Part shown: positions 1-64,000 of the stretch, in pieces | How positions within the stretch are numbered: the first letter of the stretch is position 1 | How the letters are laid out: every line of letters starts with the position of its first letter | Assembly (NCBI RefSeq): GCF_021023085.1 | Contig: NZ_PGCK01000005.1 | Span: 124,001-188,000, forward strand | Reading direction: 5' to 3' | DNA: 64,000 bases | Source: Methanooceanicella nereidis | Lineage (GTDB): Archaea > Halobacteriota > Methanocellia > Methanocellales > Methanocellaceae | Made by a program: the position numbers and the translations under genes | The notes under the pieces: generated by a model | Seen by the model: only the letters and a program-made list of their open reading frames with translations | What the model was told of the DNA's origin: nothing | Databases searched by the model: none

Positions 1-177
1 TAGTTAATATTTTTACTACTATTAGCTTATTTATATTCGAGTGTAGTTAGTCAAATTGCTGATCGAATATACAGTCCATAAAGGATGATATATCATGGCA
101 GAAGATGGGGCTGACAAGGATATCGCTCTGGCTGATCATGATGATACTCGCGTTTTTTGCGTAGATCAGCCTTATTT

Positions 178-252
178 TATTTTAGTCCTTCTCCGATTTG
201 GGATGATGTGTTTACCCGCAATCCGAAAGGAACAACACGAAGAACATCACCT
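178..252. repeat. Possible decayed end of the palindromic element family
   Basis: This stretch aligns by eye with the right-hand end of the palindromic elements found at 43.5-58.2 kb. The order TTTTAGT, TTC-CCG, ATGTGT, TACC-GC-ATCCGAAA, AACAAC, AACATCA is the same as at the right end of the copy ending near 44077, with several mismatches and small gaps. A weaker match (GATGATACT) lies just upstream near 140-150. No partner arm is visible. The first 268 bases otherwise show no convincing gene. Confidence 0.35.
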
Positions 253-268
253 TAAAAAATCAATGACC

Positions 269-1084
269 TTATTTTTTACATTTGAAGATCAGGTAGAGCG
301 GATAGTTGTACATTTCATAGTATCGCCTCGGGTACTTTTCTTTCCACTCGGGAAGAGGCCTGGGCTCGACCATCCTGTCGATATCAAAGCCCGCATCCTT
401 TAAAGCGTTAAAATAGTCGTCCACAGTATAATGATAGCTGATGCAACGGCCATCGCCTTCCTCGATGTATTTTGACCAGGGCGGGATATATTCCCTGATC
501 GCGTGATTAAAGTAGCGCAGCTGGAACACGGCGTACTTATCCGCGCCGGCATAATCGATGAGAGGGTATTGTGCCGTGTAGAAAGGATGTACCACGCTTA
601 AAACGAACATGCCGCCGTCCTTTAGCAGGCGGCGAACCTGCCGGAACGCGTTTTCGATGTCGGCGACATAATGCATGGACGTAGAAGAAAATACGACATC
701 AAACCGGTCCCCTTTTAAAAAACCCAGGTCTGATATGGAGCCCATGATAAGCTCTAGGTCCTGTCCTTCCATGGAGGCTTTTTTATGCGCGATCCCCAGT
801 GAGACTTTTGAGATATCGACACCTACCACCTTCGCTCCCCTTCGGGCGAGCTCGACAGTATAATCGCCGCCGCCGCATCCGAGGTCCAGTGCCGCCTTAC
901 CGGAAATATCGCCGAGCAGGCGCATAACTACGGGCTTCTCGATCATTTCGGAGTAGGAAAATGTGTCTGACTTGAATTTATCGTACGCAGATGCCATCTC
1001 GTCCCAGGACTTTGATATTTTATTCTCTATCTCCCTATAACCCATCATAATATATTTCAGGCTGATAGACATTAAAGTTGACAC
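269..1084 (-). CDS. Class I SAM-dependent methyltransferase
   Basis: A protein of up to 271 residues with a Rossmann-type methyltransferase fold. The SAM-binding motif LDLGCGGGD is at residues 66-74, followed by the acidic VVGVDIS strand, the DVVFSSTSMHY segment (motif IV region) and the LLKDGGMFVLSV strand. This is the UbiE/Methyltransf_11 layout. Substrate cannot be read from sequence. The first 12 residues may be untranslated: an ATGATG pair at about 1048 gives the more usual start MMGYREIENK, and neither start has a strong Shine-Dalgarno site. It is divergent from the small inhibitor gene next door, with under 20 bp between them. Confidence 0.9.
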   Translation of the reverse strand: MSTLMSISLKYIMMGYREIENKISKSWDEMASAYDKFKSDTFSYSEMIEKPVVMRLLGDISGKAALDLGCGGGDYTVELARRGAKVVGVDISKVSLGIAHKKASMEGQDLELIMGSISDLGFLKGDRFDVVFSSTSMHYVADIENAFRQVRRLLKDGGMFVLSVVHPFYTAQYPLIDYAGADKYAVFQLRYFNHAIREYIPPWSKYIEEGDGRCISYHYTVDDYFNALKDAGFDIDRMVEPRPLPEWKEKYPRRYYEMYNYPLYLIFKCKK

Positions 1085-1102
1085 ATAGATACGTGAGATA
1101 AG

Positions 1103-1408
1103 ATGATAGTCGGAATGTCGGATAATGGCCGGACAGTAGAGCTTTATCTCAGGGACAGGCTTGAGGTGCGGCTTCCGGAAAGCCAGGTATCCGGGTATAT
1201 CTGGGAGTTCAAGGAGATGGAAAATTCCTGTGTAAATTTGATCGACAGCGTATATGTGGAGCGGGGAGCATCGAGATTTAACGCGCTTGGAGAGCGTTCA
1301 TGGTATTTTTCCCCCGCCATGATCGGCGAATGCGAGCTCGTGTTCTACCTTTACCGACCGTGGTCAAAGCCGTCCCCTGAGTTCAAAATAAAGGTGAAAG
1401 TAAAATAG
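1103..1408 (+). CDS. Chagasin-like (MEROPS I42) cysteine protease inhibitor
   Basis: A 101-residue protein. It carries the three loop signatures of the chagasin family in order: a degenerate NPTTGY-type loop (VSGYIWEF), a Gly-containing middle loop (GASRFNALGERSWYF) and the C-terminal RPW loop (YRPWSKPSP). These loops form the wedge that blocks papain-family active sites in known members. No signal peptide is visible, so it probably acts in the cytoplasm or leaves by an unrecognised route; many bacterial homologues are exported. The start is either ATG 1103 or ATG 1115. The family call is good; the protease target is unknown, and no papain-like protease is encoded in the window. Confidence 0.72.
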   Translation: MIVGMSDNGRTVELYLRDRLEVRLPESQVSGYIWEFKEMENSCVNLIDSVYVERGASRFNALGERSWYFSPAMIGECELVFYLYRPWSKPSPEFKIKVKVK

Positions 1409-1479
1409 GACCATAAATGGGGGAAAAAGAAAAGAACAAGCAGGTATACAGGGTTTATTGAATGTTTTTACACCTGATT

Positions 1480-1717
1480 ATGTAGAAAGTTATATATAGA
1501 AGTGTAATCTCATAATAGAACACGACAAGAGGTCGAAATAGTATATAAGTAAGCTAAAATCCAGTTAGCATTTATAAGCACTTATATATGGGATTCCATG
1601 GCCATTATACGAAAATACGGCAATGTCGACCTCATCATAGTCGAAACTTATATATAGAATCACAAGCACATATGAACCAGACTTCGAGTTACACCTAATA
1701 TTTAAGGAGGTTTAAAT
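1480..1717 (+). promoter_or_regulatory. Thermosome promoter region with repeated TATA boxes
   Basis: Four TATA-like boxes lie in this leader: AGTTATATATAGA near 1488-1500, GTATATAAG at 1541-1549, CTTATATATG at 1581-1590 and ACTTATATATAGA near 1646-1658. The first and last share a longer direct repeat. The proximal box sits about 60 bp before the start codon, which predicts a leader of roughly 35-40 nt. A strong Shine-Dalgarno AAGGAGGT at 1704-1711 is followed by a TTG start at 1718. Multiple promoters would suit a heat-shock chaperone; no palindromic operator was recognised. Confidence 0.6.
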
Positions 1718-3364
1718 TTGGCACAGCAACAAGGTCAACCAGTTATAATTTTAAGAGAGGGCTCCACCAGGACGAGGGGCCGCGACGCTCAGGGCATGAA
1801 CCTGATGGCCGCGAGGGCCGTAGCAGAGGCAGTAAGGACGACACTGGGTCCGAAGGGAATGGACAAGATGCTCGTCGACTCGCTCGGTGACGTCGTAATC
1901 ACAAATGATGGTGTGACCATCCTTAAAGAGATGGACATCGAACACCCGGCTGCAAAGATGATCGTAGAGATAGCCAAGACCCAGGATGATGAAGTGGGCG
2001 ACGGCACGACCACCGCAGTAGTTCTCGCAGGCGAGCTGTTAAAGAAGTCCGAGGGACTGCTCGACCAGGACGTCCACCCGACCGTCATCGCTCACGGCTA
2101 CAGGCAGGCAGCCACCAAGGCAAGGGAGATATTAGAATCACTTTCATTCCCGGTAACCTTAAAGGACGAGGGGCTCGTCAAGAAGTTCACGATCACCGCG
2201 ATGACCGGCAAGGGCGCCGAGGCAGTAGGCGAGAAGCTCGCTGACCTGTGCGTAAAGTCGGTAAAGGCAGTTGTCGACGAGAGCGGGAACGTGGATGTCG
2301 ACGACATAATGGTCGTAAAGAAGGTCGGAGGCACCATAGGTGACTCAGAGCTTATCGAAGGCATCGTCATAGACAAGGAAAGGATCCACCCGAACATGCC
2401 GAAGACAGTCAAGAACGCAAAGATCGCGCTGCTCGACTGCCCGATGGAGATCGAGAAGACCGAGATCGACGCAAAGATCGAGATCACCAGCCCGGACCAG
2501 TTACAGTCGTTCCTTGACCAGGAAGAGAAGATGCTCAAGGACATGGTCGAGAAGGTCAAGAAGATCGGCGCAAACGTCGTATTCTGCCAGAAGGGCGTCG
2601 ACGACCTCGTACAGCACTACCTTGCAAAGAGCGGAATTCTCGCAGCACGCCGTGTAAAGGAGTCCGACCTCAAGAAGATCGCCAAGGCCACCGGAGCCCG
2701 CGTCAGCACAAGCATCGACGAGCTCGCAAAGGAGGACATCGGTGTCTCAGGACTCGTAGAGGAAAGAAAGATCGGCGACGAAGCAATGATCTTCATAGAG
2801 AAGTGCAAGGACCCGAAGGCAGTCAGCCTCATACTCCGCGGCGGAACGGAGCACGTAGTCGACGAGCTTGAGCGCGCAGTCCATGACGCTCTCCGTGTCG
2901 TAGGCGTAGTCGTAGAGGACAAGAAGTACGTCGTAGGCGGCGGAGCATGCGAGATCGAACTGGCCCTGAGGCTTAAGGAGTACGCATCCACAGTCGGCGG
3001 CAGAGAGCAGCTCGCCATAGAGGCGTTCGCCGAGGCAATGGAGGTCATCCCGAGGACACTTTCGGAGAACGCAGGACTTGACCCGATAGACGCGCTCGTA
3101 TCCTTAAGGAGCAAGCACGAGGGCAAGAACGCCATGAAGACCGCGGGCATCAACGTGTTCACCGGTGAGTCTGTCGACATGAAGAAAGAGGGCGTAGTCG
3201 AGCCGTTAAGGGTAAAGACCCAGGCGATCAGCGGTGCCTCAGAGGCGGCCATCATGATCCTGAGGATCGACGACGTCATCGCCGCAAGCAAGCTGTCCGG
3301 AGGAAGGGGCGGCGCACCGGGCATGGGTCCGGGCGGCATGGGCGAGATGGACTTCGGAATGTAA
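1718..3364 (+). CDS. ths: Thermosome subunit (group II chaperonin, CCT/TCP-1 family)
   Basis: A 548-residue ATP-dependent protein-folding chaperonin, full length for the family. Seen: the N-terminal [27 protein letters not shown] segment (given here only as an order of motifs), the ATP-binding GDGTTT motif near residue 94, the GGG-x-E motif in the C-terminal equatorial domain, and a Gly/Met-rich tail ending in [10 protein letters not shown]. Archaeal thermosomes form double rings of eight or nine subunits. The start is a TTG, fixed by the strong Shine-Dalgarno site six bases upstream and by the usual MAQQQGQPV-type N-terminus. Codon use is strongly biased to C/G third positions compared with its neighbours, as expected for a highly expressed gene. 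Confidence 0.98.
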
Positions 3365-3400
3365 ATACCTACATTCCTTCTCCTTTTTTCTTTTTTACAA
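3356..3400 (+). terminator. Hairpin plus T-tract terminator after the thermosome gene
   Basis: An 8-bp perfect stem (3356-3363 with 3370-3377, loop 3364-3369) overlaps the stop codon. It is followed by TTCTCCTTTTTTCTTTTTT, a typical archaeal poly-T termination signal. Confidence 0.7.
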
Positions 3401-3524
3401 CGATCTTTTTGATCTCTTGATCTTCTACTAAGGGAACAGATCATTTTGTAATAATATTCAGGTATATAACCGCTAATAAATCAAAATACTATTAAGTACT
3501 TACTTACTTGACTTGTTATTGCCC

Positions 3525-4475
3525 ATGAAGCGTATTATTTCCGTCTTGTTACTGCTCTTTATATTCGCGCAGTTTTCCGCAGCTGACGCAAGAAACGATA
3601 TTGCCATATCCTGCGATATCGTCATACCGTCGTCGTTCCCCGTTACCAAAAGCTCGACGACTGCCTATGACAGCGATATGAGAGCCGTCGATATAAATGA
3701 TGGTAATATCCAGATACAGAAGCAATATAATGGCGCGATATATGTCGCCATACCTTCTGCGACATCCGGGGCGGCACTAATGAGCTTTTATGATCAGGCA
3801 AGCGGCATATTTTTCCGGAACAATACGATGATAATACCGTTAAAGAGCGATAACGGAGAGCATGTGGCCAACCTTATCATGGCTACGGAAGATCTGACGA
3901 ACAAGGGGTATGGCTATTATGGGCGCGTTACCGGGATCGAACTTGATACAAAAGAGAAGGCCATCGAGTATGGTGGTGATAACTTTTCTGCATGGTCTGC
4001 CCTTTATCTTAACTGCTTACCGGAGACGGTGAATTTTAAAGTGGGATATTTTAATGAAAATAAGATAATGGATGCATTCCATTCCGGCGGCAAGTTATCA
4101 AATGTGACAGACATTGAGCTGATGGTCGATATATCTTACAGTCCCGCTAAAGACGCATACCCGATAAGCTACGCGCTCGTATCCATAAAAACGGACTATA
4201 GTCCCGATGATAACTTTTCCGTATATCGCTACAAGGAAGGAAACGTCATACAATTGTCTTCGGGTAAATTCATCAACGATACCGGGGGTATGATCATATA
4301 CCAGGCCATGTCTAACGAGCCGGGGACCATAGTCCTCGCGGGTAAAAAGTCTACGAAAGAAGACGGTATGAGTGACACCGGGGCCAATATCGCCGACGTT
4401 CTTATTTTTGGGACTATCATTTCCATTTTAATCGCATTTCTTGCCTTAATATTAAAAAAAATGGCTAATAAATAA
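3525..4475 (+). CDS. Exported, C-terminally anchored protein of unknown function
   Basis: About 316 residues, not recognised as a known family. The N-terminus (MKRIISVLLLLFIFAQFSAA) is a clear signal peptide, and a hydrophobic segment near the C-terminus (VLIFGTIISILIAFLALIL) followed by KKMANK forms a membrane anchor. The body between them is therefore extracellular. I chose ATG 3525 because it puts the Lys-Arg directly before the hydrophobic core; a TTG four codons upstream is possible. It is monocistronic by spacing. A surface role is inferred from topology only. Confidence 0.8.
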   Translation: MKRIISVLLLLFIFAQFSAADARNDIAISCDIVIPSSFPVTKSSTTAYDSDMRAVDINDGNIQIQKQYNGAIYVAIPSATSGAALMSFYDQASGIFFRNNTMIIPLKSDNGEHVANLIMATEDLTNKGYGYYGRVTGIELDTKEKAIEYGGDNFSAWSALYLNCLPETVNFKVGYFNENKIMDAFHSGGKLSNVTDIELMVDISYSPAKDAYPISYALVSIKTDYSPDDNFSVYRYKEGNVIQLSSGKFINDTGGMIIYQAMSNEPGTIVLAGKKSTKEDGMSDTGANIADVLIFGTIISILIAFLALILKKMANK

Positions 4476-4552
4476 GAACAAAAAGTTAATGATACTTAGG
4501 ATTGAAACACAAGCTAATACGTTATAGATCTAAGTTTTAAAAGAGGTTAACA

Positions 4553-5227
4553 ATGAAACATGATATACTTTATAAACCAGTCTACTCGCTCCTGAAGGTG
4601 TACCTTGAGCCCGAGGAGTCAGTTATGGCTGAAACGGGTGCCATGGTGACAATGTCTCCCAACGTTGAGATAAAGACCGCGGCAAGAGGTGGATTATTTT
4701 CTTCTTTAAAGAGATCGATGATAGGAGGAGAGTCATTCTTCCAGAACACTTTCACAAGCAGAGGCGGGCCGGGAATAGTAACGTTCGCGCCGCCATACAT
4801 GGGTGACGTGCAGCACATACCCATAAGCGGTGACTGGTTCACTCAGGGCGGAGCGTATCTTGCCTCAAGCCAGGGACTTGTGATCGATACTAAATTCCAG
4901 GGCCTTAAAGGACTGATGTCGGGCGAAGGGCTTTTCTTCCTTAAGATATCGGGAAGCGGCGAACTGTTCATATCGTCATTCGGCGCGATCCACGAGATAG
5001 AGCTTGATCCGGGACAGGAAATAAAGGTGGACACAGGAAACCTCGTAGCTTTCGAGCAGGGTATCACGTACACCGTAGAGAGAGTAGGGGGACTAAAGTC
5101 CACATTCCTGAGCGGCGAAGGGCTTGTCACAAGGCTGAGAGGGCCTGGAAAGGTGCTTCTGCAGACCAGGAACTCGAGCAGCTTTGTCAGCTGGCTGTAC
5201 CCGATGCTCCCGATACCGAAGAACTAA
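4553..5227 (+). CDS. TIGR00266/AIM24-family protein
   Basis: A 224-residue protein of the AIM24 family (PF01987, TIGR00266), predicted to be an all-beta, Gly-rich fold. Typical family segments are present: MAETGAMVTMSPNVE near the N-terminus, the GGLFSSLKR and SFFQNTF stretch, GLKGLMSGEGLFF in the middle and the late SGEGLVTRLRGPGKVLLQTR. The yeast namesake is mitochondrial, but the prokaryotic function is not established. A GAGGTTAAC Shine-Dalgarno site precedes ATG 4553. No transmembrane segment or signal peptide is visible, and it appears to be a single-gene unit. Confidence 0.88.
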   Translation: MKHDILYKPVYSLLKVYLEPEESVMAETGAMVTMSPNVEIKTAARGGLFSSLKRSMIGGESFFQNTFTSRGGPGIVTFAPPYMGDVQHIPISGDWFTQGGAYLASSQGLVIDTKFQGLKGLMSGEGLFFLKISGSGELFISSFGAIHEIELDPGQEIKVDTGNLVAFEQGITYTVERVGGLKSTFLSGEGLVTRLRGPGKVLLQTRNSSSFVSWLYPMLPIPKN

Positions 5228-5318
5228 GGGTCCGTAGATCCTTGATTCTTCAAATTTTTTTATATAGCCTGACAAAATATTTTAAAAGTCTTACTCCGGG
5301 CATCTCACTTTCCAGACT

Positions 5319-5939
5319 TCATTTTCCTAAAGCTCTTATCCCGTATATGTTGATCCTGTCGGCAAACTCTCTCAAAGAACTGCTATCCGTAGCGTTCTTT
5401 AAGGTTATTGCGATGCCGAACCGTTCATCGAGCTTGATGTGCATGGAATATACATTACCTCCCGGACCGTATTTGGCCGTCTCCCATGCCGGAAGGTCTT
5501 TATAAAAGTATGTCCGCGCATGTCCGTCGGCATTGTCATAAATAAACCCCGTATTAAAGATACTGTTCCATATGATGCCCTTTCCCCCGGAATCGTATAT
5601 AAGTACGTTCACCGTACCATTACCGCTTTTCTTTGTATAGTTCCCGCATGCGAAAGTGAACGGCTGAGGGTAGTTATCAGCATAAGAGCCGGTGCTGTTA
5701 TCCAGTGACCATCCGTTTGGCGGGACCGGTAAAAGCTTTAACATCGAAGAAGGTTCCGTGAGCGAGATATTTTCACCGGCCATATCATCCTGAGAGCCCG
5801 GGATAAGTAACAGATCGACCTCAGGAATGCCGCCGGGGAAAAGTATCCATATTGCCCCCAGTATGGCGGCAGTGACCATCAATGCTACGATAATGGCCTT
5901 AGCGATAGATGGGATCCGTTGCGGGCTCATGGCTTGCAC
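5319..5939 (-). CDS. Membrane-anchored extracellular protein, unknown function
   Basis: A 206-residue protein with one N-terminal transmembrane segment at about residues 13-35 (IAKAIIVALMVTAAILGAIW) and an otherwise soluble, N-x-S/T-rich body, consistent with a glycosylated outside domain. No family recognised. The end converges with the AIM24-family gene, separated by about 90 bp of AT-rich DNA. It may be an archaeal-lineage-specific surface protein. Confidence 0.75.
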   Translation of the reverse strand: MQAMSPQRIPSIAKAIIVALMVTAAILGAIWILFPGGIPEVDLLLIPGSQDDMAGENISLTEPSSMLKLLPVPPNGWSLDNSTGSYADNYPQPFTFACGNYTKKSGNGTVNVLIYDSGGKGIIWNSIFNTGFIYDNADGHARTYFYKDLPAWETAKYGPGGNVYSMHIKLDERFGIAITLKNATDSSSLREFADRINIYGIRALGK

Positions 5940-6163
5940 AATAGATTGTTGATATTCTATATTTATATACTTAATTAATTATAATTAATGCCTGAAGCAA
6001 AAATATTGATCGCAAAATAAAGCTGAACGGCCTCCGGCACCATGTTCTGCCATAATGTCAACTATAGGCGATTTTAAAAAGATTAATATATTATTATTTA
6101 CTATATTTATATAATAATATGTTATAATAGCGCCTGCCATACAAAAGATAACAAGATCTGGAG

Positions 6164-7702
6164 ATGTATTTGTTGAAAATCGCGGTCCTTAAGGATGAAA
6201 AAATGGATTATTGTAAAGAAGCCCCATTTCATCCCGGTAATGATTATCCTGAATACCCATTTAATGACTTCACAGCGCAAAACACGGCCTATGAGGGGGT
6301 AAGGAAACTTTTCTTTATGATGGGATTGGACAAAGAAAATTATGGAAAAGTGTCGTGGAACCCGCTCGGGGAAACGATCAAACCCGGAGATAGCGTGGTG
6401 ATCAAGCCCAATCTTGTCATTGAAACCAATCCCGTAGGAGGTATGGAGTGCACAATAACGCAAGGCCCGATAATCAGGGCTGTACTTGATTATGTATATA
6501 TTGCCTTAAAAAACAAAGGCAGCATAACAATAGGCGATGCGCCCATCCAGAACGCGGATTTTGAAAAACTGGTCAGTATCACGGGATTAGACACTATTGC
6601 GAGCTATTATGATAAAAATTCGGACATCAAGGTCAGTATAGTGGACCTTAGAAAAGAAAAGGGGCGTATAACAAGGACAGGCGGAAGAAAAAAAGAAGAG
6701 CTTACGGGAGATCCGCTAGGCTATTCGATAATAGACCTGAAGGATGATTCGGAACTTTTCGAAATATCTAAAGACTCGCACAGGTTTAGAGTGTCTGAAT
6801 ACGATAAGAATGAAATGATAAAACATCACGATGAGAATAAAAATGAGTATTGTATCTCGAACACTATCCTGAAAGCAGACGTGATAATCAACCTTCCCAA
6901 GCTAAAAACTCACGGAAAAACAGGAATGACCTGCTCGCTGAAAAATTTTGTAGGCATCAACGGTCACAAAGATTGGCTTCCCCACTACAGGGCCGGATCA
7001 AATGAGGAAGGCGGAGATGAATACATACACAGGGACCTCCGCAAAAGCCTTTATAAAAGACTTCAGGAAGAAATGATCTGCACACCGAATATGTTTTTTT
7101 CTATGCCCATGAGAATGGCTAACGTCCTTATCGATTTAAGCTCAAAGATACTCCCCTATAGTGACGTGCATTTACACGGTATGTGTTACGTAAACGATAC
7201 CCTGCCCCGGACTATCTCGGACCTGAACAAGATAGCAATATATTCCGACAAAAACGGCGTGATGCAAAATACGCCGCAGAGAAAGACGTTCATCGTAGTC
7301 GACGGGATCGTATCGGGAGAAAAAGATGGCCCTGTAAAACCGTGTCCAAAGAAATGCGGCATACTGGTCGCCGGCCAAAATCCGGTTGAAGTGGATATCG
7401 TTTGTAGCCGCATTATGGGATTTGATTATAAGAAGATACCCATGTTCAAATATGCGATAGGATCAAAAAGATACAGGTTGTTCGGTAAACCTGATGATAT
7501 CAAAGTTATCCTGTACAACGATCGAAGCGTTAACGATCATTACCTTTCTTTTAACTGTGATTTTGAGCCCCCGACAGGATGGAAAGGGCATATTGAATAT
7601 GACGGGGATAGTATCGTAAAAGAGGGATCGATGCCTGAAGGGAAATACGGACGGGCAATGGATCAATCGAAAGAAAATAAAAAAGAGACCTTAATAGAAT
7701 AA
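6164..7702 (+). CDS. DUF362 domain-containing protein
   Basis: A 512-residue protein of the DUF362 family (PF04015). Seen: the early VSWNPLGETIKPGDSVVIKPN segment (broken here as GDSVVIKPNLV), the ITIGDAPIQ turn, IINLPKLKTHGKTGMT and LKNFVGINGHKDWLPHYR, and late VVDGIVSGEKDGPVKP; all are hallmarks of the family. There is no ferredoxin domain, unlike many homologues. The biochemical role of the family is not settled. The ATG at 6164 directly abuts a GGAG, so translation may really begin at TTG 6170 or 6173, which are better spaced from that site. Confidence 0.9.
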   Translation: MYLLKIAVLKDEKMDYCKEAPFHPGNDYPEYPFNDFTAQNTAYEGVRKLFFMMGLDKENYGKVSWNPLGETIKPGDSVVIKPNLVIETNPVGGMECTITQGPIIRAVLDYVYIALKNKGSITIGDAPIQNADFEKLVSITGLDTIASYYDKNSDIKVSIVDLRKEKGRITRTGGRKKEELTGDPLGYSIIDLKDDSELFEISKDSHRFRVSEYDKNEMIKHHDENKNEYCISNTILKADVIINLPKLKTHGKTGMTCSLKNFVGINGHKDWLPHYRAGSNEEGGDEYIHRDLRKSLYKRLQEEMICTPNMFFSMPMRMANVLIDLSSKILPYSDVHLHGMCYVNDTLPRTISDLNKIAIYSDKNGVMQNTPQRKTFIVVDGIVSGEKDGPVKPCPKKCGILVAGQNPVEVDIVCSRIMGFDYKKIPMFKYAIGSKRYRLFGKPDDIKVILYNDRSVNDHYLSFNCDFEPPTGWKGHIEYDGDSIVKEGSMPEGKYGRAMDQSKENKKETLIE

Positions 7703-7718
7703 GGTACGATTAAAAAAA

Positions 7719-8561
7719 TTAAAGAGAAGACTCGTCGAAATTAAGAGTTCCGGTGAATACCGTTTCGGCGCTGCCTTCCATGTAAGCGATATCGTGCTCA
7801 AAGGATATTTTTAGCTCTCCGCCTACGGTCTTAACGACCGTAGAATCGCGAATGAAGCCTTTACGCCTCGCGACTGCAGCCGCTGCCACTGATCCTGTGC
7901 CGCAGCTTAATGTCTCTCCCTCGACACCTCTCTCGTATGTCCTTACCCTCAGGTTGCCCATCTCACGGGAAACAAAATTGACGTTCGCACCTTTAGGGAA
8001 TATCTTATCATATCGTATCTGAGGTGCGATAGACATCAGTCCCGGGTCGTTAATATCGTCCACGAAGATCACTGCATGAGGGACGCCCGTGTTCACCGCG
8101 GAAACCTCATATCCGTGCAGCGGCACGTTTATTAAGTCGCCCATTCCCGTGGCAGGTATCTTTTTACGGTCGAACAGTGGTTTACCCATGCAGACCTTGA
8201 CCAGTTTCTTGCCATTTTCCACCCTTGCCTCTATCTCAAGGATGCCCGCCATAGTCTCGACTTTGGTCTTTCCGGTTGAGATATGGCCCACATCGAACGC
8301 ATATTTTGCGAAGCACCTTATCCCGTTGCCGCACATCTCGGCTTCGGAGCCGTCCTCGTTGAATATTCTCATGCGAAGGGGAGCGCCCCTGCCTGAGCTC
8401 GAGAGGAACAGGACACCGTCGGCACCTATGCCGAAGCGCCTGTGACAGTATTTCTTCGCGAAAGCGGATTTCTTATCATCCGGTATCTTGTTCTCAAACT
8501 CGTCCACCAGGATGAAATCGTTACCGTTTCCGTGAAGTTTGGTGAATTTTATCTCGGTCAT
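7719..8561 (-). CDS. dapF: Diaminopimelate epimerase
   Basis: A 280-residue, PLP-independent racemase that converts LL-diaminopimelate to the meso form, the penultimate step of lysine synthesis. The two catalytic cysteines are visible: Cys77 in EMCGNGIRC and Cys220 in GETLSCGTGS. The N-terminal FTKLHGNGNDFILVD is the classic family opening. It is the last gene of the dapL-lysA-dapF operon, and its ATG overlaps the lysA stop by four bases, suggesting translational coupling. Confidence 0.97.
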   Translation of the reverse strand: MTEIKFTKLHGNGNDFILVDEFENKIPDDKKSAFAKKYCHRRFGIGADGVLFLSSSGRGAPLRMRIFNEDGSEAEMCGNGIRCFAKYAFDVGHISTGKTKVETMAGILEIEARVENGKKLVKVCMGKPLFDRKKIPATGMGDLINVPLHGYEVSAVNTGVPHAVIFVDDINDPGLMSIAPQIRYDKIFPKGANVNFVSREMGNLRVRTYERGVEGETLSCGTGSVAAAAVARRKGFIRDSTVVKTVGGELKISFEHDIAYMEGSAETVFTGTLNFDESSL

Positions 8562-9841
8562 AGTAATCTACCGGGTATTATCTGATTCTGCAGGAGGTCA
8601 TCATAAGTCTCGCGCTTGCGTATGAGGTCCGCTTTGCCCTCGTGCACGAGCACTTCCGCACATCTTGGCCTTCCGACGTACTGCGAGCTCATGCAGAAAC
8701 CATATGCTCCTGCGTCAAGCAGGGCGATGATGTCGTCCTTTTTGATCTCCGGCAGCTTTCTGTCCTTTGCAAGTATGTCGCCGGTCTCGCAGATCGGGCC
8801 TACGACCGTATAGGTATCGGCGGCGGTCCCGTCAGCCTTGTTAGCCACGACGACCTCATGGTATGAGTCGTACATCGCGGGCCTTATGAGAAGGTTAAAG
8901 CCGACGTCTGTGCCTACAAAGTTCTTGTAGGCCTTTTTCACTGTGTTGACATGAGCGAGAAGGATCGTCGTATCGGCAGTGATGTACCTTCCGGGCTCTA
9001 TGTGCAGCTCGGGGTTTATGCCGAGCTTTGCGCATCTTTCCCTGAATATAGGGAGTACAGCGTCAGCCCAGTCCTGGGGTGTCGGTGCCCTGACATCTTT
9101 CTGGTAAGGAATGCCGAGACCTCCGCCGATGTCCACGAACTCGAGGTCGATAAAGCCGGAGATGGCTTCCACCAGGTCCATCATCTTCGACATTGCCTCT
9201 GCGAACGGGGATATCTCCAGTATCTGGGAGCCTATGTGACAGTGAATGCCCACCGGGTTCACGCCGGGAAGCTCTTTTGCCTTTTTATAGGTGCTTACTA
9301 TCTCCTGGCTCGGTATGCCGAACTTGGAAGTCTTTAGCCCTGTCGCGAGCTTGGGGTGCGCGTCAGCGGAAACGTCCGGGTTCACGCGGAAAGCTATCTT
9401 GACCTCTTTGCCAAGCCTGCTTGCGATCCCTGACAGCGATATAAGCTCATCATGGGAGTCTACCGAGACCATGACGCCGGAGTTGACCGCATATTCGAGC
9501 TCTGCGTCCGTCTTTGAGTTTCCGGTAAAGAGTATCTTCTCAGGAGGGATCCCCGCTAAGCGGGCCAAGTATATCTCTCCGTCGGAAAAAGCGTCAGCGC
9601 CTGCGCCCTCCCGCGCGAGTATGCGCTGCACAACTATGTTATTGTTGGACTTTGCCGCGAAATAGATGTGAGCGTCAGGGAAAGCCTTTTTAAATCTCCC
9701 GAAATTGTCCCTTAGCCTGTCCTCGCTGGTTATGTACAGAGGAGTGCCGTACTCGCGGGCAAGCTCTACGGTATCCATGCCGCCTATGTGAAGGTGGCCG
9801 TTCTTTACCTCAAGGTGGCCGGGTATCTCAAAGTTTTTCAT
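8558..9841 (-). CDS. lysA: Diaminopimelate decarboxylase
   Basis: A 427-residue PLP enzyme (fold type III) that decarboxylates meso-diaminopimelate to lysine. The PLP lysine is Lys64 in YFAAKSNNN. Also seen: GIHCHIGSQ, EFVDIGGGLGIPY, HIEPGRYI, GPICETGDILA and DAGAYGFCMSSQY, in the expected order. The start overlaps the end of dapL by four bases and its end overlaps dapF by four, so the three are one transcription unit. Full length for the family. Confidence 0.98.
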   Translation of the reverse strand: MKNFEIPGHLEVKNGHLHIGGMDTVELAREYGTPLYITSEDRLRDNFGRFKKAFPDAHIYFAAKSNNNIVVQRILAREGAGADAFSDGEIYLARLAGIPPEKILFTGNSKTDAELEYAVNSGVMVSVDSHDELISLSGIASRLGKEVKIAFRVNPDVSADAHPKLATGLKTSKFGIPSQEIVSTYKKAKELPGVNPVGIHCHIGSQILEISPFAEAMSKMMDLVEAISGFIDLEFVDIGGGLGIPYQKDVRAPTPQDWADAVLPIFRERCAKLGINPELHIEPGRYITADTTILLAHVNTVKKAYKNFVGTDVGFNLLIRPAMYDSYHEVVVANKADGTAADTYTVVGPICETGDILAKDRKLPEIKKDDIIALLDAGAYGFCMSSQYVGRPRCAEVLVHEGKADLIRKRETYDDLLQNQIIPGRLL

Positions 9842-10995
9842 AGTTTTTTCATCCTCTCTACTGCCTCGTTAATGCGCCCGACGGATTTTGTCAGCGAGAA
9901 CCTCACATAGCCCTCTCCGTATTTACCGAACCCGATACCCGGAGTGGCCACGATGCCCGCCTTATCCAGAAGGTACTTTGCGTAGCCGATAGAGTCGTTT
10001 CCTTTCGGCACCGGCGCCCATACGTAGAAGGTCGCCTTCGGCTTCGGCATGTCTATGCCCAGCGCCTTAAGGCCTACGAGCAGCGCGTCCCTTCTTTCCT
10101 GATAAATGTTATTCATCTTCGCGCTGAACTCGTCGGAGCGCTTCAGCGCGTCTATGGCCGCCATCTGTATCGCGAGGAATGCGCCGGAGTCGACGTTCAT
10201 CTTGACCTTTCCGAGCCCTGCGACAATGTCCGCATTGCCCACGGCGAAGCCTATGCGCCATCCCGTCATATTGGATGTCTTTGAAAGCGAGTGCAGTTCG
10301 ATGCAGCAGTCCATGGCGCCCGGCATCTCGAGAATGCTGGGAGCCTTATAGCCATCGTATCCCATCTCGGAGTAAGCGTTATCATGGGCTATGACGATGT
10401 CGTTGTCCTTACCGAAGTCTATGACCTCGCGGAAGAAGCTTTTATCCGCAACGGCCCCTGTCGGGTTGTTAGGATAGTTGACGAACATCAGGTTCGTGTT
10501 CTTGATGACCTCTTTTGGTATCTTTGAGAGGTCCGGCTTGAAGCCGTTCTCCGAGAGAAGCGGCATGTCGTAAGGCTTACCGTCTGCAAGTATCGTGCCG
10601 ATAGAGTATACGGGGTAAGCTGGATTGGGACAGAGTGCATATTCTCCCGGGTTCACAAAAGCGAGGGGGATATGAGCAACTCCTTCCTTAGAGCCTATGA
10701 GAGTGATTATCTCTTTCGTAGAGTCGAGCGTCACGCCAAAGCGGGCCTTGAACCATTCCGCGACCTCGCCCCTGAAAACGTTAGATCCCGAGTACGAGGG
10801 GTATTGATGAGTCTCGGGGTCCTTGACCGCCTTACACAATGATTCGATGACATAATCGGGTGACGGCAGGTCAGGGTCGCCTACGCCCAGGTCTATGATG
10901 TCTACGCCTTCTTTGATCTTTTGCTGTTTCGCCCTGTCGACCTCTGCGAAGAGGTAGGGTGGTATTGAGTTAATCCTGTTCGCGTACATAACCAT
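9838..10995 (-). CDS. dapL: LL-diaminopimelate aminotransferase
   Basis: A 385-residue class I/II PLP aminotransferase. The PLP lysine is Lys239 in SLSKTSNMTGWRIGF; NYPNNPTG (residues 173-180) and the N-terminal INSIPPYLF and IIDLGVGDPDLPSP are typical of DapL. DapL converts tetrahydrodipicolinate straight to LL-diaminopimelate and so replaces the acylated branches. Its place directly before lysA and dapF supports DapL over another aspartate aminotransferase-like role. A MVM start allows either ATG 10995 or the next ATG two codons later. Confidence 0.95.
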   Translation of the reverse strand: MVMYANRINSIPPYLFAEVDRAKQQKIKEGVDIIDLGVGDPDLPSPDYVIESLCKAVKDPETHQYPSYSGSNVFRGEVAEWFKARFGVTLDSTKEIITLIGSKEGVAHIPLAFVNPGEYALCPNPAYPVYSIGTILADGKPYDMPLLSENGFKPDLSKIPKEVIKNTNLMFVNYPNNPTGAVADKSFFREVIDFGKDNDIVIAHDNAYSEMGYDGYKAPSILEMPGAMDCCIELHSLSKTSNMTGWRIGFAVGNADIVAGLGKVKMNVDSGAFLAIQMAAIDALKRSDEFSAKMNNIYQERRDALLVGLKALGIDMPKPKATFYVWAPVPKGNDSIGYAKYLLDKAGIVATPGIGFGKYGEGYVRFSLTKSVGRINEAVERMKKL

Positions 10996-11060
10996 TATTA
11001 AGTGACTCCTATGAACGTTATACGGTATCCGAAGACACCCGGTAACTTATAAGGATATAG

Positions 11061-11100
11061 GTATAAATAAATGTGTTTGTGACACTCACATATTTATACA
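11061..11100 (-). promoter_or_regulatory. Candidate promoter and operator of the dapL-lysA-dapF operon
   Basis: An imperfect inverted repeat lies about 70-100 bp upstream of dapL: TAAATAAATGTG (11064-11075) and CACATATTTATA (11087-11098) around an 11-base centre. On the minus strand the same segment offers the TATA-like box TTTATTTATAC. The overlap of a box with a dyad suggests repression by a DNA-binding protein, but none is identified. The rest of the gap to 11291 is AT-rich with no other feature seen. Confidence 0.4.
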
Positions 11101-11291
11101 TAAATCTTTAGGGTATGGACGGTAATGGTTAAAAAGCGCCTTTAAAATCCCTTTTAGCAGCTGATAACATATCCTAGGCGTTCAGAGAACATTTAAGCAT
11201 GTTTCGAATTATCGCTCTATTTTTAAAAAAATATTCATCGGAGATATTTATTATCATATTAACAAGATCGAGACTGACATATTATTCTTTA

Positions 11292-12053
11292 TCATTTTTC
11301 ACAGAGATAATGCAGCCAGTGATCCCTGACTACAGCCAGTTTACTTTCCTCGATCTCTCTTCCGTCATTCTGCGAATATATCCTGATGTTCTTAAAACCG
11401 GCTTCATGTAATTGTTTTATCTGCTCGCCGGGATAGATATAATACAAATTTAGACTGAAACTGCGGGTCCCGTCATTGATGACTGCAAACTTGCTATTCT
11501 TCAGGTCATTAAAAGGTTTATTCCTCGCCCTTAATATTAAATGAAACGCGATCTCCCGGGCCGTCAAGAAGGGATCGATCGAAAACTTGAACTTATAGAG
11601 GTCTTCGATGTAGTTAAGATTATGTGAGGAGAAAAAGAAATAACCGCCTTTCTTACAGATGCGGTTGATCTCCCGCAATGCATTAATGCGATCTCCATGC
11701 GAGATACAATCAAGGCCGTTAAAACTAAAAAGTATAAAGTCGAACTCTTCATCCCTAAAGATCCTCATGTCCCTTACGTCACATAGCTGAAAGGAACAAT
11801 TTTTGAGATCTTTAAAATCTTCATTACACCGGTCTATCATGCCCCGGGAATAATCTATGCCGACATATTCTTCCGCAAGCCTGCCAAAATAGTGAGTCGT
11901 ACGACCTGCACCTACGCCCAGATCGAGCATTTTCATTTTAGGTAATTTATCTTCAAATTTACATATTATGGATAGTTCAGGTTTATCAAGATAATAATAT
12001 TTAGAAAATATCTCTACGATTTTCTGGCGCTCATAAACGCTCTTGTTGGACAT
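11292..12053 (-). CDS. Class I SAM-dependent methyltransferase
   Basis: About 253 residues when started at ATG 12053 (MSNKSVYERQ). I prefer this to a longer reading up to 12158, because the extra 35 residues are encoded by AT-rich DNA that holds the promoter-like TATATTTATATTTAATA. The SAM-binding motif MLDLGVGAGRTTHYF, the YVGIDYSRGMI strand and DFILFSFNGLDCI are seen. Methyltransf_25/11 type. The target is unknown. It lies beside a surface-polysaccharide operon but has its own promoter, so a role there is only suggestive. Confidence 0.88.
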   Translation of the reverse strand: MSNKSVYERQKIVEIFSKYYYLDKPELSIICKFEDKLPKMKMLDLGVGAGRTTHYFGRLAEEYVGIDYSRGMIDRCNEDFKDLKNCSFQLCDVRDMRIFRDEEFDFILFSFNGLDCISHGDRINALREINRICKKGGYFFFSSHNLNYIEDLYKFKFSIDPFLTAREIAFHLILRARNKPFNDLKNSKFAVINDGTRSFSLNLYYIYPGEQIKQLHEAGFKNIRIYSQNDGREIEESKLAVVRDHWLHYLCEK

Positions 12054-12205
12054 AATATAAGTATATACAATATTAAATATAAATATATATTTATAAAAAA
12101 AATAATTCCTATTTGTATTCGGGGACCATTGTTTAAAGATACTCGAAAGATCATACACAAATTTATTTAATGCCTAGTATAGATAAGGGATGGCCGTACG
12201 TCAAA

Positions 12206-13336
12206 TTAATTATGAAAACTTCCATCCGTTGCCTTTTTATAGATGTCGATGGTCCTTTTGGATATATTTTCCCACGAAAGATCTGTGTTTAGCTTTTTAT
12301 ATGCGTTTTCCCCCATCCGCTTTCTAAGGCCCCTGTCTTTTAACAGTTTAATAATGGCTGCCGCCAGGGCTTCCGGGTTCCCGGGCTGAATGACCAGGCC
12401 GGTAATACCGTCATCCACTATTTCCGATAAGGCCCCGACATCAGTGACAACGACCGGTTTTTTAAACCCGTATGCGGTAGAGACTACCCCGCTCTGCGAC
12501 GCATCTATATAAGGAAGGGCTACCACGCTGCATCTTTGAAAGATCTCTGCCCCCTCCTTGAACGAAATATGATGGTTATACACAATAAACCGGTCCCTGT
12601 TGACCATCATATCCTCGTATTTCTTAAAGTCCTCGCCCGTGCCCGCTATGACGATCCTGGCATCCGGTATCTCCTTTGTTATCAAAGGCTCGGCTTTTAT
12701 CAAATACTCAAGCCCCTTATATTCATATATCCTCCCGAAAAACAGGATAGTGTTGTCCTCCTCTTTGATATCATCGTTCAGGTGGACCATGAACGGCTCG
12801 ATATTATGCGGCCCCATAGGTATGGAGTGCACCTTATCCGACGGCTTATACTGCGCATCTACGATGATCTGTTTTAATTTTTCCCCGTGGACCAGTATCT
12901 CTTCGGAAGACCTCAACAGATAATGCAGCGGCATCGGCTCCCAGAATTTTTTCTCGCCGGTATGAGGCTTCACATCATGGAAGGTAGTGACCATCCGATA
13001 CCTTTTCAGGAACGGCACAAAAAAAGCCAGTATAGGGCTTCCGATCTGAAAATGTATCACGTCGGGTTCATATTTTCTTATTTTTCTCATGACCCTGTAG
13101 AAATCGAATAAAAATCTGCTTAACTTTATCGGATCATATATCGGGCCCGACCTGGAAAGGACGTTAATGTCCACGCCTTCGCCAACTATCCCAAAATGCT
13201 CCTCCGGTATAGTCTTACCCATAGTATAGAGTACAAGCATTGTAGAATCATTTTTAACAAGATTATTTGATAACTGGATCTGATAATCGATAAAATTTCC
13301 AATGCTTACGATTTTCAAGCTTATCACCTGGCACAT
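12206..13336 (-). CDS. Glycosyltransferase family 4 (GT-B fold)
   Basis: A 376-residue GT-B glycosyltransferase. The C-terminal half shows ILFFGRIYEYKGLEYLIKA, DARIVIAGTGED, the acceptor-site CSVVALPYIDASQSGVVSTAYGFKKPVVVTD region and VQPGNPEALA, the order expected of GT4 enzymes. The usual E-x7-E is degraded to a D-x-S-Q-S-G type, so it is a divergent member. It is the last of three minus-strand genes (deacetylase-like, FemAB-like, this one) spaced 12 and 43 bp apart, so it probably acts on the same cell-surface glycan. Confidence 0.92.
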   Translation of the reverse strand: MCQVISLKIVSIGNFIDYQIQLSNNLVKNDSTMLVLYTMGKTIPEEHFGIVGEGVDINVLSRSGPIYDPIKLSRFLFDFYRVMRKIRKYEPDVIHFQIGSPILAFFVPFLKRYRMVTTFHDVKPHTGEKKFWEPMPLHYLLRSSEEILVHGEKLKQIIVDAQYKPSDKVHSIPMGPHNIEPFMVHLNDDIKEEDNTILFFGRIYEYKGLEYLIKAEPLITKEIPDARIVIAGTGEDFKKYEDMMVNRDRFIVYNHHISFKEGAEIFQRCSVVALPYIDASQSGVVSTAYGFKKPVVVTDVGALSEIVDDGITGLVIQPGNPEALAAAIIKLLKDRGLRKRMGENAYKKLNTDLSWENISKRTIDIYKKATDGSFHN

Positions 13337-13379
13337 GTTTTCAATCTTGTAGCATATAATAATTTAAATTTATTTATAT

Positions 13380-14129
13380 TTATAATTTTATTTTTAGCTC
13401 ATACAGCTTTTTTGAAAGATCATATATCCGGGAATAATTTTTTTCATAATTATATTTTTTAGTCAGTTTACCGCCATAACCGGATTTTACGGAATTGATA
13501 TTTTCCATGTCCGTGTTCTTTTCCTCTCCGATGTAAAAACCGCCGAAATCGAACTCGTTTATACCTTTTTCTTTAGCGTAGTTCATCGCTTCCCAGTCGA
13601 TCAGCTTATCCGTCTCGCTGATCAGTCTGGCAGTTTTTTTATCGACTTCAAAACGTTTTGATGCGCCTATCAGCGACCGTATATGACCCTCATCTTCCAG
13701 GAAGTGCGTACCGACGATAATATCGCCTTCATACTCTGCCACAAACAGCGTACCGTGCGATCTCAGGAAATCAACATCAATGAAGTCATCAGGAAGGCCT
13801 TTTTGTTTCCTGAAGGACCTGTTAACCTCTACGAACTTTTCATAGTCCTCGTTTATTTTTATTTTGACGCCGGCCTTCTTTGCCCGGTTTATTGACTTTT
13901 TACAATGGGAGTGGAAAACATCTCTCCATATGGTATCAAGGTCCTGTGTCAGATCCATGGTCAACGTCGCCGTCTCGCTCCTTCGAAAACCTTCGGCATC
14001 CACATTGTTCTTGCATGAATAAAACACGACACTGTCATATCCCTTTACGTCAAAAGGATGATCGCTGAACCAGACGTCTTTCCTCTTGAACATGTAGATG
14101 TTCCTGTCAAACTCTAATATTTTGATCAC
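13380..14129 (-). CDS. FemAB/GNAT-like acyltransferase
   Basis: A 249-residue protein with a GNAT-like fold of the FemAB type. The segment HSHCKKSINRAKKAGVKI resembles the RK-rich helix of FemAB relatives; then TLFVAEYEGDIIVGTHFL, HIRSLIGASKRF and the late GINEFDFGGF with an acidic-aromatic pattern are all typical. Family members transfer aminoacyl or acyl groups to cell-envelope precursors. Methanogens of this type have no murein, so the substrate is more likely a surface glycan or glycolipid (inference). It sits 12 bp after the deacetylase-like gene. Confidence 0.78.
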   Translation of the reverse strand: MIKILEFDRNIYMFKRKDVWFSDHPFDVKGYDSVVFYSCKNNVDAEGFRRSETATLTMDLTQDLDTIWRDVFHSHCKKSINRAKKAGVKIKINEDYEKFVEVNRSFRKQKGLPDDFIDVDFLRSHGTLFVAEYEGDIIVGTHFLEDEGHIRSLIGASKRFEVDKKTARLISETDKLIDWEAMNYAKEKGINEFDFGGFYIGEEKNTDMENINSVKSGYGGKLTKKYNYEKNYSRIYDLSKKLYELKIKL

Positions 14130-14141
14130 CGCCTTACGTAG

Positions 14142-15092
14142 CTATATTTTCAGAGATGCCCGGCGCCTCTGGAATGTATTTAAACACGCCCTTAGCAGGT
14201 TAGCGTTCATGCCGCCAATATACGGGAGTATATCGGTCCTGGGACTTACTTCGGGATATTCCCCTATGCTTGAAGCGAATTTGAAACCGACGTTAAATTT
14301 AGAGATAAATTTCAACAACCGGTCCATGTTATCGATAAAATACGGGTCGCACATACATGGGGAGTGAAGACAAATATGGAACAGTGGCAGTTTTTGCCGG
14401 TAATATTCCAGAAAGCAGGACCTGAGCCATGAAAGCCCGATCAGAGGGATTATCTCGGGATTGACACTGGCCCCCATAAATGTCTGAGAAATGGGCATGA
14501 TCAGGATAGGAAGGTCGCCATTTTCCTGATAGTCCGGGCCGGGACGGTAAGGCATGCAAATACGAGGCAGTCTCGACCAGTCGTAATGGCCTGACACTTT
14601 ATGAGCGGGCGCGGAACATTCGTGAGAAAATCCGGACTTTATTAAAGCCCGGATCGTATCATCATTGATTGACCAGCGGCCTGCGACGAAGACTTTTGGC
14701 CCTGTTCCCAGTGAGTCAGAGATAAGATCTTTCCCGACCCTTATCATATCGAGCTGTTCATTATAAGGATAATCTTTCAGGACCGTGGAGTCGGAGGATG
14801 TGTCACATTGCCTTCTTAAATATGAATCACCGACGGTATATTTTTCACCGTTTATTTCAAAATCTCCCCAGCCGGGATGTATATGCAGCCCTATTTCATG
14901 GCCTGTTCCCGCTGGAAAATATTCGACGACTTCCGGCATGACCGCAAATGTCACTTTAGCCCCATACCTATCCGCGACCTTTATTAAGTTCGGGACGCCA
15001 AGGCTTACGCCTTCCTTTACATCCTTATCGTAAATCACCGTATTGTTTTTCGTTCTGCCGAACTCAGTATGGCAAACTATTATAACGTCCAA
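14142..15092 (-). CDS. Polysaccharide deacetylase-like protein (NodB-like TIM barrel)
   Basis: A 316-residue protein. It has the NodB-like plan in degenerate form: a first strand with MDVIIVCHTEFG, the metal-type HEIGLHIHPGWGDF motif (two His), FVAGRWSINDDTIRALIKSGF, and a late HICLHSPCM histidine. There is no signal peptide, so it is probably cytoplasmic. It opens a three-gene minus-strand unit with a FemAB-like and a GT4 gene, suggesting modification of a surface polysaccharide precursor. Deacetylase chemistry is not proven; other carbohydrate esterase family 4 relatives act on different amides. Confidence 0.75.
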   Translation of the reverse strand: MDVIIVCHTEFGRTKNNTVIYDKDVKEGVSLGVPNLIKVADRYGAKVTFAVMPEVVEYFPAGTGHEIGLHIHPGWGDFEINGEKYTVGDSYLRRQCDTSSDSTVLKDYPYNEQLDMIRVGKDLISDSLGTGPKVFVAGRWSINDDTIRALIKSGFSHECSAPAHKVSGHYDWSRLPRICMPYRPGPDYQENGDLPILIMPISQTFMGASVNPEIIPLIGLSWLRSCFLEYYRQKLPLFHICLHSPCMCDPYFIDNMDRLLKFISKFNVGFKFASSIGEYPEVSPRTDILPYIGGMNANLLRACLNTFQRRRASLKI

Positions 15093-15503
15093 TTAATACC
15101 CCCGGCCTTTATCCGCTGATCCTGCCGACATATGATCCGAGATCATTAAACAGGTCCCGTCTCAAGTCAGGTAAAAAAATTACCGGAAAATATCACAGGG
15201 ACCATTTTGACAAAATCTTTTTTATTTTTATAATATTTATAATTTTGTATTAATATAATATATTAAATTTGAAAAACTAATTACTGCTTTGGAAAATTAA
15301 TATTTTAGTAATAATACAAATAAACATTTTTTAAGAGTAAATATCGATATTTTATAGATATATTCAAATTATCAGTAAAAATTTGTTTAATTACATTTAA
15401 TAGTATCTCATTGCCTGATGATCATATCGCCAAAAATATAAGAATAACAGATACAAATAAAAAAGAGTTTTTACTATCCATCAACGAATACTGGATAACA
15501 GGA
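15093..15503. other. AT-rich intergenic region, no gene seen
   Basis: About 410 bases, very rich in A and T in the middle. It should hold the promoter of the leftward three-gene unit near 15093-15240 (several TATA-like runs such as TATAATATTTATAA). No open frame, RNA gene or long repeat was recognised. Confidence 0.5.
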
Positions 15504-16361
15504 CTATAGATCCTCTATGGTGACCCAGTCCACATATTCGATGTTGACCCTGTTGCCATATCCATCCGGCACGTTTTTACCTACCCAGTTATTGAAATAA
15601 ACGTACATCGGGTCCTGTGGAAGGTCAGTGAAAGACGTCCATATGAGATCGCCATCAATATAGAATTCTACACGGTCACCATACCAGTCATAGCCATAGA
15701 TATGATAATCTGCCCCGGGATCAAAAGGAAGATCATAAAGTTTTTGGGTCTTTTTATAATTATACCAGGTGGTGAACATGGCAGTTGTCCCGCCATGGTC
15801 ATTCTTTAATAACTCTATATCTATCTCATTGTGCCTGTTTGACTTCGATGGCCAGAGGTAACTATAGAAAGTCAGGAATGTGCCTGGTGTCTGGTCGACC
15901 ATAATTGCAGCCCTGTACTTTCCATGGTAGAACAGGTCGTTAGATTTGATCTCCCCACCGGTCCGATCCGATATGCATGACCGGAGAACAAGCTTTCCGT
16001 TCGATCCCCACACGTTAGGCCGCGTAAACGTCGTCTTGAGAAAATCGGAATCTGGCGTGTAGGAAGATATTGTCCAGGTCTTACTATCAAGTGATGTAAA
16101 ATTATCATAAAGTACATAATCGTACAACATTTCAGGCGATTTTATTTTCAGTGACATCAGGTCACAGGAGAATATTGTATTATCGATCGGCACCAGGTCG
16201 GACCCTGAAAGATTTAGAAAGGGCCGTGCAGTAGCGGATGACCATACATTGCCCCCCATGGCAGTTGAATTATAATATAGCATAGGGTTTTGTGAGGCAA
16301 CCACAAGAAATGCAAGTGTTACCACCAGTATCGCCGAGACAATTAAAAATATTCTGTCCAT
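15504..16361 (-). CDS. Glycoside hydrolase family 16 protein, membrane-anchored
   Basis: A 285-residue GH16 (concanavalin-like jelly roll) protein. The catalytic E-x-D-x-E motif is intact at residues 179-183 (NEIDIEL), nucleophile Glu179 and acid/base Glu183 by homology. Other family segments: GKYRAAIMVDQTPGTF, YDWYGDRVEFYIDG and late YFNNWVGK, YVDWVTIE. An N-terminal hydrophobic segment (residues 4-22) exports or anchors it. GH16 members cut beta-1,3/1,4-glucans and related galactans. It is closely similar to the C-terminal domain of the two-domain protein 2 kb away, so the two probably arose by duplication. Confidence 0.92.
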   Translation of the reverse strand: MDRIFLIVSAILVVTLAFLVVASQNPMLYYNSTAMGGNVWSSATARPFLNLSGSDLVPIDNTIFSCDLMSLKIKSPEMLYDYVLYDNFTSLDSKTWTISSYTPDSDFLKTTFTRPNVWGSNGKLVLRSCISDRTGGEIKSNDLFYHGKYRAAIMVDQTPGTFLTFYSYLWPSKSNRHNEIDIELLKNDHGGTTAMFTTWYNYKKTQKLYDLPFDPGADYHIYGYDWYGDRVEFYIDGDLIWTSFTDLPQDPMYVYFNNWVGKNVPDGYGNRVNIEYVDWVTIEDL

Positions 16362-16808
16362 TATAAATTACCAAATATAAAAAAGCAACTACGCATATTT
16401 TAATTTTTGCACGTTTTTATCATGCTAGACGATTGATGATAAAACAATTAGAATTAAATCGATATAATCGGATATACTTAGACATTAATGGGATTAAGAC
16501 GATCCTGCATCAGGATCGTTAAGTTCCTTAACAAAATATTTAAAAATAGATCTTTCTCGAAATATCCCGTTTGTCTCGAGTAAAATTTTATTTATTAATG
16601 TTCATTCCAGCACAAATGTTCGGGAATAAAACTGTGTGAACGGTCTTAACCAATTTATTTTTTATTATCTTCGGGGAATATGAGCCCGCGATATTTTTAG
16701 AACATGGAATTATATCGAAACAGGAAATTTATTTTTTAACCGATAGAAATATACATAATAAAAAATATTAAATATTATATAATTAAAATTAATAGTATAT
16801 TTGATATT
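16362..16808. other. AT-rich divergent promoter region
   Basis: This 447-base gap separates the GH16 gene from the flippase gene, which point away from each other. It is AT-rich, with TATA-like runs just before 16809 (TTAATAGTATATTTGAT) and around 16370-16390. No coding frame or structured RNA was seen. Confidence 0.5.
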
Positions 16809-18359
16809 ATGCAAAAGACATTATCCGATTCATTACAGAACATAGTCAAAGGCACTGCCATCATCTTTATCGGTGTTTTCATATCCCTGATGTTAAATTT
16901 TATCATAAGGATAATACTCGTCAGGTCTACAACGCAGGATGAGTACGGGATATATACCCTGGCTATCACGCTTGTCACGATGACGTCCACCCTATCCATG
17001 CTGGGCCTTGACGAAGGCGCTGCCAGGTTCATAGCGTATTTTACCGGAAAATCGGATAATTCGAACGTAAAAGATATAATTTACACTTCGATCAAACTGG
17101 TACTGATAACAAGCATCGCATCCACAATGATATTTTTTATTTTTTCTGAATTTATTTCCGTACAGGTATTTCATTCCCCGGAACTATCCAATATTCTTAA
17201 GATCGCCTCAATAACCGTACCATTCATGGTATTGACAGGGATGCTGCTTTCCATCATGAGAGGTTTCAATATTCCCAGGGCAAAGGTCATTTTTAACGAT
17301 ATTCTAAAGCCTTTGTTGTTCCTGGTATTTTTAATCGCGGCGATCTTACTGAACATGGGTTTTGAAACAATAATCTATGCATATGCATTATCAGTCATTA
17401 TAACACTTTTTGCATTCCTCGCATATATTAAAAGAGTCTACTCGAACAAGTACTCAGAATTATCAAGGACAGAAAAAACGATCACAGGGGAGCTTTTAAA
17501 ATTTTCGATACCGCTTTTATCGGTCAACGTGCTGCTGATGATGATGTCCCAGGCTACGACGCTCATACTGGGACATTTTAAAACACCGTCAATAGTAGGT
17601 GAATTTGACATAGCCTTACTGATGGCAGGGCTATTGCTCATCGTATTGAACTCAATAGGATACATGTATACCCCCATAATTTCAAACCTCTTCGGGAAGG
17701 ACCGGATCGAGGAGTTAAAGAGGAGCTACATAATCACTACAAAATGGGGATACATGAGCTCTTTGCCAATATTTTTTGTGTTCTTATTGTTCCCTGAGAC
17801 GATCGTCAACCTGCTTTTCGGTGCAAGATACATAGGTATAGCTTTCGTCTTACAGATAGTGGTCATAGGGTATATTATAAACCCGATCACCGGACCGAAC
17901 TATCATACATTGATAGCTATGGGCAGGACAAGGTTCATAATCGAGTCTTTCCTCATGAACGCGATCCTGAATATAGTCTTTAGCATATTACTGATACCGC
18001 CTCTGGGGATAATAGGGGCCGCCATAGCGGTTACGTTTTCGGCTTCCGTAGCCAACATACTGTTATCCGTCCGCCTCTACCAGATATTGAAGATACACCC
18101 GTTCACCAGGAATTATATTGTATCCATAGCCATATCGTTTATCCTGGTACCGGTATTTTATCTTCTGATGAAATTTCTGGCAATAGAGCCGTCCATTTTC
18201 ATCGCCATCATGGCGTTTGTCCTCTACGCCACCTCGTATGTCGCGTTGATGATAGTGTTCAAGGCGATAGACAATGAAGATGTCATGATCCTGTCCGAGA
18301 TCGAAAGACGGATAGGTAAATATGTCCCCATCTTAAGAAGAAAAGAAGTGATAAAATAA
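16809..18359 (+). CDS. Oligosaccharide flippase (Wzx-like, MOP superfamily)
   Basis: A 516-residue polytopic membrane protein with about 14 hydrophobic segments. The N-terminal layout (NIVKGTAIIFIGVFISLMLNF, then ILVRSTTQDEYGIYTLAIT) and the GLDEGAARFIAY turn are typical of polysaccharide-type flippases (PF01943/PF13440). These flip lipid-linked oligosaccharides across the membrane. Neighbouring glycosyltransferases and glycanases fit export of an exopolysaccharide or of surface-protein glycans. Confidence 0.93.
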   Translation: MQKTLSDSLQNIVKGTAIIFIGVFISLMLNFIIRIILVRSTTQDEYGIYTLAITLVTMTSTLSMLGLDEGAARFIAYFTGKSDNSNVKDIIYTSIKLVLITSIASTMIFFIFSEFISVQVFHSPELSNILKIASITVPFMVLTGMLLSIMRGFNIPRAKVIFNDILKPLLFLVFLIAAILLNMGFETIIYAYALSVIITLFAFLAYIKRVYSNKYSELSRTEKTITGELLKFSIPLLSVNVLLMMMSQATTLILGHFKTPSIVGEFDIALLMAGLLLIVLNSIGYMYTPIISNLFGKDRIEELKRSYIITTKWGYMSSLPIFFVFLLFPETIVNLLFGARYIGIAFVLQIVVIGYIINPITGPNYHTLIAMGRTRFIIESFLMNAILNIVFSILLIPPLGIIGAAIAVTFSASVANILLSVRLYQILKIHPFTRNYIVSIAISFILVPVFYLLMKFLAIEPSIFIAIMAFVLYATSYVALMIVFKAIDNEDVMILSEIERRIGKYVPILRRKEVIK

Positions 18360-18372
18360 TACGAAAAATAAG

Positions 18373-18405
18373 ATCCGGCCGGTTATCCGGGCATACTCGC
18401 CGGAT
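18373..18405. terminator. Hairpin between convergent genes
   Basis: ATCCGGC (18373-18379) pairs with GCCGGAT (18399-18405), between the converging flippase and GH16 genes. On the plus strand a TTTTTAATTTTCTT tract follows about 20 bases later. It may end transcription from one or both sides. Confidence 0.45.
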
Positions 18406-18438
18406 ATCCGACCATCATGGATACTGTTTTTAATTTTC

Positions 18439-20502
18439 TTACAATGGCTGTACTGTGACCCAGTCAACGTACTGCGTGTTAATGCCGTTGCCGTAGCTCG
18501 ATCCTGGGTTCTTCATCACCCAGGTATTGAAGTACAGGTACATCGGGTCCTTCGGTAAGTTGCTGCGCGAAGTCCATATGAGCTTGTCGTCTATGAAGAA
18601 CTCTATACGGTCGCTGTACCAGTTATACCCGTACGTGTGATAGCCAGTGCTGGGATCGAACGGCAGCTTATACACGTAATAAGTTCTTACGTAGTCATAG
18701 TATGTACTGAACATCGCAGAGGTAGAACCATCGCTGTTCTTGAACATCTCTATGTCGATCTCGTTATGCTTCTTACCGTTGTTCGGCCACAGGTAACTGT
18801 AGAAGTTCTCATATGTGCCGGTGGTCTGGCTCAGCTTCATGCTGGCTTTGTACTTACCATAGAAGAACAGGTTCTTTGACCTTACCTCTCCGCCGGTCTT
18901 ATCAACTACGTTTGACCTTAACACGAGCTTTCCGTCGCTATACCAGACATTCTCGGGTATGAACTTGGTATATACGTAGCTTGAGTCCCATATTCCCGAC
19001 CTCTTTTCCCAGTAGCCATTATCGGATGTGAAGGCATCATTCAGGAGATAGTTCGGGTTCGGTGCCGGAGTCGGAGTTATGGTAGGAGTCGGCGTCGGAG
19101 TTACGGTAGGCCTCGGAGTAGCGGTCGGCGTAGCAGTCGGCGTAGCAGTCGGCGTCACGGTCGGCTTAGGAGTCGGGGTAGGGGTCGGGGTTACCGGAGT
19201 AGCCGTCGGAGTAGCCGTCGGAGCTGCAGAGCCTTCGACCTTAAGCGTATATGTTACAGTGTCACATACTCTGGCATCCGTTTTCGACTCGATCTTCACT
19301 GTGAACGTATATGTTCCGGAAGAGGCGGGTGTGATAACGACGTTACCGTATCTGCCCATTCCGGGAGATATAGTCTCGACTCCGTACATGGTAACCTTAC
19401 ACCAGTTTGAAGGCAGGCCTATGATATGAACGTTGTAAGAATCGGACTTCGTGCCCGTGTTCTTATAGTAGATTCCCTGCTCTATCCCTTCGCCCGGCTT
19501 AACGGTCACGCCCTCGACAGGACCGAAGTAGGTATTATACTTCGCCCATCTGCTGGTGGTATCGACAGAATACCCGTCGGGCACTGGAGTTACGGTCGGG
19601 GTAACGGTGGGCCTCGGCGTCACGGTCGGTATTACGGTCGGAGTAGCAGTCGGCGTCGCGGTAGGTGTCGCCGTAGGGACCACTGTAGGCTTCGGCGTCG
19701 CGGTCGGAGTTACCGTAGGATTCGGCGTAGCCGTTGGTGTCGGAGATGCCGATAATGGCTCTATCGATACCCAGTCGGCATACAGCTTACTTGTCTTTGT
19801 GAACCCTACCGGTGCATCTTTCTCTACCCAGTTGCTGAACAGGAGATGTCCCGACTGGGACGGTACGACTACTTTTGAGGTCCAGATCAGCTTACCGTCG
19901 ACATAGAACTCTACCCTGTCGCTGTACCAGTTAAAACCATACTCATGGTACTTAAGGCGCGGGTCGAATGGTAATTCGTACTTATAGAAATCCTGTTTTC
20001 CACCTGTGTTCGTCACAAAAGCTAAGTATGTCTTTTTACCGTCTTTTGTGAACTGAACGTCGATCTCGTCATATCCATTGGAGAGGCTCTTGTACGTGAA
20101 CAGGTTCAGGCGGGTGCCGGATTGCATATCGAGCTTCATGCTCGACCGGTATTTACCATATGAAAACTGCTCCTTAGTATAGTATTCTCCACCTGTATGG
20201 TCTTTGGTTGAAGACGATATGACAAGCTTACCATATGAGAAGTATACGTTCGAGGGTGAAAATTTAGTTCCCTGCGGTCCGTTGTAGGAGGACACGGTCC
20301 ATACATCATCCTTTTTGAACGAAAAGTCATCGTAAAGGATATAATTAGTCGCCAGAGTACCGGACGAGAGTTTTTCATTATTCAATAGATCATTTCCCGT
20401 CTTAGCATCTGCGATGTTATAACCACTTAATGATGCGACACTTAATGTGGATAAAAGGATCGCCAGTATTATTGTGGTTATCAGTAAAGTTTTTCCTTTT
20501 AT
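18439..20502 (-). CDS. Secreted two-domain GH16 protein with PT-rich linkers
   Basis: Residue numbers here count from the first standard start, TTG 20385 (648 residues). Layout: GH16-like domain 1 (about 15-210), Pro/Thr linker, a beta-sandwich domain with YYKNTGTKSDSYNVHI and PSNWC (NEW3/CARDB-like), second PT linker, GH16 domain 2 (about 445-648). Domain 2 has the intact NEIDIE motif; domain 1 reads EIDVQ (107-111), losing the acid/base Glu. Upstream of the TTG the frame stays open through a perfect signal peptide (KGKTLLITTIILAILL) preceded by GGAGGG, but the codon at the right spacing is ATA (20502), not ATG. I extend the gene to it because an exported enzyme makes sense. Confidence 0.85.
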   Translation of the reverse strand: MKGKTLLITTIILAILLSTLSVASLSGYNIADAKTGNDLLNNEKLSSGTLATNYILYDDFSFKKDDVWTVSSYNGPQGTKFSPSNVYFSYGKLVISSSTKDHTGGEYYTKEQFSYGKYRSSMKLDMQSGTRLNLFTYKSLSNGYDEIDVQFTKDGKKTYLAFVTNTGGKQDFYKYELPFDPRLKYHEYGFNWYSDRVEFYVDGKLIWTSKVVVPSQSGHLLFSNWVEKDAPVGFTKTSKLYADWVSIEPLSASPTPTATPNPTVTPTATPKPTVVPTATPTATPTATPTVIPTVTPRPTVTPTVTPVPDGYSVDTTSRWAKYNTYFGPVEGVTVKPGEGIEQGIYYKNTGTKSDSYNVHIIGLPSNWCKVTMYGVETISPGMGRYGNVVITPASSGTYTFTVKIESKTDARVCDTVTYTLKVEGSAAPTATPTATPVTPTPTPTPKPTVTPTATPTATPTATPRPTVTPTPTPTITPTPAPNPNYLLNDAFTSDNGYWEKRSGIWDSSYVYTKFIPENVWYSDGKLVLRSNVVDKTGGEVRSKNLFFYGKYKASMKLSQTTGTYENFYSYLWPNNGKKHNEIDIEMFKNSDGSTSAMFSTYYDYVRTYYVYKLPFDPSTGYHTYGYNWYSDRIEFFIDDKLIWTSRSNLPKDPMYLYFNTWVMKNPGSSYGNGINTQYVDWVTVQPL
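19070..19225. repeat. Degenerate 18/24-bp tandem repeats coding a Pro-Thr linker
   Basis: Repeated units of the form GGAGTCGGCGTAGCAGTC on the plus strand encode PTPTATP-type linker on the minus strand. Such runs commonly change in copy number by slippage. Confidence 0.75.
19578..19750. repeat. Second Pro-Thr linker repeat array
   Basis: Same type of unit as the array at 19.1 kb, in the linker after GH16 domain 1. Long false open frames on the plus strand here are a by-product of the repeat. Confidence 0.75.
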
Positions 20503-21055
20503 TTCTAATCCCTCCGAAATTTTAAGAGATTTTTTTGGTATATTTAACGGTTGTTAAAGTGATGAAAATAATAGTATATATACTTTATACTGAAAATGGA
20601 AATTATTTGGATTTTTTATAGACGAAATAAAAAATAATGTACAAATAAATAATATATTTGATTAATTATTTACCAGGGCGGTAGGAAATTTGGAGGGACA
20701 GAACCGGCATAGTATCGCCTGAGAAAAATCATCGCGGACCAGATCCTTACGGCGTCTAAATGAGCATATAATGATGTAAGTATCACTTTAGACCAAATTT
20801 AAATATTAAAAATAAGGCATTTTGCATTTTAGGGTAATTTCAGGCCATCAAGAACATTTTAATAAAAATTACAAAATAGTAGAATAAATTTTTTTTAACA
20901 TTAACAATATTTTTCGGCATTATTTTTTTAGTAAAAAGAATAATATCAGCCGCTTTTATTTTTATTAAAAATAATAAATAATACAACTATAATATTAGAA
21001 AATTTTATATATATAATTATTAAATTTTCAAATATAAAAATACGGACAGTGTACC
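20503..21055. other. AT-rich divergent intergenic region
   Basis: About 550 bases between two divergent genes. A TATA-like run TTTTATATATATAATTATT near 21003-21021 probably serves the rightward glycosyltransferase; AGTATATATACTTTATAC around 20572-20588 can serve the leftward glycanase. No gene or structured RNA was seen. Confidence 0.5.
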
Positions 21056-22156
21056 ATGAAAATATTACGCGTTGTCAGTGATATTTACCCATATGTCATC
21101 GGCGGTCTTCCGATACACGCCCACGAGCTATCAAGGCTGCAGGCAAAAATGGGCCACGACGTTACTGTTTTTACTGCGAACGAAGACAGCCTTTCACAAT
21201 ATGAATATAAAGATGGATATAGTATACGCAGATTCAGGTCAGCGCTAAAAGTTTGCGGCAACACACTAATGCCAAAATTACCTGTAGAGCTATACCGCCA
21301 TAAAGATGATTTCGATGTTATCCACGCCCATTCGCACCTGTTCTTATCCACGAATATGTGCGCCATGATAAAGACGTCGGGCTCATCGCCGCTGGTGATC
21401 ACGAACCATGGCCTGAGATCCCAGAGCGTTCCCGCATGGCTCAACGATATTTTTATACCTACTGTCGCAAAGTGGACGTTCAAGGCCGCTGACCGCATAA
21501 TATGCTATACAGAAAATGAAAAACTATCCCTCGTAAAACTCGGCATAGAACAGAACAAGATCTCGGTGATCCATAACGGCATAGATACTGAAATGTTCAT
21601 TCCGGGAAAAGAGAGGAAGGTAAATAACAGGATATTATGGATAGGCCGGTTCGTCCCGGGAAAGGGAGTGGAGTATTTGATCGAAGCTTTCGGCATGCTC
21701 ATAAAAAAATATCCTGAATTAAAACTTCTAATGATCGGCAAAGGTCCGTTAAAGGATGAAATGGAACGGAAAATAAAGGATATGGACCTGGCGAAAAACG
21801 TCACAATAAAAGAGTTCATACCCAATAAAGAGCTGCCAAAAGTCTATCAGACCAGCGACATTTTCGTTTTACCAAGCCTGGAAGAGGGGATCCCCAGGAC
21901 TATTCTGGAGGCAATGTCATGCGAACTCCCGATCGTATGCACGGACCTTCCGCAGCTTGTCGATATCGTCGAGGATTGCGGGATCCTGGTCCCTGTAAAA
22001 AGCTCAAAAGCTCTGGCAGAAAGCATAGATAGCATACTTTCCGACGGGGGAATGGCAAAAAGATTGGGTAAAAACGGAAGAGACAGGGTCTATCGACAGT
22101 ATTCGTGGGACGACACCGTAAGACGTACGATCGAGCTGTATAAGGAACTTACCTGA
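21056..22156 (+). CDS. Glycosyltransferase family 4
   Basis: A 366-residue GT-B enzyme. N-terminal acceptor-side GGLPIHAHELSRLQAKMGHDV and DVIHAHSHL; C-terminal donor-side RILWIGRFVPGKGVEYLIEA, LLMIGKGPL, and the E-x7-E motif in SLEEGIPRTILEAMSC, all in the order of GT4 enzymes. Donor and acceptor cannot be read from sequence. It is followed 25 bp later by another GT4 gene, so the two form an operon for a surface glycan. Confidence 0.95.
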   Translation: MKILRVVSDIYPYVIGGLPIHAHELSRLQAKMGHDVTVFTANEDSLSQYEYKDGYSIRRFRSALKVCGNTLMPKLPVELYRHKDDFDVIHAHSHLFLSTNMCAMIKTSGSSPLVITNHGLRSQSVPAWLNDIFIPTVAKWTFKAADRIICYTENEKLSLVKLGIEQNKISVIHNGIDTEMFIPGKERKVNNRILWIGRFVPGKGVEYLIEAFGMLIKKYPELKLLMIGKGPLKDEMERKIKDMDLAKNVTIKEFIPNKELPKVYQTSDIFVLPSLEEGIPRTILEAMSCELPIVCTDLPQLVDIVEDCGILVPVKSSKALAESIDSILSDGGMAKRLGKNGRDRVYRQYSWDDTVRRTIELYKELT

Positions 22157-22181
22157 GCTTTTTTTCAATGGACCGACCGAC

Positions 22182-23126
22182 ATGAAGATCAACGTCATAA
22201 CACCGGTAAATAAAGGAGGCCCGTTCAACTGGGGGAAAAGTCTCGCGGAGACGATAAACGGATCCTATGGCCATAATTACAGTGCCAGCCACATACATGA
22301 ATTTAAAAAGATCATGAAAATCCCGCTTTACCAGGATCACGACATAGTACACACCGCAGTTCCGCTGACATATAAGCTCTGGAGAAAGCCCGTAGTGTTA
22401 ACGATACACGGCGAGTTCCCCATCGAAAAGAACATATGGAGACACTTCTACCCCATCGCGATTAAGAAAGCGAACATTATCACCACGCCCAGCAATTTTC
22501 TGAAGGACAGGCTTGGCATAAACAACGCGATAGTGATACCCAACGCTGTTTTCCCCGGGCAGTTCAGGACCGCGGAACATGGTGAAAAAGAACAGGTATC
22601 GCTGGTCACCCTTACAAAGTTCAGTTTTAAGGATAAGGCCGAAGGTGTCCTTGACCTTATAAAGATCGTAGAAAATGTTCAGAGGCATACGGATATTAAA
22701 ATTAAATACACGGTCATCGGCGGGGGAAAATATCTGGACTATGTAAAGGATAAGATTACTGATGTCGATCTGGACCTATATTTCACCGGTTTTTTGAACG
22801 ATCCGAAAGAAGTCTTAAAAGAAAATGATATTTTCCTGTACTATTCAATACATGATAATTTCCCGATAGCGATCCTTGAAGCCATGGCTACAGGGCTGCC
22901 AGTCATAACCAACGATGTCGGTGCAGTCCGGGAAATGATAAGCAGCGGTAAAAACGGGTACGTCCCGGATTCCTCCGATGAGTACGAGAGATATTTAATT
23001 GATATGATATCTGACCATAGATCAAGGGCGAGGATAGGCCGCAATGCGAGAAACACGATCGAAAACAGGTTTAGCTGGCATAAGATAATAAAAGAATATA
23101 GAAAGATATATGACTCGCTTTCATAA
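22182..23126 (+). CDS. Glycosyltransferase family 4, short form
   Basis: A 314-residue GT-B glycosyltransferase with a shortened N-terminal domain (only about 150 residues before the donor half). Seen: KINVITPVNKGGPFNWGKSL, HTAVPLTYKLWRKPVVLTIHGEF, the VIPNAVFP hinge, FTGFLNDPKEVLKENDIFLYYS and the E-x7-E equivalent in PIAILEAMATGLPVITNDVG. It is the second gene of a two-gene unit with the GT4 upstream. Its end faces the epimerase gene 20 bp away. Confidence 0.93.
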   Translation: MKINVITPVNKGGPFNWGKSLAETINGSYGHNYSASHIHEFKKIMKIPLYQDHDIVHTAVPLTYKLWRKPVVLTIHGEFPIEKNIWRHFYPIAIKKANIITTPSNFLKDRLGINNAIVIPNAVFPGQFRTAEHGEKEQVSLVTLTKFSFKDKAEGVLDLIKIVENVQRHTDIKIKYTVIGGGKYLDYVKDKITDVDLDLYFTGFLNDPKEVLKENDIFLYYSIHDNFPIAILEAMATGLPVITNDVGAVREMISSGKNGYVPDSSDEYERYLIDMISDHRSRARIGRNARNTIENRFSWHKIIKEYRKIYDSLS

Positions 23127-23146
23127 GAGCGATAATTTAGGATACA

Positions 23147-24118
23147 TCACATTTTTGTAAGGATCACCGGACGCGGGATGGTCAATCCCGCAGGCCTGTT
23201 ATCGATGCTCCAGTCAATGTAGTTGACAAGTCCCCTGGAAATATCTATCCTGGGCCTCCATTTCAATAATATTACCGCCTTATTTACATCTGCGAGAGTG
23301 TTCTCGACATCACCTTTTTGTTTTTCTATTCTTTTTATGTTCGCGTCTTTTCCAAGGGCGTTCTCTATCTTTGAGATCAACTCTTTTACAGAGATATTAT
23401 TCCCGCCGCCTATGTTAAATACCTCCCCGGTAAGGTCGCTTTTTGCGGCCAGGATATTAGCGTTGACCACATCATCAACGTACGTGAAATCGCGCGTCTG
23501 GCTCCCGTCGCCATATAAGGTGATCTCGTCCCCCCTGCTTATTGCCCTTACGAATTTATTTATGGCCAGGTCCGGCCTTAGCCTGGGACCGTAGACCGTA
23601 AAGTATCTTAAAGAAATGGACGGAAGTCCGTAATTTTTCCAGTAAAGATAACAAAGGTTCTCTGCCGCTAGTTTTGTGACGCCGTATGGCGATACCGGCC
23701 TCAATATACTCTCTTCGTTCATGGGAAGCCTCACGTTCCCGTATACTGAGGACGATGAGGAATATACGAACTTTTTGATCGGGCTGTCCTTGTAGTACTC
23801 AAGTAATTTTTGCGTAGCTGCTATGTTATTTTTAATATATATCTCGAAACTGGCGCCCCATGAAGCCCTTACGCCGGCCTGGGCGGCAAGATGGAATACG
23901 TAGTCTACTTCGGGAAACGTATCCATATTTAAAATATCGTTCTCGATAAATAAGAACCGTTCATTTTTCCGTGCTTTAGCTATGTTTGATTCCTTTATAT
24001 GCCTGGGATAGTAATCTGTAAAACTATCAATACCGATGACCTTATGCCCATCGCTCAACAATCTGTCCACTACGTGGCTCCCGATAAAACCGGCACAACC
24101 GGTCACAAAGGCTCTCAT
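23147..24118 (-). CDS. NAD-dependent nucleotide-sugar epimerase (extended SDR)
   Basis: A 323-residue extended short-chain dehydrogenase. The NAD-binding GCAGFIGSH motif is at the N-terminus; YSSSSSVYG gives the catalytic Ser and the following PYGVTKLAAE gives Tyr-x3-Lys; LRYFTVYGPRLRPD and the late VFNIGGGNNISVKEL complete the family pattern. It resembles UDP-glucose and UDP-glucuronate 4-epimerases; DYYPRHIKESNI near residue 37 is reminiscent of the latter. It probably supplies sugars to the neighbouring glycosyltransferases. Confidence 0.93.
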   Translation of the reverse strand: MRAFVTGCAGFIGSHVVDRLLSDGHKVIGIDSFTDYYPRHIKESNIAKARKNERFLFIENDILNMDTFPEVDYVFHLAAQAGVRASWGASFEIYIKNNIAATQKLLEYYKDSPIKKFVYSSSSSVYGNVRLPMNEESILRPVSPYGVTKLAAENLCYLYWKNYGLPSISLRYFTVYGPRLRPDLAINKFVRAISRGDEITLYGDGSQTRDFTYVDDVVNANILAAKSDLTGEVFNIGGGNNISVKELISKIENALGKDANIKRIEKQKGDVENTLADVNKAVILLKWRPRIDISRGLVNYIDWSIDNRPAGLTIPRPVILTKM

Positions 24119-24390
24119 GTCTGTTACCCGCTCTTCGATAGATTGGTCAATAACAATTATATAAAAATATAAATATAAATAATTAAACCATTTTTAAAAT
24201 CAGGATAAAATAAACTTCTGTAATAATCCCGGTAAATCAAGAATAATCCAGCTTTTCTTAACTATGTTATTTTATCATAAAAATTAAAATATAAAAATAA
24301 CAAATATTATATATAAATAAAAATTTTATAGTATATTATAAAATAATAAAATTTAAATTCAGAGAGATACTCCGGAGATGGTTGTAACAG

Positions 24391-25425
24391 ATGCCAGTTA
24401 AGATCATGAACGAAAAAGAAACATGGGACAGTTTCATCGATGATAGCTCATATGGCTCATTATTCCACAAATGGGACTTTCTAAAGATAATCGAAAAATA
24501 CAGCGGTTTTGAGTTGATCCCGTATGGCTTTTATAAAGGCAATGAATTGATCTGTCTTTTCCCCATGTTCTATAAAGTTAAAAATGGAATAAAAATGTTA
24601 TTATCGCCGCCGCCCCAGGTACTGGTATATATCCCCCATCTTGGATTTGTCATGCACTCTTCTTTTAAAACTTTCAAACAAAAGAAGAAGGAGAGCTATT
24701 TAAACAGCGTCGTAAGCGAGTTCAACGAAGAGATATCAAAGATCTCCCCGAACCTTATATCGATCTATACTGTACCTGGTCTATATGACCTAAGACAGTT
24801 CATATGGACAGGCTACGATTTAAGGACCCAGTACTCATACACTATAGACCTGAATAACTCCCTTGATGACATATTTGATAATTTTGAAAAACCTTTAAAG
24901 AAAAAATTAAAACCGATGATCTCCAATAATTCGGACCTGACACTAAAACAGGTAAACGACGTCGATACGTTCGTAAATATTATGAGGGAGAGATTAGCTC
25001 CGTACGGCACAAATTTCTTTAGCACCCAGTCGCCGGATTATATTAAGGATATCTTATCCGCTTTCCCCGATAATGTCAGGCTGGCGTTCCTGTATGATAA
25101 GGACGAGATAGTGGCGATGAACGTCATATGCAAGTATAAGGGCAGGGTCACGTCCTGGATGGGTTCCCCACATATAAAAGACGGGAACTATAATGACTAT
25201 TTGCTGTGGCAAACAATAAAAGAAGCAAAGGAAGAAGGATGCACGATATACGAGAACTGGGGAGCGGACACTCAGAGACTATGCCTTTTCAAGTCAAAGT
25301 TCAATCCTTCGCTTGAACTGAGCTTTAATATCAATAAAAGGGATACTCGCGGTTTACTGGCCGGATGGGCATATGACAACGTTCTTAACAGGCCTCAAAT
25401 TAGGTCCCTGCTGTTAAGACATTAA
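24391..25425 (+). CDS. FemAB/GNAT-like acyltransferase
   Basis: A 344-residue protein with two GNAT-like halves as in FemAB proteins. Seen: SLFHKWDFLKIIEKYSGFEL at the N-terminus, the IDLNNSLDDIFDNFEKPLKKKLK basic helix typical of FemAB-like enzymes, and the second-half VRLAFLYDKDEIVAMNVICKYKGRVTSWMG and YENWGADTQRLCLFKSKF. Relatives occur in exopolysaccharide and surface-protein clusters. It is a second, distant member of the family already seen at 13.4 kb. A TATA-rich promoter lies at 24300-24350. Confidence 0.82.
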   Translation: MPVKIMNEKETWDSFIDDSSYGSLFHKWDFLKIIEKYSGFELIPYGFYKGNELICLFPMFYKVKNGIKMLLSPPPQVLVYIPHLGFVMHSSFKTFKQKKKESYLNSVVSEFNEEISKISPNLISIYTVPGLYDLRQFIWTGYDLRTQYSYTIDLNNSLDDIFDNFEKPLKKKLKPMISNNSDLTLKQVNDVDTFVNIMRERLAPYGTNFFSTQSPDYIKDILSAFPDNVRLAFLYDKDEIVAMNVICKYKGRVTSWMGSPHIKDGNYNDYLLWQTIKEAKEEGCTIYENWGADTQRLCLFKSKFNPSLELSFNINKRDTRGLLAGWAYDNVLNRPQIRSLLLRH

Positions 25426-25621
25426 GAAGAGTCTCTTTTTCTTTTTTGCCCTTCTGCTTTTTCGATGAGATGTTCTTACCCGGATCCGGACCTGAACTAC
25501 CGCCGTTTATAATAAGCTTAACCGGACCCTCATCCCGAAAACGAGTAAGAATTATTTTACCTGTAACAAAATAAGGTATGGCGTTTTTAGATCGAATGTG
25601 AAACCATCTTACACTAGGACA

Positions 25622-27835
25622 TCAATAATATATTTGTGCGCCCCCGTTTGAATATATCCTATCCCTGCCGTCGGTGATGCCGGCCAGGTCAATGTAAGCC
25701 TTCACTTCGGACCCATCGATCATTTTATAGACCACCATACGGTCGTTCATAACGTTGGCGGACCCGAGGTATAGATAGGACAGTTCATTCATGTCTCCCG
25801 GATCATCGGGGATCCAGAAAGACCTTTTTATATCCCATCCCATTAGCAATATCCGCCTATAATGATCGCCGTATATCGGAAATGCGGCAGAATCGCCGGT
25901 CATCCTGTCGAAGAACGTGACATTTCTTGCCCCCATCAGCCACTCTGCAGCCATGACATCCCTGCCGTCATATATGTAGCCGTCGATCGAAGTGTCAAGT
26001 GACAATGATATCGGCCCATCGTTTAACACTTCGAATATGACGCCGGTGTTGAATAATAAGTATATCGCCAAAAACAATGACAGTAACTTAAATGATCCGG
26101 ACAGTACCTTTGACACGCTCTTTCCTGTAAAGACCGCATAGGGTATCCTTAACAGGTTCATCCACCCTAAAACGAAGAACGGAGCTAAAAATATCAGCGA
26201 GATCTGGTAAAGCCTCGTCGTATTCAGTGCGCTGGAGAAATATGGAACACAGATGGCGGATATCAGTATGACGAGAAAAATGAGCGCAAAGACAAAATAC
26301 TCTTTTGTGAACCTTGTGATATTATTCTTGAAATTTACCGTTATCACGCCAAAAAAGATACAGAGCTGTGAAGCCAGGAAAAGGTAAAGATAGATCCTGT
26401 GCAGCGGGCTGATATTCCCGCCGGAAGTAGCCATAGACAGCCCCTCCGCGGATTCGGGGTTGAAAAATTCAGTGAGCAGCGATCCTGTGATCTTATCACC
26501 TACAAACACGATCGTCTCGAATGGATTGGACATGGAAGTATAAACATACCATAAGAAACAGAACATGACGAAAGCCAGGACTATCGTAAGAGGCATCGAA
26601 CGGTCAGGATCGATGCGCGGTATACCCTTGAACGGCAAATGTTTTAAAATGAATAATGTGGCCCATGCTATCACAAGAGAGCCTAAAAAGATGTACGTCA
26701 ATCCATAATGGGATAGCGCGAGCGAGAATGAGAACAGAATGAACATCGCGGACCATCCGACCCTGTCCATATCCCTGTTTATTATCAGAAGCACGATCAG
26801 TACAAGGAATAGCTCTGCGATCTCTTGCCTGGCCAGTGTTATCATTTCAGTGTAGAACACCACGAGCGATATGAAGAAAAATGCCGAAAAGAAAGCGAAC
26901 TTTTCATTCGACTGCTTTTTAAAGACCTGGTATAGCCCCAGCGGCACAAGCGAGAATAACAGGGGATATACGACCTTGAAGACCCATACGATGTCGACGT
27001 CCATCAATATTGAAAAAATGGGAGCCAGCATCACAACGCTTAACATGGAATTGATGACATGATAAAAATCGACGTTCCAGTATCCGCTGCTTATCACGTT
27101 ATCCGAAAGATATTTTTCCTGCTGGATGTCCCAGCCGACCACATATGGAGAAATAAGGGAGCTGTGAAGCAGCATCGTAACGGATATCATCAAAATTGCC
27201 AGAGGGAATAATTTTTTAGGGATGATCCGGTCGAACCCGACCATCAGGACTAACGATGCTATCAGTAAGATAAGTAATAAGATAAGCAAGTTGACATTGT
27301 AAAGATTCATCAGATATGTCCCGAAGACTGCCAATAGCGGAAGTGAAAATAATATCAGGGCAGGCGGGGAAATAAGATCTCTGAGTCCCATCCGCGGACT
27401 TTCCCCGACAGGTATCTCCACGGCATTCCTTTCCCGGATAACACATATTGTCATCAAGACGAACACTATGGCACTTATCGAGATCGCCAACGGCAGTAAT
27501 GATATGGGATCCTGTATGCTAAGCAGGGGTCCGAGCATATTTAGCATGAGCCCCGTGAACATCAGTACTGACAGGCTCAGCCCGACTGAATACAATAAAG
27601 ATTCCACACTCCCGATATTTCGAACGTTCAGAGACCTTAGAATCAGGGATCCGGGTATAAAGGCCAGGTATATGAGACATATGAGCGGCCTCAGGACGGG
27701 GAGGTCATATCCAAGCAACCCAATGCCAAGTACGCCTAAAAAAGCTGACTGAACAGCCAGGACCAGCCACAAATAATTTTGAGTTTTTAGATATTTCGCT
27801 TGAAATATATCAATAGCTTTCATTTCCACTCCCAA
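25622..27835 (-). CDS. Large polytopic membrane protein, DUF2206/GT-C-like
   Basis: A 737-residue protein with about 16 hydrophobic segments and a soluble C-terminal tail of about 130 residues. The N-terminal block LRPLICLIYLAFIPGSLILRSL followed by SVGLSLSVLMFTGLMLN is the archaeal DUF1616-like membrane module, and the middle resembles DUF2206 (PF09971) proteins, which are probable membrane glycosyltransferases of the GT-C type. The tail facing outside (YDGRDVMAAEWL, RIYSNGGAQIYY) is typical of that group. It is likely to transfer lipid-linked sugars outside the membrane (inference). It is followed 81 bp upstream by a GT2 gene on the same strand. Confidence 0.82.
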   Translation of the reverse strand: MGVEMKAIDIFQAKYLKTQNYLWLVLAVQSAFLGVLGIGLLGYDLPVLRPLICLIYLAFIPGSLILRSLNVRNIGSVESLLYSVGLSLSVLMFTGLMLNMLGPLLSIQDPISLLPLAISISAIVFVLMTICVIRERNAVEIPVGESPRMGLRDLISPPALILFSLPLLAVFGTYLMNLYNVNLLILLLILLIASLVLMVGFDRIIPKKLFPLAILMISVTMLLHSSLISPYVVGWDIQQEKYLSDNVISSGYWNVDFYHVINSMLSVVMLAPIFSILMDVDIVWVFKVVYPLLFSLVPLGLYQVFKKQSNEKFAFFSAFFFISLVVFYTEMITLARQEIAELFLVLIVLLIINRDMDRVGWSAMFILFSFSLALSHYGLTYIFLGSLVIAWATLFILKHLPFKGIPRIDPDRSMPLTIVLAFVMFCFLWYVYTSMSNPFETIVFVGDKITGSLLTEFFNPESAEGLSMATSGGNISPLHRIYLYLFLASQLCIFFGVITVNFKNNITRFTKEYFVFALIFLVILISAICVPYFSSALNTTRLYQISLIFLAPFFVLGWMNLLRIPYAVFTGKSVSKVLSGSFKLLSLFLAIYLLFNTGVIFEVLNDGPISLSLDTSIDGYIYDGRDVMAAEWLMGARNVTFFDRMTGDSAAFPIYGDHYRRILLMGWDIKRSFWIPDDPGDMNELSYLYLGSANVMNDRMVVYKMIDGSEVKAYIDLAGITDGRDRIYSNGGAQIYY

Positions 27836-27916
27836 ACGTCAATCATCTTATCATCCACCAATAGCGATCCCTCCCGATCTTAAACTTGTGATACCCGCTA
27901 TTTTCTATGAGCGCCA

Positions 27917-28912
27917 TCATCTGACGGCAGATGGCTTTGACCTCACATCCCTTATGAATATCAGCGCGAACGCATTGAATAAGCCCAACAGCCCTGTCAA
28001 TGAGCATACAAGGAATGCCATAACATAAATGGTCTCGATATGCCTCGTAGCGTTGAACGTGTCCAGGACCATGAACATGAAAGCCATACCCATAAGGAAT
28101 AATATCACACCGGGTATGCCGAAGAACAGCAAGGGATTTCTTTGTACGATGAGCTTAAATATCGGGTTTAATACGCTGAAACCATGCTTTACGGGATTGA
28201 ACGTGGAGCAGTCCACATCATACCTTATATTCACCGGCACTTCGGAGATCCTTAAATTGGCCCTGGCAGCCTCTATCAACATCTCGCTTTCTATAGCCAT
28301 GCCATTTTGCTGGAATGAGAAACAATCAAACGTGTTTTTGGAAAACGCCCTGAAACCGCTTTGAGAATCTGTTATATTGTACCCGGACGCAAGGTTGGTG
28401 GCGATCGTGAGGACTTCCTGGCCCACCCTGCGATACTTCGGCACGTTATGCATTCCCTTAACAATGAACCTGGAACCTATGACGATATCCGCTTTGCCGT
28501 TCCTGATCGGCTCTATGAGCAAAGGTATCTCATCCGGATTATGCTGACCGTCACCGTCAAGCAGGACCAGAATGTCAAAATTCTCTTTTTTCGCATAATA
28601 GAAAATATTTCTTATACCGGCACCTTTACCCTGATTGACCTCATGACAGATGACGTCGGCACCGGCAAGCTTCACCACTTCAACCGTGCTGTCGCGGGAA
28701 CAGTCGTCGACGACGACAGTTTTATCCGAATATTTTGACGATCTCAGTATGACGCTTCCGATAGCGACCTCTTCGTTATAAGCCGGAATACCCACCAGTA
28801 TGCGGAAAGTACTATCCTGAGCGAAAGATGGTGCGGGTTCGATCTGATCTGCATATACTGGACTATGACTGGAACGCTGCCCGTTACCAAACTTTTCTAT
28901 AGATGAAGCCAT
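27917..28912 (-). CDS. Glycosyltransferase family 2 (polyprenyl-phosphate sugar synthase type)
   Basis: A 331-residue protein. A GT-A domain (about residues 34-245) has VGIPAYNEEVAIGSV, VVDDCSRDST, the DxD-type LLDGDGQHNPDEI and SGFRAFSKN. Two transmembrane segments follow at about 255-315. This plan matches dolichol/polyprenyl-phosphate mannose or glucose synthases that load sugar on a lipid carrier. It probably feeds the GT-C-like protein encoded next on the same strand. Confidence 0.93.
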   Translation of the reverse strand: MASSIEKFGNGQRSSHSPVYADQIEPAPSFAQDSTFRILVGIPAYNEEVAIGSVILRSSKYSDKTVVVDDCSRDSTVEVVKLAGADVICHEVNQGKGAGIRNIFYYAKKENFDILVLLDGDGQHNPDEIPLLIEPIRNGKADIVIGSRFIVKGMHNVPKYRRVGQEVLTIATNLASGYNITDSQSGFRAFSKNTFDCFSFQQNGMAIESEMLIEAARANLRISEVPVNIRYDVDCSTFNPVKHGFSVLNPIFKLIVQRNPLLFFGIPGVILFLMGMAFMFMVLDTFNATRHIETIYVMAFLVCSLTGLLGLFNAFALIFIRDVRSKPSAVR

Positions 28913-29170
28913 ATACGGTGTATCTCCAGGTTATTGATATTGTATATTAATATAAATTTATTTATATATTTATTTTGCTTTTTTATCGAACTTTAAGAAA
29001 AAAATCGCCTGTTGATTATTCTTTTACCCTCCGCTGAAATACTAAAAACAGTAAAAGAGGAGTCAGGTAGAAAAAAGATAATTTAACAAGAGTTAATTTT
29101 AAAAAGTGATATCATAATATTGTACGCAAAAACAATATTTGACTTACGACCTAATTGAAGTTGAACGCAT

Positions 29171-30457
29171 ATGAGACCTATTTTACAAGTAGCCCTGGAT
29201 GAAATAAACCTGACCCGGGCAGTGGCTATAGCTAAAGAGGCGATAGAAGGCGGAGCCGATTATATCGAGGCAGGGACGCCCCTGATCAAGAGCGAGGGGA
29301 TGAACGCCATCCGCACGCTAAAGGACGAGCTTAAAGGCCATGTGATCGTAGCGGACATGAAAACTATGGACACGGGCGCCATAGAAGTTGAAATGGCTGC
29401 CAAGGCAGGAGCCGGCATAATATCTGTGCTGGGAGCCTCGCACGACTCGACAATAGAAGACGCGATCAGGTCTGCAAGAAAATATGGCGTTAGGCTCATG
29501 GTCGATCTCATTAACATCGAGGACCCTGTGTCCAGGGCAGTGCGCCTTCAGGAACTTGGTGCCGATATTATCGGCGTACATGTAGGCGTTGACCAGCAAA
29601 TGGTCGGACAGGACCCGCTGGATGTATTATCGTCCATACGAAGGTCGGTGAATATCCCCATAGCGGTCGCAGGAGGGCTTGACGCAGGATCAGCTGCCGC
29701 CGCGGCAGCGCTCGGGGCCGATATAGTCATTGTAGGCGGCAATATCATCAGGTCTAAGGATGTTACCGGCTCGGCAAGGCTTATCCGTGAAAGCATAGAC
29801 AAGAAAGCGGCCGTAAGCGGGAAGATCAGAAAGTCGCTGGACGAGGAGACAAGAGAGATATTCATGCAGGTCTCGACGCCCAACATATCGGATGCCATGC
29901 ACAGGCAGCCGGCCATGAGAGACATAAAACCCCTGTACGAGGGCATTAAGATGGTGGGCAAAGCCGTCACCGTACAGACATTCGCGGGAGACTGGGCGAA
30001 GCCCGTGGAGGCGTCGGACGTAGCCGGCCCCGGAGAAGTGATCGTGATCTATAACGGCAGCAACTATGTCTCGCCATGGGGAGAGCTCGCGTCCAGAGGA
30101 TGCCAGCAAAAAGGCATTGAAGGAGTCGTCATAGACGGCGCCATAAGAGATGTGGACGATATTCGTAAGATCAAGTTCCCGTCCTTTGCGTCGGCCAGCG
30201 TCCCTAACGCAGGAGAGCCGAAAGGCATGGGCGAGATCAATGTGGAGATCATGTGCGGCGGGTTTAAAGTAAGGCCGGGCGACTGGATAATTGGCGATGA
30301 TAACGGCGTGGTCGTGGTGCCGCAGGAAAGAGCCTATGAGATAGCGCGAAGGGCTATGGAAGTGAAAAAATCAGAGGACAGAGTTCGCGCGGAAATAGAG
30401 AGGGGTAAGACGCTCGCACAGGTCGTCGACCTGTACAAGTGGGAAAAGAAGACATAA
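29171..30457 (+). CDS. Bifunctional 3-hexulose-6-phosphate synthase / RraA-like protein
   Basis: A 428-residue fusion. Residues 1-210 are a TIM-barrel hexulose-6-phosphate synthase: [12 protein letters not shown], the catalytic ADMKTMDTG at 61-69, GVHVGVDQQ and [13 protein letters not shown]. Residues 220-428 are an RraA-type domain with [22 protein letters not shown] and [13 protein letters not shown]. Known: in archaea without an oxidative pentose phosphate pathway, this synthase runs with PHI to make ribulose-5-phosphate from fructose-6-phosphate, or fixes formaldehyde. The RraA-like part is often an aldolase-like or regulatory domain of unsettled role. No PHI gene is adjacent. Confidence 0.95.
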
Positions 30458-30484
30458 ACAAGCGGTATCCTGCGTTTATTAGTA

Positions 30485-30672
30485 TGGAAGCGCACGAAGG
30501 CAAACAGGTATCACTAGCTCTCACCACAAAGCGCTCAACGGGCACAAGGGTACACCAGTTCCCACCACGAAGGGCGCTAAGGGCTCGAGGTTTCACAAAG
30601 GAGATTTTTAAAAAAATAACAATTATCTAAAAAAAATTTTGTGTACCTTATTCGCCTTTGTGATGAAATTGA
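30485..30672. repeat. Degenerate CACGAAGG-type repeat tract, probable element relic
   Basis: The gap after the synthase gene holds a run of related short units: CACGAAGG, CACTAG, CACCACAAAG, CGCTCAACGGG, CACAAGGG, CACCACGAAGGG, CGCTAAGGG and TTTCACAAAGG. After an A/T-rich centre the opposite-strand form appears (TTTTGTGTACC, CCTTTGTGATGAAA), giving a rough dyad between about 30590 and 30672. The unit style is the same as in the arms of the palindromic elements at 43-58 kb, though the sequence is different. No gene is seen between 30458 and 30772. Confidence 0.5.
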
Positions 30673-30772
30673 TCAAAGATAAGCTGACAGATTATAGAAA
30701 TTCCCGCACATAGAACCAGGTGCAGCGTAAAGGAATATTATCTTATTGAATATGCGAGCATTTGCCAGTACT

Positions 30773-31720
30773 TTATCTTTTAAGCGGTTCTGACACATTT
30801 ATCCATAAGTGAAGGTCCCTGTATGGCTCTGTCATATTACCGTCAGCGTAAAGCAGGAACTCCAGCTTCATGTTCGTACCCACATAGTCAGGCTTTATAT
30901 CGATTACGTTTTCCCATGTCTGATTATGGGCCACTGTGATCTTATCCTGGTATATCATGCCGGAGCGTATACTGTCATTCAGCTTTAATACCAGGTCATA
31001 GGTCATGTCCCGGTACTCGTGGTTGACTATGCCAACGATGACCGACTTCGAATCGCCAAGGACGAACTTTGTCGGATAGTTCTCCGCTTTACCGCTGGGG
31101 CCCAGTATGTAAAACTCCGTGAACTTTTCTCCCTGCTTTGGGACCGCGATCACATAAACGACCATGCTGACGGACACGAGTATTGATATGATCAATATGA
31201 CGGTAAGTATCCTGTCAAGACGGCCTTCCGACTTCGGAAATATCTCCGATCTGAGTTCGACGAACGCTTTATTGAAATCCACCGAAAAACGCTCATCTGG
31301 GGGCAGTGCGTGCCTCCTCTTATTCGCGATAAGGACGCATATGATAGTAAAGACAGTCAGGCATACGGTTATAGGGTCCAGCCGTATCCCCCAGGGGGTA
31401 AAGTTCAGCCCGAGCCCGATCAACGGCACGACGGCGATACTCAGTCCGAAGGACAGGGCGGCTCTTTCGATACCGTCTATATCCTTTTTATTCGGGAACA
31501 ACGCGGCTATAAGAGAGTAGCCGGGTATGAAAAGGACCATTACAAGACCCAGGGCGGAACGGATGATGGTCTCGTTCAAGAACGGGATATAGATAAAGGC
31601 CAGTGTCAATATGGTGAATCCCAGTATTAACTTTAGGTCATGAGCCATATCATTGAAAAATCCCCTGAAGTCGAGGCTTATTTCCGATCCGTCGACATCT
31701 CTATCCTTTTCTGTGAACAT
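30773..31720 (-). CDS. DUF1616 domain membrane protein
   Basis: A 315-residue protein. Four or five transmembrane segments (residues about 33-130 and 172-195) contain the DUF1616 (PF07760) pattern RSALGLVMVLFIPGYSLIAALFP and SFGLSIAVVPLIGLGLN. The C-terminal 115 residues are an extracellular beta domain with NYPTKFVLGDSKSVIVGIVN, typical of the archaeal family. It is the last gene of the seven-gene minus-strand operon that includes MoxR and DUF58; the gap to the gene before it is only 9 bp. Function unknown; possibly envelope assembly. Confidence 0.88.
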   Translation of the reverse strand: MFTEKDRDVDGSEISLDFRGFFNDMAHDLKLILGFTILTLAFIYIPFLNETIIRSALGLVMVLFIPGYSLIAALFPNKKDIDGIERAALSFGLSIAVVPLIGLGLNFTPWGIRLDPITVCLTVFTIICVLIANKRRHALPPDERFSVDFNKAFVELRSEIFPKSEGRLDRILTVILIISILVSVSMVVYVIAVPKQGEKFTEFYILGPSGKAENYPTKFVLGDSKSVIVGIVNHEYRDMTYDLVLKLNDSIRSGMIYQDKITVAHNQTWENVIDIKPDYVGTNMKLEFLLYADGNMTEPYRDLHLWINVSEPLKR

Positions 31721-31729
31721 CCGCTTCCC

Positions 31730-32548
31730 TCAAATAAGCATGTATACAACATTAATGGTATTACCTTTTACATCTACGCTCTCTATGCATGCCTTTCTTC
31801 CGGTGGCGTCCACTATCATGCAGCCTATCAGGCTGCATACCGGGCATCCTATCCGGGTGCATATGCTGCTGTCCTCTTTCCTTATTGACGAACACATGCC
31901 GGAATTCGCAAGGCCTTTGATCCAGACGGAGATATGGCTGGCGTCCCTCCTTACCGTAACGCCTGACGCGAGCTCCAGGCTGTTCTTGACCACGTCTATG
32001 ATCTCGTTCTCCAGACCTTCGTCCGTGAACATAGCCCCGATGCTTTTTGAGTAGCTGTAAAGGCCGTATCCGGGCGGGACAAGCGATACTCCCCTGGAGC
32101 CCGGCTCGTTAACGATGAACACGTCGTTTTTCTGTATCTGGACAGGTATGTTACACCCGCCGTCCGTTTCGCATGACAGCGGCAGGAACATTTTGGTGGA
32201 TCCGCCCTCCTTAGCCGGAACGTAGATGCACTTCGACCCGATGAGAAGAGAGGATAGTATATTATTTATCGTTTGCACGTTCGATATCGCCATGGCGTCT
32301 ACGACCTCGCTCCTGAGATACCTGGAAGGCGAAAGGAAGTACAGGAGAATGGCGATGAAAACGACGCTCGTGCCGGACAGCAGTATCAGCATTGACATAG
32401 TGGAGCCGTCGTCGGTGACGGCCCATACGACCAGAATAATGGCGCCGAGCAGGAATAGCAGGACCGACGCCGGTTTAAGCTTCCATTTATTTTGAGCGTC
32501 GAGCTCCCGTTTTAGCATATCGCGCTGCGCCTTCAAGACAGTGACCAT
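31730..32548 (-). CDS. Membrane protein of unknown function, archaeal
   Basis: A 272-residue protein not assigned to a named family. An N-terminal amphipathic helix (residues 1-22) is followed by two transmembrane segments (about 28-45 and 53-71) and a soluble domain. That domain has a Cys-rich end, with CSSIRKEDSSIC then CPVCSLIGCMIVDATGRKAC, which could bind a metal or form disulfides; a short beta hairpin ends the protein. It lies within the MoxR/DUF58 operon with 22 bp and 9 bp spacing, so it is probably a working partner of those proteins. Confidence 0.82.
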   Translation of the reverse strand: MVTVLKAQRDMLKRELDAQNKWKLKPASVLLFLLGAIILVVWAVTDDGSTMSMLILLSGTSVVFIAILLYFLSPSRYLRSEVVDAMAISNVQTINNILSSLLIGSKCIYVPAKEGGSTKMFLPLSCETDGGCNIPVQIQKNDVFIVNEPGSRGVSLVPPGYGLYSYSKSIGAMFTDEGLENEIIDVVKNSLELASGVTVRRDASHISVWIKGLANSGMCSSIRKEDSSICTRIGCPVCSLIGCMIVDATGRKACIESVDVKGNTINVVYMLI

Positions 32549-32570
32549 TTCTTGCTGTTCCGGAATAACA

Positions 32571-34019
32571 TCACCTTCTAATATTTGTCATGCGATCATA
32601 AGACCTTGCCTGATAAATAACGCTCTCCGGGGTATCCCCGGGGCAAATATCGATGACCCTGACATCTTCCATACCTTTTATAATTAGTATACTATCCTTT
32701 ACTTCTTTATATATATCAAAATATTTTTCGGAATCCGCGAGATTTTTTTCATCATACCATATATAAGGCGTCAACACTATCGAAACTGTATGCCCGTAAT
32801 ACCTTGCAAGGCGTATACCGTTCAGGAGACTCGTGAGCCTCATGGACATGTTTGTCATTATCACGAGGAAGGACGGCGAGTTAACGGACCCCATCGATTT
32901 CATCAGCGCTTTCATGAACCCGTCCGACCTTATGTTCGTCGTATACTCCCTTATAGTCTCTTCGATGACCGGGCCAAGTATCCCGAGGCCATCTATCTCC
33001 CGGAACGCTTTTTGACATTCCGAGGCCTTATGCAGCGTCGCCATTTTCGCAGGAAAAACATTACCGCTGTCCACGGTTTTTAAGCCTGACAGCAGATCTT
33101 TGACGCCCGCCATATGTTCCATGCCCATACCAGGCGCTTTATAGCCGACGACGTCATCCCGGGAAAAGCAAGCTATGCCCACCTTATCATTGTTCATGAT
33201 AAGGTCGTTGATAATGGGGACTGCCAGCCTGATGACCGAATCCAGCTGGGATACTTCTCCGCCGGAATCCATCGACGAGTCCGCATCGATAAGCAGCATG
33301 ACAGGCATCGAACGCTCCCCCTCATACTCCTTGATAATAAGAGAACCCGACTTACCGGACCTGGTCCAGTCTATACTTTTAACGCTATCGCCCGCGACAT
33401 ATTCCCTGGTGTTTGAAAAATCACAGCCGTGGTTCTTTTCGATCATGACGTTACTGAAATTATGGCTCGCGTACTTTCTCGCTCCCCTGAGCACCCTGTT
33501 TGACCGGAGATGTGAAGTGCCGATAGGAAGGCTTACTATGACCGGCATGGCATCTCCGCCCACGGTACCGGAGCATGTAAAGAACGTGGATGCGGGCGTG
33601 ACGCGAAGCGGGCCCATGCTAAAGCTGCCGCGCCGTAAAGGCTTGAAGACCGCGGACAGTTCAACGACTGCCCCGGGGTAAAAATAAAAATCGCCATCCG
33701 TGATACTGACGATCTCGATAGTAGGATCCGCGGGCAGCGATAGGTTAACGTGGTGCCTTAACCTTCCATTATACATTATTTTAAGACCGAGACTATACTC
33801 CTCCCCCGGACACATTTGCCCGCTAGAGAAAGAGCTGACGACAGTAAAATTTCGCTTAATGTCCCTTAGCCGGAACCTTAGCGATAAGTGATCGGCGAAG
33901 ATAATGGCGACGATAACGATAGCTGCGGCATAGAACAGGGCCCCTCCCGTAATAAAGCCGGTAAAGGCAAATACGAGAGAAGAGCATATACCAACGACCG
34001 CGCTATCTTTAAGCTCCAT
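32571..34019 (-). CDS. DUF58 domain protein with VWA-like fold
   Basis: A 482-residue protein. Two N-terminal transmembrane segments (about 7-44) precede a beta-rich region and the DUF58 (PF01882) signature: REYVAGDSVKSIDWTRSGKSG, then the VWA MIDAS-type strand VMLLIDADSSMDSG. DUF58 proteins are the standard partners of MoxR ATPases and are thought to act as substrate adaptors or assembly factors in the envelope. It is encoded 9 bp after moxR on the same strand. Confidence 0.93.
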   Translation of the reverse strand: MELKDSAVVGICSSLVFAFTGFITGGALFYAAAIVIVAIIFADHLSLRFRLRDIKRNFTVVSSFSSGQMCPGEEYSLGLKIMYNGRLRHHVNLSLPADPTIEIVSITDGDFYFYPGAVVELSAVFKPLRRGSFSMGPLRVTPASTFFTCSGTVGGDAMPVIVSLPIGTSHLRSNRVLRGARKYASHNFSNVMIEKNHGCDFSNTREYVAGDSVKSIDWTRSGKSGSLIIKEYEGERSMPVMLLIDADSSMDSGGEVSQLDSVIRLAVPIINDLIMNNDKVGIACFSRDDVVGYKAPGMGMEHMAGVKDLLSGLKTVDSGNVFPAKMATLHKASECQKAFREIDGLGILGPVIEETIREYTTNIRSDGFMKALMKSMGSVNSPSFLVIMTNMSMRLTSLLNGIRLARYYGHTVSIVLTPYIWYDEKNLADSEKYFDIYKEVKDSILIIKGMEDVRVIDICPGDTPESVIYQARSYDRMTNIRR

Positions 34020-34028
34020 AAGAACAGC

Positions 34029-34997
34029 TCATGTGGGGACCGGGACCGTATTCAAAAGCTCTTCTATGACATCCGTTGACGTCACATTCTCAAGCTCATA
34101 CTCGGGCTTTAATATAAGCCGGTGATTAAGGACCTTTGGAGCCAGTACCTTGACATCGTCAGGGATGACATAATGCCTTCCGTCCATCGCCGCAAGCGCC
34201 TTTGACGCCTTGAGCAGGGATATGGACGCCCTCGGGCTTGCCCCCAGCAGCAATTTTTCATGCTCCCTGGACGCCATCACGATATTCCTGATGTACATCA
34301 GTATCTTATCGTCCACATGAACGTTCTTGACGACATCTATGAGGCCCTCTATCTTCTCCCCTGTGAGAACCTTTCCAGCACTCAGGGGCGCGGCACCGTT
34401 CCTGGACTTGAGGATATTTAGCTCTTCATCGAACGAGGGATAGCCTACATCAAGCTTGAACATGAAACGATCTATCTGGGCTTCCGGCAGCGGGAAAGTC
34501 CCCATGACGTCTATGGGGTTCTGGGTGGTAATGACTATGAACGGGTGCGGCAGCGGGACAGTCTTACCGTCTATCGATACCTGCTTCTCTTCCATAGCTT
34601 CAAGAAGCGCGGACTGGATCTTCGGCGATGCGCGGTTGATCTCGTCGACCAGCAGGATATTGGTGAAAATAGGGCCTAAGTGAACTTCGAAATCGCCGAT
34701 CTTCTGATTGTATATCGATGCTCCGATGATATCTGACGGCATTATGTCCGGCAGGAACTGTATCCTTTTAAATCCCAGGCCGGTGGCCTGAGCGAATGTC
34801 TTGGCCAGAGTGGTCTTCGCCACCCCGGGCACGCCTTCGAGCATAATGTTGCCCCCGGCCAGCAGGGCTATGAAAATATCCGTAATAAGTTCATCTTTAC
34901 CGATAATGACCTTTCCGACCTCGCCGACGACACTATCGACCATGGTCTTGAAACTATCCATATCGTAAAGGACTTTTTCACTAACTTCAAATGCCAT
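34029..34997 (-). CDS. MoxR-family AAA+ ATPase
   Basis: A 322-residue AAA+ ATPase. Walker A is GVPGVAKT at residues 55-62, Walker B is LLVDEIN near 115-121, and sensor 1 is in [35 protein letters not shown] is the sensor-2 arginine region. MoxR proteins act as ATP-driven chaperones that mature or assemble other protein complexes, often with VWA-domain partners. Directly upstream of the DUF58 gene and downstream of the DUF4350 gene in the same operon. Confidence 0.97.
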
Positions 34998-35006
34998 TCG
35001 GATCTC

Positions 35007-35996
35007 CTACAATTTTTTCTTGATCTCCCTCAGGTCTTTTTCTTTCAGAGGAAGCTTTAACCTCATATAATCTACGATAGAAGCTTTAACATCGATCTTT
35101 TCCGGCCCTTCCGTAACGGGCTTACGGAATAGTCGTATTATTTGGTAGCGCTGAATATAAAGGTAACCCGTAGCGAGCACCACCAGAATGAATAGCGACT
35201 GTGCCAGAAAGTCGTGTCTCAGGACATATAATACGCGGGCAAGAGGCGATATCTCCTGGCCGTGCGAAGAGTCAAGATACACTGTCCCGCCGCCGAGGAT
35301 GTTGGACGCGAGTATAGCATTGTCGCCCTTATCCAGCATGCTGTTGATCATGATGTCCGGGTCGCCTATGACAACGAGCTTACCGCTGCCATATATCATT
35401 TCGGCGGCGACGGGATACGACCCGAATTTTTCGATGCCGTCGATCAGACAATTATCGTTGAGGTCCAGCCAGCCCAGGCCGGAGGTATACACAATGATTT
35501 CGGCCCCTTCCTTTACGTCAAGTGATACCGGATGATTGAACACGGCACTGGTGACGTTATCCGTCACGCCCGAAGGCAGTATGCCGGTGACAAGCGGAAA
35601 AGACGGCCTCTTATAATATTCTTCTTCCTGGCATAGCGGAACCTGGACAAGGGATATCGATGAGCCGACTTTATCGAGAAGGCTGTTAGACGTGCCGTAA
35701 TCGTCCATCACGATCACCTGTCCGCCGTCGTTCATGAAAGACAGTATCATCGCCGATTCCGCATCGGTATAATTCACAGAAGGCGATACGATCAACAGTT
35801 TATCCTCATTGCCGGAGTAAGAAAGGCCGTCTAAAGTGTAGAGCGGACGAACATGCCCGCTGTACGCCAGTGATGCCATCCCGTTCCACAAGGGGTTCGA
35901 AGGGCTAAAGTCATTCTCGGTGACGTACAACCTCCCTATGAACAGCAGGACCACTATGGTCGCGACGACGATGAGCAAAAGCGTGACCCGCTTCAT
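35007..35996 (-). CDS. DUF4350 domain membrane protein
   Basis: A 329-residue protein with an N-terminal transmembrane segment (residues 4-20), an extracellular domain and a second transmembrane segment near 265-285. The GNEDKLLIVSPSVNYTDAESAMI and GGQVIVMDDYGTSNSLLDKVG stretches are the DUF4350 pattern (glutamine amidotransferase-like fold without an evident catalytic Cys). Families of this kind are constant companions of MoxR-DUF58-DUF4129 operons. The start overlaps the DUF4129 gene stop by four bases. Confidence 0.88.
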   Translation of the reverse strand: MKRVTLLLIVVATIVVLLFIGRLYVTENDFSPSNPLWNGMASLAYSGHVRPLYTLDGLSYSGNEDKLLIVSPSVNYTDAESAMILSFMNDGGQVIVMDDYGTSNSLLDKVGSSISLVQVPLCQEEEYYKRPSFPLVTGILPSGVTDNVTSAVFNHPVSLDVKEGAEIIVYTSGLGWLDLNDNCLIDGIEKFGSYPVAAEMIYGSGKLVVIGDPDIMINSMLDKGDNAILASNILGGGTVYLDSSHGQEISPLARVLYVLRHDFLAQSLFILVVLATGYLYIQRYQIIRLFRKPVTEGPEKIDVKASIVDYMRLKLPLKEKDLREIKKKL

Positions 35997-38368
35997 TCGG
36001 TATCCTCCGAAACGCTGCCCATCAGGATATTGATAGTCCTCAGGCCATCCAGCGCCCTGTATGCTTCATCCTCGCTGATGTCTCCCTCGCCATAGCTGAC
36101 TACCTCATATCTGGAGATGATCGGCTTCAGCGGCTCCTCGAGCGACATGTCTTTCTGTACGACGTGACGGTAAAACTCCCTGTGGGTCGCAGAATCCGGC
36201 GTTTCTAAGCCGTATTTCCCGGCAAGCATTTTCACCGCCTCATAGATGAGCTTTATAGAACCCCGGTAATCTCCGCTTTCGATATGGCGGGTAATGTCGG
36301 CCACGCTCTTATCAAAGTCATACCCGGACGTGGTTAAGACCTCCGTCGATACTGGCTCGGGTAACGGCTCCAGGACCGCGGGCTTTACGACACGCGACCT
36401 GTCACGCATATGGCGCCTTAAACCGCCGAACCATGCTGCCGCAGCTATTACGACAGCCAGGACGATAATGAACAATATTGCAGCCTGGGCCTTTCCGACA
36501 GGCATTACAAGTAAAAAGCCGCCATTATACACGCCGCCTGATAACAGCCCGCCGTCATCATCTAAAAAGACCTCGACTCTCCCGATACCGGAAATATCGC
36601 CGCCGGACACGGCATAAGATACGTTGAACTTTCCTTCCCCGTCCGTAACCGTCGTACCGATGACAATGCCCGAAAAGCTCACGTTTAACGGTTTTCCGGG
36701 GATGGCTTTACCATCATAGTTTTGCAAAGTTCCGTTCACCGTCAGCGTATCTTCCGGGAACAAAACCAGCGGCATTCCATCGAACATGACCGCCGGATCG
36801 GACACCTTAAATATCGCCTCGCAGACATCGCTTTTTGAGCCATGCACCGCAGTATTTGGCCCCGGAGAGAATTCGGAGTATATCTGCTGTGTTCCAGGCA
36901 GGATATTATAGGGTATCGAGGCCTGTACGACATAGCGGCCGTCATTATCGGTGGTGCCGGTCCCCGTGACGACCCCGTCGGCATATATCTTTACCTTCGC
37001 GCCGGAGACCGGGAGTCCTGAGAATGTCTTCAGCACGCCTTCGAAACGGGCATCATCCCCGCCGGTGAAAATATCGTCAGGATCGCCCAGCGTCAATATT
37101 GAATCCTGCATGGATACATCCAGCGAGGCATATCGGGACGTCGAGCCTAACAGGATATCATCGGAATAAGATCGAGTGTATTCGGAATATATTTCACATG
37201 TCCCGCCCGGTGTGTAGGGGCCTATATTTAATGAATAGACATATGACCCGTCCTCAGCCGTCCTCACCGGGCCGTATGGCACGCCATTTAAAAATATCCT
37301 GACAGGCTTGCCGAAGATACCTGCACCTTCCTCCGTGCAAAGCATTCCTGACACTGTCACCGTATCGCCATAGGACGCGTTCGACGGATAGACATTAATA
37401 GAAAGGGCGGTGCTTTCCTCCGAGACATTGAGCTCGAGGACGTCGCTTATGGATGGCGACAGTGCCTCCTTTTCCGGCCTGAACTCGGAATATGCCTTAA
37501 TATTACTCTTGAAGATCGTTAAAGGTATCCGGTAAACGACATAACATCTCCCGGAGGGATCGGTCACCGCGGTACCCGCCAGCCTGTTCTCTACGTAGAA
37601 GCTCACTTTTGAGCCGGACACGGGAAGCCCGTCCTTATCGGTCAGCACGGCATCAAGCCTCACATCATCGCCTACAGATAGCTCTTTTTTATCCGAGGAT
37701 ATCTCCAGCCGGGTACCGCCGAGAAGAACGTCGATGGGCTTCTCCCTCTCTTCCAGCTTGCCATGATAATCATCCAGGACGAGAAGGAAATCGGAATAAA
37801 GGCGGTTCACGTCATGGCCCATATTTTCCGCAGACTCTTTTATGGCTGTGACGTTCTCCCAAACATTCCTGTTCGCTTCGCTTATCTCCCGGTACGTTTC
37901 CTGCAGGCTCACGGCATACGCGATATAGGCGTCCCGGTCATCGTCACGTAGAGCTTCCTCGTACTTCTCATAATAAACGGAATAGTTTTCAGACTCGAAC
38001 ACTAAGGTCCTTATGTCCTCCATCGCCAGGTCCCCGATATTAACGATGTCGCCATACTCCGTATCAGTCATGTCGAGCCGTTCTATGAGGGCCTTAAAAC
38101 TATCGTAGGACCCGGAGAGCCGGTCATAATTTAGCCTGGCCCCGTTGAAGTCAGAGCTGTTCAGGCAGGAAGCGATCTGCTCCATGGAGTTGAACATATC
38201 CGCCATCGCCATGAGTATGCGATAATCCATGTCAACCTGTTTTATAGAGGTCAGGTTACCGGGATCCTCATGGACGACCTGGGCCGAGGACGGTGCCATG
38301 GCAAAGGAAGCGACAAGAAAAGAAAAAAGTAACACTATATATGCAGCTGACCTTAAGGCTTCCTTCAT
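35993..38368 (-). CDS. Exported Ig-like repeat protein with DUF4129 domain
   Basis: A 791-residue protein. Order: signal peptide (1-30), an alpha-helical region (about 35-210), three or four beta-sandwich repeats of the transthyretin/CarboxypepD-regulatory type between about 225 and 630 (recurring G-x-P-V-S-G-x-K-V and TD-x-x-G-R-Y motifs), a transmembrane segment near 633-655 and a cytoplasmic DUF4129 (PF13559) domain ending in TPDSATHREFYRHV and ISEDEAYRALDGL. It could sense or bind envelope components outside and pass a signal to the MoxR system inside (inference). Confidence 0.9.
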   Translation of the reverse strand: MKEALRSAAYIVLLFSFLVASFAMAPSSAQVVHEDPGNLTSIKQVDMDYRILMAMADMFNSMEQIASCLNSSDFNGARLNYDRLSGSYDSFKALIERLDMTDTEYGDIVNIGDLAMEDIRTLVFESENYSVYYEKYEEALRDDDRDAYIAYAVSLQETYREISEANRNVWENVTAIKESAENMGHDVNRLYSDFLLVLDDYHGKLEEREKPIDVLLGGTRLEISSDKKELSVGDDVRLDAVLTDKDGLPVSGSKVSFYVENRLAGTAVTDPSGRCYVVYRIPLTIFKSNIKAYSEFRPEKEALSPSISDVLELNVSEESTALSINVYPSNASYGDTVTVSGMLCTEEGAGIFGKPVRIFLNGVPYGPVRTAEDGSYVYSLNIGPYTPGGTCEIYSEYTRSYSDDILLGSTSRYASLDVSMQDSILTLGDPDDIFTGGDDARFEGVLKTFSGLPVSGAKVKIYADGVVTGTGTTDNDGRYVVQASIPYNILPGTQQIYSEFSPGPNTAVHGSKSDVCEAIFKVSDPAVMFDGMPLVLFPEDTLTVNGTLQNYDGKAIPGKPLNVSFSGIVIGTTVTDGEGKFNVSYAVSGGDISGIGRVEVFLDDDGGLLSGGVYNGGFLLVMPVGKAQAAILFIIVLAVVIAAAAWFGGLRRHMRDRSRVVKPAVLEPLPEPVSTEVLTTSGYDFDKSVADITRHIESGDYRGSIKLIYEAVKMLAGKYGLETPDSATHREFYRHVVQKDMSLEEPLKPIISRYEVVSYGEGDISEDEAYRALDGLRTINILMGSVSEDTE

Positions 38369-38403
38369 ACGCTATTCCATCCCCTTACGACCGATATTCC
38401 AGG

Positions 38404-38673
38404 CTATATCCCGATACCCAATATATCAAGGACCTTCTTTATGACTATGAAACTGAACATTAGCAGTCCTATGAATATTACGATATTTACCCTCGACCGC
38501 CATTTAGGCTTTGTGGTAAAAGGGCCGGAGAGTTCCACCAGGATAAGGAAACCTATGAGACAAAGCACGAAGAAGTACTCATAGTTCAGGCTTTGAAACA
38601 CGGCAAGCAGCGCAAGGATAACGAATACCCATAACGCAAATGCATAGACTAACTTCTGGCTCTTCGTAAACAT
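38404..38673 (-). CDS. Small three-helix membrane protein
   Basis: An 89-residue protein with three hydrophobic segments (about 9-26, 32-48 and 63-85) and no recognised family. It is the first gene of the minus-strand MoxR/DUF58/DUF4129 operon, 35 bp before the DUF4129 gene. Upstream at 38690-38712 a TATA-like TTATAATATATTATAAG provides the likely operon promoter. Confidence 0.7.
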   Translation of the reverse strand: MFTKSQKLVYAFALWVFVILALLAVFQSLNYEYFFVLCLIGFLILVELSGPFTTKPKWRSRVNIVIFIGLLMFSFIVIKKVLDILGIGI

Positions 38674-38875
38674 TCAAGGTCTTATTTTACTTATAATATA
38701 TTATAATTAATCTTCGGATTTAATACTTTAGGAAAAATTGAAAAATAGTATCCATCGCCAGAGTGTAAAATTATTTTTAAAGGGATTAACTTAAAATCCG
38801 TAAACAAAACAAACATAAATAAATAAACCGATAGAAAATATTATTTACAGCGGAAATATTTACCCCTGCACGATT

Positions 38876-38920
38876 AACTTTATATAATCAGCCTAATAAT
38901 TTAGTTAGGAGGGGGGTTAA
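38876..38920 (+). promoter_or_regulatory. Promoter and ribosome-binding site of the surface protein operon
   Basis: A TATA box ACTTTATATAATC (about 38877-38889) lies 32 bp before ATG 38921, and a strong Shine-Dalgarno AGGAGGGGGG (38907-38916) directly precedes the start. The transcript leader would be very short. Further upstream (38674-38875) is AT-rich with the divergent MoxR-operon promoter and nothing else seen. Confidence 0.6.
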
Positions 38921-41428
38921 ATGACCAGTTATCGGTATAAATACATTTGTACCTTAATCGCTTTACTCATTGTCATCACCATATTTTCAAATACCGCCGG
39001 AGCGATCTCAGGAGTGAGCGCTTTCCGCATAATAAACGGCTCTTCCCCGGGTGTTCCCGGATATGAGCCCGGAGATGTCTTTACAGTAGAGGTCAACTAT
39101 TCTGTGACAGGTACCAGCTATCTTGTAACTATCAAAGAGGATCTTCCGCAGGACTGGGAGGTCCTGGAAAGCACGGAAAAATTCACCAGGGATCCCGCGA
39201 GCAACATAATTAAGTGGAACATAACAAGCCCGTTAAGCGGAGTCAGCAGCGGTGCGATCAAGTATCTTGTAAAGATACCTGAAACGGCATCCGGCACATA
39301 CGAGATAAGCGGGGAGACATCCTGGTACGAAAGCTACGATGGCGTAAAGAATAACGTGCCATCCGGGACATCTTCTGTCGGCATATCGACCGTCAACGTG
39401 ATATCGGACGAAGAGAATAACGGACCCGCGATCTGGATATATGAGCCGGAGGAGATGTCGGGGGACGGAGATGAACATCTCGAGAACATGGAAACGGCAT
39501 ACTTCGAATATATGATAATTGACGACGACGTCATAAGCTCATACACAGTATATATTAACGGCCATGTATCAGACAGTGCCACAGGCGTAGGCTCCACAGA
39601 GGTAAGCGAAAGCTCAAGCGCCAGAATGACCGTGCAGCCCGGCATGAGGAATATCATAAAGATCGTAGCGACAGACCTGAACGGCCATGTCTCCGAGTTT
39701 TCCAGGGACATATACGTGCCGTATTATAACAACGAGGCCTGGATGAAAGTGGAATGGAACGGCATGGAAGCGGGCTTCGCGGTAGCGGGCATGGGCAGTT
39801 CCGCGACCGACGGAAACTGGACGTTCCTGCACGGGGGAAACCAGCTTCAGTTCCCGCATACGACATTCAGCTATTCGGGACCGGCAGCCATCAATAAGTA
39901 CTATTCATTCGGCGGAATATCGTATATCCCCGGACTGAATACTTTTTCCGGCTCAATGATCGATCTCGACGCGACACCGAAATCATATCGTGAGATTCCT
40001 TTTGAGACATACCCGGTCTACGTGGAAGGCAATGACAGCGAGAACGACGTAACTGCGTATTTCATGGGAAGCCCGGACATGAGCTACCAATACTTTAACG
40101 TGTCTCTTTTGGACCTAACTTTGATCTCGGATAAGATCGACTTCACGGACGCGAGCACGATTAAACAAAGTATAAAGGGACTTTCATTTTCCGACATATC
40201 CGGCTCGCTGGTCAGAAGCACAGGGTTAAGGACGAACGGCACCGGCGACCTGGAGATAGATGGTAACGACATACCTGAGCTGAACAATATGGCGCAGGGA
40301 TACTACGCTCTTGTCATAATGGACTATAACCTTCCTAACACACCCTCTCTCATTAGCGCAGCGCCGATATTCGTGGCGAAATACGACATGAGCATGGAAC
40401 AGGTCATCAATCCTGAAAGACCGGCCCCGATGCCCGGAGACCCTATAACATACACACTGTCTTTGGATCCGGCGCCTTCAGTGTCGCCCTCAAAGAAATA
40501 TGTCTATATCACGGCCATGATACCGGAATCGGAATATTCGGCCGCGTTCGATCTCTCGACGGACGGCACGGCCAGCGGAACTACGCTTGACTTTAACGGC
40601 TTCAGCCTGATAGAAAAGTTCACGATGTCTTCGGAGGGCAGGGAATTTTACATCGACGGCCTCGCGACGCATGAAATGATAAGCACGGACACCAGCATCT
40701 CTGAATTGAAGGACATGTTCTTCGACGAGATAAACGCCTCGGACATCGCGATGGTGTTCGGCACCACCGAGAATACCGAGAACGTGGACCTGGTCCTGCA
40801 GACAAAGGCATCAATGCCACAGGGAAGATACGTCGTGATAGGCGCAGTGATCGAAAGGGACACGGGAAGGCTGGCAGCCCTGGAACAGACCGATATGTAC
40901 CTGGGTATCACAACGTACACTTTGAACCTTAAACAGGGATGGAACCTGGTATCCATACCGGTCATCCTCGACAATAAGAGCATATACAGCGTGTTCCCCG
41001 GAGATACGATGAATAACATTTCCATGGTATGGGAGTACGACAGTTCCGAGACCGATCCTGCGAACAGGTGGTCATACTTTACGACAAAGACTGACGTTTA
41101 CGAACAGGGCTCACTGACATCCATAGATGAGCGTCTGGGCTACTGGGTAAAATGCTACTACGCCATGGACCTTACACTACAGGGAGTCCTGCCTGAAGAA
41201 GATACGGTAATTTTAAACACGGGCTGGAACCTTGTGGGGAACCCGACACTGACGGACCGTAACGTGCATGACGTCTACGGCAGCGCAAAAATGGTATGGG
41301 AATATGACAGCCTGGAGCCTGACGCAAATAACAGATGGTCATACTTCACGACAAAGACTGACGTTTACGAGCAGGGAAGCCTGACTACCCTCAGAGCGGG
41401 TTACGGGTACTGGGTAAAGATCGAATAG
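38921..41428 (+). CDS. Large secreted surface protein with two C-terminal repeats
   Basis: An 835-residue exported protein; signal peptide at 1-30. The N-terminal third looks like beta-sandwich domains (VEVNYSVTGTSYLVTIKEDL, a DUF11-like pattern; then an Ig-like IVATDLNGHVSEFSRDI). The middle resembles methanogen extracellular domains (possibly TIGR04279, from memory). The C-terminus has two copies of a 75-85 residue module (about 667-750 and 763-835), each with GWNLVS/G-P, VWEYDS, NRWSYFTTKTDVYEQGSLT and GYWVK. No transmembrane anchor follows, so it is released or held by partners. It is followed by two anchored proteins on the same strand. Confidence 0.9.
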   Translation: MTSYRYKYICTLIALLIVITIFSNTAGAISGVSAFRIINGSSPGVPGYEPGDVFTVEVNYSVTGTSYLVTIKEDLPQDWEVLESTEKFTRDPASNIIKWNITSPLSGVSSGAIKYLVKIPETASGTYEISGETSWYESYDGVKNNVPSGTSSVGISTVNVISDEENNGPAIWIYEPEEMSGDGDEHLENMETAYFEYMIIDDDVISSYTVYINGHVSDSATGVGSTEVSESSSARMTVQPGMRNIIKIVATDLNGHVSEFSRDIYVPYYNNEAWMKVEWNGMEAGFAVAGMGSSATDGNWTFLHGGNQLQFPHTTFSYSGPAAINKYYSFGGISYIPGLNTFSGSMIDLDATPKSYREIPFETYPVYVEGNDSENDVTAYFMGSPDMSYQYFNVSLLDLTLISDKIDFTDASTIKQSIKGLSFSDISGSLVRSTGLRTNGTGDLEIDGNDIPELNNMAQGYYALVIMDYNLPNTPSLISAAPIFVAKYDMSMEQVINPERPAPMPGDPITYTLSLDPAPSVSPSKKYVYITAMIPESEYSAAFDLSTDGTASGTTLDFNGFSLIEKFTMSSEGREFYIDGLATHEMISTDTSISELKDMFFDEINASDIAMVFGTTENTENVDLVLQTKASMPQGRYVVIGAVIERDTGRLAALEQTDMYLGITTYTLNLKQGWNLVSIPVILDNKSIYSVFPGDTMNNISMVWEYDSSETDPANRWSYFTTKTDVYEQGSLTSIDERLGYWVKCYYAMDLTLQGVLPEEDTVILNTGWNLVGNPTLTDRNVHDVYGSAKMVWEYDSLEPDANNRWSYFTTKTDVYEQGSLTTLRAGYGYWVKIE

Positions 41429-41439
41429 GAGGAAACGAG

Positions 41440-42297
41440 ATGGGTAAAAATTCATTAAGAGTCATAATGGCCGCGGCCATTATTCTATTATTTGTCTTTT
41501 CAATAATGGATAGCGCAGTAGCTATAGATCCCGGCGACATACCGCCGGGGATACCGACACCAGTGCCTAAAGCCACTTCGACTCCGCCCAGCTCGAGCGG
41601 CGGAAGCTCATATGACTACTCACCGCCAGTATTCCAGCCTTACGAGATAATGGTCTTGAACAGCGCAGGCGAAGTCATAGGTACGGTCAAAGGCATATCC
41701 GCCAGCGATATACGGCTGCACGTACAGCAAGGCGGGTGGGATAACGGATACAACTATGAGATGGTAATTGACGCGAAGCTGAACGGAAAGCCGGTCAATC
41801 CGATCATTGACATCGCCTTTAAGTCCCCGGAGGGTGCAAGCCTGCCTGAAGGGTTCATCGATCCGAAAGTCCTGGCAGTAGCCGAGGTAAATGCGAAGAG
41901 CGATAACGGCTGGGACGTAACTCACGGCACTTCTAAGCTGACCGTCAAGATCCCCGGGCCGATAAAGAATTACGGTAGCAGCGATAAATTTTACGTCCTG
42001 AGAAATGCAGGCGGCAGTTACGAGATGATAGAAGTCAGGCCATCGGGCAGCACTGACGGACAGGAAGTCTCGTTCGAGATAAACTCTCCGAACGGGTTCA
42101 CATCGACATTTACTCTGGTAAAAGTGTTGACAGCGATACCGACGCCTGAGCCTACACCGACACCGACGCCTGAGCCTACACCAGTGACCGAGCAGACAGG
42201 GATCAATACCTGGACCATATTACTGGGCATATTGACGCTCTTTGCGATGGCAATAACGATATTCTACTTCCTGGTGCTGGCTAGAAGAGGTAAATAA
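41440..42297 (+). CDS. Surface protein with PT-rich stalk and C-terminal anchor
   Basis: A 285-residue protein. Signal peptide at 1-30, a short Ser/Gly-rich linker, a beta-rich extracellular domain, a Pro/Glu/Thr stalk (PTPEPTPTPTPEPTP) near 230-245 and a final transmembrane segment with a basic tail (LARRGK). No family recognised for the ectodomain. A strong Shine-Dalgarno site (TAGGAGGAAACGAG) and 11-bp spacing put it in an operon with the preceding large secreted protein; it may tether that protein to the membrane (inference). Confidence 0.85.
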   Translation: MGKNSLRVIMAAAIILLFVFSIMDSAVAIDPGDIPPGIPTPVPKATSTPPSSSGGSSYDYSPPVFQPYEIMVLNSAGEVIGTVKGISASDIRLHVQQGGWDNGYNYEMVIDAKLNGKPVNPIIDIAFKSPEGASLPEGFIDPKVLAVAEVNAKSDNGWDVTHGTSKLTVKIPGPIKNYGSSDKFYVLRNAGGSYEMIEVRPSGSTDGQEVSFEINSPNGFTSTFTLVKVLTAIPTPEPTPTPTPEPTPVTEQTGINTWTILLGILTLFAMAITIFYFLVLARRGK

Positions 42298-42301
42298 AGA
42301 C

Positions 42302-42335
42302 AGTGGAGTATGATCACTCCACTATTTTTCTTTTA
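42302..42335 (+). terminator. Hairpin terminator
   Basis: A perfect 8-bp stem AGTGGAGT/ACTCCACT with a 6-base loop is followed by ATTTTTCTTTTATTT. It closes the two-gene surface protein unit. Confidence 0.8.
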
Positions 42336-42441
42336 TTTCCTAAACATTTAAAGCGTATTTTATATGGAAATATAATGCTAATGTAAAAGTATAAGAAGTA
42401 AAAAAGGAGAAATTAATTTTAATTATTCAGAAAAAATCGTA

Positions 42442-43449
42442 ATGTTCTGTTTACGACCGGGGATGTCCATATTGCTTAGATCAATTAAATTTCTCGCAGC
42501 TATCACCGTACTGATGATCGGCATATCGTGCCTGCCAATATTCTCTTTCACCGCGAGTGCCGCAGGCGTTCAGATACTATCGGGCTCTCCCGGAGACGTC
42601 ATTTCATATAGCGGCCAGAGCGGGCCAAACTCCTTAGTTACCATGGAGGTCTCTGCAAGCATAAGCGTGAATACGTGGACATCCGGCGATAATAAGCGTT
42701 ATGAAAAGAGCCTCAACGGTGTGAACATACCGGGCGGATCCAACAGCATGAGCATATCGACATATCCTGTCGACACTTTGACCGTTACCGGCGGGCCTTC
42801 CTGGGCAGGGGGCCTTGGATATTCGATGACTGGAAGTGTCTCAAACAATCGCGGCTCTTTTAGCATGAGTAATGTTCCCGGAGGAAAATATAACATCGTA
42901 GTATCGGGTATCTCTAACGGCTCATCTCAGTCTGTCAGTATGTCCGTGAAAGCATCGCAGAAAGTAAGCGCGGATGCGGACGGGAAGTTTTCTGTCAGCC
43001 TTGACACCGGCGGCTTGCCTGCAGCCGTATATAGTGTAAAGCAGAACGGCATGGAAGTTGCCTTAGTATATCTTGGAGTGACCCCTCCGGCCACTCCGAC
43101 ACCTGTGCCGACTCCGGTCATCACGGCAACCCCGACGGCGACGTCTTCTCCGACGGTCAGCCCTACGGTCGTGCCTTCAGATAAACCGACCATAACACCG
43201 ACGGCTGAACCTACGGCCATACCGAGCCCGACGCCATCCATAGTGCTGGAGAAAAAGCCTGAACAAGGCCAGAGTAATCCCATATCGGATTTCATTAGCT
43301 GGCTGGTAATGATGATCTCAGGATCTGATACGCAGGATGGTACTACGACCGAAAATACCTGGCCGACGATAAATACTATATTTATCATCCTGACATTGTT
43401 CGCGTTCGGAGCGATCATCGTCGATATAATGATGAAGAGGAAAAAATAA
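42442..43449 (+). CDS. Surface protein with PT-rich stalk and C-terminal anchor
   Basis: A 335-residue exported protein. Signal peptide follows either ATG 42442 or ATG 42463 (MSILLRSIKFLAAITVLMIG, the likelier start). The ectodomain begins VQILSGSPGDVISYSGQSG and is beta-rich; then a Pro/Thr/Ser stalk (about 215-275) with TPTPVPTPVITATPTATS-type runs and a C-terminal transmembrane segment ending in MMKRKK. It has the same plan as the protein before it, but separate transcription since terminators flank it on both sides. Confidence 0.85.
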   Translation: MFCLRPGMSILLRSIKFLAAITVLMIGISCLPIFSFTASAAGVQILSGSPGDVISYSGQSGPNSLVTMEVSASISVNTWTSGDNKRYEKSLNGVNIPGGSNSMSISTYPVDTLTVTGGPSWAGGLGYSMTGSVSNNRGSFSMSNVPGGKYNIVVSGISNGSSQSVSMSVKASQKVSADADGKFSVSLDTGGLPAAVYSVKQNGMEVALVYLGVTPPATPTPVPTPVITATPTATSSPTVSPTVVPSDKPTITPTAEPTAIPSPTPSIVLEKKPEQGQSNPISDFISWLVMMISGSDTQDGTTTENTWPTINTIFIILTLFAFGAIIVDIMMKRKK

Positions 43450-43452
43450 GAT

Positions 43453-43482
43453 ACGGGGATCCGGAATCCCCGTGTTTATTTT
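43453..43482 (+). terminator. Hairpin terminator
   Basis: An 8-bp stem ACGGGGAT/ATCCCCGT with a 5-base loop, followed by GTTTATTTT, directly after the stop codon of the surface protein gene. Confidence 0.7.
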
Positions 43483-43521
43483 GACATTTACCGAGTGCTA
43501 TGGACCTTTAGTATTATCTGC

Positions 43522-44077
43522 TGTGCCTGTCGGATGGCAGGTAGACGCGTAATTTCACGAAAACACGGAAACACTAAAATTTTTTATATGATTTTTAAGG
43601 TCTCCAAAGCACTAAAAGTTGACTCACTAAACCTCTAAGGCTCTAGTATCACCGTCAACGCACTAATGTCCCAAACGCCCGGCTCAACGCGCTAACCTCT
43701 CAAAGTCACTAACGCTAAAACAAGACCCGAAGATTCTCCAAGGGCACGAAAGTTTAATGGCCCGGTTGACGTTTCGTTTTATCGATGCCATCCTGGACTT
43801 TTTTTTCTTTTTGTTAAATTGAAACCGAAACCGGGATATTGAATTTTCGTGTTTTGGAGAGGTTCGAGGTTTGTTTTAGCGTTTGTGAATTCGAGGATTT
43901 AGTGCATTGAGCCGGGCGTTTGGGACATTAGTGCGTTGACGATGATACTAGAGCCTTAGAGATTTCGTGAGTAACTCTTAGAGAATTTCGTGCCCTTAAA
44001 AAATCATATAAAAAATTTTAGTGTTTCCGTGTTTCTGTGAAATTATGTGTCTACCTGCCATCCGAAAAGAAACAACA
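43522..44077. mobile_element. Palindromic element copy A (no gene)
   Basis: About 556 bp, made of two arms in inverted orientation. The left end reads TGCCTGTCGGATGGCAGGTA and the right end is its near complement (TACCTGCCATCCGA). Each arm is about 240 bp and holds a series of short related units (CACTAA, CTCTAA, CACGAAA) between G/C-rich markers such as CGCCCGGCTCAACGC and CTCTAGTATCAC. The centre (GTTGACGTTTCGTTTTATCG... to GAAACCGAAACCGGG) is shared with copy D. No open frame inside. It fills the space between the surface protein genes and the epimerase gene. Confidence 0.85.
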
Positions 44078-44147
44078 GCCATCATCCCGAACATGCTGAA
44101 GGACCATAAATAAGAAAGATTTAACTTTATTCATAACTTATTATAGA

Positions 44148-45104
44148 ATGATGCAGTCCTTCTCAGTCCTTCTTACGGGCGGTCTCGGCCAGGTAGGATC
44201 TTATTTATGCGAAGAATTACTCGGGAACGGCCATGATGTCGTAATACTCGATAACATGTCATCGACCGTCAATATATGCCCGGAAAAGGCTAAATTCGTC
44301 AAAGGCGATATCAGGGATAAAAAGACCGTCGAAGAGCTGATGAGAGATTCGGACGCTGTGATCCATTGCGCGGCACAGATATTTGTCACCTATTCTATTG
44401 AAAACCCTCTTTTTGACGCGGAAAATAACGTTATAGGCACGCTGAACCTGCTTGACGCTGCCAGGAACAGCGATATAAAGAGATTCGTGTACTTTAGCTC
44501 CGCCGCAGTGTACGGAGACCCTGTCAGGCTTCCCGTCGACGAGACACACCCGCAGGACCCGATGTCCCCGTACGGCGTAAGTAAGCTTTCAGGGGAGAAA
44601 TACGCGCTGGCATTCAATAAGATATATGGCCTTCCTTCGACCGCCATAAGGCCGTTCAACATCTACAGCCCCAGGCAGGATCCGTCTAACCCTTATAGCG
44701 GAGTGATATCTAAATTCATCGACAGGGCAGGTTCAGGGATGAACCCGATAATTTTCGGCGACGGCTCCGCCACCAGAGATTTTGTCTCCGTGCACGACGT
44801 AGTTGATATGGTCATGCTGATGCTGGAGAAAGAGGCCGCTGTCGGTAAAGTGTTTAACTGCGGTACCGGCAACATTACCAGGATAGACGAGCTTGCAAGG
44901 ACCGTTATAGAGCTTTACGGTAAACCGGGCCTGGAACCGGAATTTTTGGCAGAGAGGCCGGGGGATATTAAGTATAGTTATGCAGATATTTCGCGGGCTA
45001 AAAAATTGCTGGGATATGAGCCTAAAGTCGCTTTGAGGGACGGGTTAATTGATATGATAGAATTCAAAAAGATGAATCAGGCCAAATCGACCGACGCTCA
45101 ATAG
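44148..45104 (+). CDS. NAD-dependent nucleotide-sugar epimerase/dehydratase (extended SDR)
   Basis: A 318-residue extended SDR. NAD-binding LLTGGLGQVGSYL, the YFSSAAVYGDP Ser region, the catalytic SPYGVSKLSGEKYA (Tyr-x3-Lys), IRPFNIYSPRQDPSNPY and the late VFNCGTGNITRIDEL show a UDP-glucose 4-epimerase-like enzyme. The exact sugar is not readable. The gene starts close to a TATA-like TTTATTCATAACTTATTATAG, so its transcript may be nearly leaderless. It overlaps the convergent deacetylase gene by seven bases. Confidence 0.93.
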   Translation: MMQSFSVLLTGGLGQVGSYLCEELLGNGHDVVILDNMSSTVNICPEKAKFVKGDIRDKKTVEELMRDSDAVIHCAAQIFVTYSIENPLFDAENNVIGTLNLLDAARNSDIKRFVYFSSAAVYGDPVRLPVDETHPQDPMSPYGVSKLSGEKYALAFNKIYGLPSTAIRPFNIYSPRQDPSNPYSGVISKFIDRAGSGMNPIIFGDGSATRDFVSVHDVVDMVMLMLEKEAAVGKVFNCGTGNITRIDELARTVIELYGKPGLEPEFLAERPGDIKYSYADISRAKKLLGYEPKVALRDGLIDMIEFKKMNQAKSTDAQ

Positions 45105-45907
45105 AGATCTGACATCCTGTAAAACGTCAGGTTATTATCATGAGCATATTTTAGCACTGCTTCGAGCCTCTCGTAGGATATGACTTTTTCAGTGCTGTTG
45201 TCGACAGTATAGTTTATTGGCTGGTGCGTGAAAAATATGACCGTCTCGTTGTGCTCTTTAGCTCTTTGCAGCCCTTCGAGGATCTCTTCGGTCGTTATAT
45301 CCTCGCTGTCATCTATGCAAACTGACGCTACGACCCTGTCGCCGTTGAACTTGTAGTATGCCTCGTTCGCGTCCTTGATATTATCGATGTTGGAGCCGGT
45401 CGTCACCCTTAAGCGCTTAAAATATTTTAGCAGCGCAGCATCGGTCTGAGAGCTATGGGAGCCATACGGATATGCGAAGCTCCTCGGGAAAAACCCTTTT
45501 TTGTTCATGGCGCCGATAGCCGAAAGTATCTCTGCGTCCAGATATTCTTCGATCGTATTGTTCGCCAGATAACAATCGGCATGGACATGGTCCAGCCCAT
45601 GGCACCCGATCTCATGCCCGTCCTTTCTTAAGTCCTTTAATTTCTCGATGTCGGACGTATTGAGATCATCGAAACCGGATACCATAAAGGTGACTTTTGC
45701 ATCGTATTTTTTTAGCATGTCGCGGATGGCATACCAGTCGCTAACGTAGTTATCGTCGAAAGTGATGACCACACCAGGCTTGCCATTGCCATTTATGTCG
45801 AAAAGAGACCCGTTCACTGAAAAAACAGTGACAGAGGTCACGAAAACTATTATCAGAATGACACCGAGGTATTTTGGATCAGGCAAAAGGTGTTTAAGCC
45901 CTTCCAT
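45098..45907 (-). CDS. Membrane-anchored polysaccharide deacetylase (NodB domain, CE4)
   Basis: A 269-residue protein with an N-terminal transmembrane segment (15-33) and a NodB domain outside. Motifs in order: VVITFDDNYVSDW (metal Asp), GHEIGCHGLDHVHADC (two His), FAYPYGSHSSQTD, and a late VIFFTHQPINYT. The first motif reads TFDDN where classic enzymes have TFDDG. Known members remove acetyl or other groups from polysaccharides outside the cell. Neighbouring sugar genes fit that role. Confidence 0.92.
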   Translation of the reverse strand: MEGLKHLLPDPKYLGVILIIVFVTSVTVFSVNGSLFDINGNGKPGVVITFDDNYVSDWYAIRDMLKKYDAKVTFMVSGFDDLNTSDIEKLKDLRKDGHEIGCHGLDHVHADCYLANNTIEEYLDAEILSAIGAMNKKGFFPRSFAYPYGSHSSQTDAALLKYFKRLRVTTGSNIDNIKDANEAYYKFNGDRVVASVCIDDSEDITTEEILEGLQRAKEHNETVIFFTHQPINYTVDNSTEKVISYERLEAVLKYAHDNNLTFYRMSDLY

Positions 45908-46054
45908 ATAAATGATTTATAACGTTATTTATATATTAAACTTATTATAACAATAAGTGTTCTATACATTATAATTTTACTTAAAATGAGTTGCGTTAGC
46001 CGTTATCATTGATGATAGAGATAGTCAAGAAATTACCTATTGAAAAGAATCGTC

Positions 46055-46153
46055 TTACAGATGTAAAATGAGTGCCACGCCTAATAATATGACGAGTATC
46101 ATAAGGAGTATAATATATCTCGTTCTCAGGAACAGCACTTCTATCCGATGCAT
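46055..46153 (-). CDS. Candidate single-span membrane microprotein (32 aa)
   Basis: A short frame beginning MHRIEVLFLRTRYIILL and continuing with a purely hydrophobic stretch to the stop, giving one transmembrane helix with a basic N-terminal side. It starts 12 bp after the stop of the glycosyltransferase-like gene on the same strand. No strong Shine-Dalgarno site. A similar microprotein with LFL-x2-RY before its helix follows the nucleotidyltransferase gene near 60.6 kb. It could be a small subunit or chance; see findings. Confidence 0.4.
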   Translation of the reverse strand: MHRIEVLFLRTRYIILLMILVILLGVALILHL

Positions 46154-46165
46154 GACTTTAATTTG

Positions 46166-46924
46166 TTAATTCTTATCAGATTTAAAATTTTTCCCAAAAA
46201 TTTCATATATTTCTAATAAATTACCTTCAGGAATAGCCTCATCGATATTTATACCAAAATAATTCTGCATCTGGCTGATCTTTTCAAATTCCCTTTCTAC
46301 GTTCATATGCGTCTTTGACTGCTCCCTGGTCTTTATTTCAGGCTCCGTTATCGTGCGCCTGTTGTAGAGGAGCAGGTATGTTATGACTATGTCGCCGATC
46401 CAGCAGGGCACGTTCTCCATCGAGAGGCATGATATCGTATCGCGGTTAAGCATTATTTCTACGCCTGGCTGGGGGTCTTTTATGCCGTTGGGATATGCTT
46501 TTCTGAAAAGTATGTTTTCGCAGTCTTCGACCAGGACCCTGTCGTAGTTGCCGTCCTGGAAGAACAGGGACTTTCTGACCCTTTTTGGTATGACGGCATC
46601 GTACCCGGAACTTTTTCCGAGTTCATATAATCTTCGTATTTCGGAGAAATAGAACTGATCGTCTCCGTCAGTGATTATGAGCTCGTTGGCATTATGCTCT
46701 TTGGCGTGGTCGATGATTATTCTTAGCGGCTCTGTAAGGCCTGACGGCTTTTGGCTGTAATAAAGGACTTTGTCGCAGAGACCTTTTATTTTTTCGGACG
46801 GATCATCGCCGCAGACTGCCAGTACGATCTTTGCACCGGGAAAATGTTTCCTGGCGTCGGTTAACTGCGAGAGAAGAATAGGTTCGTCGTTATCCAGTAA
46901 TGCGCGAATGCCGATGATCAACAT
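46166..46924 (-). CDS. GT-A fold glycosyltransferase-like protein
   Basis: A 252-residue protein resembling GT2-type glycosyltransferases: ALLDNDEPILLSQLTDAR at the start, EPLRIIIDHAKEHNANELIITDGDDQFYFSEI gives the Asp-rich nucleotide-sugar motif (DGDDQ), followed by GYDAVIPKR. The C-terminal 60 residues are helical and without known motif. It has no transmembrane segment. It probably works with the surface-sugar genes or with the modification cassette next door; the palindromic element B separates it from that cassette. Confidence 0.75.
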   Translation of the reverse strand: MLIIGIRALLDNDEPILLSQLTDARKHFPGAKIVLAVCGDDPSEKIKGLCDKVLYYSQKPSGLTEPLRIIIDHAKEHNANELIITDGDDQFYFSEIRRLYELGKSSGYDAVIPKRVRKSLFFQDGNYDRVLVEDCENILFRKAYPNGIKDPQPGVEIMLNRDTISCLSMENVPCWIGDIVITYLLLYNRRTITEPEIKTREQSKTHMNVEREFEKISQMQNYFGINIDEAIPEGNLLEIYEIFGKNFKSDKN

Positions 46925-46985
46925 ATGACTATAAAGGAGAGCGGAGAGATGTTAAATATTTTGGAATTTTCTTCTATATCTATAT

Positions 46986-48027
46986 GGTTGTGCCTGACGG
47001 ATGGCAGGTAGGCACGTGACCTCACAGAAACACGGAAACACTAAAATTTTTTATATGATTTTTTAAGGGCACGAAATTCTCTAAGAATTTACTCACGAAA
47101 TCTCTAAGGCTCTAGTATCACTGTCAACGCACAAACACCTCGAACGCCCGGCTCAACGCACTAACCTCTCTAAGTCACCAACTCTAAAACAAGGCCCGAA
47201 CATTCTCCAAAGCACTAAAGTTTAATATCCCGGTTTGTGTTGTAAAAAATTTGGTGTGGTCCTGGTTTAGTATTCTTGTTATCCCCCTTCCAATGTTCTG
47301 ATCGTTGAAATTTATAAGAAGACCGAGTCTTTTTCCGCTAAGCCTTAAGTTGTTGAGTAACTGGGCTTTATGTATAGGCTAAACCAGGTCCGTGGATTTG
47401 AACTCCACTACCAGGCAGTCGTCGACCAGCAGGTCCAGGATGAAATACTCATCATCATATACAATACCGCCTACACTATTGGTATCTTAATTTGTGTCTT
47501 GACATTGAATCCTCTGCTTCTTAGTTCTTTTACCATGAATCTCTCGTAGGTCTTTTCAGGCAGCCCGACCCCAAGCCTTTTATGGATGGTGTAAGCCGAA
47601 TCCACAGTATATTTTGCTGCTGTTTCAACGATATCAGGCAGCTTATCATATTTTCTTTCCATCATGATCACCTTAACAAAACAATACTAATTTGCTATTA
47701 TTTGCAATAAAGTATTATAAATTTATCCATCAAACAAAAAAACAGGAGAACAATCATACGACAATTAATGCATAACACAAACCGGGATATTAAACTTTCG
47801 TGTTTTGGAGAATATTCGGGCTTTGTTTTAGAGTTGGTGACTTTGAGAAGGTTGGTGCGTTGAGCCGTGCGTTCGAGCTGTTAGAGCGTTGACAGTGATA
47901 CTAGAGCCTTAGAGGTTTCGTGAGCCAACTTTTGGTGTCTTTGAGCCTTAAAAATCATATAAAAAATTTTAGTGTTTCCGTGTTTCTGTGAGATTACGTG
48001 TCTACCTGCCATCCGACAGGCACAACC
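46986..48027. mobile_element. Palindromic element copy B with broken GxxExxY gene
   Basis: About 1042 bp. The left arm (46986 to about 47240) and right arm (about 47770-48027) are inverted repeats of the same family as copies A, C, D and E. Outer ends extend perfectly: TATATGGTTGTGCCTG on the left and its complement CAGGCACAACCATATA on the right. Inner ends GTGTTG and AACACAAACCGGG flank a GxxExxY pseudogene. It lies between the GT-A gene and the nucleotidyltransferase gene. Confidence 0.85.
47263..47671 (-). pseudogene. Frameshifted GxxExxY protein gene
   Basis: The first 65 codons are nearly identical to the intact copy at 54.9-55.3 kb (one or two substitutions). At about 47475 one base is missing (8 instead of 9 between two conserved blocks), shifting the frame. 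Further on a second lesion appears: where the intact copy reads CAG-ATA-CAG, this copy reads CTG-GTT-TAG, an in-frame stop. The PD-(D/E)XK residues would be lost. So this copy is very probably inactive, although its arms are well kept. Confidence 0.85.
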
Positions 48028-48073
48028 ATATATTATTCTCATAAAAATACTGTTACTGGTATGATCTTAATAT

Positions 48074-49303
48074 TCATATTTTACGGATCAGCCTGCGCCA
48101 CCGCTTAAAATGTGAAACATAAGAAGGCCTGTCGTCGAAAGTCGGGTCTGTGATCTTTACCAGGCCGTTCGACGGGAATATCATCCTGTAATACAGGCGA
48201 GTCTTTTCCATGACGCTTGCGTTTTCAGGGACTATAAGCCTGATCTTTTCCACAGTGCCGCCTTTGGCCGCATACGAAAATGCCTTACATTCATCATCCG
48301 AAGGCTCCGGCCATTTTGAAAGATCGATGAATTCTGGCGGTATATTTAGCCCGGTCCAGAGATGCGTCATTGTCAAAGCTTTCTCCATGGCCAGCCTGGC
48401 GCCGCATTTCACGCTCAATTCCTGTACTGCGGCCCAATCATCATTACCGGTGATCTGCTCGCATAAAAGGCGAATGTCATATATCCAGTTGAGCCGTATG
48501 CTGTGCCCGTGGCTGTATACAAGATGATTGACCGCATGTATCAGCGCGTCTATCGGGCATAATGTTTTGAAGGAGAGACCTTGAGAGTTTACATTTACGG
48601 CATTGTCGAAAAGCTGCCCGACGTCCACGTTCTTACTTACCATGTTGAACGTGTAAAGGTTCCAGTGAACCTCTACAGGGCGATACCTGGAAAGGTCATC
48701 GTGACAGAATATCTCTTCGCAATAACCGTTTTTAGATACCTCGAACCGTTTTTCCACACATGCATATCCCAGGCTTTCCATAATTTCGCGAGAACGAATG
48801 ACGTTTTCAGGACGGACGAGAATGTCAATGTCCCCGCTTGCCCTCAAAGCAGTGTCAGAATATATTGACCGGGCATATGCGGGACCTTTTAGAAGTAACA
48901 GGTCTATTTCCTCATAATTAAAAGCATCGAGAATTTGTCCTGTTTGCCTCCCTGCCTGATCCGAGCTTATCCTGCTCTTAAGGAAATCCATTCTTAATAC
49001 GTTCACAATATTCTCAGGAGGCTGTAATTCGGCGGGCAGCGAGTATATATTTTTGTAGACCAGCGGGGCTATGCCGTGAGTATGTAAGAATACGGCGAAC
49101 CGAACCCACTCGCTCATGGAAATATCCGGTAGGACCGGCTCACTATCTTTTAAAATGGCTATAAGATATGATAACAGACCGTCAGGAAAATTTTCCAGAG
49201 GGTCAATATGGCCGTTACGCAGCTGGAAAACATCATGGATCTTTCTGATCTCGCTCAGAGTGTCATGACCGGCGTTACCTTCACTGGACAGCGTTATCGC
49301 CAT
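48074..49303 (-). CDS. Nucleotidyltransferase-family protein (NTP_transf_5, PF14907)
   Basis: A 409-residue protein. LLLLKGPAYARSIYSD (about 136-150) and the catalytic-type GDIDILVRPE (157-166, with Asp158 and Asp160) match PF14907. EVHWNLY and ALIHAVNHLVYSHGHS follow as in the family. Known: the family is found in lasso-peptide and polysaccharide clusters; the pseudomycoidin member PsmN is reported to add hexose to a phosphorylated Ser. It overlaps the signal peptidase gene by 23 bp, so it is translationally linked to the cassette. A paralogue lies at 60.7-61.8 kb. Confidence 0.88.
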   Translation of the reverse strand: MAITLSSEGNAGHDTLSEIRKIHDVFQLRNGHIDPLENFPDGLLSYLIAILKDSEPVLPDISMSEWVRFAVFLHTHGIAPLVYKNIYSLPAELQPPENIVNVLRMDFLKSRISSDQAGRQTGQILDAFNYEEIDLLLLKGPAYARSIYSDTALRASGDIDILVRPENVIRSREIMESLGYACVEKRFEVSKNGYCEEIFCHDDLSRYRPVEVHWNLYTFNMVSKNVDVGQLFDNAVNVNSQGLSFKTLCPIDALIHAVNHLVYSHGHSIRLNWIYDIRLLCEQITGNDDWAAVQELSVKCGARLAMEKALTMTHLWTGLNIPPEFIDLSKWPEPSDDECKAFSYAAKGGTVEKIRLIVPENASVMEKTRLYYRMIFPSNGLVKITDPTFDDRPSYVSHFKRWRRLIRKI

Positions 49304-49955
49304 AACACACCGAACTCATGAAAGATCCTTTTAGAGAGTTGTGTCTATCCAGGTACTCTTCGTCGATGAACAGATCATATGGCCTGAATATTCTCCAGCT
49401 CTCGGCCCCGGGAAGACGCTTGCCCACAAGCTTTTTACCCATGAACAGCTGCATCTCCATACCTTCGGGGCGCTTGAAATGCAGGACATACATGTCCTTT
49501 TGTCCGGCCATATCCTTCTTTAATAGCGCGGGCCATATGCCGTTTATCCGGTAAACTACATAGAACACGTACGCTTTGGAAAATTTAATGAACCTGTGCC
49601 ACAGGTACGATAAGCCTCCGCGAAGGCCGCCGGATATCTTTACCAGCTTTGAGCCTCGCTCAACGAAGACGACCTGTCCTATCAGGTTATTCGGCCTGAG
49701 CACCCATTTATCAACATAGGCGTTGTTATCGCCACGCGTCTTGATCCCCTCGTCGGTGATCGAGATAATGCGATGCGCCACCTTTTTTCCCTCGTCCGGC
49801 GTAAAAAATGCGACTACGTCCCCGCATCTGATGCCCCTGTTAATGTAAGGTATAACGCAAAGCATGTCAAGATCCTTTAAAGTGGGATACATGCTCTTCC
49901 CTACGTACACCAGATTGTTTACAGGAACACCTAAATCTACACGTCCCCTGACCAT
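49281..49955 (-). CDS. S26-type signal peptidase of archaeal (Ser-His) form
   Basis: A 224-residue protein. The catalytic Ser21 lies in VGKSMYPTL, His61 in KVAHRI replaces the bacterial Lys as in archaeal/eukaryotic signal peptidases, and Asp76 lies in RGDNN. It lacks the usual N-terminal transmembrane anchor; hydrophobicity occurs only in the middle (about 125-145). The C-terminal half (from about 100) is an unusual extension. Placed between the kinase-like and nucleotidyltransferase genes, it may remove the leader of the neighbouring candidate peptide (inference). Confidence 0.85.
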   Translation of the reverse strand: MVRGRVDLGVPVNNLVYVGKSMYPTLKDLDMLCVIPYINRGIRCGDVVAFFTPDEGKKVAHRIISITDEGIKTRGDNNAYVDKWVLRPNNLIGQVVFVERGSKLVKISGGLRGGLSYLWHRFIKFSKAYVFYVVYRINGIWPALLKKDMAGQKDMYVLHFKRPEGMEMQLFMGKKLVGKRLPGAESWRIFRPYDLFIDEEYLDRHNSLKGSFMSSVCYGDNAVQ

Positions 49956-50012
49956 ATCCCCAAAACCCTTATATTAATGTAATTCTATTTTTATAAGTTA
50001 TCTTTATTAGTA

Positions 50013-50918
50013 TTAAAAAATTGCTATCTCTATCTCTTCCCAGAACCTTCCGGATATGCTTACCCGAAGTTTAAATAATGGGATCTCTTTTGCTATTTCG
50101 CATGAGTTATGGAATATCGCCTCATTCAGAGACCGTGCATCGTTTTTACTAAGATTTACCCAGTAACGGTGACATGCATCCATGGCCGACCTGTAGATAA
50201 CGGAAGCCGCCGCCCCTTTCCCGACAGGAATGACTTCATCTTTCCTGGACTGTTCGAGTAAAAAGATGGCTTCTACGGGAAAATGACGGGAAACATCCCA
50301 TGTGCCGGGGCTGTTTCGTTCCAGAAAATCGCTCCATGTGGGGAAAGGATGCGCATGATAACGCCCGCTGCCGGTATCCCTGACTATCAATACTTCCTCA
50401 TCGCAGATCGTGTTCCATGGCGAAGGAATGCGGCGGCAGCATGTGGATTTACCGGTCTTCGAAGGGGCTGTGAGCAATACGCCTTTGCCGTTAAGCTCTA
50501 CAAGGCCGGCGTGAAACGGAAGACATCCTGCCTTTAAGTTTTTATTATAGAAGAATGACAGGAAATTCGCGATAAGGATTATATCGGGCTCGTGATACTC
50601 TTCCTTATAATCAACAGCACATATTATGTCGGGTACGTCTTCATGCTGCCATATTTTTATTAGCCCGATCTGGCTGTAATTCCATCCGTTTCCGGGTAGA
50701 TAGCAGGGTAATTCATCATATTTTTTTGGATCAAGACTATCTGATGTAAATTTTTCAAGATCATCGGTTATAAAATAGATATTAATGCCGTCCTCATCCG
50801 GACCGCATGCCTTTAGACGCATTATTGACGCGAATCTTTCCACCCAAGAGATGGTAGTTTTTGTAGGTATGATCCGCCAGGACCTGCCGTTACTTAATCG
50901 TAGAAGGAAAGATCTCAT
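50013..50918 (-). CDS. HPr-kinase-like P-loop protein (ScmC-type)
   Basis: A 301-residue protein. FHAGLVELNGKGVLLTAPSKTGKST (split here: FHAGLVELNGKG, then P-loop APSKTGKST at 151-159) is the HprK-related kinase pattern, with an acidic CDEEVL following at about 172-177. The first P-loop residue is Ala rather than Gly. An N-terminal domain (1-125) of unknown fold precedes it. Known: HprK-like kinases in lasso clusters phosphorylate the last Ser of the peptide. I recall a similar protein, ScmC, in the SynChlorMet cassette. It starts 14 bp after the candidate precursor's stop. Confidence 0.82.
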   Translation of the reverse strand: MRSFLLRLSNGRSWRIIPTKTTISWVERFASIMRLKACGPDEDGINIYFITDDLEKFTSDSLDPKKYDELPCYLPGNGWNYSQIGLIKIWQHEDVPDIICAVDYKEEYHEPDIILIANFLSFFYNKNLKAGCLPFHAGLVELNGKGVLLTAPSKTGKSTCCRRIPSPWNTICDEEVLIVRDTGSGRYHAHPFPTWSDFLERNSPGTWDVSRHFPVEAIFLLEQSRKDEVIPVGKGAAASVIYRSAMDACHRYWVNLSKNDARSLNEAIFHNSCEIAKEIPLFKLRVSISGRFWEEIEIAIF

Positions 50919-50932
50919 ATCAATAAAAGCAT

Positions 50933-51211
50933 TTAGCTTCCGAATGCCGCCTGGCCATTGGTACAGCCGCCAAGCCCGGTATTGCTTTGCCCGTTATCGC
51001 ATCCGAAAGTCTTGTTAGCCTGTCCTACTCCGCATCCATCTGTCGTGTTATTCTGACCTGTGCTGCATCCTCCGGACGTATTAGTATTCCCGGTATTGCA
51101 GATGCCGCCTGGATTGCTTATGCCGTTATGGCAAAGAGAACCGCCGGACTGGCCGAGGACTACGTCACTGAACTTTATCAGCTGCGGCTTTTCGTAAACT
51201 AGCTTCCCCAT
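50933..51211 (-). CDS. Candidate RiPP precursor: six Cys in 11-residue repeats
   Basis: A 92-residue protein with two parts. The leader (about 1-24, MGKLVYEKPQLIKFSDVVL then GQSGG) has a Y-x2-P-x-L motif like leaders bound by PqqD/RRE domains, and ends in Gly-Gly. The core (25-92) is Gly/Asn/Thr/Ser-rich with Cys at 27, 38, 49, 60, 71 and 83, so spacing 11, 11, 11, 11, 12. The unit is C-x-x-G-x-x-N-x3-G. The last residue is Ser. It has no transmembrane segment. Its neighbours are a kinase-like gene downstream and two radical SAM/SPASM genes and a PqqD gene upstream, beyond element D. The translation product and its modification are inferred. Confidence 0.8.
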   Translation of the reverse strand: MGKLVYEKPQLIKFSDVVLGQSGGSLCHNGISNPGGICNTGNTNTSGGCSTGQNNTTDGCGVGQANKTFGCDNGQSNTGLGGCTNGQAAFGS

Positions 51212-51287
51212 AGGATAACCACGTCTATACCCTTATCTACCACACCACATCTTCTTTGAGGACAATGCATCAAAGGTAAGGTCTATT

Positions 51288-51326
51288 CAAATAATACTTA
51301 CAACGCAGGCCGTATATAAATTTTGT
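51288..51326 (-). promoter_or_regulatory. Promoter of the candidate precursor unit
   Basis: On the minus strand a TATA box TTTATATAC (51320-51312) preceded by an A-rich BRE-like AACAAAA predicts a start near 51288 and a leader of about 75 nt before ATG 51211. This gives the precursor-kinase-peptidase-nucleotidyltransferase unit its own promoter, separate from the radical SAM genes. Confidence 0.55.
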
Positions 51327-51383
51327 TTAAATAAAGATGAAGATTAAACATTTTTAGTTCTTTTTGGGGTTTTATTTTAGGTT

Positions 51384-51928
51384 ATTCTGTCCGGATGGCA
51401 GGTAGATACTAATTTCACAGAAACACGGAAACACTAAAATTTTTAAATGATTTTTTTAAGGCACGAAATCTCTAAGAACTTACTCACTAAACCTCTAAGG
51501 CTCTAGTATCACCGTCAACGCTCTAACACCTCTAACGCTCGGCTCAACGCACTAACCTCTCAAATTCACCAACGCTAAAACAAGACACGAACATTCTCCA
51601 AGGCACGAAAGTTTAATGGCCCGGTTGACGTTTCGTTTTATCGATGCCATCCTGGACTTTTTTCCTTTTTGTTAAATTGAAACCGAAACCGGGATATTGA
51701 ATTTTCGTGCCTTGGGGAGGTTCGGGGTTTGTTTTAGCGTTAGTGTATTAGAGAATTTGGTGCGTTGAGTCGAGCGTTTGGGACGTTAGTGCGTTGACGG
51801 TGATACTAGAGCCTCAGAGATTTTGTGAGTGAATTTTTGGTGCCTTTGAGACCTTAAAATTATAAAAAAAATTGTGTTTCTGTGTTTCTGTGAGGTTAGT
51901 ATCTACCTGCCATCCGACAGGTACAACC
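51384..51928. mobile_element. Palindromic element copy D (no gene)
   Basis: About 545 bp. Ends CTGTCCGGATGGCAGGTA on the left and TACCTGCCATCCGACAGGTA on the right, with the same unit order in the arms as the other copies. The centre is almost the same as in copy A (GTTGACGTTTCG, ATGCCATCCTGGACTTTTT, GAAACCGAAACCGGG), so A and D are one subfamily. It lies between the candidate precursor's promoter and the radical SAM gene, dividing the modification cassette into two transcription units. Confidence 0.85.
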
Positions 51929-51969
51929 ACAAAAACATCATCCCGAAAATGATAAAACTTTTCCAGGCA

Positions 51970-53085
51970 TCATTTATCTGGTTTTACATAAATCCTTGAC
52001 GCCGGGAATATGTCTCTATTCTTCGCTTCCTTACAGTACCAGAACGGGGCCCATATGCTCTTGCTCGAATAATAGTTCTGCGCTATGCAGCTTCCGAGGC
52101 ATATGCTTTTCATAAGGCATTCGCCGCAGACACCTTCAAGCCGCGCGGGAAGCCCCTCGCGGAGTTCGCGAAGTATCGGCTCATTTGACCATACATCTTC
52201 AAGGCGATCTTTTCCGGCTTTCCCGAATGTCAGTTCAGGCACATGCGCCCCGATCCCGCAAAGAGCATAGGTCCCGTCAGCCAGGACTCCGACGATGTTC
52301 AATATCCCGCAGACAGTGCACCCGCACCCTGTGCTCCCGAACATCTTTCCCATAGGCCTGAACGCAGGAGGCTGAGTGTAATGTAATTTTAAGAAAGTTT
52401 TTTCCGCCAGCTCGCCTTCCACCCATTTTCCAAGGCTTACCAGTTCCTCGATGCCTGAGGTCTCTCCGGCGTCATGCATTTTTTCGCCCCTTGCAGTGGG
52501 CTGTACGACGTTGAACTTTAGGCTGCTTGCGCCGAGGGATTCGGCCAGCCTGATCATATCCTCTATCTGGCCGGAATTCCTGCGCATTATGGTCATGATG
52601 ATCTCGGGCTTTATCCCTGCATTGACGAGGTTCCTTATTCCTTCCAGGGCCGCATCGAAGCATCCTTCAACGCCCCTTACCCATTCATGCGTCTCTTTAT
52701 TCGCCCCGTCGAGGCTCACGGATATGCAGCCGGGCTTACATGAGGCGATAAGCCGCACCATTTCCAGGGTGCAAAGAACGCCGTTAGTCTCTATGCAGAG
52801 AATGAGGCCGTTGTCTCGTATGATATTAATGATCTCCTGAATGTCAGGATGAAGCAGAGGCTCTCCGCCTGTCAATTTTACTCTTTGAAGACCCAATGGT
52901 TTAGCTTCTTCTATGATGGATCTAAAAAGGCTGACAGGGATGTAATTGAATTTTCCTTCTTTAGAATATTTTGGGGATATCCAGCAGTGCCGGCAGCGCA
53001 GATTGCATCCGTCCGTGAGATAAAAATATATCTGAGTCAGCGGATATGTGCGTTCGCTGGAGCCTTGCGGGATATTTTTGTGCAT
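51970..53085 (-). CDS. Radical SAM/SPASM maturase (ScmE/ScmF-like)
   Basis: A 371-residue radical SAM enzyme. The first 4Fe-4S cluster is held by Cys27, Cys31 and Cys34 (CNLRCRHC), the GGEP motif follows in KLTGGEPLLHP, and the C-terminal SPASM region has GCGCTVCG, YALCGIG, CGECLMKSICLGSC and a last Cys, for two further clusters. Such enzymes crosslink or otherwise modify ribosomal peptides. It lies 12 bp after the second SPASM gene. From memory the pair resembles ScmE and ScmF of the SynChlorMet cassette; I cannot tell which is which. Confidence 0.93.
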   Translation of the reverse strand: MHKNIPQGSSERTYPLTQIYFYLTDGCNLRCRHCWISPKYSKEGKFNYIPVSLFRSIIEEAKPLGLQRVKLTGGEPLLHPDIQEIINIIRDNGLILCIETNGVLCTLEMVRLIASCKPGCISVSLDGANKETHEWVRGVEGCFDAALEGIRNLVNAGIKPEIIMTIMRRNSGQIEDMIRLAESLGASSLKFNVVQPTARGEKMHDAGETSGIEELVSLGKWVEGELAEKTFLKLHYTQPPAFRPMGKMFGSTGCGCTVCGILNIVGVLADGTYALCGIGAHVPELTFGKAGKDRLEDVWSNEPILRELREGLPARLEGVCGECLMKSICLGSCIAQNYYSSKSIWAPFWYCKEAKNRDIFPASRIYVKPDK

Positions 53086-53097
53086 GGTCGCCCTCTT

Positions 53098-54201
53098 TTA
53101 CGTTTCCGGGATCTTTCCCCCATTCCTGAGGAATGTGCGCAGGCAGCCATCAGGATCGGGATGGTCCAGGTTTCCCGTGATATTATAAGTATTTGCGGGA
53201 CAGTTGCCGGTACAATACTTGATATACTCGCAATCACTGCATAAGTCAAAATTGTTTAACGGTATCATGCGCCTTTCGCGCAGCCTTATCATTTCGGGAT
53301 GGCGCTGCCAAATATCTATAAGCCGGTCCTCGTTTATCCTTCCAAGCTCGATCTGGCTCAATAGCTGGCACGGCACGATGACGCCGTCAGCCCGCACCGC
53401 GAGCCTTTCGAACGGGCATCCGCATCCTGTCAGATAGCCTCTGCCCTGGATGTCATTGCCCTCTTTTCGTGCTTTTTCCATTTCCATCCAGGCTTTCGCG
53501 TCGGCCAGCGGTCCGGCTGTCGCGTGTATTCTTCCCGGGTATTTTTTTGTGAGCTTTAGAAGAGCGTTCATCGCCAGCATACGGTCATTCGTATCGAGCC
53601 GTATCTTTTTCGAGTTTTGCTGGCATAGTCCCATGTATGATGCAGAATTGGTCGAGAACGTGGGAATGCCGATGTCTTCTAGTAATAATTTCGCTACGTT
53701 TTCCAGGTCCGTGACGTTTTCTTTATGGATGGTCACCCTTACCGTGACAGGGACGCCATTCTCTTTTAAGCACTTAAGCCCGTTTATCGCCTTTTGGAAA
53801 GTGCCTTTGCCGCGGTATATATCATGGATATTTTCATTAGAGCCGTCAATTGATACCTGTACGGCGTCGCATCTTTTCGCAGAGCTTAAAAAACGGGCAA
53901 TGTCTTCCGTTATTAAAGTCCCGTTCGTCAGTATTGAATACCTCATCCTGTTTTTAACGATGCCTTCTATTATCTCAAAAATATCTTTTCTGTAGAATGG
54001 CTCTCCGCCTTCGAGTACGACTCTCATCACAGAGCATTCGTTGAGCTCTTTGAAAAATTGTAGCCATTCTTCTGCCTGGAGATCATGTTTGACGTCGCCG
54101 GGGCTGCTAAAGTGGCTGCAGTAAGAGCACCGCAGGTTGCAGTCGTTGGTAACGGCGATGTCTATCGCCCTCGGCGTCCTCATGATCTTTTCGGCGGTCA
54201 T
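53098..54201 (-). CDS. Radical SAM/SPASM maturase (ScmE/ScmF-like)
   Basis: A 367-residue radical SAM enzyme. Cluster cysteines are Cys21, Cys25 and Cys28 (CNLRCSYC), with VVLEGGEPFYRKDI following. SPASM cysteines: TGCGCPFERL, VPCQLL, CSDCEYIKYCTGNCP and a last Cys in DGCLRT. It begins one base after the PqqD stop, so these two are translationally coupled. Sequence identity to the other SPASM protein is low outside motifs, suggesting different steps or different residues on the same peptide. Confidence 0.93.
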   Translation of the reverse strand: MTAEKIMRTPRAIDIAVTNDCNLRCSYCSHFSSPGDVKHDLQAEEWLQFFKELNECSVMRVVLEGGEPFYRKDIFEIIEGIVKNRMRYSILTNGTLITEDIARFLSSAKRCDAVQVSIDGSNENIHDIYRGKGTFQKAINGLKCLKENGVPVTVRVTIHKENVTDLENVAKLLLEDIGIPTFSTNSASYMGLCQQNSKKIRLDTNDRMLAMNALLKLTKKYPGRIHATAGPLADAKAWMEMEKARKEGNDIQGRGYLTGCGCPFERLAVRADGVIVPCQLLSQIELGRINEDRLIDIWQRHPEMIRLRERRMIPLNNFDLCSDCEYIKYCTGNCPANTYNITGNLDHPDPDGCLRTFLRNGGKIPET

Positions 54202-54202
54202 A

Positions 54203-54475
54203 TCATGCTTTAGAACCTACAAGGCCTCTGTTTTCAAGGTCAAGGATGAACTCTATCACGTCGTTTTTGTAACTATCGGGAACTCCCTCGCAGTTTTCCG
54301 TCAGCTCGCCGAAAACGTCTTCTACGGTGTGGTCGCCGTCGAGATGCTTCCATATGAAAACGCCTGTAGGGTTTAACCCGAATGTCTCTCCTGTGTTTGG
54401 ATCGTAAAGTAATGCCCAGTCGTCGAACTCTTCTCTGAGGACGATAGACGGGTTAGCAATAGGCCTGTCGATCAA
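54203..54475 (-). CDS. PqqD-family peptide chaperone (RRE; ScmD-like)
   Basis: A 90-residue protein of the PqqD fold: VLREEFDDWALLYDPNTGETFGLNPTGVFIW, then HTVEDVFGEL and FILDLENRGLVG, split here only to name the order of segments. PqqD proteins hold the leader of a precursor and pass it to the radical SAM enzyme. I place the start at TTG 54475, since it follows a strong GAGGGGGG site at the right distance; a longer frame reaching 54673 would include part of palindromic element C and is not believable. It leads the unit pqqD-rSAM-rSAM. Confidence 0.9.
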   Translation of the reverse strand: MIDRPIANPSIVLREEFDDWALLYDPNTGETFGLNPTGVFIWKHLDGDHTVEDVFGELTENCEGVPDSYKNDVIEFILDLENRGLVGSKA

Positions 54476-54604
54476 ATGAACCCCCCTCAATATAATGTAG
54501 ATGATAAGAATTAAACATATAAAATGATATCCATATCGATAGACTTGAAGTGACAAACTGAGTAAATTCTGTAATGTTATATTTTTCTTCGGCTTTTTGG
54601 ATAT

Positions 54605-55658
54605 GATGTTTTTGTGGTTGTGCCTGACGGATGGCAGGTAGGCACGTAACCCCACAGAAACACAGAAACACAAAATTTTTTATATGATTTTTTAAGGGCA
54701 CGAAATTCTCTAAGAGTTACTCACAAAACCTCTAAGGCTCTAGTATCACTGTCAACGCACAAACACCTCTAACGCCCGGCTCAACGCACTAACCTCTCTA
54801 AGTCACCAACGCTAAAACAAGGCCCGAACATTCTCCAAAGCACTAAAGTTTAATATCCCGGTCTGTGTTGTAAAAAATTTGCGTTTTAGTTTATTATTCT
54901 TGTTATTCCCTTTCCTATGTTCTGTTCGTTGAAATTTATCAATAGACCGAGTCTTTTTCCGCTAAGCCTTAAATAGTTGAGCAATTGTGCTTTATGTATC
55001 GGCTGTATCTGATCTGTGGATTTAAATTCTACTACCAGGCAGTCGTCGACCAGCAGGTCCAGGATGAAATACTCATCATCATACACGATACCTTCGTATG
55101 TTATTGGTATCTTGATCTGTGTCTTGACATTGAACCCTCTGCTTCTTAGTTCTTTTACCATGAATCTCTCGTAGGTCTTTTCAGGCAGCCCGACCCCAAG
55201 CCTTTTATGGATCGTATAAGCCGAATCCACAGTATATTTTGCTGCTGTTTCCACAATATCAGGTAACTTCTCGTATTTTCTTTCCAACATGATCACCTTA
55301 ACAAAACAATACTAATTTGCTATTATTTGCAATAAAGTATTATAAGTTTATCCATCAGACTAAAAAAGTGAACAGGTATACGATCATTGAACAACACAAA
55401 CCGCGCCATTAAACTTTAGTGTTTTGGAGAATGTTCGTGCCTTGTTTTAGAGTTGGTGACTTAGAGAGGTTAGTGCGTTGAGCCGAGCATTAGAGGTGTT
55501 AGAGCGTTGACGGTGATACTAGAGCCTTAGAGACTTTTGTGAGTAATTTTTTGTGATTTTAGAGACTTTAAAAATCATATAAAAAATTTTTGTGTTTCCG
55601 TGTTTTTGTGAGGTCACGTGTCTACCTGCCATCCGTCAGGCACAACCACAAAAACATC
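54605..55658. mobile_element. Palindromic element copy C with intact GxxExxY gene
   Basis: About 1054 bp. The arms (54605 to about 54868, and about 55393 to 55658) are inverted repeats. The outermost 37 bases are perfect complements (GATGTTTTTGTGGTTGTGCC... on the left). The inner ends GTCTGTGTTG and CAACACAAACCG enclose one gene on the minus strand. This is the best candidate for a complete, active form of the family. It lies between the PqqD gene's promoter and the ABC transporter gene. Confidence 0.88.
54886..55296 (-). CDS. GxxExxY protein (PD-(D/E)XK nuclease superfamily)
   Basis: A 136-residue protein. The naming motif G-x2-E-x2-Y is GLPEKTY (Gly36, Glu39, Tyr42). The nuclease-like core shows Asp80 in FILDLLVDD and Glu90-x-Lys92 in VVEFKS, matching PD-(D/E)XK (PF13366, TIGR04256). 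No catalytic activity is established for the family in my knowledge. The gene sits in the centre of element C and a broken copy sits in element B, which ties this protein to the palindromic repeats. Shine-Dalgarno AAGGTGATC precedes the start. Confidence 0.92.
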   Translation of the reverse strand: MIMLERKYEKLPDIVETAAKYTVDSAYTIHKRLGVGLPEKTYERFMVKELRSRGFNVKTQIKIPITYEGIVYDDEYFILDLLVDDCLVVEFKSTDQIQPIHKAQLLNYLRLSGKRLGLLINFNEQNIGKGITRIIN

Positions 55659-55659
55659 A

Positions 55660-55851
55660 CATTCAAAAAAAACCGAAGAATTAAAAATCAGGTGCTTCCA
55701 GAGTGATATATTTAAGTCTTATCAACAAGTATACCTTGATAACCGGCCTGTCATAAATAAGGCCGGCCAGTGTGCGGGGGTATACGGGGATGTTGAAGAG
55801 CTTATTGACATATATCGTAAGGTCAATGAGCGTGACTGGCGTCCATATTAA
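55660..55851 (+). CDS. Possible C-terminal gene fragment next to element C
   Basis: The frame is open from inside the right end of element C and ends at 55851. The last 50 residues look protein-like (FKSYQQVYLDNRPVINKAG, then DVEELIDIYRKVNERDWRPY) rather than random. There is no start codon of its own outside the element, so it may be the tail of a gene cut by the insertion, or chance. It overlaps the region where the ABC transporter could begin in another frame. An inverted repeat ACCGGCCT/AGGCCGGC occurs at about 55742-55767. Confidence 0.3.
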   Translation, partial: HSKKTEELKIRCFQSDIFKSYQQVYLDNRPVINKAGQCAGVYGDVEELIDIYRKVNERDWRPY

Positions 55852-57610
55852 AGATATTTTTCATACCCCGAAAAGTTCAGATAATGAGAAGTTCAAATGG
55901 AAAGATCTCATATTCTTTTTCCGGTTCGTTAAGCCCGTCTGGAAGCTCGGTGCTTTATCCATCATTTTATCTATCCTCATAAGCGCCATTCAGTCGATAA
56001 TGCCTATGAGCACTAAGGTGTTCATCGATTTTGTCATAATGAAGAACGGCTTTGACACCGTCGAAGGCTTTCTGGCGTCTTTTGGCATGGGAACGCTTGC
56101 TCCGGGCATTATAGAGCTGTTGAGCTCTTTGAATTTTGTCATACTGGCCCTGATAGTCCTTGGCCTGACCTCGGGGCTCTCGGGAATATTGAAGGACTAC
56201 CTTAATACGAAATATACGCAGCGGATCACGTTTAACGTGCAGACGACGCTGTTTGACCGCGTGCTGAGGTTCCCGATGTCGTTCTTTAAGGAGAAGCAGA
56301 CTGGATATCTTGTGTCGAGGGTGCAGAATGACGTGGGCTCCGTGCAGTATTTCTTCTCCAATATCATCTCATCTGCCGTCTCAAGCAGTGTGTCGCTTGT
56401 GTTGGGCTTATTGATCATACTGGCCATTAGCACTAAGATAACGCTTTTAGTCGTGCTCCTTGTTCCTGTTTACCTGATAGTGAGCGTGTTCTTTTCGGGC
56501 AGGATGAGACGGGTCAGCTATGATGAGATGGAATCGTCGGCGAATGTCTCGAAGGATCTCCAGGAGATATTGTCGGGCGTCGAGGTCGTGAAGTCGTATA
56601 CGAGCGAGGAGAGGGAAGTCAGGAAGGTTTCGGAGAAGATCGATAAGGTCATTAAGACGAGGATGAAGAGCACGATGATCTCATCTTTTTCCGGCTTTAT
56701 CATGAGAGGCGTTCAGTCGGTGTTCCTTTTACTGGTCATGTGGTTCGGTGCCATAGAGATACAGAATGGCGCGATGACTATCGGGGATTATGTCGCGTTT
56801 ATCGCTTACGTGGCGTTTCTTTCCGGGTCTGTTGGAAGGCTGTTCTCGTCTTACATTTCGCTACAGACTATACTGGCGTCGATGGACAGGCTGAAAGAAA
56901 TGTTCAGTATTGTGCCGGAGCATGAAAATGCAGATAGGCAGCTTATTGTCCCGAATGATTGTAAAGGCGGCATCAAGTTTGAGAATGTAACGTTTTCGTA
57001 TGACGACAAAGATGCTGTTATTAAAGATCTCAACCTGGAAGTAAGATCCGGGGGATCTGTCGCATTGATAGGGCCGAGCGGGTCGGGAAAGACGACAATA
57101 GTGAACTTAATCTTAAAACTTTATACTCCGGGATCAGGCGCGATATACCTGGATGGTGTCGATCTTAGAGATATTGATACGGAATGGCTGAGGAAGCAGA
57201 TCGCAATAGTGTCGCAGGATGTTTTTCTTTTTGACGATACGATAGAGAATAATATCAGGTACGGGATGCCTTCGGCAAGCAGGGAAGAGGTAATTGAGGC
57301 CGCGAAGAAGGCGCATATACATGAGTTCATAGAGTCCCTTCCCGATAGCTATGCTACGATCATAGGGGAGAGAGGGGTGAAACTCTCCGGAGGGCAGAGG
57401 CAGAGGATAGCGATAGCGAGGGCGTTCCTGAAGGATGCGAGGATACTGCTGCTGGATGAGCCGACGTCTGCACTCGATACGGAGACTGAGGATAGTATTA
57501 AAGGGTCCTTAAGGGAACTGATAGATAACAGGACGACATTTGTCATATCGCATAAATCATCGTTGATCGATATTACGGGAAATATGCTTGTAGTTAAAAT
57601 AGGAACTTAG
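55826..57610 (+). CDS. ABC exporter, fused membrane and ATPase domains
   Basis: About 594 residues. An N-terminal six-helix membrane domain (about 25-320) is followed by an ATPase domain with Walker A GPSGSGKTT, Q-loop VSQDVFLFDD, signature LSGGQRQR, Walker B ILLLDEPTSALD and switch His in ISHKSS. No C39 peptidase domain. Type IV exporters of this form move lipids, peptides or polysaccharides. Located beside the modification cassette, it could export its product (inference). ATG 55826 is preferred; ATG 55790 (after GGGGG) and GTG 55772 are in frame. Confidence 0.92.
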   Translation: MSVTGVHIKDIFHTPKSSDNEKFKWKDLIFFFRFVKPVWKLGALSIILSILISAIQSIMPMSTKVFIDFVIMKNGFDTVEGFLASFGMGTLAPGIIELLSSLNFVILALIVLGLTSGLSGILKDYLNTKYTQRITFNVQTTLFDRVLRFPMSFFKEKQTGYLVSRVQNDVGSVQYFFSNIISSAVSSSVSLVLGLLIILAISTKITLLVVLLVPVYLIVSVFFSGRMRRVSYDEMESSANVSKDLQEILSGVEVVKSYTSEEREVRKVSEKIDKVIKTRMKSTMISSFSGFIMRGVQSVFLLLVMWFGAIEIQNGAMTIGDYVAFIAYVAFLSGSVGRLFSSYISLQTILASMDRLKEMFSIVPEHENADRQLIVPNDCKGGIKFENVTFSYDDKDAVIKDLNLEVRSGGSVALIGPSGSGKTTIVNLILKLYTPGSGAIYLDGVDLRDIDTEWLRKQIAIVSQDVFLFDDTIENNIRYGMPSASREEVIEAAKKAHIHEFIESLPDSYATIIGERGVKLSGGQRQRIAIARAFLKDARILLLDEPTSALDTETEDSIKGSLRELIDNRTTFVISHKSSLIDITGNMLVVKIGT

Positions 57611-57645
57611 CTGAACGAGAATTGGTTTTTCGGTTAGAGAAAAAC

Positions 57646-58203
57646 GTTGTGCCTGACGGATGGCAGGTAGGCACATAATTTCACAGAAACACGGAAACAC
57701 TAAATTTTTTTAATGGTTTTTTAAGGGCTCTAAATCACTAAAAATTACTCACCAAACCACAAAGGCTCTAGTATCACCGTCAATGCTCTAACACCTCTAA
57801 CGCCCGGCTCAACGCACCAACCTTCTCAAAGTCACTAACTCTAAAACAAAGCCCGAACATTCTCCAAAACACGAAAGTTTAACGGCCCGGTTTGTGTTGC
57901 ACCCTGTTCGATCCCATGACGAGCTAACACTATTGCCAAAAAAATGAAACGTCAACCGGGCCGTTAAACTTTCGTGTTTTGGAGAATGTTCGGGACTTGT
58001 TTTAGCGTTGGTGAGTTAGAGAAATTAGTGCGTTGAGCCGGGCGTTAGAGGTGTTAGAGCATTGACGGTGATACTAGAGCCTTAGAGACTTTCGTGAGTA
58101 AACTCTTTGAGATTTTCGTGCTCTTAAAAAATCATATAAAAAAATTTTGTGTTTCTGTGGTTCTGTGAGGTTACGTGCCTACCTGCCATCCGTCAGGCAC
58201 AAC
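57646..58203. mobile_element. Palindromic element copy E (no gene)
   Basis: About 558 bp. It has the same ends (GTTGTGCCTGACGGATGG... and its complement at 58170-58203) and the same arm order. Its centre differs from A and D: TTTGTGTTGCACCC then AACGTCAACCGGGCCG, as if the inner ends of a gene-bearing copy had joined. It lies directly after the ABC exporter gene and before the convergent GT39-like gene. Confidence 0.85.
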
Positions 58204-58241
58204 CACAAAAGTATTCTCAGGAATACTGAAGATAAAATATG

Positions 58242-60380
58242 TCATCTGTCGATCACGATATAGTCAAGAGTTATGCCGAGCTCCCTGTCGTCATAGCTTA
58301 ACCGTTCGTCTTCCTTAATGCCGTACTCATATGGTACCCAGGTATTCACTCTGATCTCGAGTATATGATAATCGCCTTCCAGATACACGGCAGGCACCTG
58401 GATAGTATGATTATAGTCTCCGGCATACTTTACGAATTCGCCGATCTTAGTGTCATTTATGAATAATTCAACTCTCGCGGGGTCATCTTCAGGCCTGAAG
58501 CCCCCTGTGGCAAGAGTGAGGTTCGCGTCGCCGTACTCTGCAGGATAGTAAAAAATGACTTTTGAGGAATCTTTAGTCCACCGGTACTTATTCTGCTCGG
58601 GATACTGGAAGCCGTCGATAACGTCAGTATCGTCCTTGCCGCCGACATCAATGACGTATGGCACCGTTATAGTATTGTTCTTATTTATGTCGTATAGCCG
58701 GCTATTTGTAAAGAGAGTCCCGAAATTGATCTGTGTACCATAGTAGGGCAGCGGTTTTGGGGAGATGAGGTAATCTACGCCGGAGCCGTAATGCTCAATG
58801 GTGTGTTTATCCGTAGTGTTAATTATTACGTTATCCGGACCGTAATAGAATACCAGATAATGCCAGAGCCGTTTTATGGAATTGAAATTTTCCGAGTCGA
58901 CCATTATGATCGAATCCTCGGTGACACCTTGATCCGTGAGCTGGTTAAACGTACCCATGGACTTTATCGACGTCTTTAATTCCATGTTATATGTGGGGAT
59001 AGTCACTATGAGCGATATCAGGATCATAAAGGCCGGTAAAATGAACACATATTTTGGATATTTCGATGAGACATAGAATAGAAATAAGACCGCCACGCAT
59101 AGAGCGAGCGAGAATAACGCCAGTATATAGCCATCCATGTTCATGAGATAATATATGGTCATGTTTCCGGCGGCGTCGAAATATTTTGGTATCGTCGACA
59201 TCAGGATGAACGCAGTTATAAGGACCGCTATGGACGAAACAATGAATTTTTTGTTATTGAATGTCGGGGACATTTTTTCCATGCCGATGAAGCCGAATAT
59301 GAATACCAGAGGTATGATCGGCCCTATGTACCTGCCGTACATCTCATAGTTCATAGGGACTATGAATAAGATACAGACAATGAAAAGCCCGACGGATGAG
59401 AACAATGCATAAACGCCGGAAATTCGCAGGGGTACGTCCATGAGGTTTTTATCCTTTTTTACCAGGCTGTAAAACAGGATGATCGTGATAACGATGAAAA
59501 AGTAGGAGGATAATAACAGGAAATTGATCTCATTTAGGAAGGTCATTAAATAATCGGCTATTATGCCGGGATAATCTATCGTCGCGGCTGACTGGTTCGT
59601 CACGGTCGTCGCGACGAAATTGGGATCGTAAGGGGAGCCGAATGAATAATATTCCGTGGGTATCATATAAGCGGAATAGCCTAACCATAAGGTCAGAAAA
59701 ACGATGAGTGACGCTATTAAGGCCCATTTCTTTTTGACGGCGCGGAGCAGGTCTCCCCCGTTCCTGTTAACGTACAGGTAATAAATGAACGCGAGCACGA
59801 ACGCCGCTATCATCGCCAGGCCGTTTGAGCGCGTCATGTAGAGATATACGACGGAAAACGAAGCTAAGATGTCCCAGATCTTTTTATCGCTGCTGTAACT
59901 CTCCAGGATGAACCACATCGAATATACGAATAGGGGGATGAACAGGTTTTCGCTCATCAGCGTGAACGGATAGAAATTAAAGGCGGGCAAGGTCGCTACG
60001 GCTAATGAGCCTGATATTGCCAGGCCTGCGGAGCAATATTTTCTTAGTATGAAATAAGCGGGGAATATTACCGACGTTGTTATTATTGAGTTTATTATCA
60101 GCATCGTGTGATAGACCGTATCCCGATCATCGGAGAACAGGTAGGCTATGGACAGAGGGATCGAATATCCCGGTGGTGTGGTCCCTCCCACTATGGCTAT
60201 GAATTCAGGGTATAGTTTGCCGTTTAGAACATTCTGGGCGATGCTGTCATAGAACGTTTCGTCAGGCATTATTACTAAGGATGCGAAATTTAGTGAGAGA
60301 AATATTTTAATTGATAATATAATTAGAAAAGCGGCGATGATAATAAGTAAGCCGTTGCTTAGTTTAGTTTTTTCATTCAT
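58242..60380 (-). CDS. GT39/GT-C-like membrane glycosyltransferase
   Basis: A 712-residue protein with about 13 transmembrane segments and a C-terminal soluble domain (about 480-712). A first extracellular loop with acidic MPDETFYDSIAQN (Asp40, Glu41) and then TPPGYSIPLSIAYLFSDD is typical of PMT/GT39-like enzymes, which transfer sugars from lipid-linked donors to outside acceptors. The C-terminal half is beta-rich with VTFFYPAEYG-like segments and could bind a glycan. Its end faces element E. Confidence 0.85.
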   Translation of the reverse strand: MNEKTKLSNGLLIIIAAFLIILSIKIFLSLNFASLVIMPDETFYDSIAQNVLNGKLYPEFIAIVGGTTPPGYSIPLSIAYLFSDDRDTVYHTMLIINSIITTSVIFPAYFILRKYCSAGLAISGSLAVATLPAFNFYPFTLMSENLFIPLFVYSMWFILESYSSDKKIWDILASFSVVYLYMTRSNGLAMIAAFVLAFIYYLYVNRNGGDLLRAVKKKWALIASLIVFLTLWLGYSAYMIPTEYYSFGSPYDPNFVATTVTNQSAATIDYPGIIADYLMTFLNEINFLLLSSYFFIVITIILFYSLVKKDKNLMDVPLRISGVYALFSSVGLFIVCILFIVPMNYEMYGRYIGPIIPLVFIFGFIGMEKMSPTFNNKKFIVSSIAVLITAFILMSTIPKYFDAAGNMTIYYLMNMDGYILALFSLALCVAVLFLFYVSSKYPKYVFILPAFMILISLIVTIPTYNMELKTSIKSMGTFNQLTDQGVTEDSIIMVDSENFNSIKRLWHYLVFYYGPDNVIINTTDKHTIEHYGSGVDYLISPKPLPYYGTQINFGTLFTNSRLYDINKNNTITVPYVIDVGGKDDTDVIDGFQYPEQNKYRWTKDSSKVIFYYPAEYGDANLTLATGGFRPEDDPARVELFINDTKIGEFVKYAGDYNHTIQVPAVYLEGDYHILEIRVNTWVPYEYGIKEDERLSYDDRELGITLDYIVIDR

Positions 60381-60564
60381 CCGGATATCAATGTAAAAGA
60401 TGTTTTATAATTCATATAATTATTGGTAATTTATCTGCCTGTTTTTTATAAATAAAATGGGTGAGGCGTATAACGAGGAAGTATCATCCCGGATCAATCT
60501 GATGGATTCCGGATGTGAACCGCTCAGGGATTGAATAGTCTTGTTGTAAATGCTTATATTAGGA

Positions 60565-60678
60565 TTATGTTAAAAACTCAGTAATGTACATAATCCAGAT
60601 CGCCACCATAGTGCTGATAATAGAAAATGGAATGGTTACCCAAGTATAACGGAATTCAAGGAATAGAGGATATTTCAC
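60565..60678 (-). CDS. Candidate single-span membrane microprotein (37 aa)
   Basis: A GTG-started frame that overlaps the nucleotidyltransferase stop by four bases (GTGA), which is usual for coupled genes. It reads MKYPLFLEFRYTWVTIPF and continues with one hydrophobic helix. It resembles the 32-residue frame at 46.1 kb in having LFL-x2-RY before the helix. No Shine-Dalgarno site of its own, as expected for coupled translation. Confidence 0.45.
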   Translation of the reverse strand: MKYPLFLEFRYTWVTIPFSIISTMVAIWIMYITEFLT

Positions 60679-61832
60679 TTTCTTATTCGGTCATATATGT
60701 AATCCATACCAACGTTTAATAATATGTGAGCTTTTTTGGCCATACTAAATGATGCCGGCCATTTTAGCTTCATCGATCTAAATGTTCTTTTGCTATCCTG
60801 CAGTACATAAGAATACGCTAGAACCTCGTTTTTTGTCGGCTCCGGCCATTTTGAAAAATCATCGAAATGCGATGGTATTTTTAATCCGGTCCATTTAGTG
60901 GTCATGATCAAAGAATTCTCTAAAGCCATTCTTGCGCAGGTTTCTACGGATCTTTTTTGTAATTTTATCCAGTCGTCCTCTTTCAATCTTTTACAGAGCA
61001 GATCGACATCTAAGATCCAGCTTAACTTTACTTCCCTGCAATGGATGAAGCCCATATGTAACGCAGAATATATCAGAGCATCGACAGTATTTAATGTCCG
61101 GAACTTCATATCTTTACTATCTATCAGATCAGACCTGTCATATAGCTGCTTAAAATCCATTTTACCTAAAATGGAATACGGGTGTAGATCCCAGTGTATC
61201 TCCACAGGACGACACTTCAGGTCGTTTTTATGGAGGAACTGTTCTTCATAGTACCAGTCCCGGGAAATATCATACCTCTTTTTCAAACAGTCATATCCAA
61301 GCCCTTCCATCGCGACTCTTGAACGCGGCATATCTTCAGGCTTTATTAAGAGGTCGATATCATTGTATGACCTGGAAGCAGTCTGAGGATAGACCCCGTA
61401 TGCCAGTCCCGGCCCTTTTAATACCAGGACGTCTATTCCTTCGCTTTCAAATCTGTGGAGAATATATTTTAGCTGGCCTTCGACCTGTAATGATATTGCG
61501 GCACTATTCATGTATTTTAATCTTATATTATCCATTATGGTTTTAGACGGAAGATAAAGCGAGGGCATTTCCTTTAGTTTCCAGTAAATGAAGGGCGTTA
61601 TCCTTTGTTCATCCAGTAATGACAGAAAAGAATACCATTGTTCTAATGGCACATCGGGAGCCTCAACCGGCTCGTTTTGAAGGATCGATATAACATAATT
61701 TAGCAGTTCATCGGAGACATTTAGAATTTCATTTCTTTTTATGCCGTAAAGCGTGAACTTTTCATGTATCGCCTTAATATCATCTAGTTTTGTAGGATAA
61801 GAGTCGATCATTCCAGGCGTGTAATCTTCCAT
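60675..61832 (-). CDS. Nucleotidyltransferase-family protein (NTP_transf_5, PF14907)
   Basis: A 385-residue paralogue of the protein at 48.1 kb. LVLKGPGLAYGVYPQT (137-151) and SYNDIDLLIKPED (155-167, with Asp158 and Asp160) align with the other copy at the same residue numbers. CRPVEIHWDLHPY and ALIYSALHMGFIHCRE also match. Substrate unknown. It is flanked by a microprotein frame downstream and the DUF354 gene upstream rather than by the peptide cassette, which suggests that the two copies serve different acceptors. Confidence 0.88.
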   Translation of the reverse strand: MEDYTPGMIDSYPTKLDDIKAIHEKFTLYGIKRNEILNVSDELLNYVISILQNEPVEAPDVPLEQWYSFLSLLDEQRITPFIYWKLKEMPSLYLPSKTIMDNIRLKYMNSAAISLQVEGQLKYILHRFESEGIDVLVLKGPGLAYGVYPQTASRSYNDIDLLIKPEDMPRSRVAMEGLGYDCLKKRYDISRDWYYEEQFLHKNDLKCRPVEIHWDLHPYSILGKMDFKQLYDRSDLIDSKDMKFRTLNTVDALIYSALHMGFIHCREVKLSWILDVDLLCKRLKEDDWIKLQKRSVETCARMALENSLIMTTKWTGLKIPSHFDDFSKWPEPTKNEVLAYSYVLQDSKRTFRSMKLKWPASFSMAKKAHILLNVGMDYIYDRIRK

Positions 61833-61912
61833 TATGAATTATTTGGTGATGTCCCGTATATTTAAAACATTATGGTCCTAAAATAAGAAAAGTTGATAGA
61901 AGCATATTGTGA

Positions 61913-62962
61913 TCATGATTGAATATTGTTTTTCATGTAATCCTCTACAAATCCTATCATATATTCGTTCACGTCGATCTTTTCACTTAACATTATTTCC
62001 TTCTTACTTTTCCACATATCTTTTATATCAGGCATTGTGAGTAATTCATCGATCTTTTTACCGGCTTCATTTTGATCATTAAAACTGTAGAGAAGCCCGT
62101 ATCTTTGTTCCAGTTCATTCAGGTATCCTAATTTGCCTTTCAGCGATGATATGTATATGGAAGGAGTGCCCAGCACTGCGGCTTCGGCTGCCATAGTGGC
62201 GCCTTCTCCGATGTACAAGGCCGCATAGTATAGCAGGTCGTGTATTTTTTCTGGCGAGATATTTACCCGATATTTTTTTAATGAATTGTCAAGAGGGCCT
62301 TCGGAGGATAACAGGACTTTACCGTGTTTTTCCAGTTCTATAATTAATTTTTGTATATCGCGTATCCCATGCTGTCCGATATCGTGGCTTGATCTCCAGG
62401 AGACAGACCTTATGATAAAATATTTTTCATCCTTTTTCAATCCGGTTTCTTCGAGCGTCTTAATGTCAGGGGTAAAGTGATCCGGATGGAGATACGCCAG
62501 TTCCTTGTAACCGTCATATCTTACCTGCTTTTTACCGAGATCCTGCATAAAGCATGCGGGAGTGTAAATTTTGTTCACGAAAGGCATGTATAGTATTCTC
62601 TGCTCTTTGCTGTGTTCGGTATCGAGGAAATTGACCGACCTTTTTTTTAGTAAGAATGAAACATGAGGTGCGCGAATTGAGCTTAGTCCGAGGAGAAGGT
62701 CCGGGTTAAAACCTCTTACGGCTTTATACATCTTTAGGTCCAGTACCGGTATGTTGAATGATTTTCCGGGTAAACTATCGCCGTAGCTGCCTAGTTCGAC
62801 ATATTCGAGGCCATATCGATCCAGTAATTCCAGGGAAACGTCTTTTTTTGACGCTGTAATTAATATTTTGTGTCCTCTCTCCCTCATCAGCCTGATGAAA
62901 TCTTTAAAGAAATGGACGTCAGCCGGGTGGTTTATGTCTACGACGATCTTTATGAAGTTCAT
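61913..62962 (-). CDS. DUF354 family protein (GT-B-like)
   Basis: A 349-residue protein of the DUF354 family (PF04007), which resembles GT-B glycosyltransferases of the UDP-GlcNAc 2-epimerase type. Seen: VDINHPADVHFFKDFIRLMRERGH at the start (two segments of the family opening), LLLGLSSIRAPHVSFLL, and the late YIGEGATMAAEAAVLGTPSIYIS, the donor-site region. Found in many archaeal surface-sugar clusters. Exact reaction unknown. Confidence 0.9.
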   Translation of the reverse strand: MNFIKIVVDINHPADVHFFKDFIRLMRERGHKILITASKKDVSLELLDRYGLEYVELGSYGDSLPGKSFNIPVLDLKMYKAVRGFNPDLLLGLSSIRAPHVSFLLKKRSVNFLDTEHSKEQRILYMPFVNKIYTPACFMQDLGKKQVRYDGYKELAYLHPDHFTPDIKTLEETGLKKDEKYFIIRSVSWRSSHDIGQHGIRDIQKLIIELEKHGKVLLSSEGPLDNSLKKYRVNISPEKIHDLLYYAALYIGEGATMAAEAAVLGTPSIYISSLKGKLGYLNELEQRYGLLYSFNDQNEAGKKIDELLTMPDIKDMWKSKKEIMLSEKIDVNEYMIGFVEDYMKNNIQS

Positions 62963-63079
62963 CTCCCTGGTAGAATATTGTTAGAATGAATAGATATTAA
63001 AAACACGCTCTTAAACCTTTAGGTGAAACTGCAAGATCTAACAATGAAAAAGAAGGAACAGGGATCATTGATCCCTACT

Positions 63080-63379
63080 TCATGTATCTTTGATTATATA
63101 CCACATATTTTTGACAGCTTTCGTTATAACGCCCAATGTTAACATTATCAATATGTCAAGGCTTATGAGTAGAATGATACCCATCGCGATACACCCGGAG
63201 ATGTATAAGATCTCATCGTGAAAGATCCTCCCGGAAGTGACATGGTATGTATATGAAAATATCTGGATGTTCCCTCCCAGGATATAGTATGGAATATGAT
63301 CCATATCGACCATCATGCCGGCAAAGCCGCATATTAATGCGGTACGCAATGCAGGGTGTATTTTTTTAGATAATTCCAT
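63080..63379 (-). CDS. Small membrane protein, possibly YdjM-type
   Basis: A 99-residue protein with hydrophobic segments near 11-24, 56-70 and 71-88. GFAGMMVDMDHIPYYILG and the following RIFHDEIL recall the D-x-DH and HD patterns of membrane-bound metal-dependent hydrolases of the YdjM/LexA-binding type (PF04307), but the protein is much shorter than usual (these are 150-300 residues). It could be a truncated or minimal member. The 300 bp beyond it to 63674 are AT-rich promoter DNA. Confidence 0.55.
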   Translation of the reverse strand: MELSKKIHPALRTALICGFAGMMVDMDHIPYYILGGNIQIFSYTYHVTSGRIFHDEILYISGCIAMGIILLISLDILIMLTLGVITKAVKNMWYIIKDT

Positions 63380-63674
63380 TTATACTCCTTGATTAATCAA
63401 TAATTTCCGGATATTTAATATCGTTTGAAAGAAATTATGCGAATATAAGAAAAATATCGATAATTGTTTATTTATTTGTTTTCTATGAAATATTAAATTA
63501 AAAATTACTAATTTCAAAAAGATATTCCGAATAAATTTTTCCTTATGACGATATAGACATCATAAGATCCGATCATATTAATAGGAAAGATTTAATTTAA
63601 TTAATGTCTTAAGGAATTACAAAATTAAAACAATAAAAATTATTTAATATTCTGTTATTGAATTAGCATTAAAA

Positions 63675-64000
63675 ATGGGTATTAGTATGAGTGAGAAATT
63701 AAAAAGCATTCTTGATAAGAAAGGCCCGATTAGAAAAATAGGCGTAATAGGCATGGGTTATGTTGGTATCCCGGCCGCTGTGCTCTTTGCTGACTCTGAT
63801 AAGTTTGATCTCGTATATGGTTTTCAGCGTGATTCAAAGACTTCAGGTTATAAGATCGACATGCTGAACCGCGGCGAAAGCCCTCTTAAGGGAGAGGAAC
63901 CGGGCTTAGAGGATTTTATCAAGAAAGTCGTTCAGGCCAATAAGTTCAGGTGTACTTCTGATTTCTCGAAGATCTCTGAGTGTGACGCTGTCACTCTCGC
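63675..64000 (+). CDS. Nucleotide-sugar dehydrogenase, 5' part only
   Basis: The first 108 or so residues of a UDP-glucose/GDP-mannose dehydrogenase-like protein, cut by the window edge. The NAD-binding IGVIGMGYVGIPAAVLFA motif is complete, followed by YGFQRDSKTSGYKIDMLNRGESPLKGEEPG. This version is typical of UDP-ManNAc or UDP-GlcNAc dehydrogenases of surface-sugar loci. Two in-frame ATG codons (63675 and 63687) are possible starts. Confidence 0.88.
   Translation, partial: MGISMSEKLKSILDKKGPIRKIGVIGMGYVGIPAAVLFADSDKFDLVYGFQRDSKTSGYKIDMLNRGESPLKGEEPGLEDFIKKVVQANKFRCTSDFSKISECDAVTL

Follow-up and report, generated by a model that had tools for sequence, protein, structure and literature searches.

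The SynChlorMet (SCM) cassette of Methanooceanicella nereidis is read here, by analogy, as a radical-SAM-equipped counterpart of the linear polyphosphorylated peptide (LPP) system, in which the HprK-like protein ScmC is likely to be a kinase acting at a site other than the C-terminal Ser of the precursor. The cassette lies in a stretch of 64,000 nucleotides (contig NZ_PGCK01000005.1, positions 124,001 to 188,000), referred to as the window, and its profile matches identify it as an SCM RiPP cassette, a family already named by NCBIfam (TIGR04248-TIGR04252). ScmC, ScmD, ScmE and ScmF all exceeded their cut-offs (287 bits against 125, with E 1.5e-85, for ScmC; 120.9 against 100 for ScmD; 595.5 against 400 for ScmE; 586.3 against 400 for ScmF), and a precursor of the family layout is encoded alongside. 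The named SCM models are ScmA, C, D, E and F; the S26 and PF14907 partners carried no SCM name in our scans. The name of the cassette is thus already known, and the new elements here are its connection with LPP and the prediction of a site in the first repeat. SCM cassettes have been named since the NCBIfam modelling; the Haft paper is said to be the source for SCM and the Zhu paper that for paeninodin. A literature search found no paper on the product of an SCM cassette, nor any naming SynChlorMet. The features of the window cassette are the following.

48074..49303, minus strand: PF14907 nucleotidyltransferase (D158, D160), by Pfam match
49281..49955, minus strand: S26 signal-peptidase-like protease (S21, H61), proposed leader peptidase, by TIGR02228
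50013..50918, minus strand: ScmC, HprK/PEPCK-fold kinase-like protein (H136, K157, D173, E174), by TIGR04249
50933..51211, minus strand: precursor peptide (ScmA-like), 92 aa, an ORF in the same place as the precursors of relatives
50936..50938, minus strand: Ser92, C-terminal residue, the target proposed in the earlier note, unconserved in the precursor comparison
50936..51133, minus strand: core with six Cys-x-x-Gly repeats, residues 27-92, from the ORF translation and repeat statistics
51116..51118, minus strand: Ser32 in the first repeat (CHNGIS), putative kinase target, from first-repeat Ser enrichment
51179..51196, minus strand: leader motif YEKPQL, residues 6-11, probable ScmD binding site, from the recurrent [YW]xxPx[LIVMA]
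51970..53085, minus strand: ScmF, radical SAM/SPASM enzyme, by TIGR04251
53098..54201, minus strand: ScmE, radical SAM/SPASM enzyme, by TIGR04250
54203..54481, minus strand: ScmD, PqqD-like RRE, by TIGR04248, from an in-frame GTG
55772..57610, plus strand: MsbA-like ABC exporter, by PF00664 and PF00005

The order precursor, HprK-like protein, S26 peptidase and PF14907 nucleotidyltransferase on the minus strand, described in the earlier note, was borne out with all four ORFs in the positions given there, as was the C-terminal Ser of the 92-residue precursor (...AAFGS). The precursor and HprK-like genes are 14 nt apart, the HprK-like and S26 genes 57 nt, and the S26 and PF14907 genes overlap by 23 nt. 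The ScmD ORF extends to 54673 and TIGR04248 covers its residues 72-154; the true start is probably near 54481, at the in-frame GTG.

Because the window precursor did not match the ScmA model TIGR04252 and only one of ten sibling precursors (that of L056) passed it, the model is narrow. Precursors were collected with a filter that required the leader motif, at least three Cys, Gly at +3 or +4 of most Cys, and a core of small residues. In this way 75 distinct precursors were recovered in 59 of 85 non-duplicate loci, all 75 carrying the [Y/W/F]xxP-type leader motif that the filter demanded; the 26 loci that gave none include several short contigs. The precursor of L035, which ends in Thr, did not pass the filter and is absent from all counts. 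Also left out, as duplicates, were L059 (of L030), L071 (of L031), L072 (of L037) and L087 (of L034). The layout of the window precursor, a [YW]xxP leader followed by a Cys-repeat core, was common to the 74 others. The 399 repeats of the 75 precursors consisted of 347 CxxG and 52 CxxxG with a Cys spacing of mostly 9-12, the third place after the repeat Gly was taken by Ala in 53% and by Pro in 20%, and Ser and Thr together made up 21% of core residues. An A-Y-A-Q-like stretch directly before the first Cys was seen in the precursors of L045, L052, L062, L065, L078 and L118; it resembles a signal-peptidase cut site, in line with a predicted role of the S26 protein as leader peptidase.

The three enzymes encoded next to the precursor look active, judging by their conserved residues. 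ScmC gave only a weak match to Pfam HprK_C (E 0.0024, under the cut-off), and in a profile search of the PDB its closest solved sequence family was HprK (E 5.5e-05). Its predicted structure (pLDDT 92) matched PEPCK with Z 13.8 and an rmsd of 5.0 over 246 aligned residues; PEPCK dominates the best 50 Foldseek or VIA-align matches listed for ScmC, and HprK chains are not among them. By its modelled fold and its P-loop, ScmC is thus placed in the HprK/PEPCK superfamily. The motif HKD[D/E] was kept in 62 of 64 ScmC rows, the other two being fragments from trimming; 59 rows have HKDD, and the window protein has HKDE, its Glu174 standing where 95% of relatives have Asp. Since the His-Lys-Asp-Asp/Glu of lasso-peptide kinases is retained, a kinase role for ScmC is likely; in a review, His-Lys-Asp-Asp is reported to be essential in the lasso kinases (PMC9266682). 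The Ser-His S26 peptidase of the earlier note was likewise supported, with 53.9 bits against the archaeal signal peptidase model TIGR02228 (cut-off 51.85) and with Ser21 and His61 kept in 39 of 39 aligned sequences. The last gene matched PF14907 with E 1.2e-49 and 169.6 bits (cut-off 31.2), and its Asp158 and Asp160 were kept in all 42 occupied alignment rows. The PF14907 profile found no relative at E <0.3 among solved structures by sequence; the model of the protein (pLDDT 85) had LnuA and ANT(2'') among its best fold matches (E 3e-04 to 7e-04), so that by fold and by its two metal-binding Asp it resembles a minimal nucleotidyltransferase. A second PF14907 gene is present in the window at 60675-61832 (E 1.2e-44), and a third match was seen on another contig of the genome.

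The linkage of these genes was counted over 52 related loci, free of duplicates and each 12 kb or longer, one of which is the window segment. ScmC was found near ScmE in 45 of them, the S26 protein in 36, the PF14907 protein in 32 and the exporter in 32, with all four present in 21. Given these frequencies of ScmC, S26 and PF14907 near ScmE, the arrangement of genes is not due to chance. ScmC and S26 were fused into a single ORF in eight loci (L033, L035, L036, L085, L112, L115, L116, L120), with the S26 half first in L085 only. A single set of radical SAM enzymes is accompanied by two ScmC-S26-PF14907 sets in L032, and by several precursors in other genomes (four in L054, three in L046). ScmC was missing from five of 12 probed genomes (G397, G399, G401, G402, G403). 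In the very small sample of ScmC-less cassettes, a precursor was found only in L080, where the first repeat is without Ser; a search of L044, L053, L064 and L066 gave none.

A known gene set close to this one is that of the LPP, for which an RRE, an HprK kinase, a SpI peptidase, a MsbA-like exporter and an NTP transferase form the core, reported mainly in Bacillota (Popov et al. 2026, PMC13381572). In that system the kinase LppK places up to four phosphates on core Ser3, Thr or Tyr at this position being unused, LppS removes the leader only with the RRE and inefficiently when the kinase is lacking, and deletion of the NTP transferase caused no change in the host used (PMC13381572). All five parts have counterparts in the window, including a discrete RRE and an archaeal-type signal peptidase, and make up the half of the cassette other than its radical SAM enzymes; the two systems share the YxxP leader motif, whose role as [Y/W]xxP is taken from the LPP work (PMC13381572). 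A polysaccharide-gene setting is also common to both; in the window an epimerase (44148-45104), a deacetylase (45098-45907) and a sugar-nucleotide dehydrogenase (from 63675 onward) flank the cassette. However, the LPP have another leader consensus and no Cys repeats: of YxxPxVLxHQxIxFETxxS the window leader YEKPQLIKFSDVVLG matches the YxxP part only, and on this ground membership in the LPP was rejected. No radical SAM enzymes are described for the LPP in the main text of the paper, from which the word "radical" is absent (PMC13381572). The phosphorylated lasso peptides paeninodin and pseudomycoidin share an HprK-like His-Lys-Asp-Asp kinase with the window cassette and, in the case of pseudomycoidin, also a nucleotidyltransferase (PMC9266682), but the window family is without their conserved C-terminal Ser. 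Neither a macrolactam synthetase (C protein) nor a B2 peptidase was found among the genes scanned (44148-63998), and in the absence of a cyclase among them a lasso peptide identity was rejected. With its radical SAM/SPASM enzymes and a Cys-rich precursor next to them, the cassette recalls the sactipeptides and ranthipeptides, which are not known to have a module of kinase, S26 and PF14907 proteins.

We hypothesize that the product is made in an ordered pathway, all reactions of which, with their order, we infer; the protein families, catalytic residues, linkage, precursor family and the patterns of C-terminal and first-repeat Ser are observed. ScmD would bind the leader via its YxxP motif, and the Cys-x-x-Gly repeats in the core would be modified by ScmE and ScmF, with thioether links as a guess at the chemistry. 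The Ser to be phosphorylated by ScmC would lie near the leader and would most likely be the one that follows the first-repeat Gly, in the window Ser32. Leader removal by the S26 enzyme would come next, the PF14907 enzyme would attach a sugar or a nucleotide to the phosphate, and the ABC protein would export the final product. Taken as a whole, with ScmC acting on the leader-proximal Ser, this pathway is favoured by a small margin over its being wrong.

For the site of phosphorylation, the earlier note had proposed the C-terminal Ser, with a sugar then placed on the phosphate by the PF14907 enzyme. In favour of this, the window precursor ends in Ser, and the lasso kinases PadeK, ThcoK and PsmK act in this way (PMC9266682). 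In lasso systems with an HprK-like kinase the C-terminal Ser is called "extremely conserved" (PMC9266682). The comparison of last residues among homologous precursors, which that note had named as a check, went against it. The 75 precursors ended in Gly (9), Pro (9), Val (7), Thr (7), Ala (6), Ser (5) and others, so that Ser and Thr reached 16% at the C-terminus compared with their 21% in the cores; in a second set of 16 precursors the last residue was Ser in none and Thr in one. Moreover, the last repeat was depleted in Ser over the 91 precursors (33 with Ser, 43.2 expected). As the share of Ser and Thr at the end is below that in the core, the C-terminal Ser of the window is no family trait. 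It was rejected as the kinase target, and phosphorylation there followed by sugar addition now appears very improbable. What stood of the earlier proposal is the module itself: a kinase and nucleotidyltransferase of the paeninodin and pseudomycoidin type, with lasso-kinase residues in ScmC, does occur together with a radical SAM system.

On the other hand, Ser was enriched at the leader-proximal end of the core. Of the 75 first repeats, 55 had a Ser at one of the two places that follow the Gly, compared with 143 of the 324 later repeats (Fisher p 5e-06). The idea had arisen from these 75 peptides and was therefore tested on 16 new precursors, obtained with the same filter from 30 further loci, 17 of which gave none. 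Here Ser was found in 11 of 16 first repeats against 19 of 62 later ones (p 0.009) or, counting only the first place after the Gly, in 11 of 16 against 11 of 62 (p 0.0002). When repeats were shuffled within each peptide, the observed 66 of 91 first repeats with Ser exceeded the expected 43.1, and none of 20,000 shuffles was as high; after thinning to one peptide per locus, which controls relatedness among the peptides only in part, 48 of 67 remained against 31.0 expected. First-repeat Thr was not raised over the 91 precursors (17 against 23.5 expected from shuffles), and in the second set of 16 it was raised (7 against 3.7). The leader Tyr or Trp stands 22-25 residues (quartiles) from the first-repeat Ser and 44-205 from the C-terminus; a kinase that reached a set distance from the leader while this is bound would be expected to have its target close by. 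It counts against a target of the Ser32 type that 25 of the 91 precursors are without a first-repeat Ser, mostly in loci with an intact ScmC. The first repeat is also distinct elsewhere, with more Pro at G-1 and G+3, and its Ser may therefore be there for the peptidase or the radical SAM enzymes. For these two reasons the first-repeat Ser is a lead to the ScmC site and not proof of it. The raised first-repeat Thr of the second set and the Glu174 of the window ScmC also weigh against such a target, as does the first-repeat Ser of the window itself, which sits one place later than in the commonest form. The same distinct positions would suit a Ser that acts as a recognition or acceptor residue for ScmE and ScmF or for S26, while ScmC phosphorylates another core Ser or Thr, perhaps several. 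Such targets are plentiful in the cores, and each of the six lowest-scoring cores listed has at least three Ser or Thr; nevertheless, the bias is specific to Ser over all 91 precursors, which fits a Ser-only enzyme such as LppK, and we regard this reading as unlikely, with some weight left to it. A further reading takes ScmC away from the peptide altogether, to phosphorylate another protein or to give ATP-driven help to the exporter or to the S26 peptidase. In its favour, the substrate of the HprK family proper is a protein, the similarity to Pfam HprK_C is weak, and the eight S26 fusions would fit a peptidase helper too. However, the catalytic residues are kept, the genes for ScmC and the precursor are neighbours in the window, as in many relatives, and in the LPP the corresponding enzyme phosphorylates a peptide, so that a role outside the peptide is improbable.

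Returning to phosphorylation near the leader, we suggest tentatively, and at somewhat less than even confidence, that SCM products form a hybrid class, namely radical-SAM-modified Cys-repeat chains in which one leader-proximal Ser would be phosphorylated and later capped with a sugar or nucleotide by the kinase-peptidase-transferase module of LPP and lasso peptides, in archaea and many bacterial phyla. Seen against the LPP module, which has been studied by experiment, a list of unnamed genes becomes a pathway that has an order, can be tested and predicts a single modified residue. If it is true, one peptide-phosphorylation module would serve three unrelated core chemistries, i.e., lasso, linear and radical SAM. 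The remark in the earlier note that this combination would be unusual in an archaeon needs correction, since the cassette is named by NCBIfam and occurs in several methanogen groups (Methanotrichaceae, Methanogenium, Methanospirillum, Methanothrix) and in many bacterial phyla. ScmC was above the cut-off in nine of 392 genomes of the phylum of the window, its own genome counted. A scan with the ScmE alignment gave 79 loci (the best 79 of 106 matches), distributed over Deltaproteobacteria, Chlorobi, Nitrospirae, Omnitrophota, Aminicenantes, Chloroflexi and others.

Within the window, a family of dispersed intergenic repeats spans 46976-58224, with about four copies in both orientations between the blocks of cassette genes, including 51369-51940, which separates ScmF from the precursor. 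A PD-(D/E)XK-like gene (PF13366) at 54886-55367 has a partial second copy, 88-94% alike, across the cassette at 47265-47742, as though a block had been duplicated or inserted.

Follow-up and report, generated by a model that had tools for sequence, protein, structure and literature searches.

What is the product of a reading frame of 92 codons with six regularly placed cysteines that lies in Methanooceanicella nereidis among genes for two radical SAM/SPASM proteins, a PqqD-like protein and a kinase-like protein? A preliminary description of this DNA proposed a precursor of a ribosomally synthesised and post-translationally modified peptide (RiPP). We examined the reading frame, its neighbours in the 64,000-nucleotide stretch of DNA analysed here (the window) and related loci in other genomes.

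The precursor reading frame

The frame occupies positions 50933-51211 (-) of the window, starts with ATG and codes for 92 amino acids; no strong ribosome-binding site was seen by eye ahead of the ATG. The leader (aa 1-24, 51140..51211, (-)) carries a Y-x2-P-x-L motif, YEKPQL at aa 6-11, and ends with Gly-Gly at aa 23-24. Phosphorylated lasso peptides have leaders of the same Y-x2-P-x-L type. The core (aa 25-92 plus the stop codon, 50933..51139, (-)) holds six C-x-x-G units with Cys at 27, 38, 49, 60, 71 and 83, nine residues following the last Cys.

The leader and the Cys positions are as initially described, while two details of the core had been overstated. The Cys period was said to be exactly 11 residues, which is true of the first four spacings, the last one being 12. 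All six units were said to read C-x-x-G-x-x-N-x3-G: C-x-x-G does occur in 6/6 units, but the extension to C-x-x-G-x-x-N is missing from unit 6, and the full form is limited to the four units 2-5. Neither the number of C-x-x-G motifs nor the even spacing is due to chance, as among 20,000 shuffles of the core six C-x-x-G motifs occurred in 3 and Cys intervals differing by no more than one residue in 5.

Scanning of the protein with Pfam and NCBIfam gave no match at E<=1, and a PDB search with the precursor profile (see below) returned weak chance matches only. Since the protein matches no NCBIfam family, it does not match any curated SCIFF model, and SCIFF was rejected as a class. A lasso peptide was rejected as well: no lasso cyclase or B-type leader peptidase was found among the window neighbours at 45-63 kb.

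The Scm cassette

The two radical SAM/SPASM, PqqD and kinase-like neighbours pointed out in the preliminary description are ScmF, ScmE, ScmD and ScmC, each exceeding its NCBIfam cut-off, and the assignment to the SynChlorMet (Scm) cassette type made there is thereby borne out. ScmC, an HPr-kinase-like protein, is encoded at 50013..50918 (-) (TIGR04249, 287 bits, cut-off 125). ScmF (51970..53085, (-); TIGR04251, 586 bits, cut-off 400) and ScmE (53098..54201, (-); TIGR04250, 595 bits, cut-off 400) are the radical SAM/SPASM proteins predicted to modify the core. ScmD at 54212..54460 (-) is a PqqD-like predicted leader-binding domain (TIGR04248, 121 bits, cut-off 100; Pfam PqqD, E=1.7e-15). The TIGR04248 match covers aa 72-154 of the listed reading frame 54203-54673, which extends too far upstream, into a repeat element.

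Three further genes, absent from the preliminary description, accompany these. An S26-type peptidase with a conserved C-terminal extension, a candidate leader peptidase, is encoded at 49281..49955 (-) (TIGR02228, 53.9 bits, cut-off 51.85), and an NTP_transf_5 protein at 48074..49303 (-) (PF14907, E=1.2e-49). An ABC exporter (55772..57610, (+); PF00664 and PF00005) is transcribed divergently from the other cassette genes and is a likely, though not proven, member of the cassette. A second NTP_transf_5 protein is encoded at 60675-61832 (-) (E=1.2e-44), about 11 kb from the first.

Three copies of the repeat element, at 46976-48047, 51369-51940 and 54606-55667, bracket and split the cassette. The outer copies (about 1.06 kb) have inverted copies of about 260 bp at both ends and a small PDDEXK_3 gene, which is broken in the 47265-47742 region and intact at 54886-55296; the middle copy, located between the precursor gene and ScmF, is devoid of this gene. 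The 54606-55667 element has 155 matches in its own genome. Those listed fall at about 40 sites by hand count, most of which seem to be palindromes without a gene, made up of two arms of about 250 bp, with three full-length matches. This pattern suggests a family of mobile elements that includes copies without the gene.

Relation to ScmA

The idea of a precursor for the Scm cassette is already known, and NCBIfam holds a model for it, ScmA (TIGR04252). The window precursor is missed by this model: there is no match at E<=1, let alone one reaching 35 bits. A genome of the same family, G002, carries the cassette too, and its precursor reaches 64.7 bits with TIGR04252. This agrees, as far as tested, with the link to Methanocella made in the preliminary description. 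The G002 precursor belongs to the same cassette (ScmC-F), occupies the same place between ScmF and ScmC and has a leader alignable to that of the window protein (41% over 39 aa), but comprises 60 aa and three units as compared to 92 aa and six units. The window protein is thus a longer ScmA relative outside TIGR04252, in a known but uncharacterised cassette. A search of the open-licence literature for papers naming the Scm cassette or its finished peptide found none.

Homologous precursors and their distribution

Scanning of genome contigs for ScmF yielded 27 loci. Sulfate reducers and other anaerobes account for most of them, and Nitrospirae, Aminicenantes, Brocadiaceae, Chlorobiaceae and one Methanotrichaceae archaeon are represented. 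The last locus (L044) is the same place as a match found in genome G280 of the window's own phylum. ScmF exceeds its cut-off in 7/393 genomes of this phylum, in 14/395 genomes of the phylum of genome G396 and in 4/198 of the phylum of genome G395. Archaeal sequences do not form one clade in the ScmF tree: many of its forks are weak, but those branches that are well supported require three or more label changes. Since archaeal ScmF is not one clade, the simple reading suggested by the tree is transfer between domains.

Precursors were sought as reading frames in which the leader motif precedes two or more C-x-x-G. This rule gave 54 matches in the 517 kb lying within 5 kb of ScmF, of which 52 precursors in 42 loci were kept and two (L104 3541-4017 and L115 12876-13403) were left out as spurious by eye. 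Farther than 5 kb from ScmF (351 kb) there were four matches, one real-looking and three spurious; shuffles gave 0-6 matches each, and there were none in 93 kb surrounding SPASM genes other than those of Scm. At E<=0.01 TIGR04252 detects only 18/52 of the collected precursors, so the precursor family is much wider than this model.

With a profile built from the other 51 precursors the window protein ranked first among 1,423 window reading frames at E=3.3e-10 (the next at 0.06) with HMMER filters off, nothing being reported with default filters; a similar profile of the leader and first unit gave E=3.3e-9. The window precursor is therefore recovered as a member of this wider ScmA-like family. 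The full precursor profile matched 7/393 genomes of the phylum at E<=1e-6, all among the eight with ScmF (E<=1e-100), and 0/385 genomes lacking ScmF; as the profile contains the precursors of the seven matched genomes, the informative part is the lack of matches in the remaining 385. The sole match in the genome of the window is the window precursor itself. With such homologues beside the same enzymes elsewhere, and with this co-occurrence with ScmF, the proposal that the 50933-51211 frame codes for a RiPP precursor can be regarded as nearly certain.

Cassette content was tabulated for the 32 well-covered loci, those extending 6 kb or more to either side. ScmD and ScmE/F (ScmE and ScmF not being separated by profile) are present in all 32, ScmC in 29, NTP_transf_5 in 25, S26 in 24 and ABC in 22. 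The first rule found a precursor in 28/32 of these loci, or 29 after L109 was added, a Chlorobi-type locus with two near-identical additional precursors built of C-x3-G units; in L048, L108 and L115 the search rules found none. In L035 (4927-6651) a second set of ScmD, ScmF and precursor lies beside the main cassette, without an adjoining ScmE.

The conserved unit

Across the 52 precursors, which have 2-14 Cys each, the unit can be written as C-x(2,3)-G-x-x-A. Gly stands at +3 from 253 of the 292 family Cys and at +4 from 22 more. The third residue past this Gly is Ala in 52%, Pro in 16% and Val in 8% of cases, Ala being commonest for both Gly positions. Neighbouring Cys are mostly 9-12 residues apart, with a mode of 10, so the 11-residue period, earlier taken for the key feature, is not conserved; what the family conserves is the C-x(2,3)-G-x-x-A unit. 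The last Cys is followed by 6-8 residues in 44/52 precursors. Every Cys is thus followed by a full unit, the last one by little more, and the most likely place for any bonding partner is therefore downstream of the Cys concerned.

Two groups of precursors stand out. The two from locus L098 (7345-7704 and 8938-9309) each contain 14 Cys, many of them outside the unit, and differ from the other family members in having CC pairs and a C-terminal Cys. Loci L028, L041, L043, L053 and L100 form a subgroup with long precursors of 7-12 units, all but one of which are on the strand opposite to ScmF; most of their leaders end with A-[YF]-A. No S26 match is in range of these five loci, and the subgroup may use another leader peptidase.

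The modifying enzymes and the expected bond

Both enzymes have intact Fe-S residues: the CxxxCxxC motif and seven SPASM Cys are invariant in 44 ScmE homologues and in 53 ScmF homologues. The best PDB relative of ScmE is the sactisynthase SkfB (E=4e-22). That of ScmF is the decarboxylase BlsE, and in NCBIfam the families matching ScmF best after its own are haem-pathway SPASM enzymes. Given that ScmF is nearest to haem-pathway enzymes and a decarboxylase, ScmE and ScmF may not be doing the same thing, and one of the pair may have another role.

The closest precedent for the unit is streptosactin (GggA, GggB), where a SPASM enzyme acts on an un-nested Cys-x-x-Gly arrangement and S-C-alpha bonds were reported for Cys31-Gly34 and Cys25-Ser28 (PMC8172795). 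The same spacing is found in 6/6 window units and at 253/292 family Cys, and the same bond is predicted. Streptosactin differs in being a 14-mer with two rings made by one radical enzyme, whereas the Scm cassette has two radical enzymes and a PqqD protein, and Scm precursors mostly have more units. A thioether pathway with a pair of radical SAM enzymes is known from thuricin CD, where both TrnC and TrnD are needed and were reported to act as a complex (PMC12093266), although thuricin CD consists of two partner peptides of sactibiotic type and the precursors differ.

The best overall explanation, to which we would give a probability of about 0.6, is an Scm RiPP pathway forming one Cys-Gly thioether ring per unit. 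A small ring of this kind is suggested because the cluster Cys of ScmE and ScmF are intact, the C-x-x-G geometry is that of streptosactin and thuricin CD sets a two-enzyme precedent. By analogy with these systems, one thioether per unit is probable; Gly as its acceptor falls slightly short of even odds. The aberrant Cys pattern of the L098 precursors and the three well-covered loci with no precursor count against this explanation.

The same precursor could instead carry its thioether on the residue three past Gly (Ala, Pro or Val; in the window protein Asn) or on a beta carbon, as in ranthipeptides, with Gly serving as a turn only. Freyrasin and other ranthipeptides also have several in-line Cys motifs with an acceptor downstream of each Cys, and a ranthipeptide enzyme accepts Cys-Xn-Asp with n=0-6 (PMC9413430); the preference for Ala at this position, which persists in C-x3-G units, fits such a scheme. 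However, the position varies (Ala, Pro, Val, Asp, Asn) while Gly is near-invariant, Pro would be an unusual thioether acceptor, and the last unit of L110, CVTLGT, keeps Gly but ends before the residue in question. These points make a bond beyond Gly unlikely. The freyrasin type proper, with its Asp/Glu acceptor in C-x3-D/E, does not fit: this motif is absent from the Scm core, where position +4 is mainly Ser, Thr or Gly.

It is less probable still that the radical enzymes catalyse some reaction different from crosslinking (e.g., epimerisation, C-C bond formation or decarboxylation), with the Cys binding metal or forming disulfides. The likeness of ScmF to haem-pathway enzymes and BlsE leans this way, as does the resemblance of ScmE by NCBIfam profile score to WgkB, the chemistry of which we take to be C-C linking, but chemistry is not decided by how SPASM families score against each other's profiles. 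Other findings speak against it: in every unit conservation is highest at Cys and Gly, and conserved Trp, Lys or Tyr are absent from the core. The Cys may also be modified without crosslinking. A small beta-solenoid or other structural repeat protein in place of a RiPP precursor, envisaged earlier from the regular 11-residue spacing, can practically be dismissed, as the spacing varies among homologues, the AlphaFold2 model (computed from one sequence only) has a pLDDT of 40 and no repeat fold, and the precursors are tightly linked to SPASM and PqqD genes.

Leader removal and tailoring

The S26-type protein has invariant H61, D76 and D82, and the Ser of its GxSM box is present in every aligned row reaching that far, some rows being trimmed at a downstream Met. 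Its model is confident (pLDDT 84) and has the human signal peptidase complex as the best PDB match (E=4.6e-4), though at a low TM of 0.34. A-x-G or A-x-A occurs within the last ten leader residues of 31/52 precursors (mean 11, maximum 21 in shuffles), a small-residue pattern resembling the sites of signal peptidases. Against cleavage by the S26-type protein, the leader of the window precursor has no A-x-G and ends with GQSGGSL before the first Cys, and the subgroup of L028 and its kin has no S26 gene in range.

ScmC retains the Walker A motif in 33/33 homologues. HPr-kinase-like and nucleotidyltransferase genes also occur together in the RiPP clusters of phosphorylated lasso peptides such as paeninodin and pseudomycoidin, and modify some lasso peptides (PMC8498205); in contrast to these clusters, no lasso cyclase is seen among the Scm cassette genes. 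On account of this precedent, phosphorylation is a reasonable guess, but no more.

Proposed pathway and its implications

Gene content, homology, co-occurrence, unit structure, the leader motif and the intact Fe-S and protease residues are established by the sequences themselves. We propose that ScmD would bind the Y-x2-P-x-L leader and present the peptide to ScmE and ScmF, which would work through the core one unit at a time; each C-x(2,3)-G unit would most likely receive a single un-nested thioether ring linking the Cys sulfur to the Gly alpha carbon. A role in attaching phosphate or sugar-phosphate to Ser/Thr is possible for ScmC and the NTP_transf_5 protein. The cassette S26-type peptidase would remove the leader, presumably by a cut a short way ahead of the first Cys, and secretion of the product would fall to the ABC exporter.

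We tentatively speculate, at clearly less than even odds, that Scm products constitute a RiPP class of their own, common to archaea and bacteria of anaerobic communities: a pair of radical SAM enzymes would build chains of as many as a dozen or so small un-nested Cys-Gly thioether rings, and kinase-like tailoring and an S26-type leader peptidase would complete the pathway. Now that the unit and the leader are defined, and a candidate leader peptidase and numerous peptides for experiments are available, the chemistry of the product is directly testable, and testing it would tell whether archaea make sactipeptide-like products.
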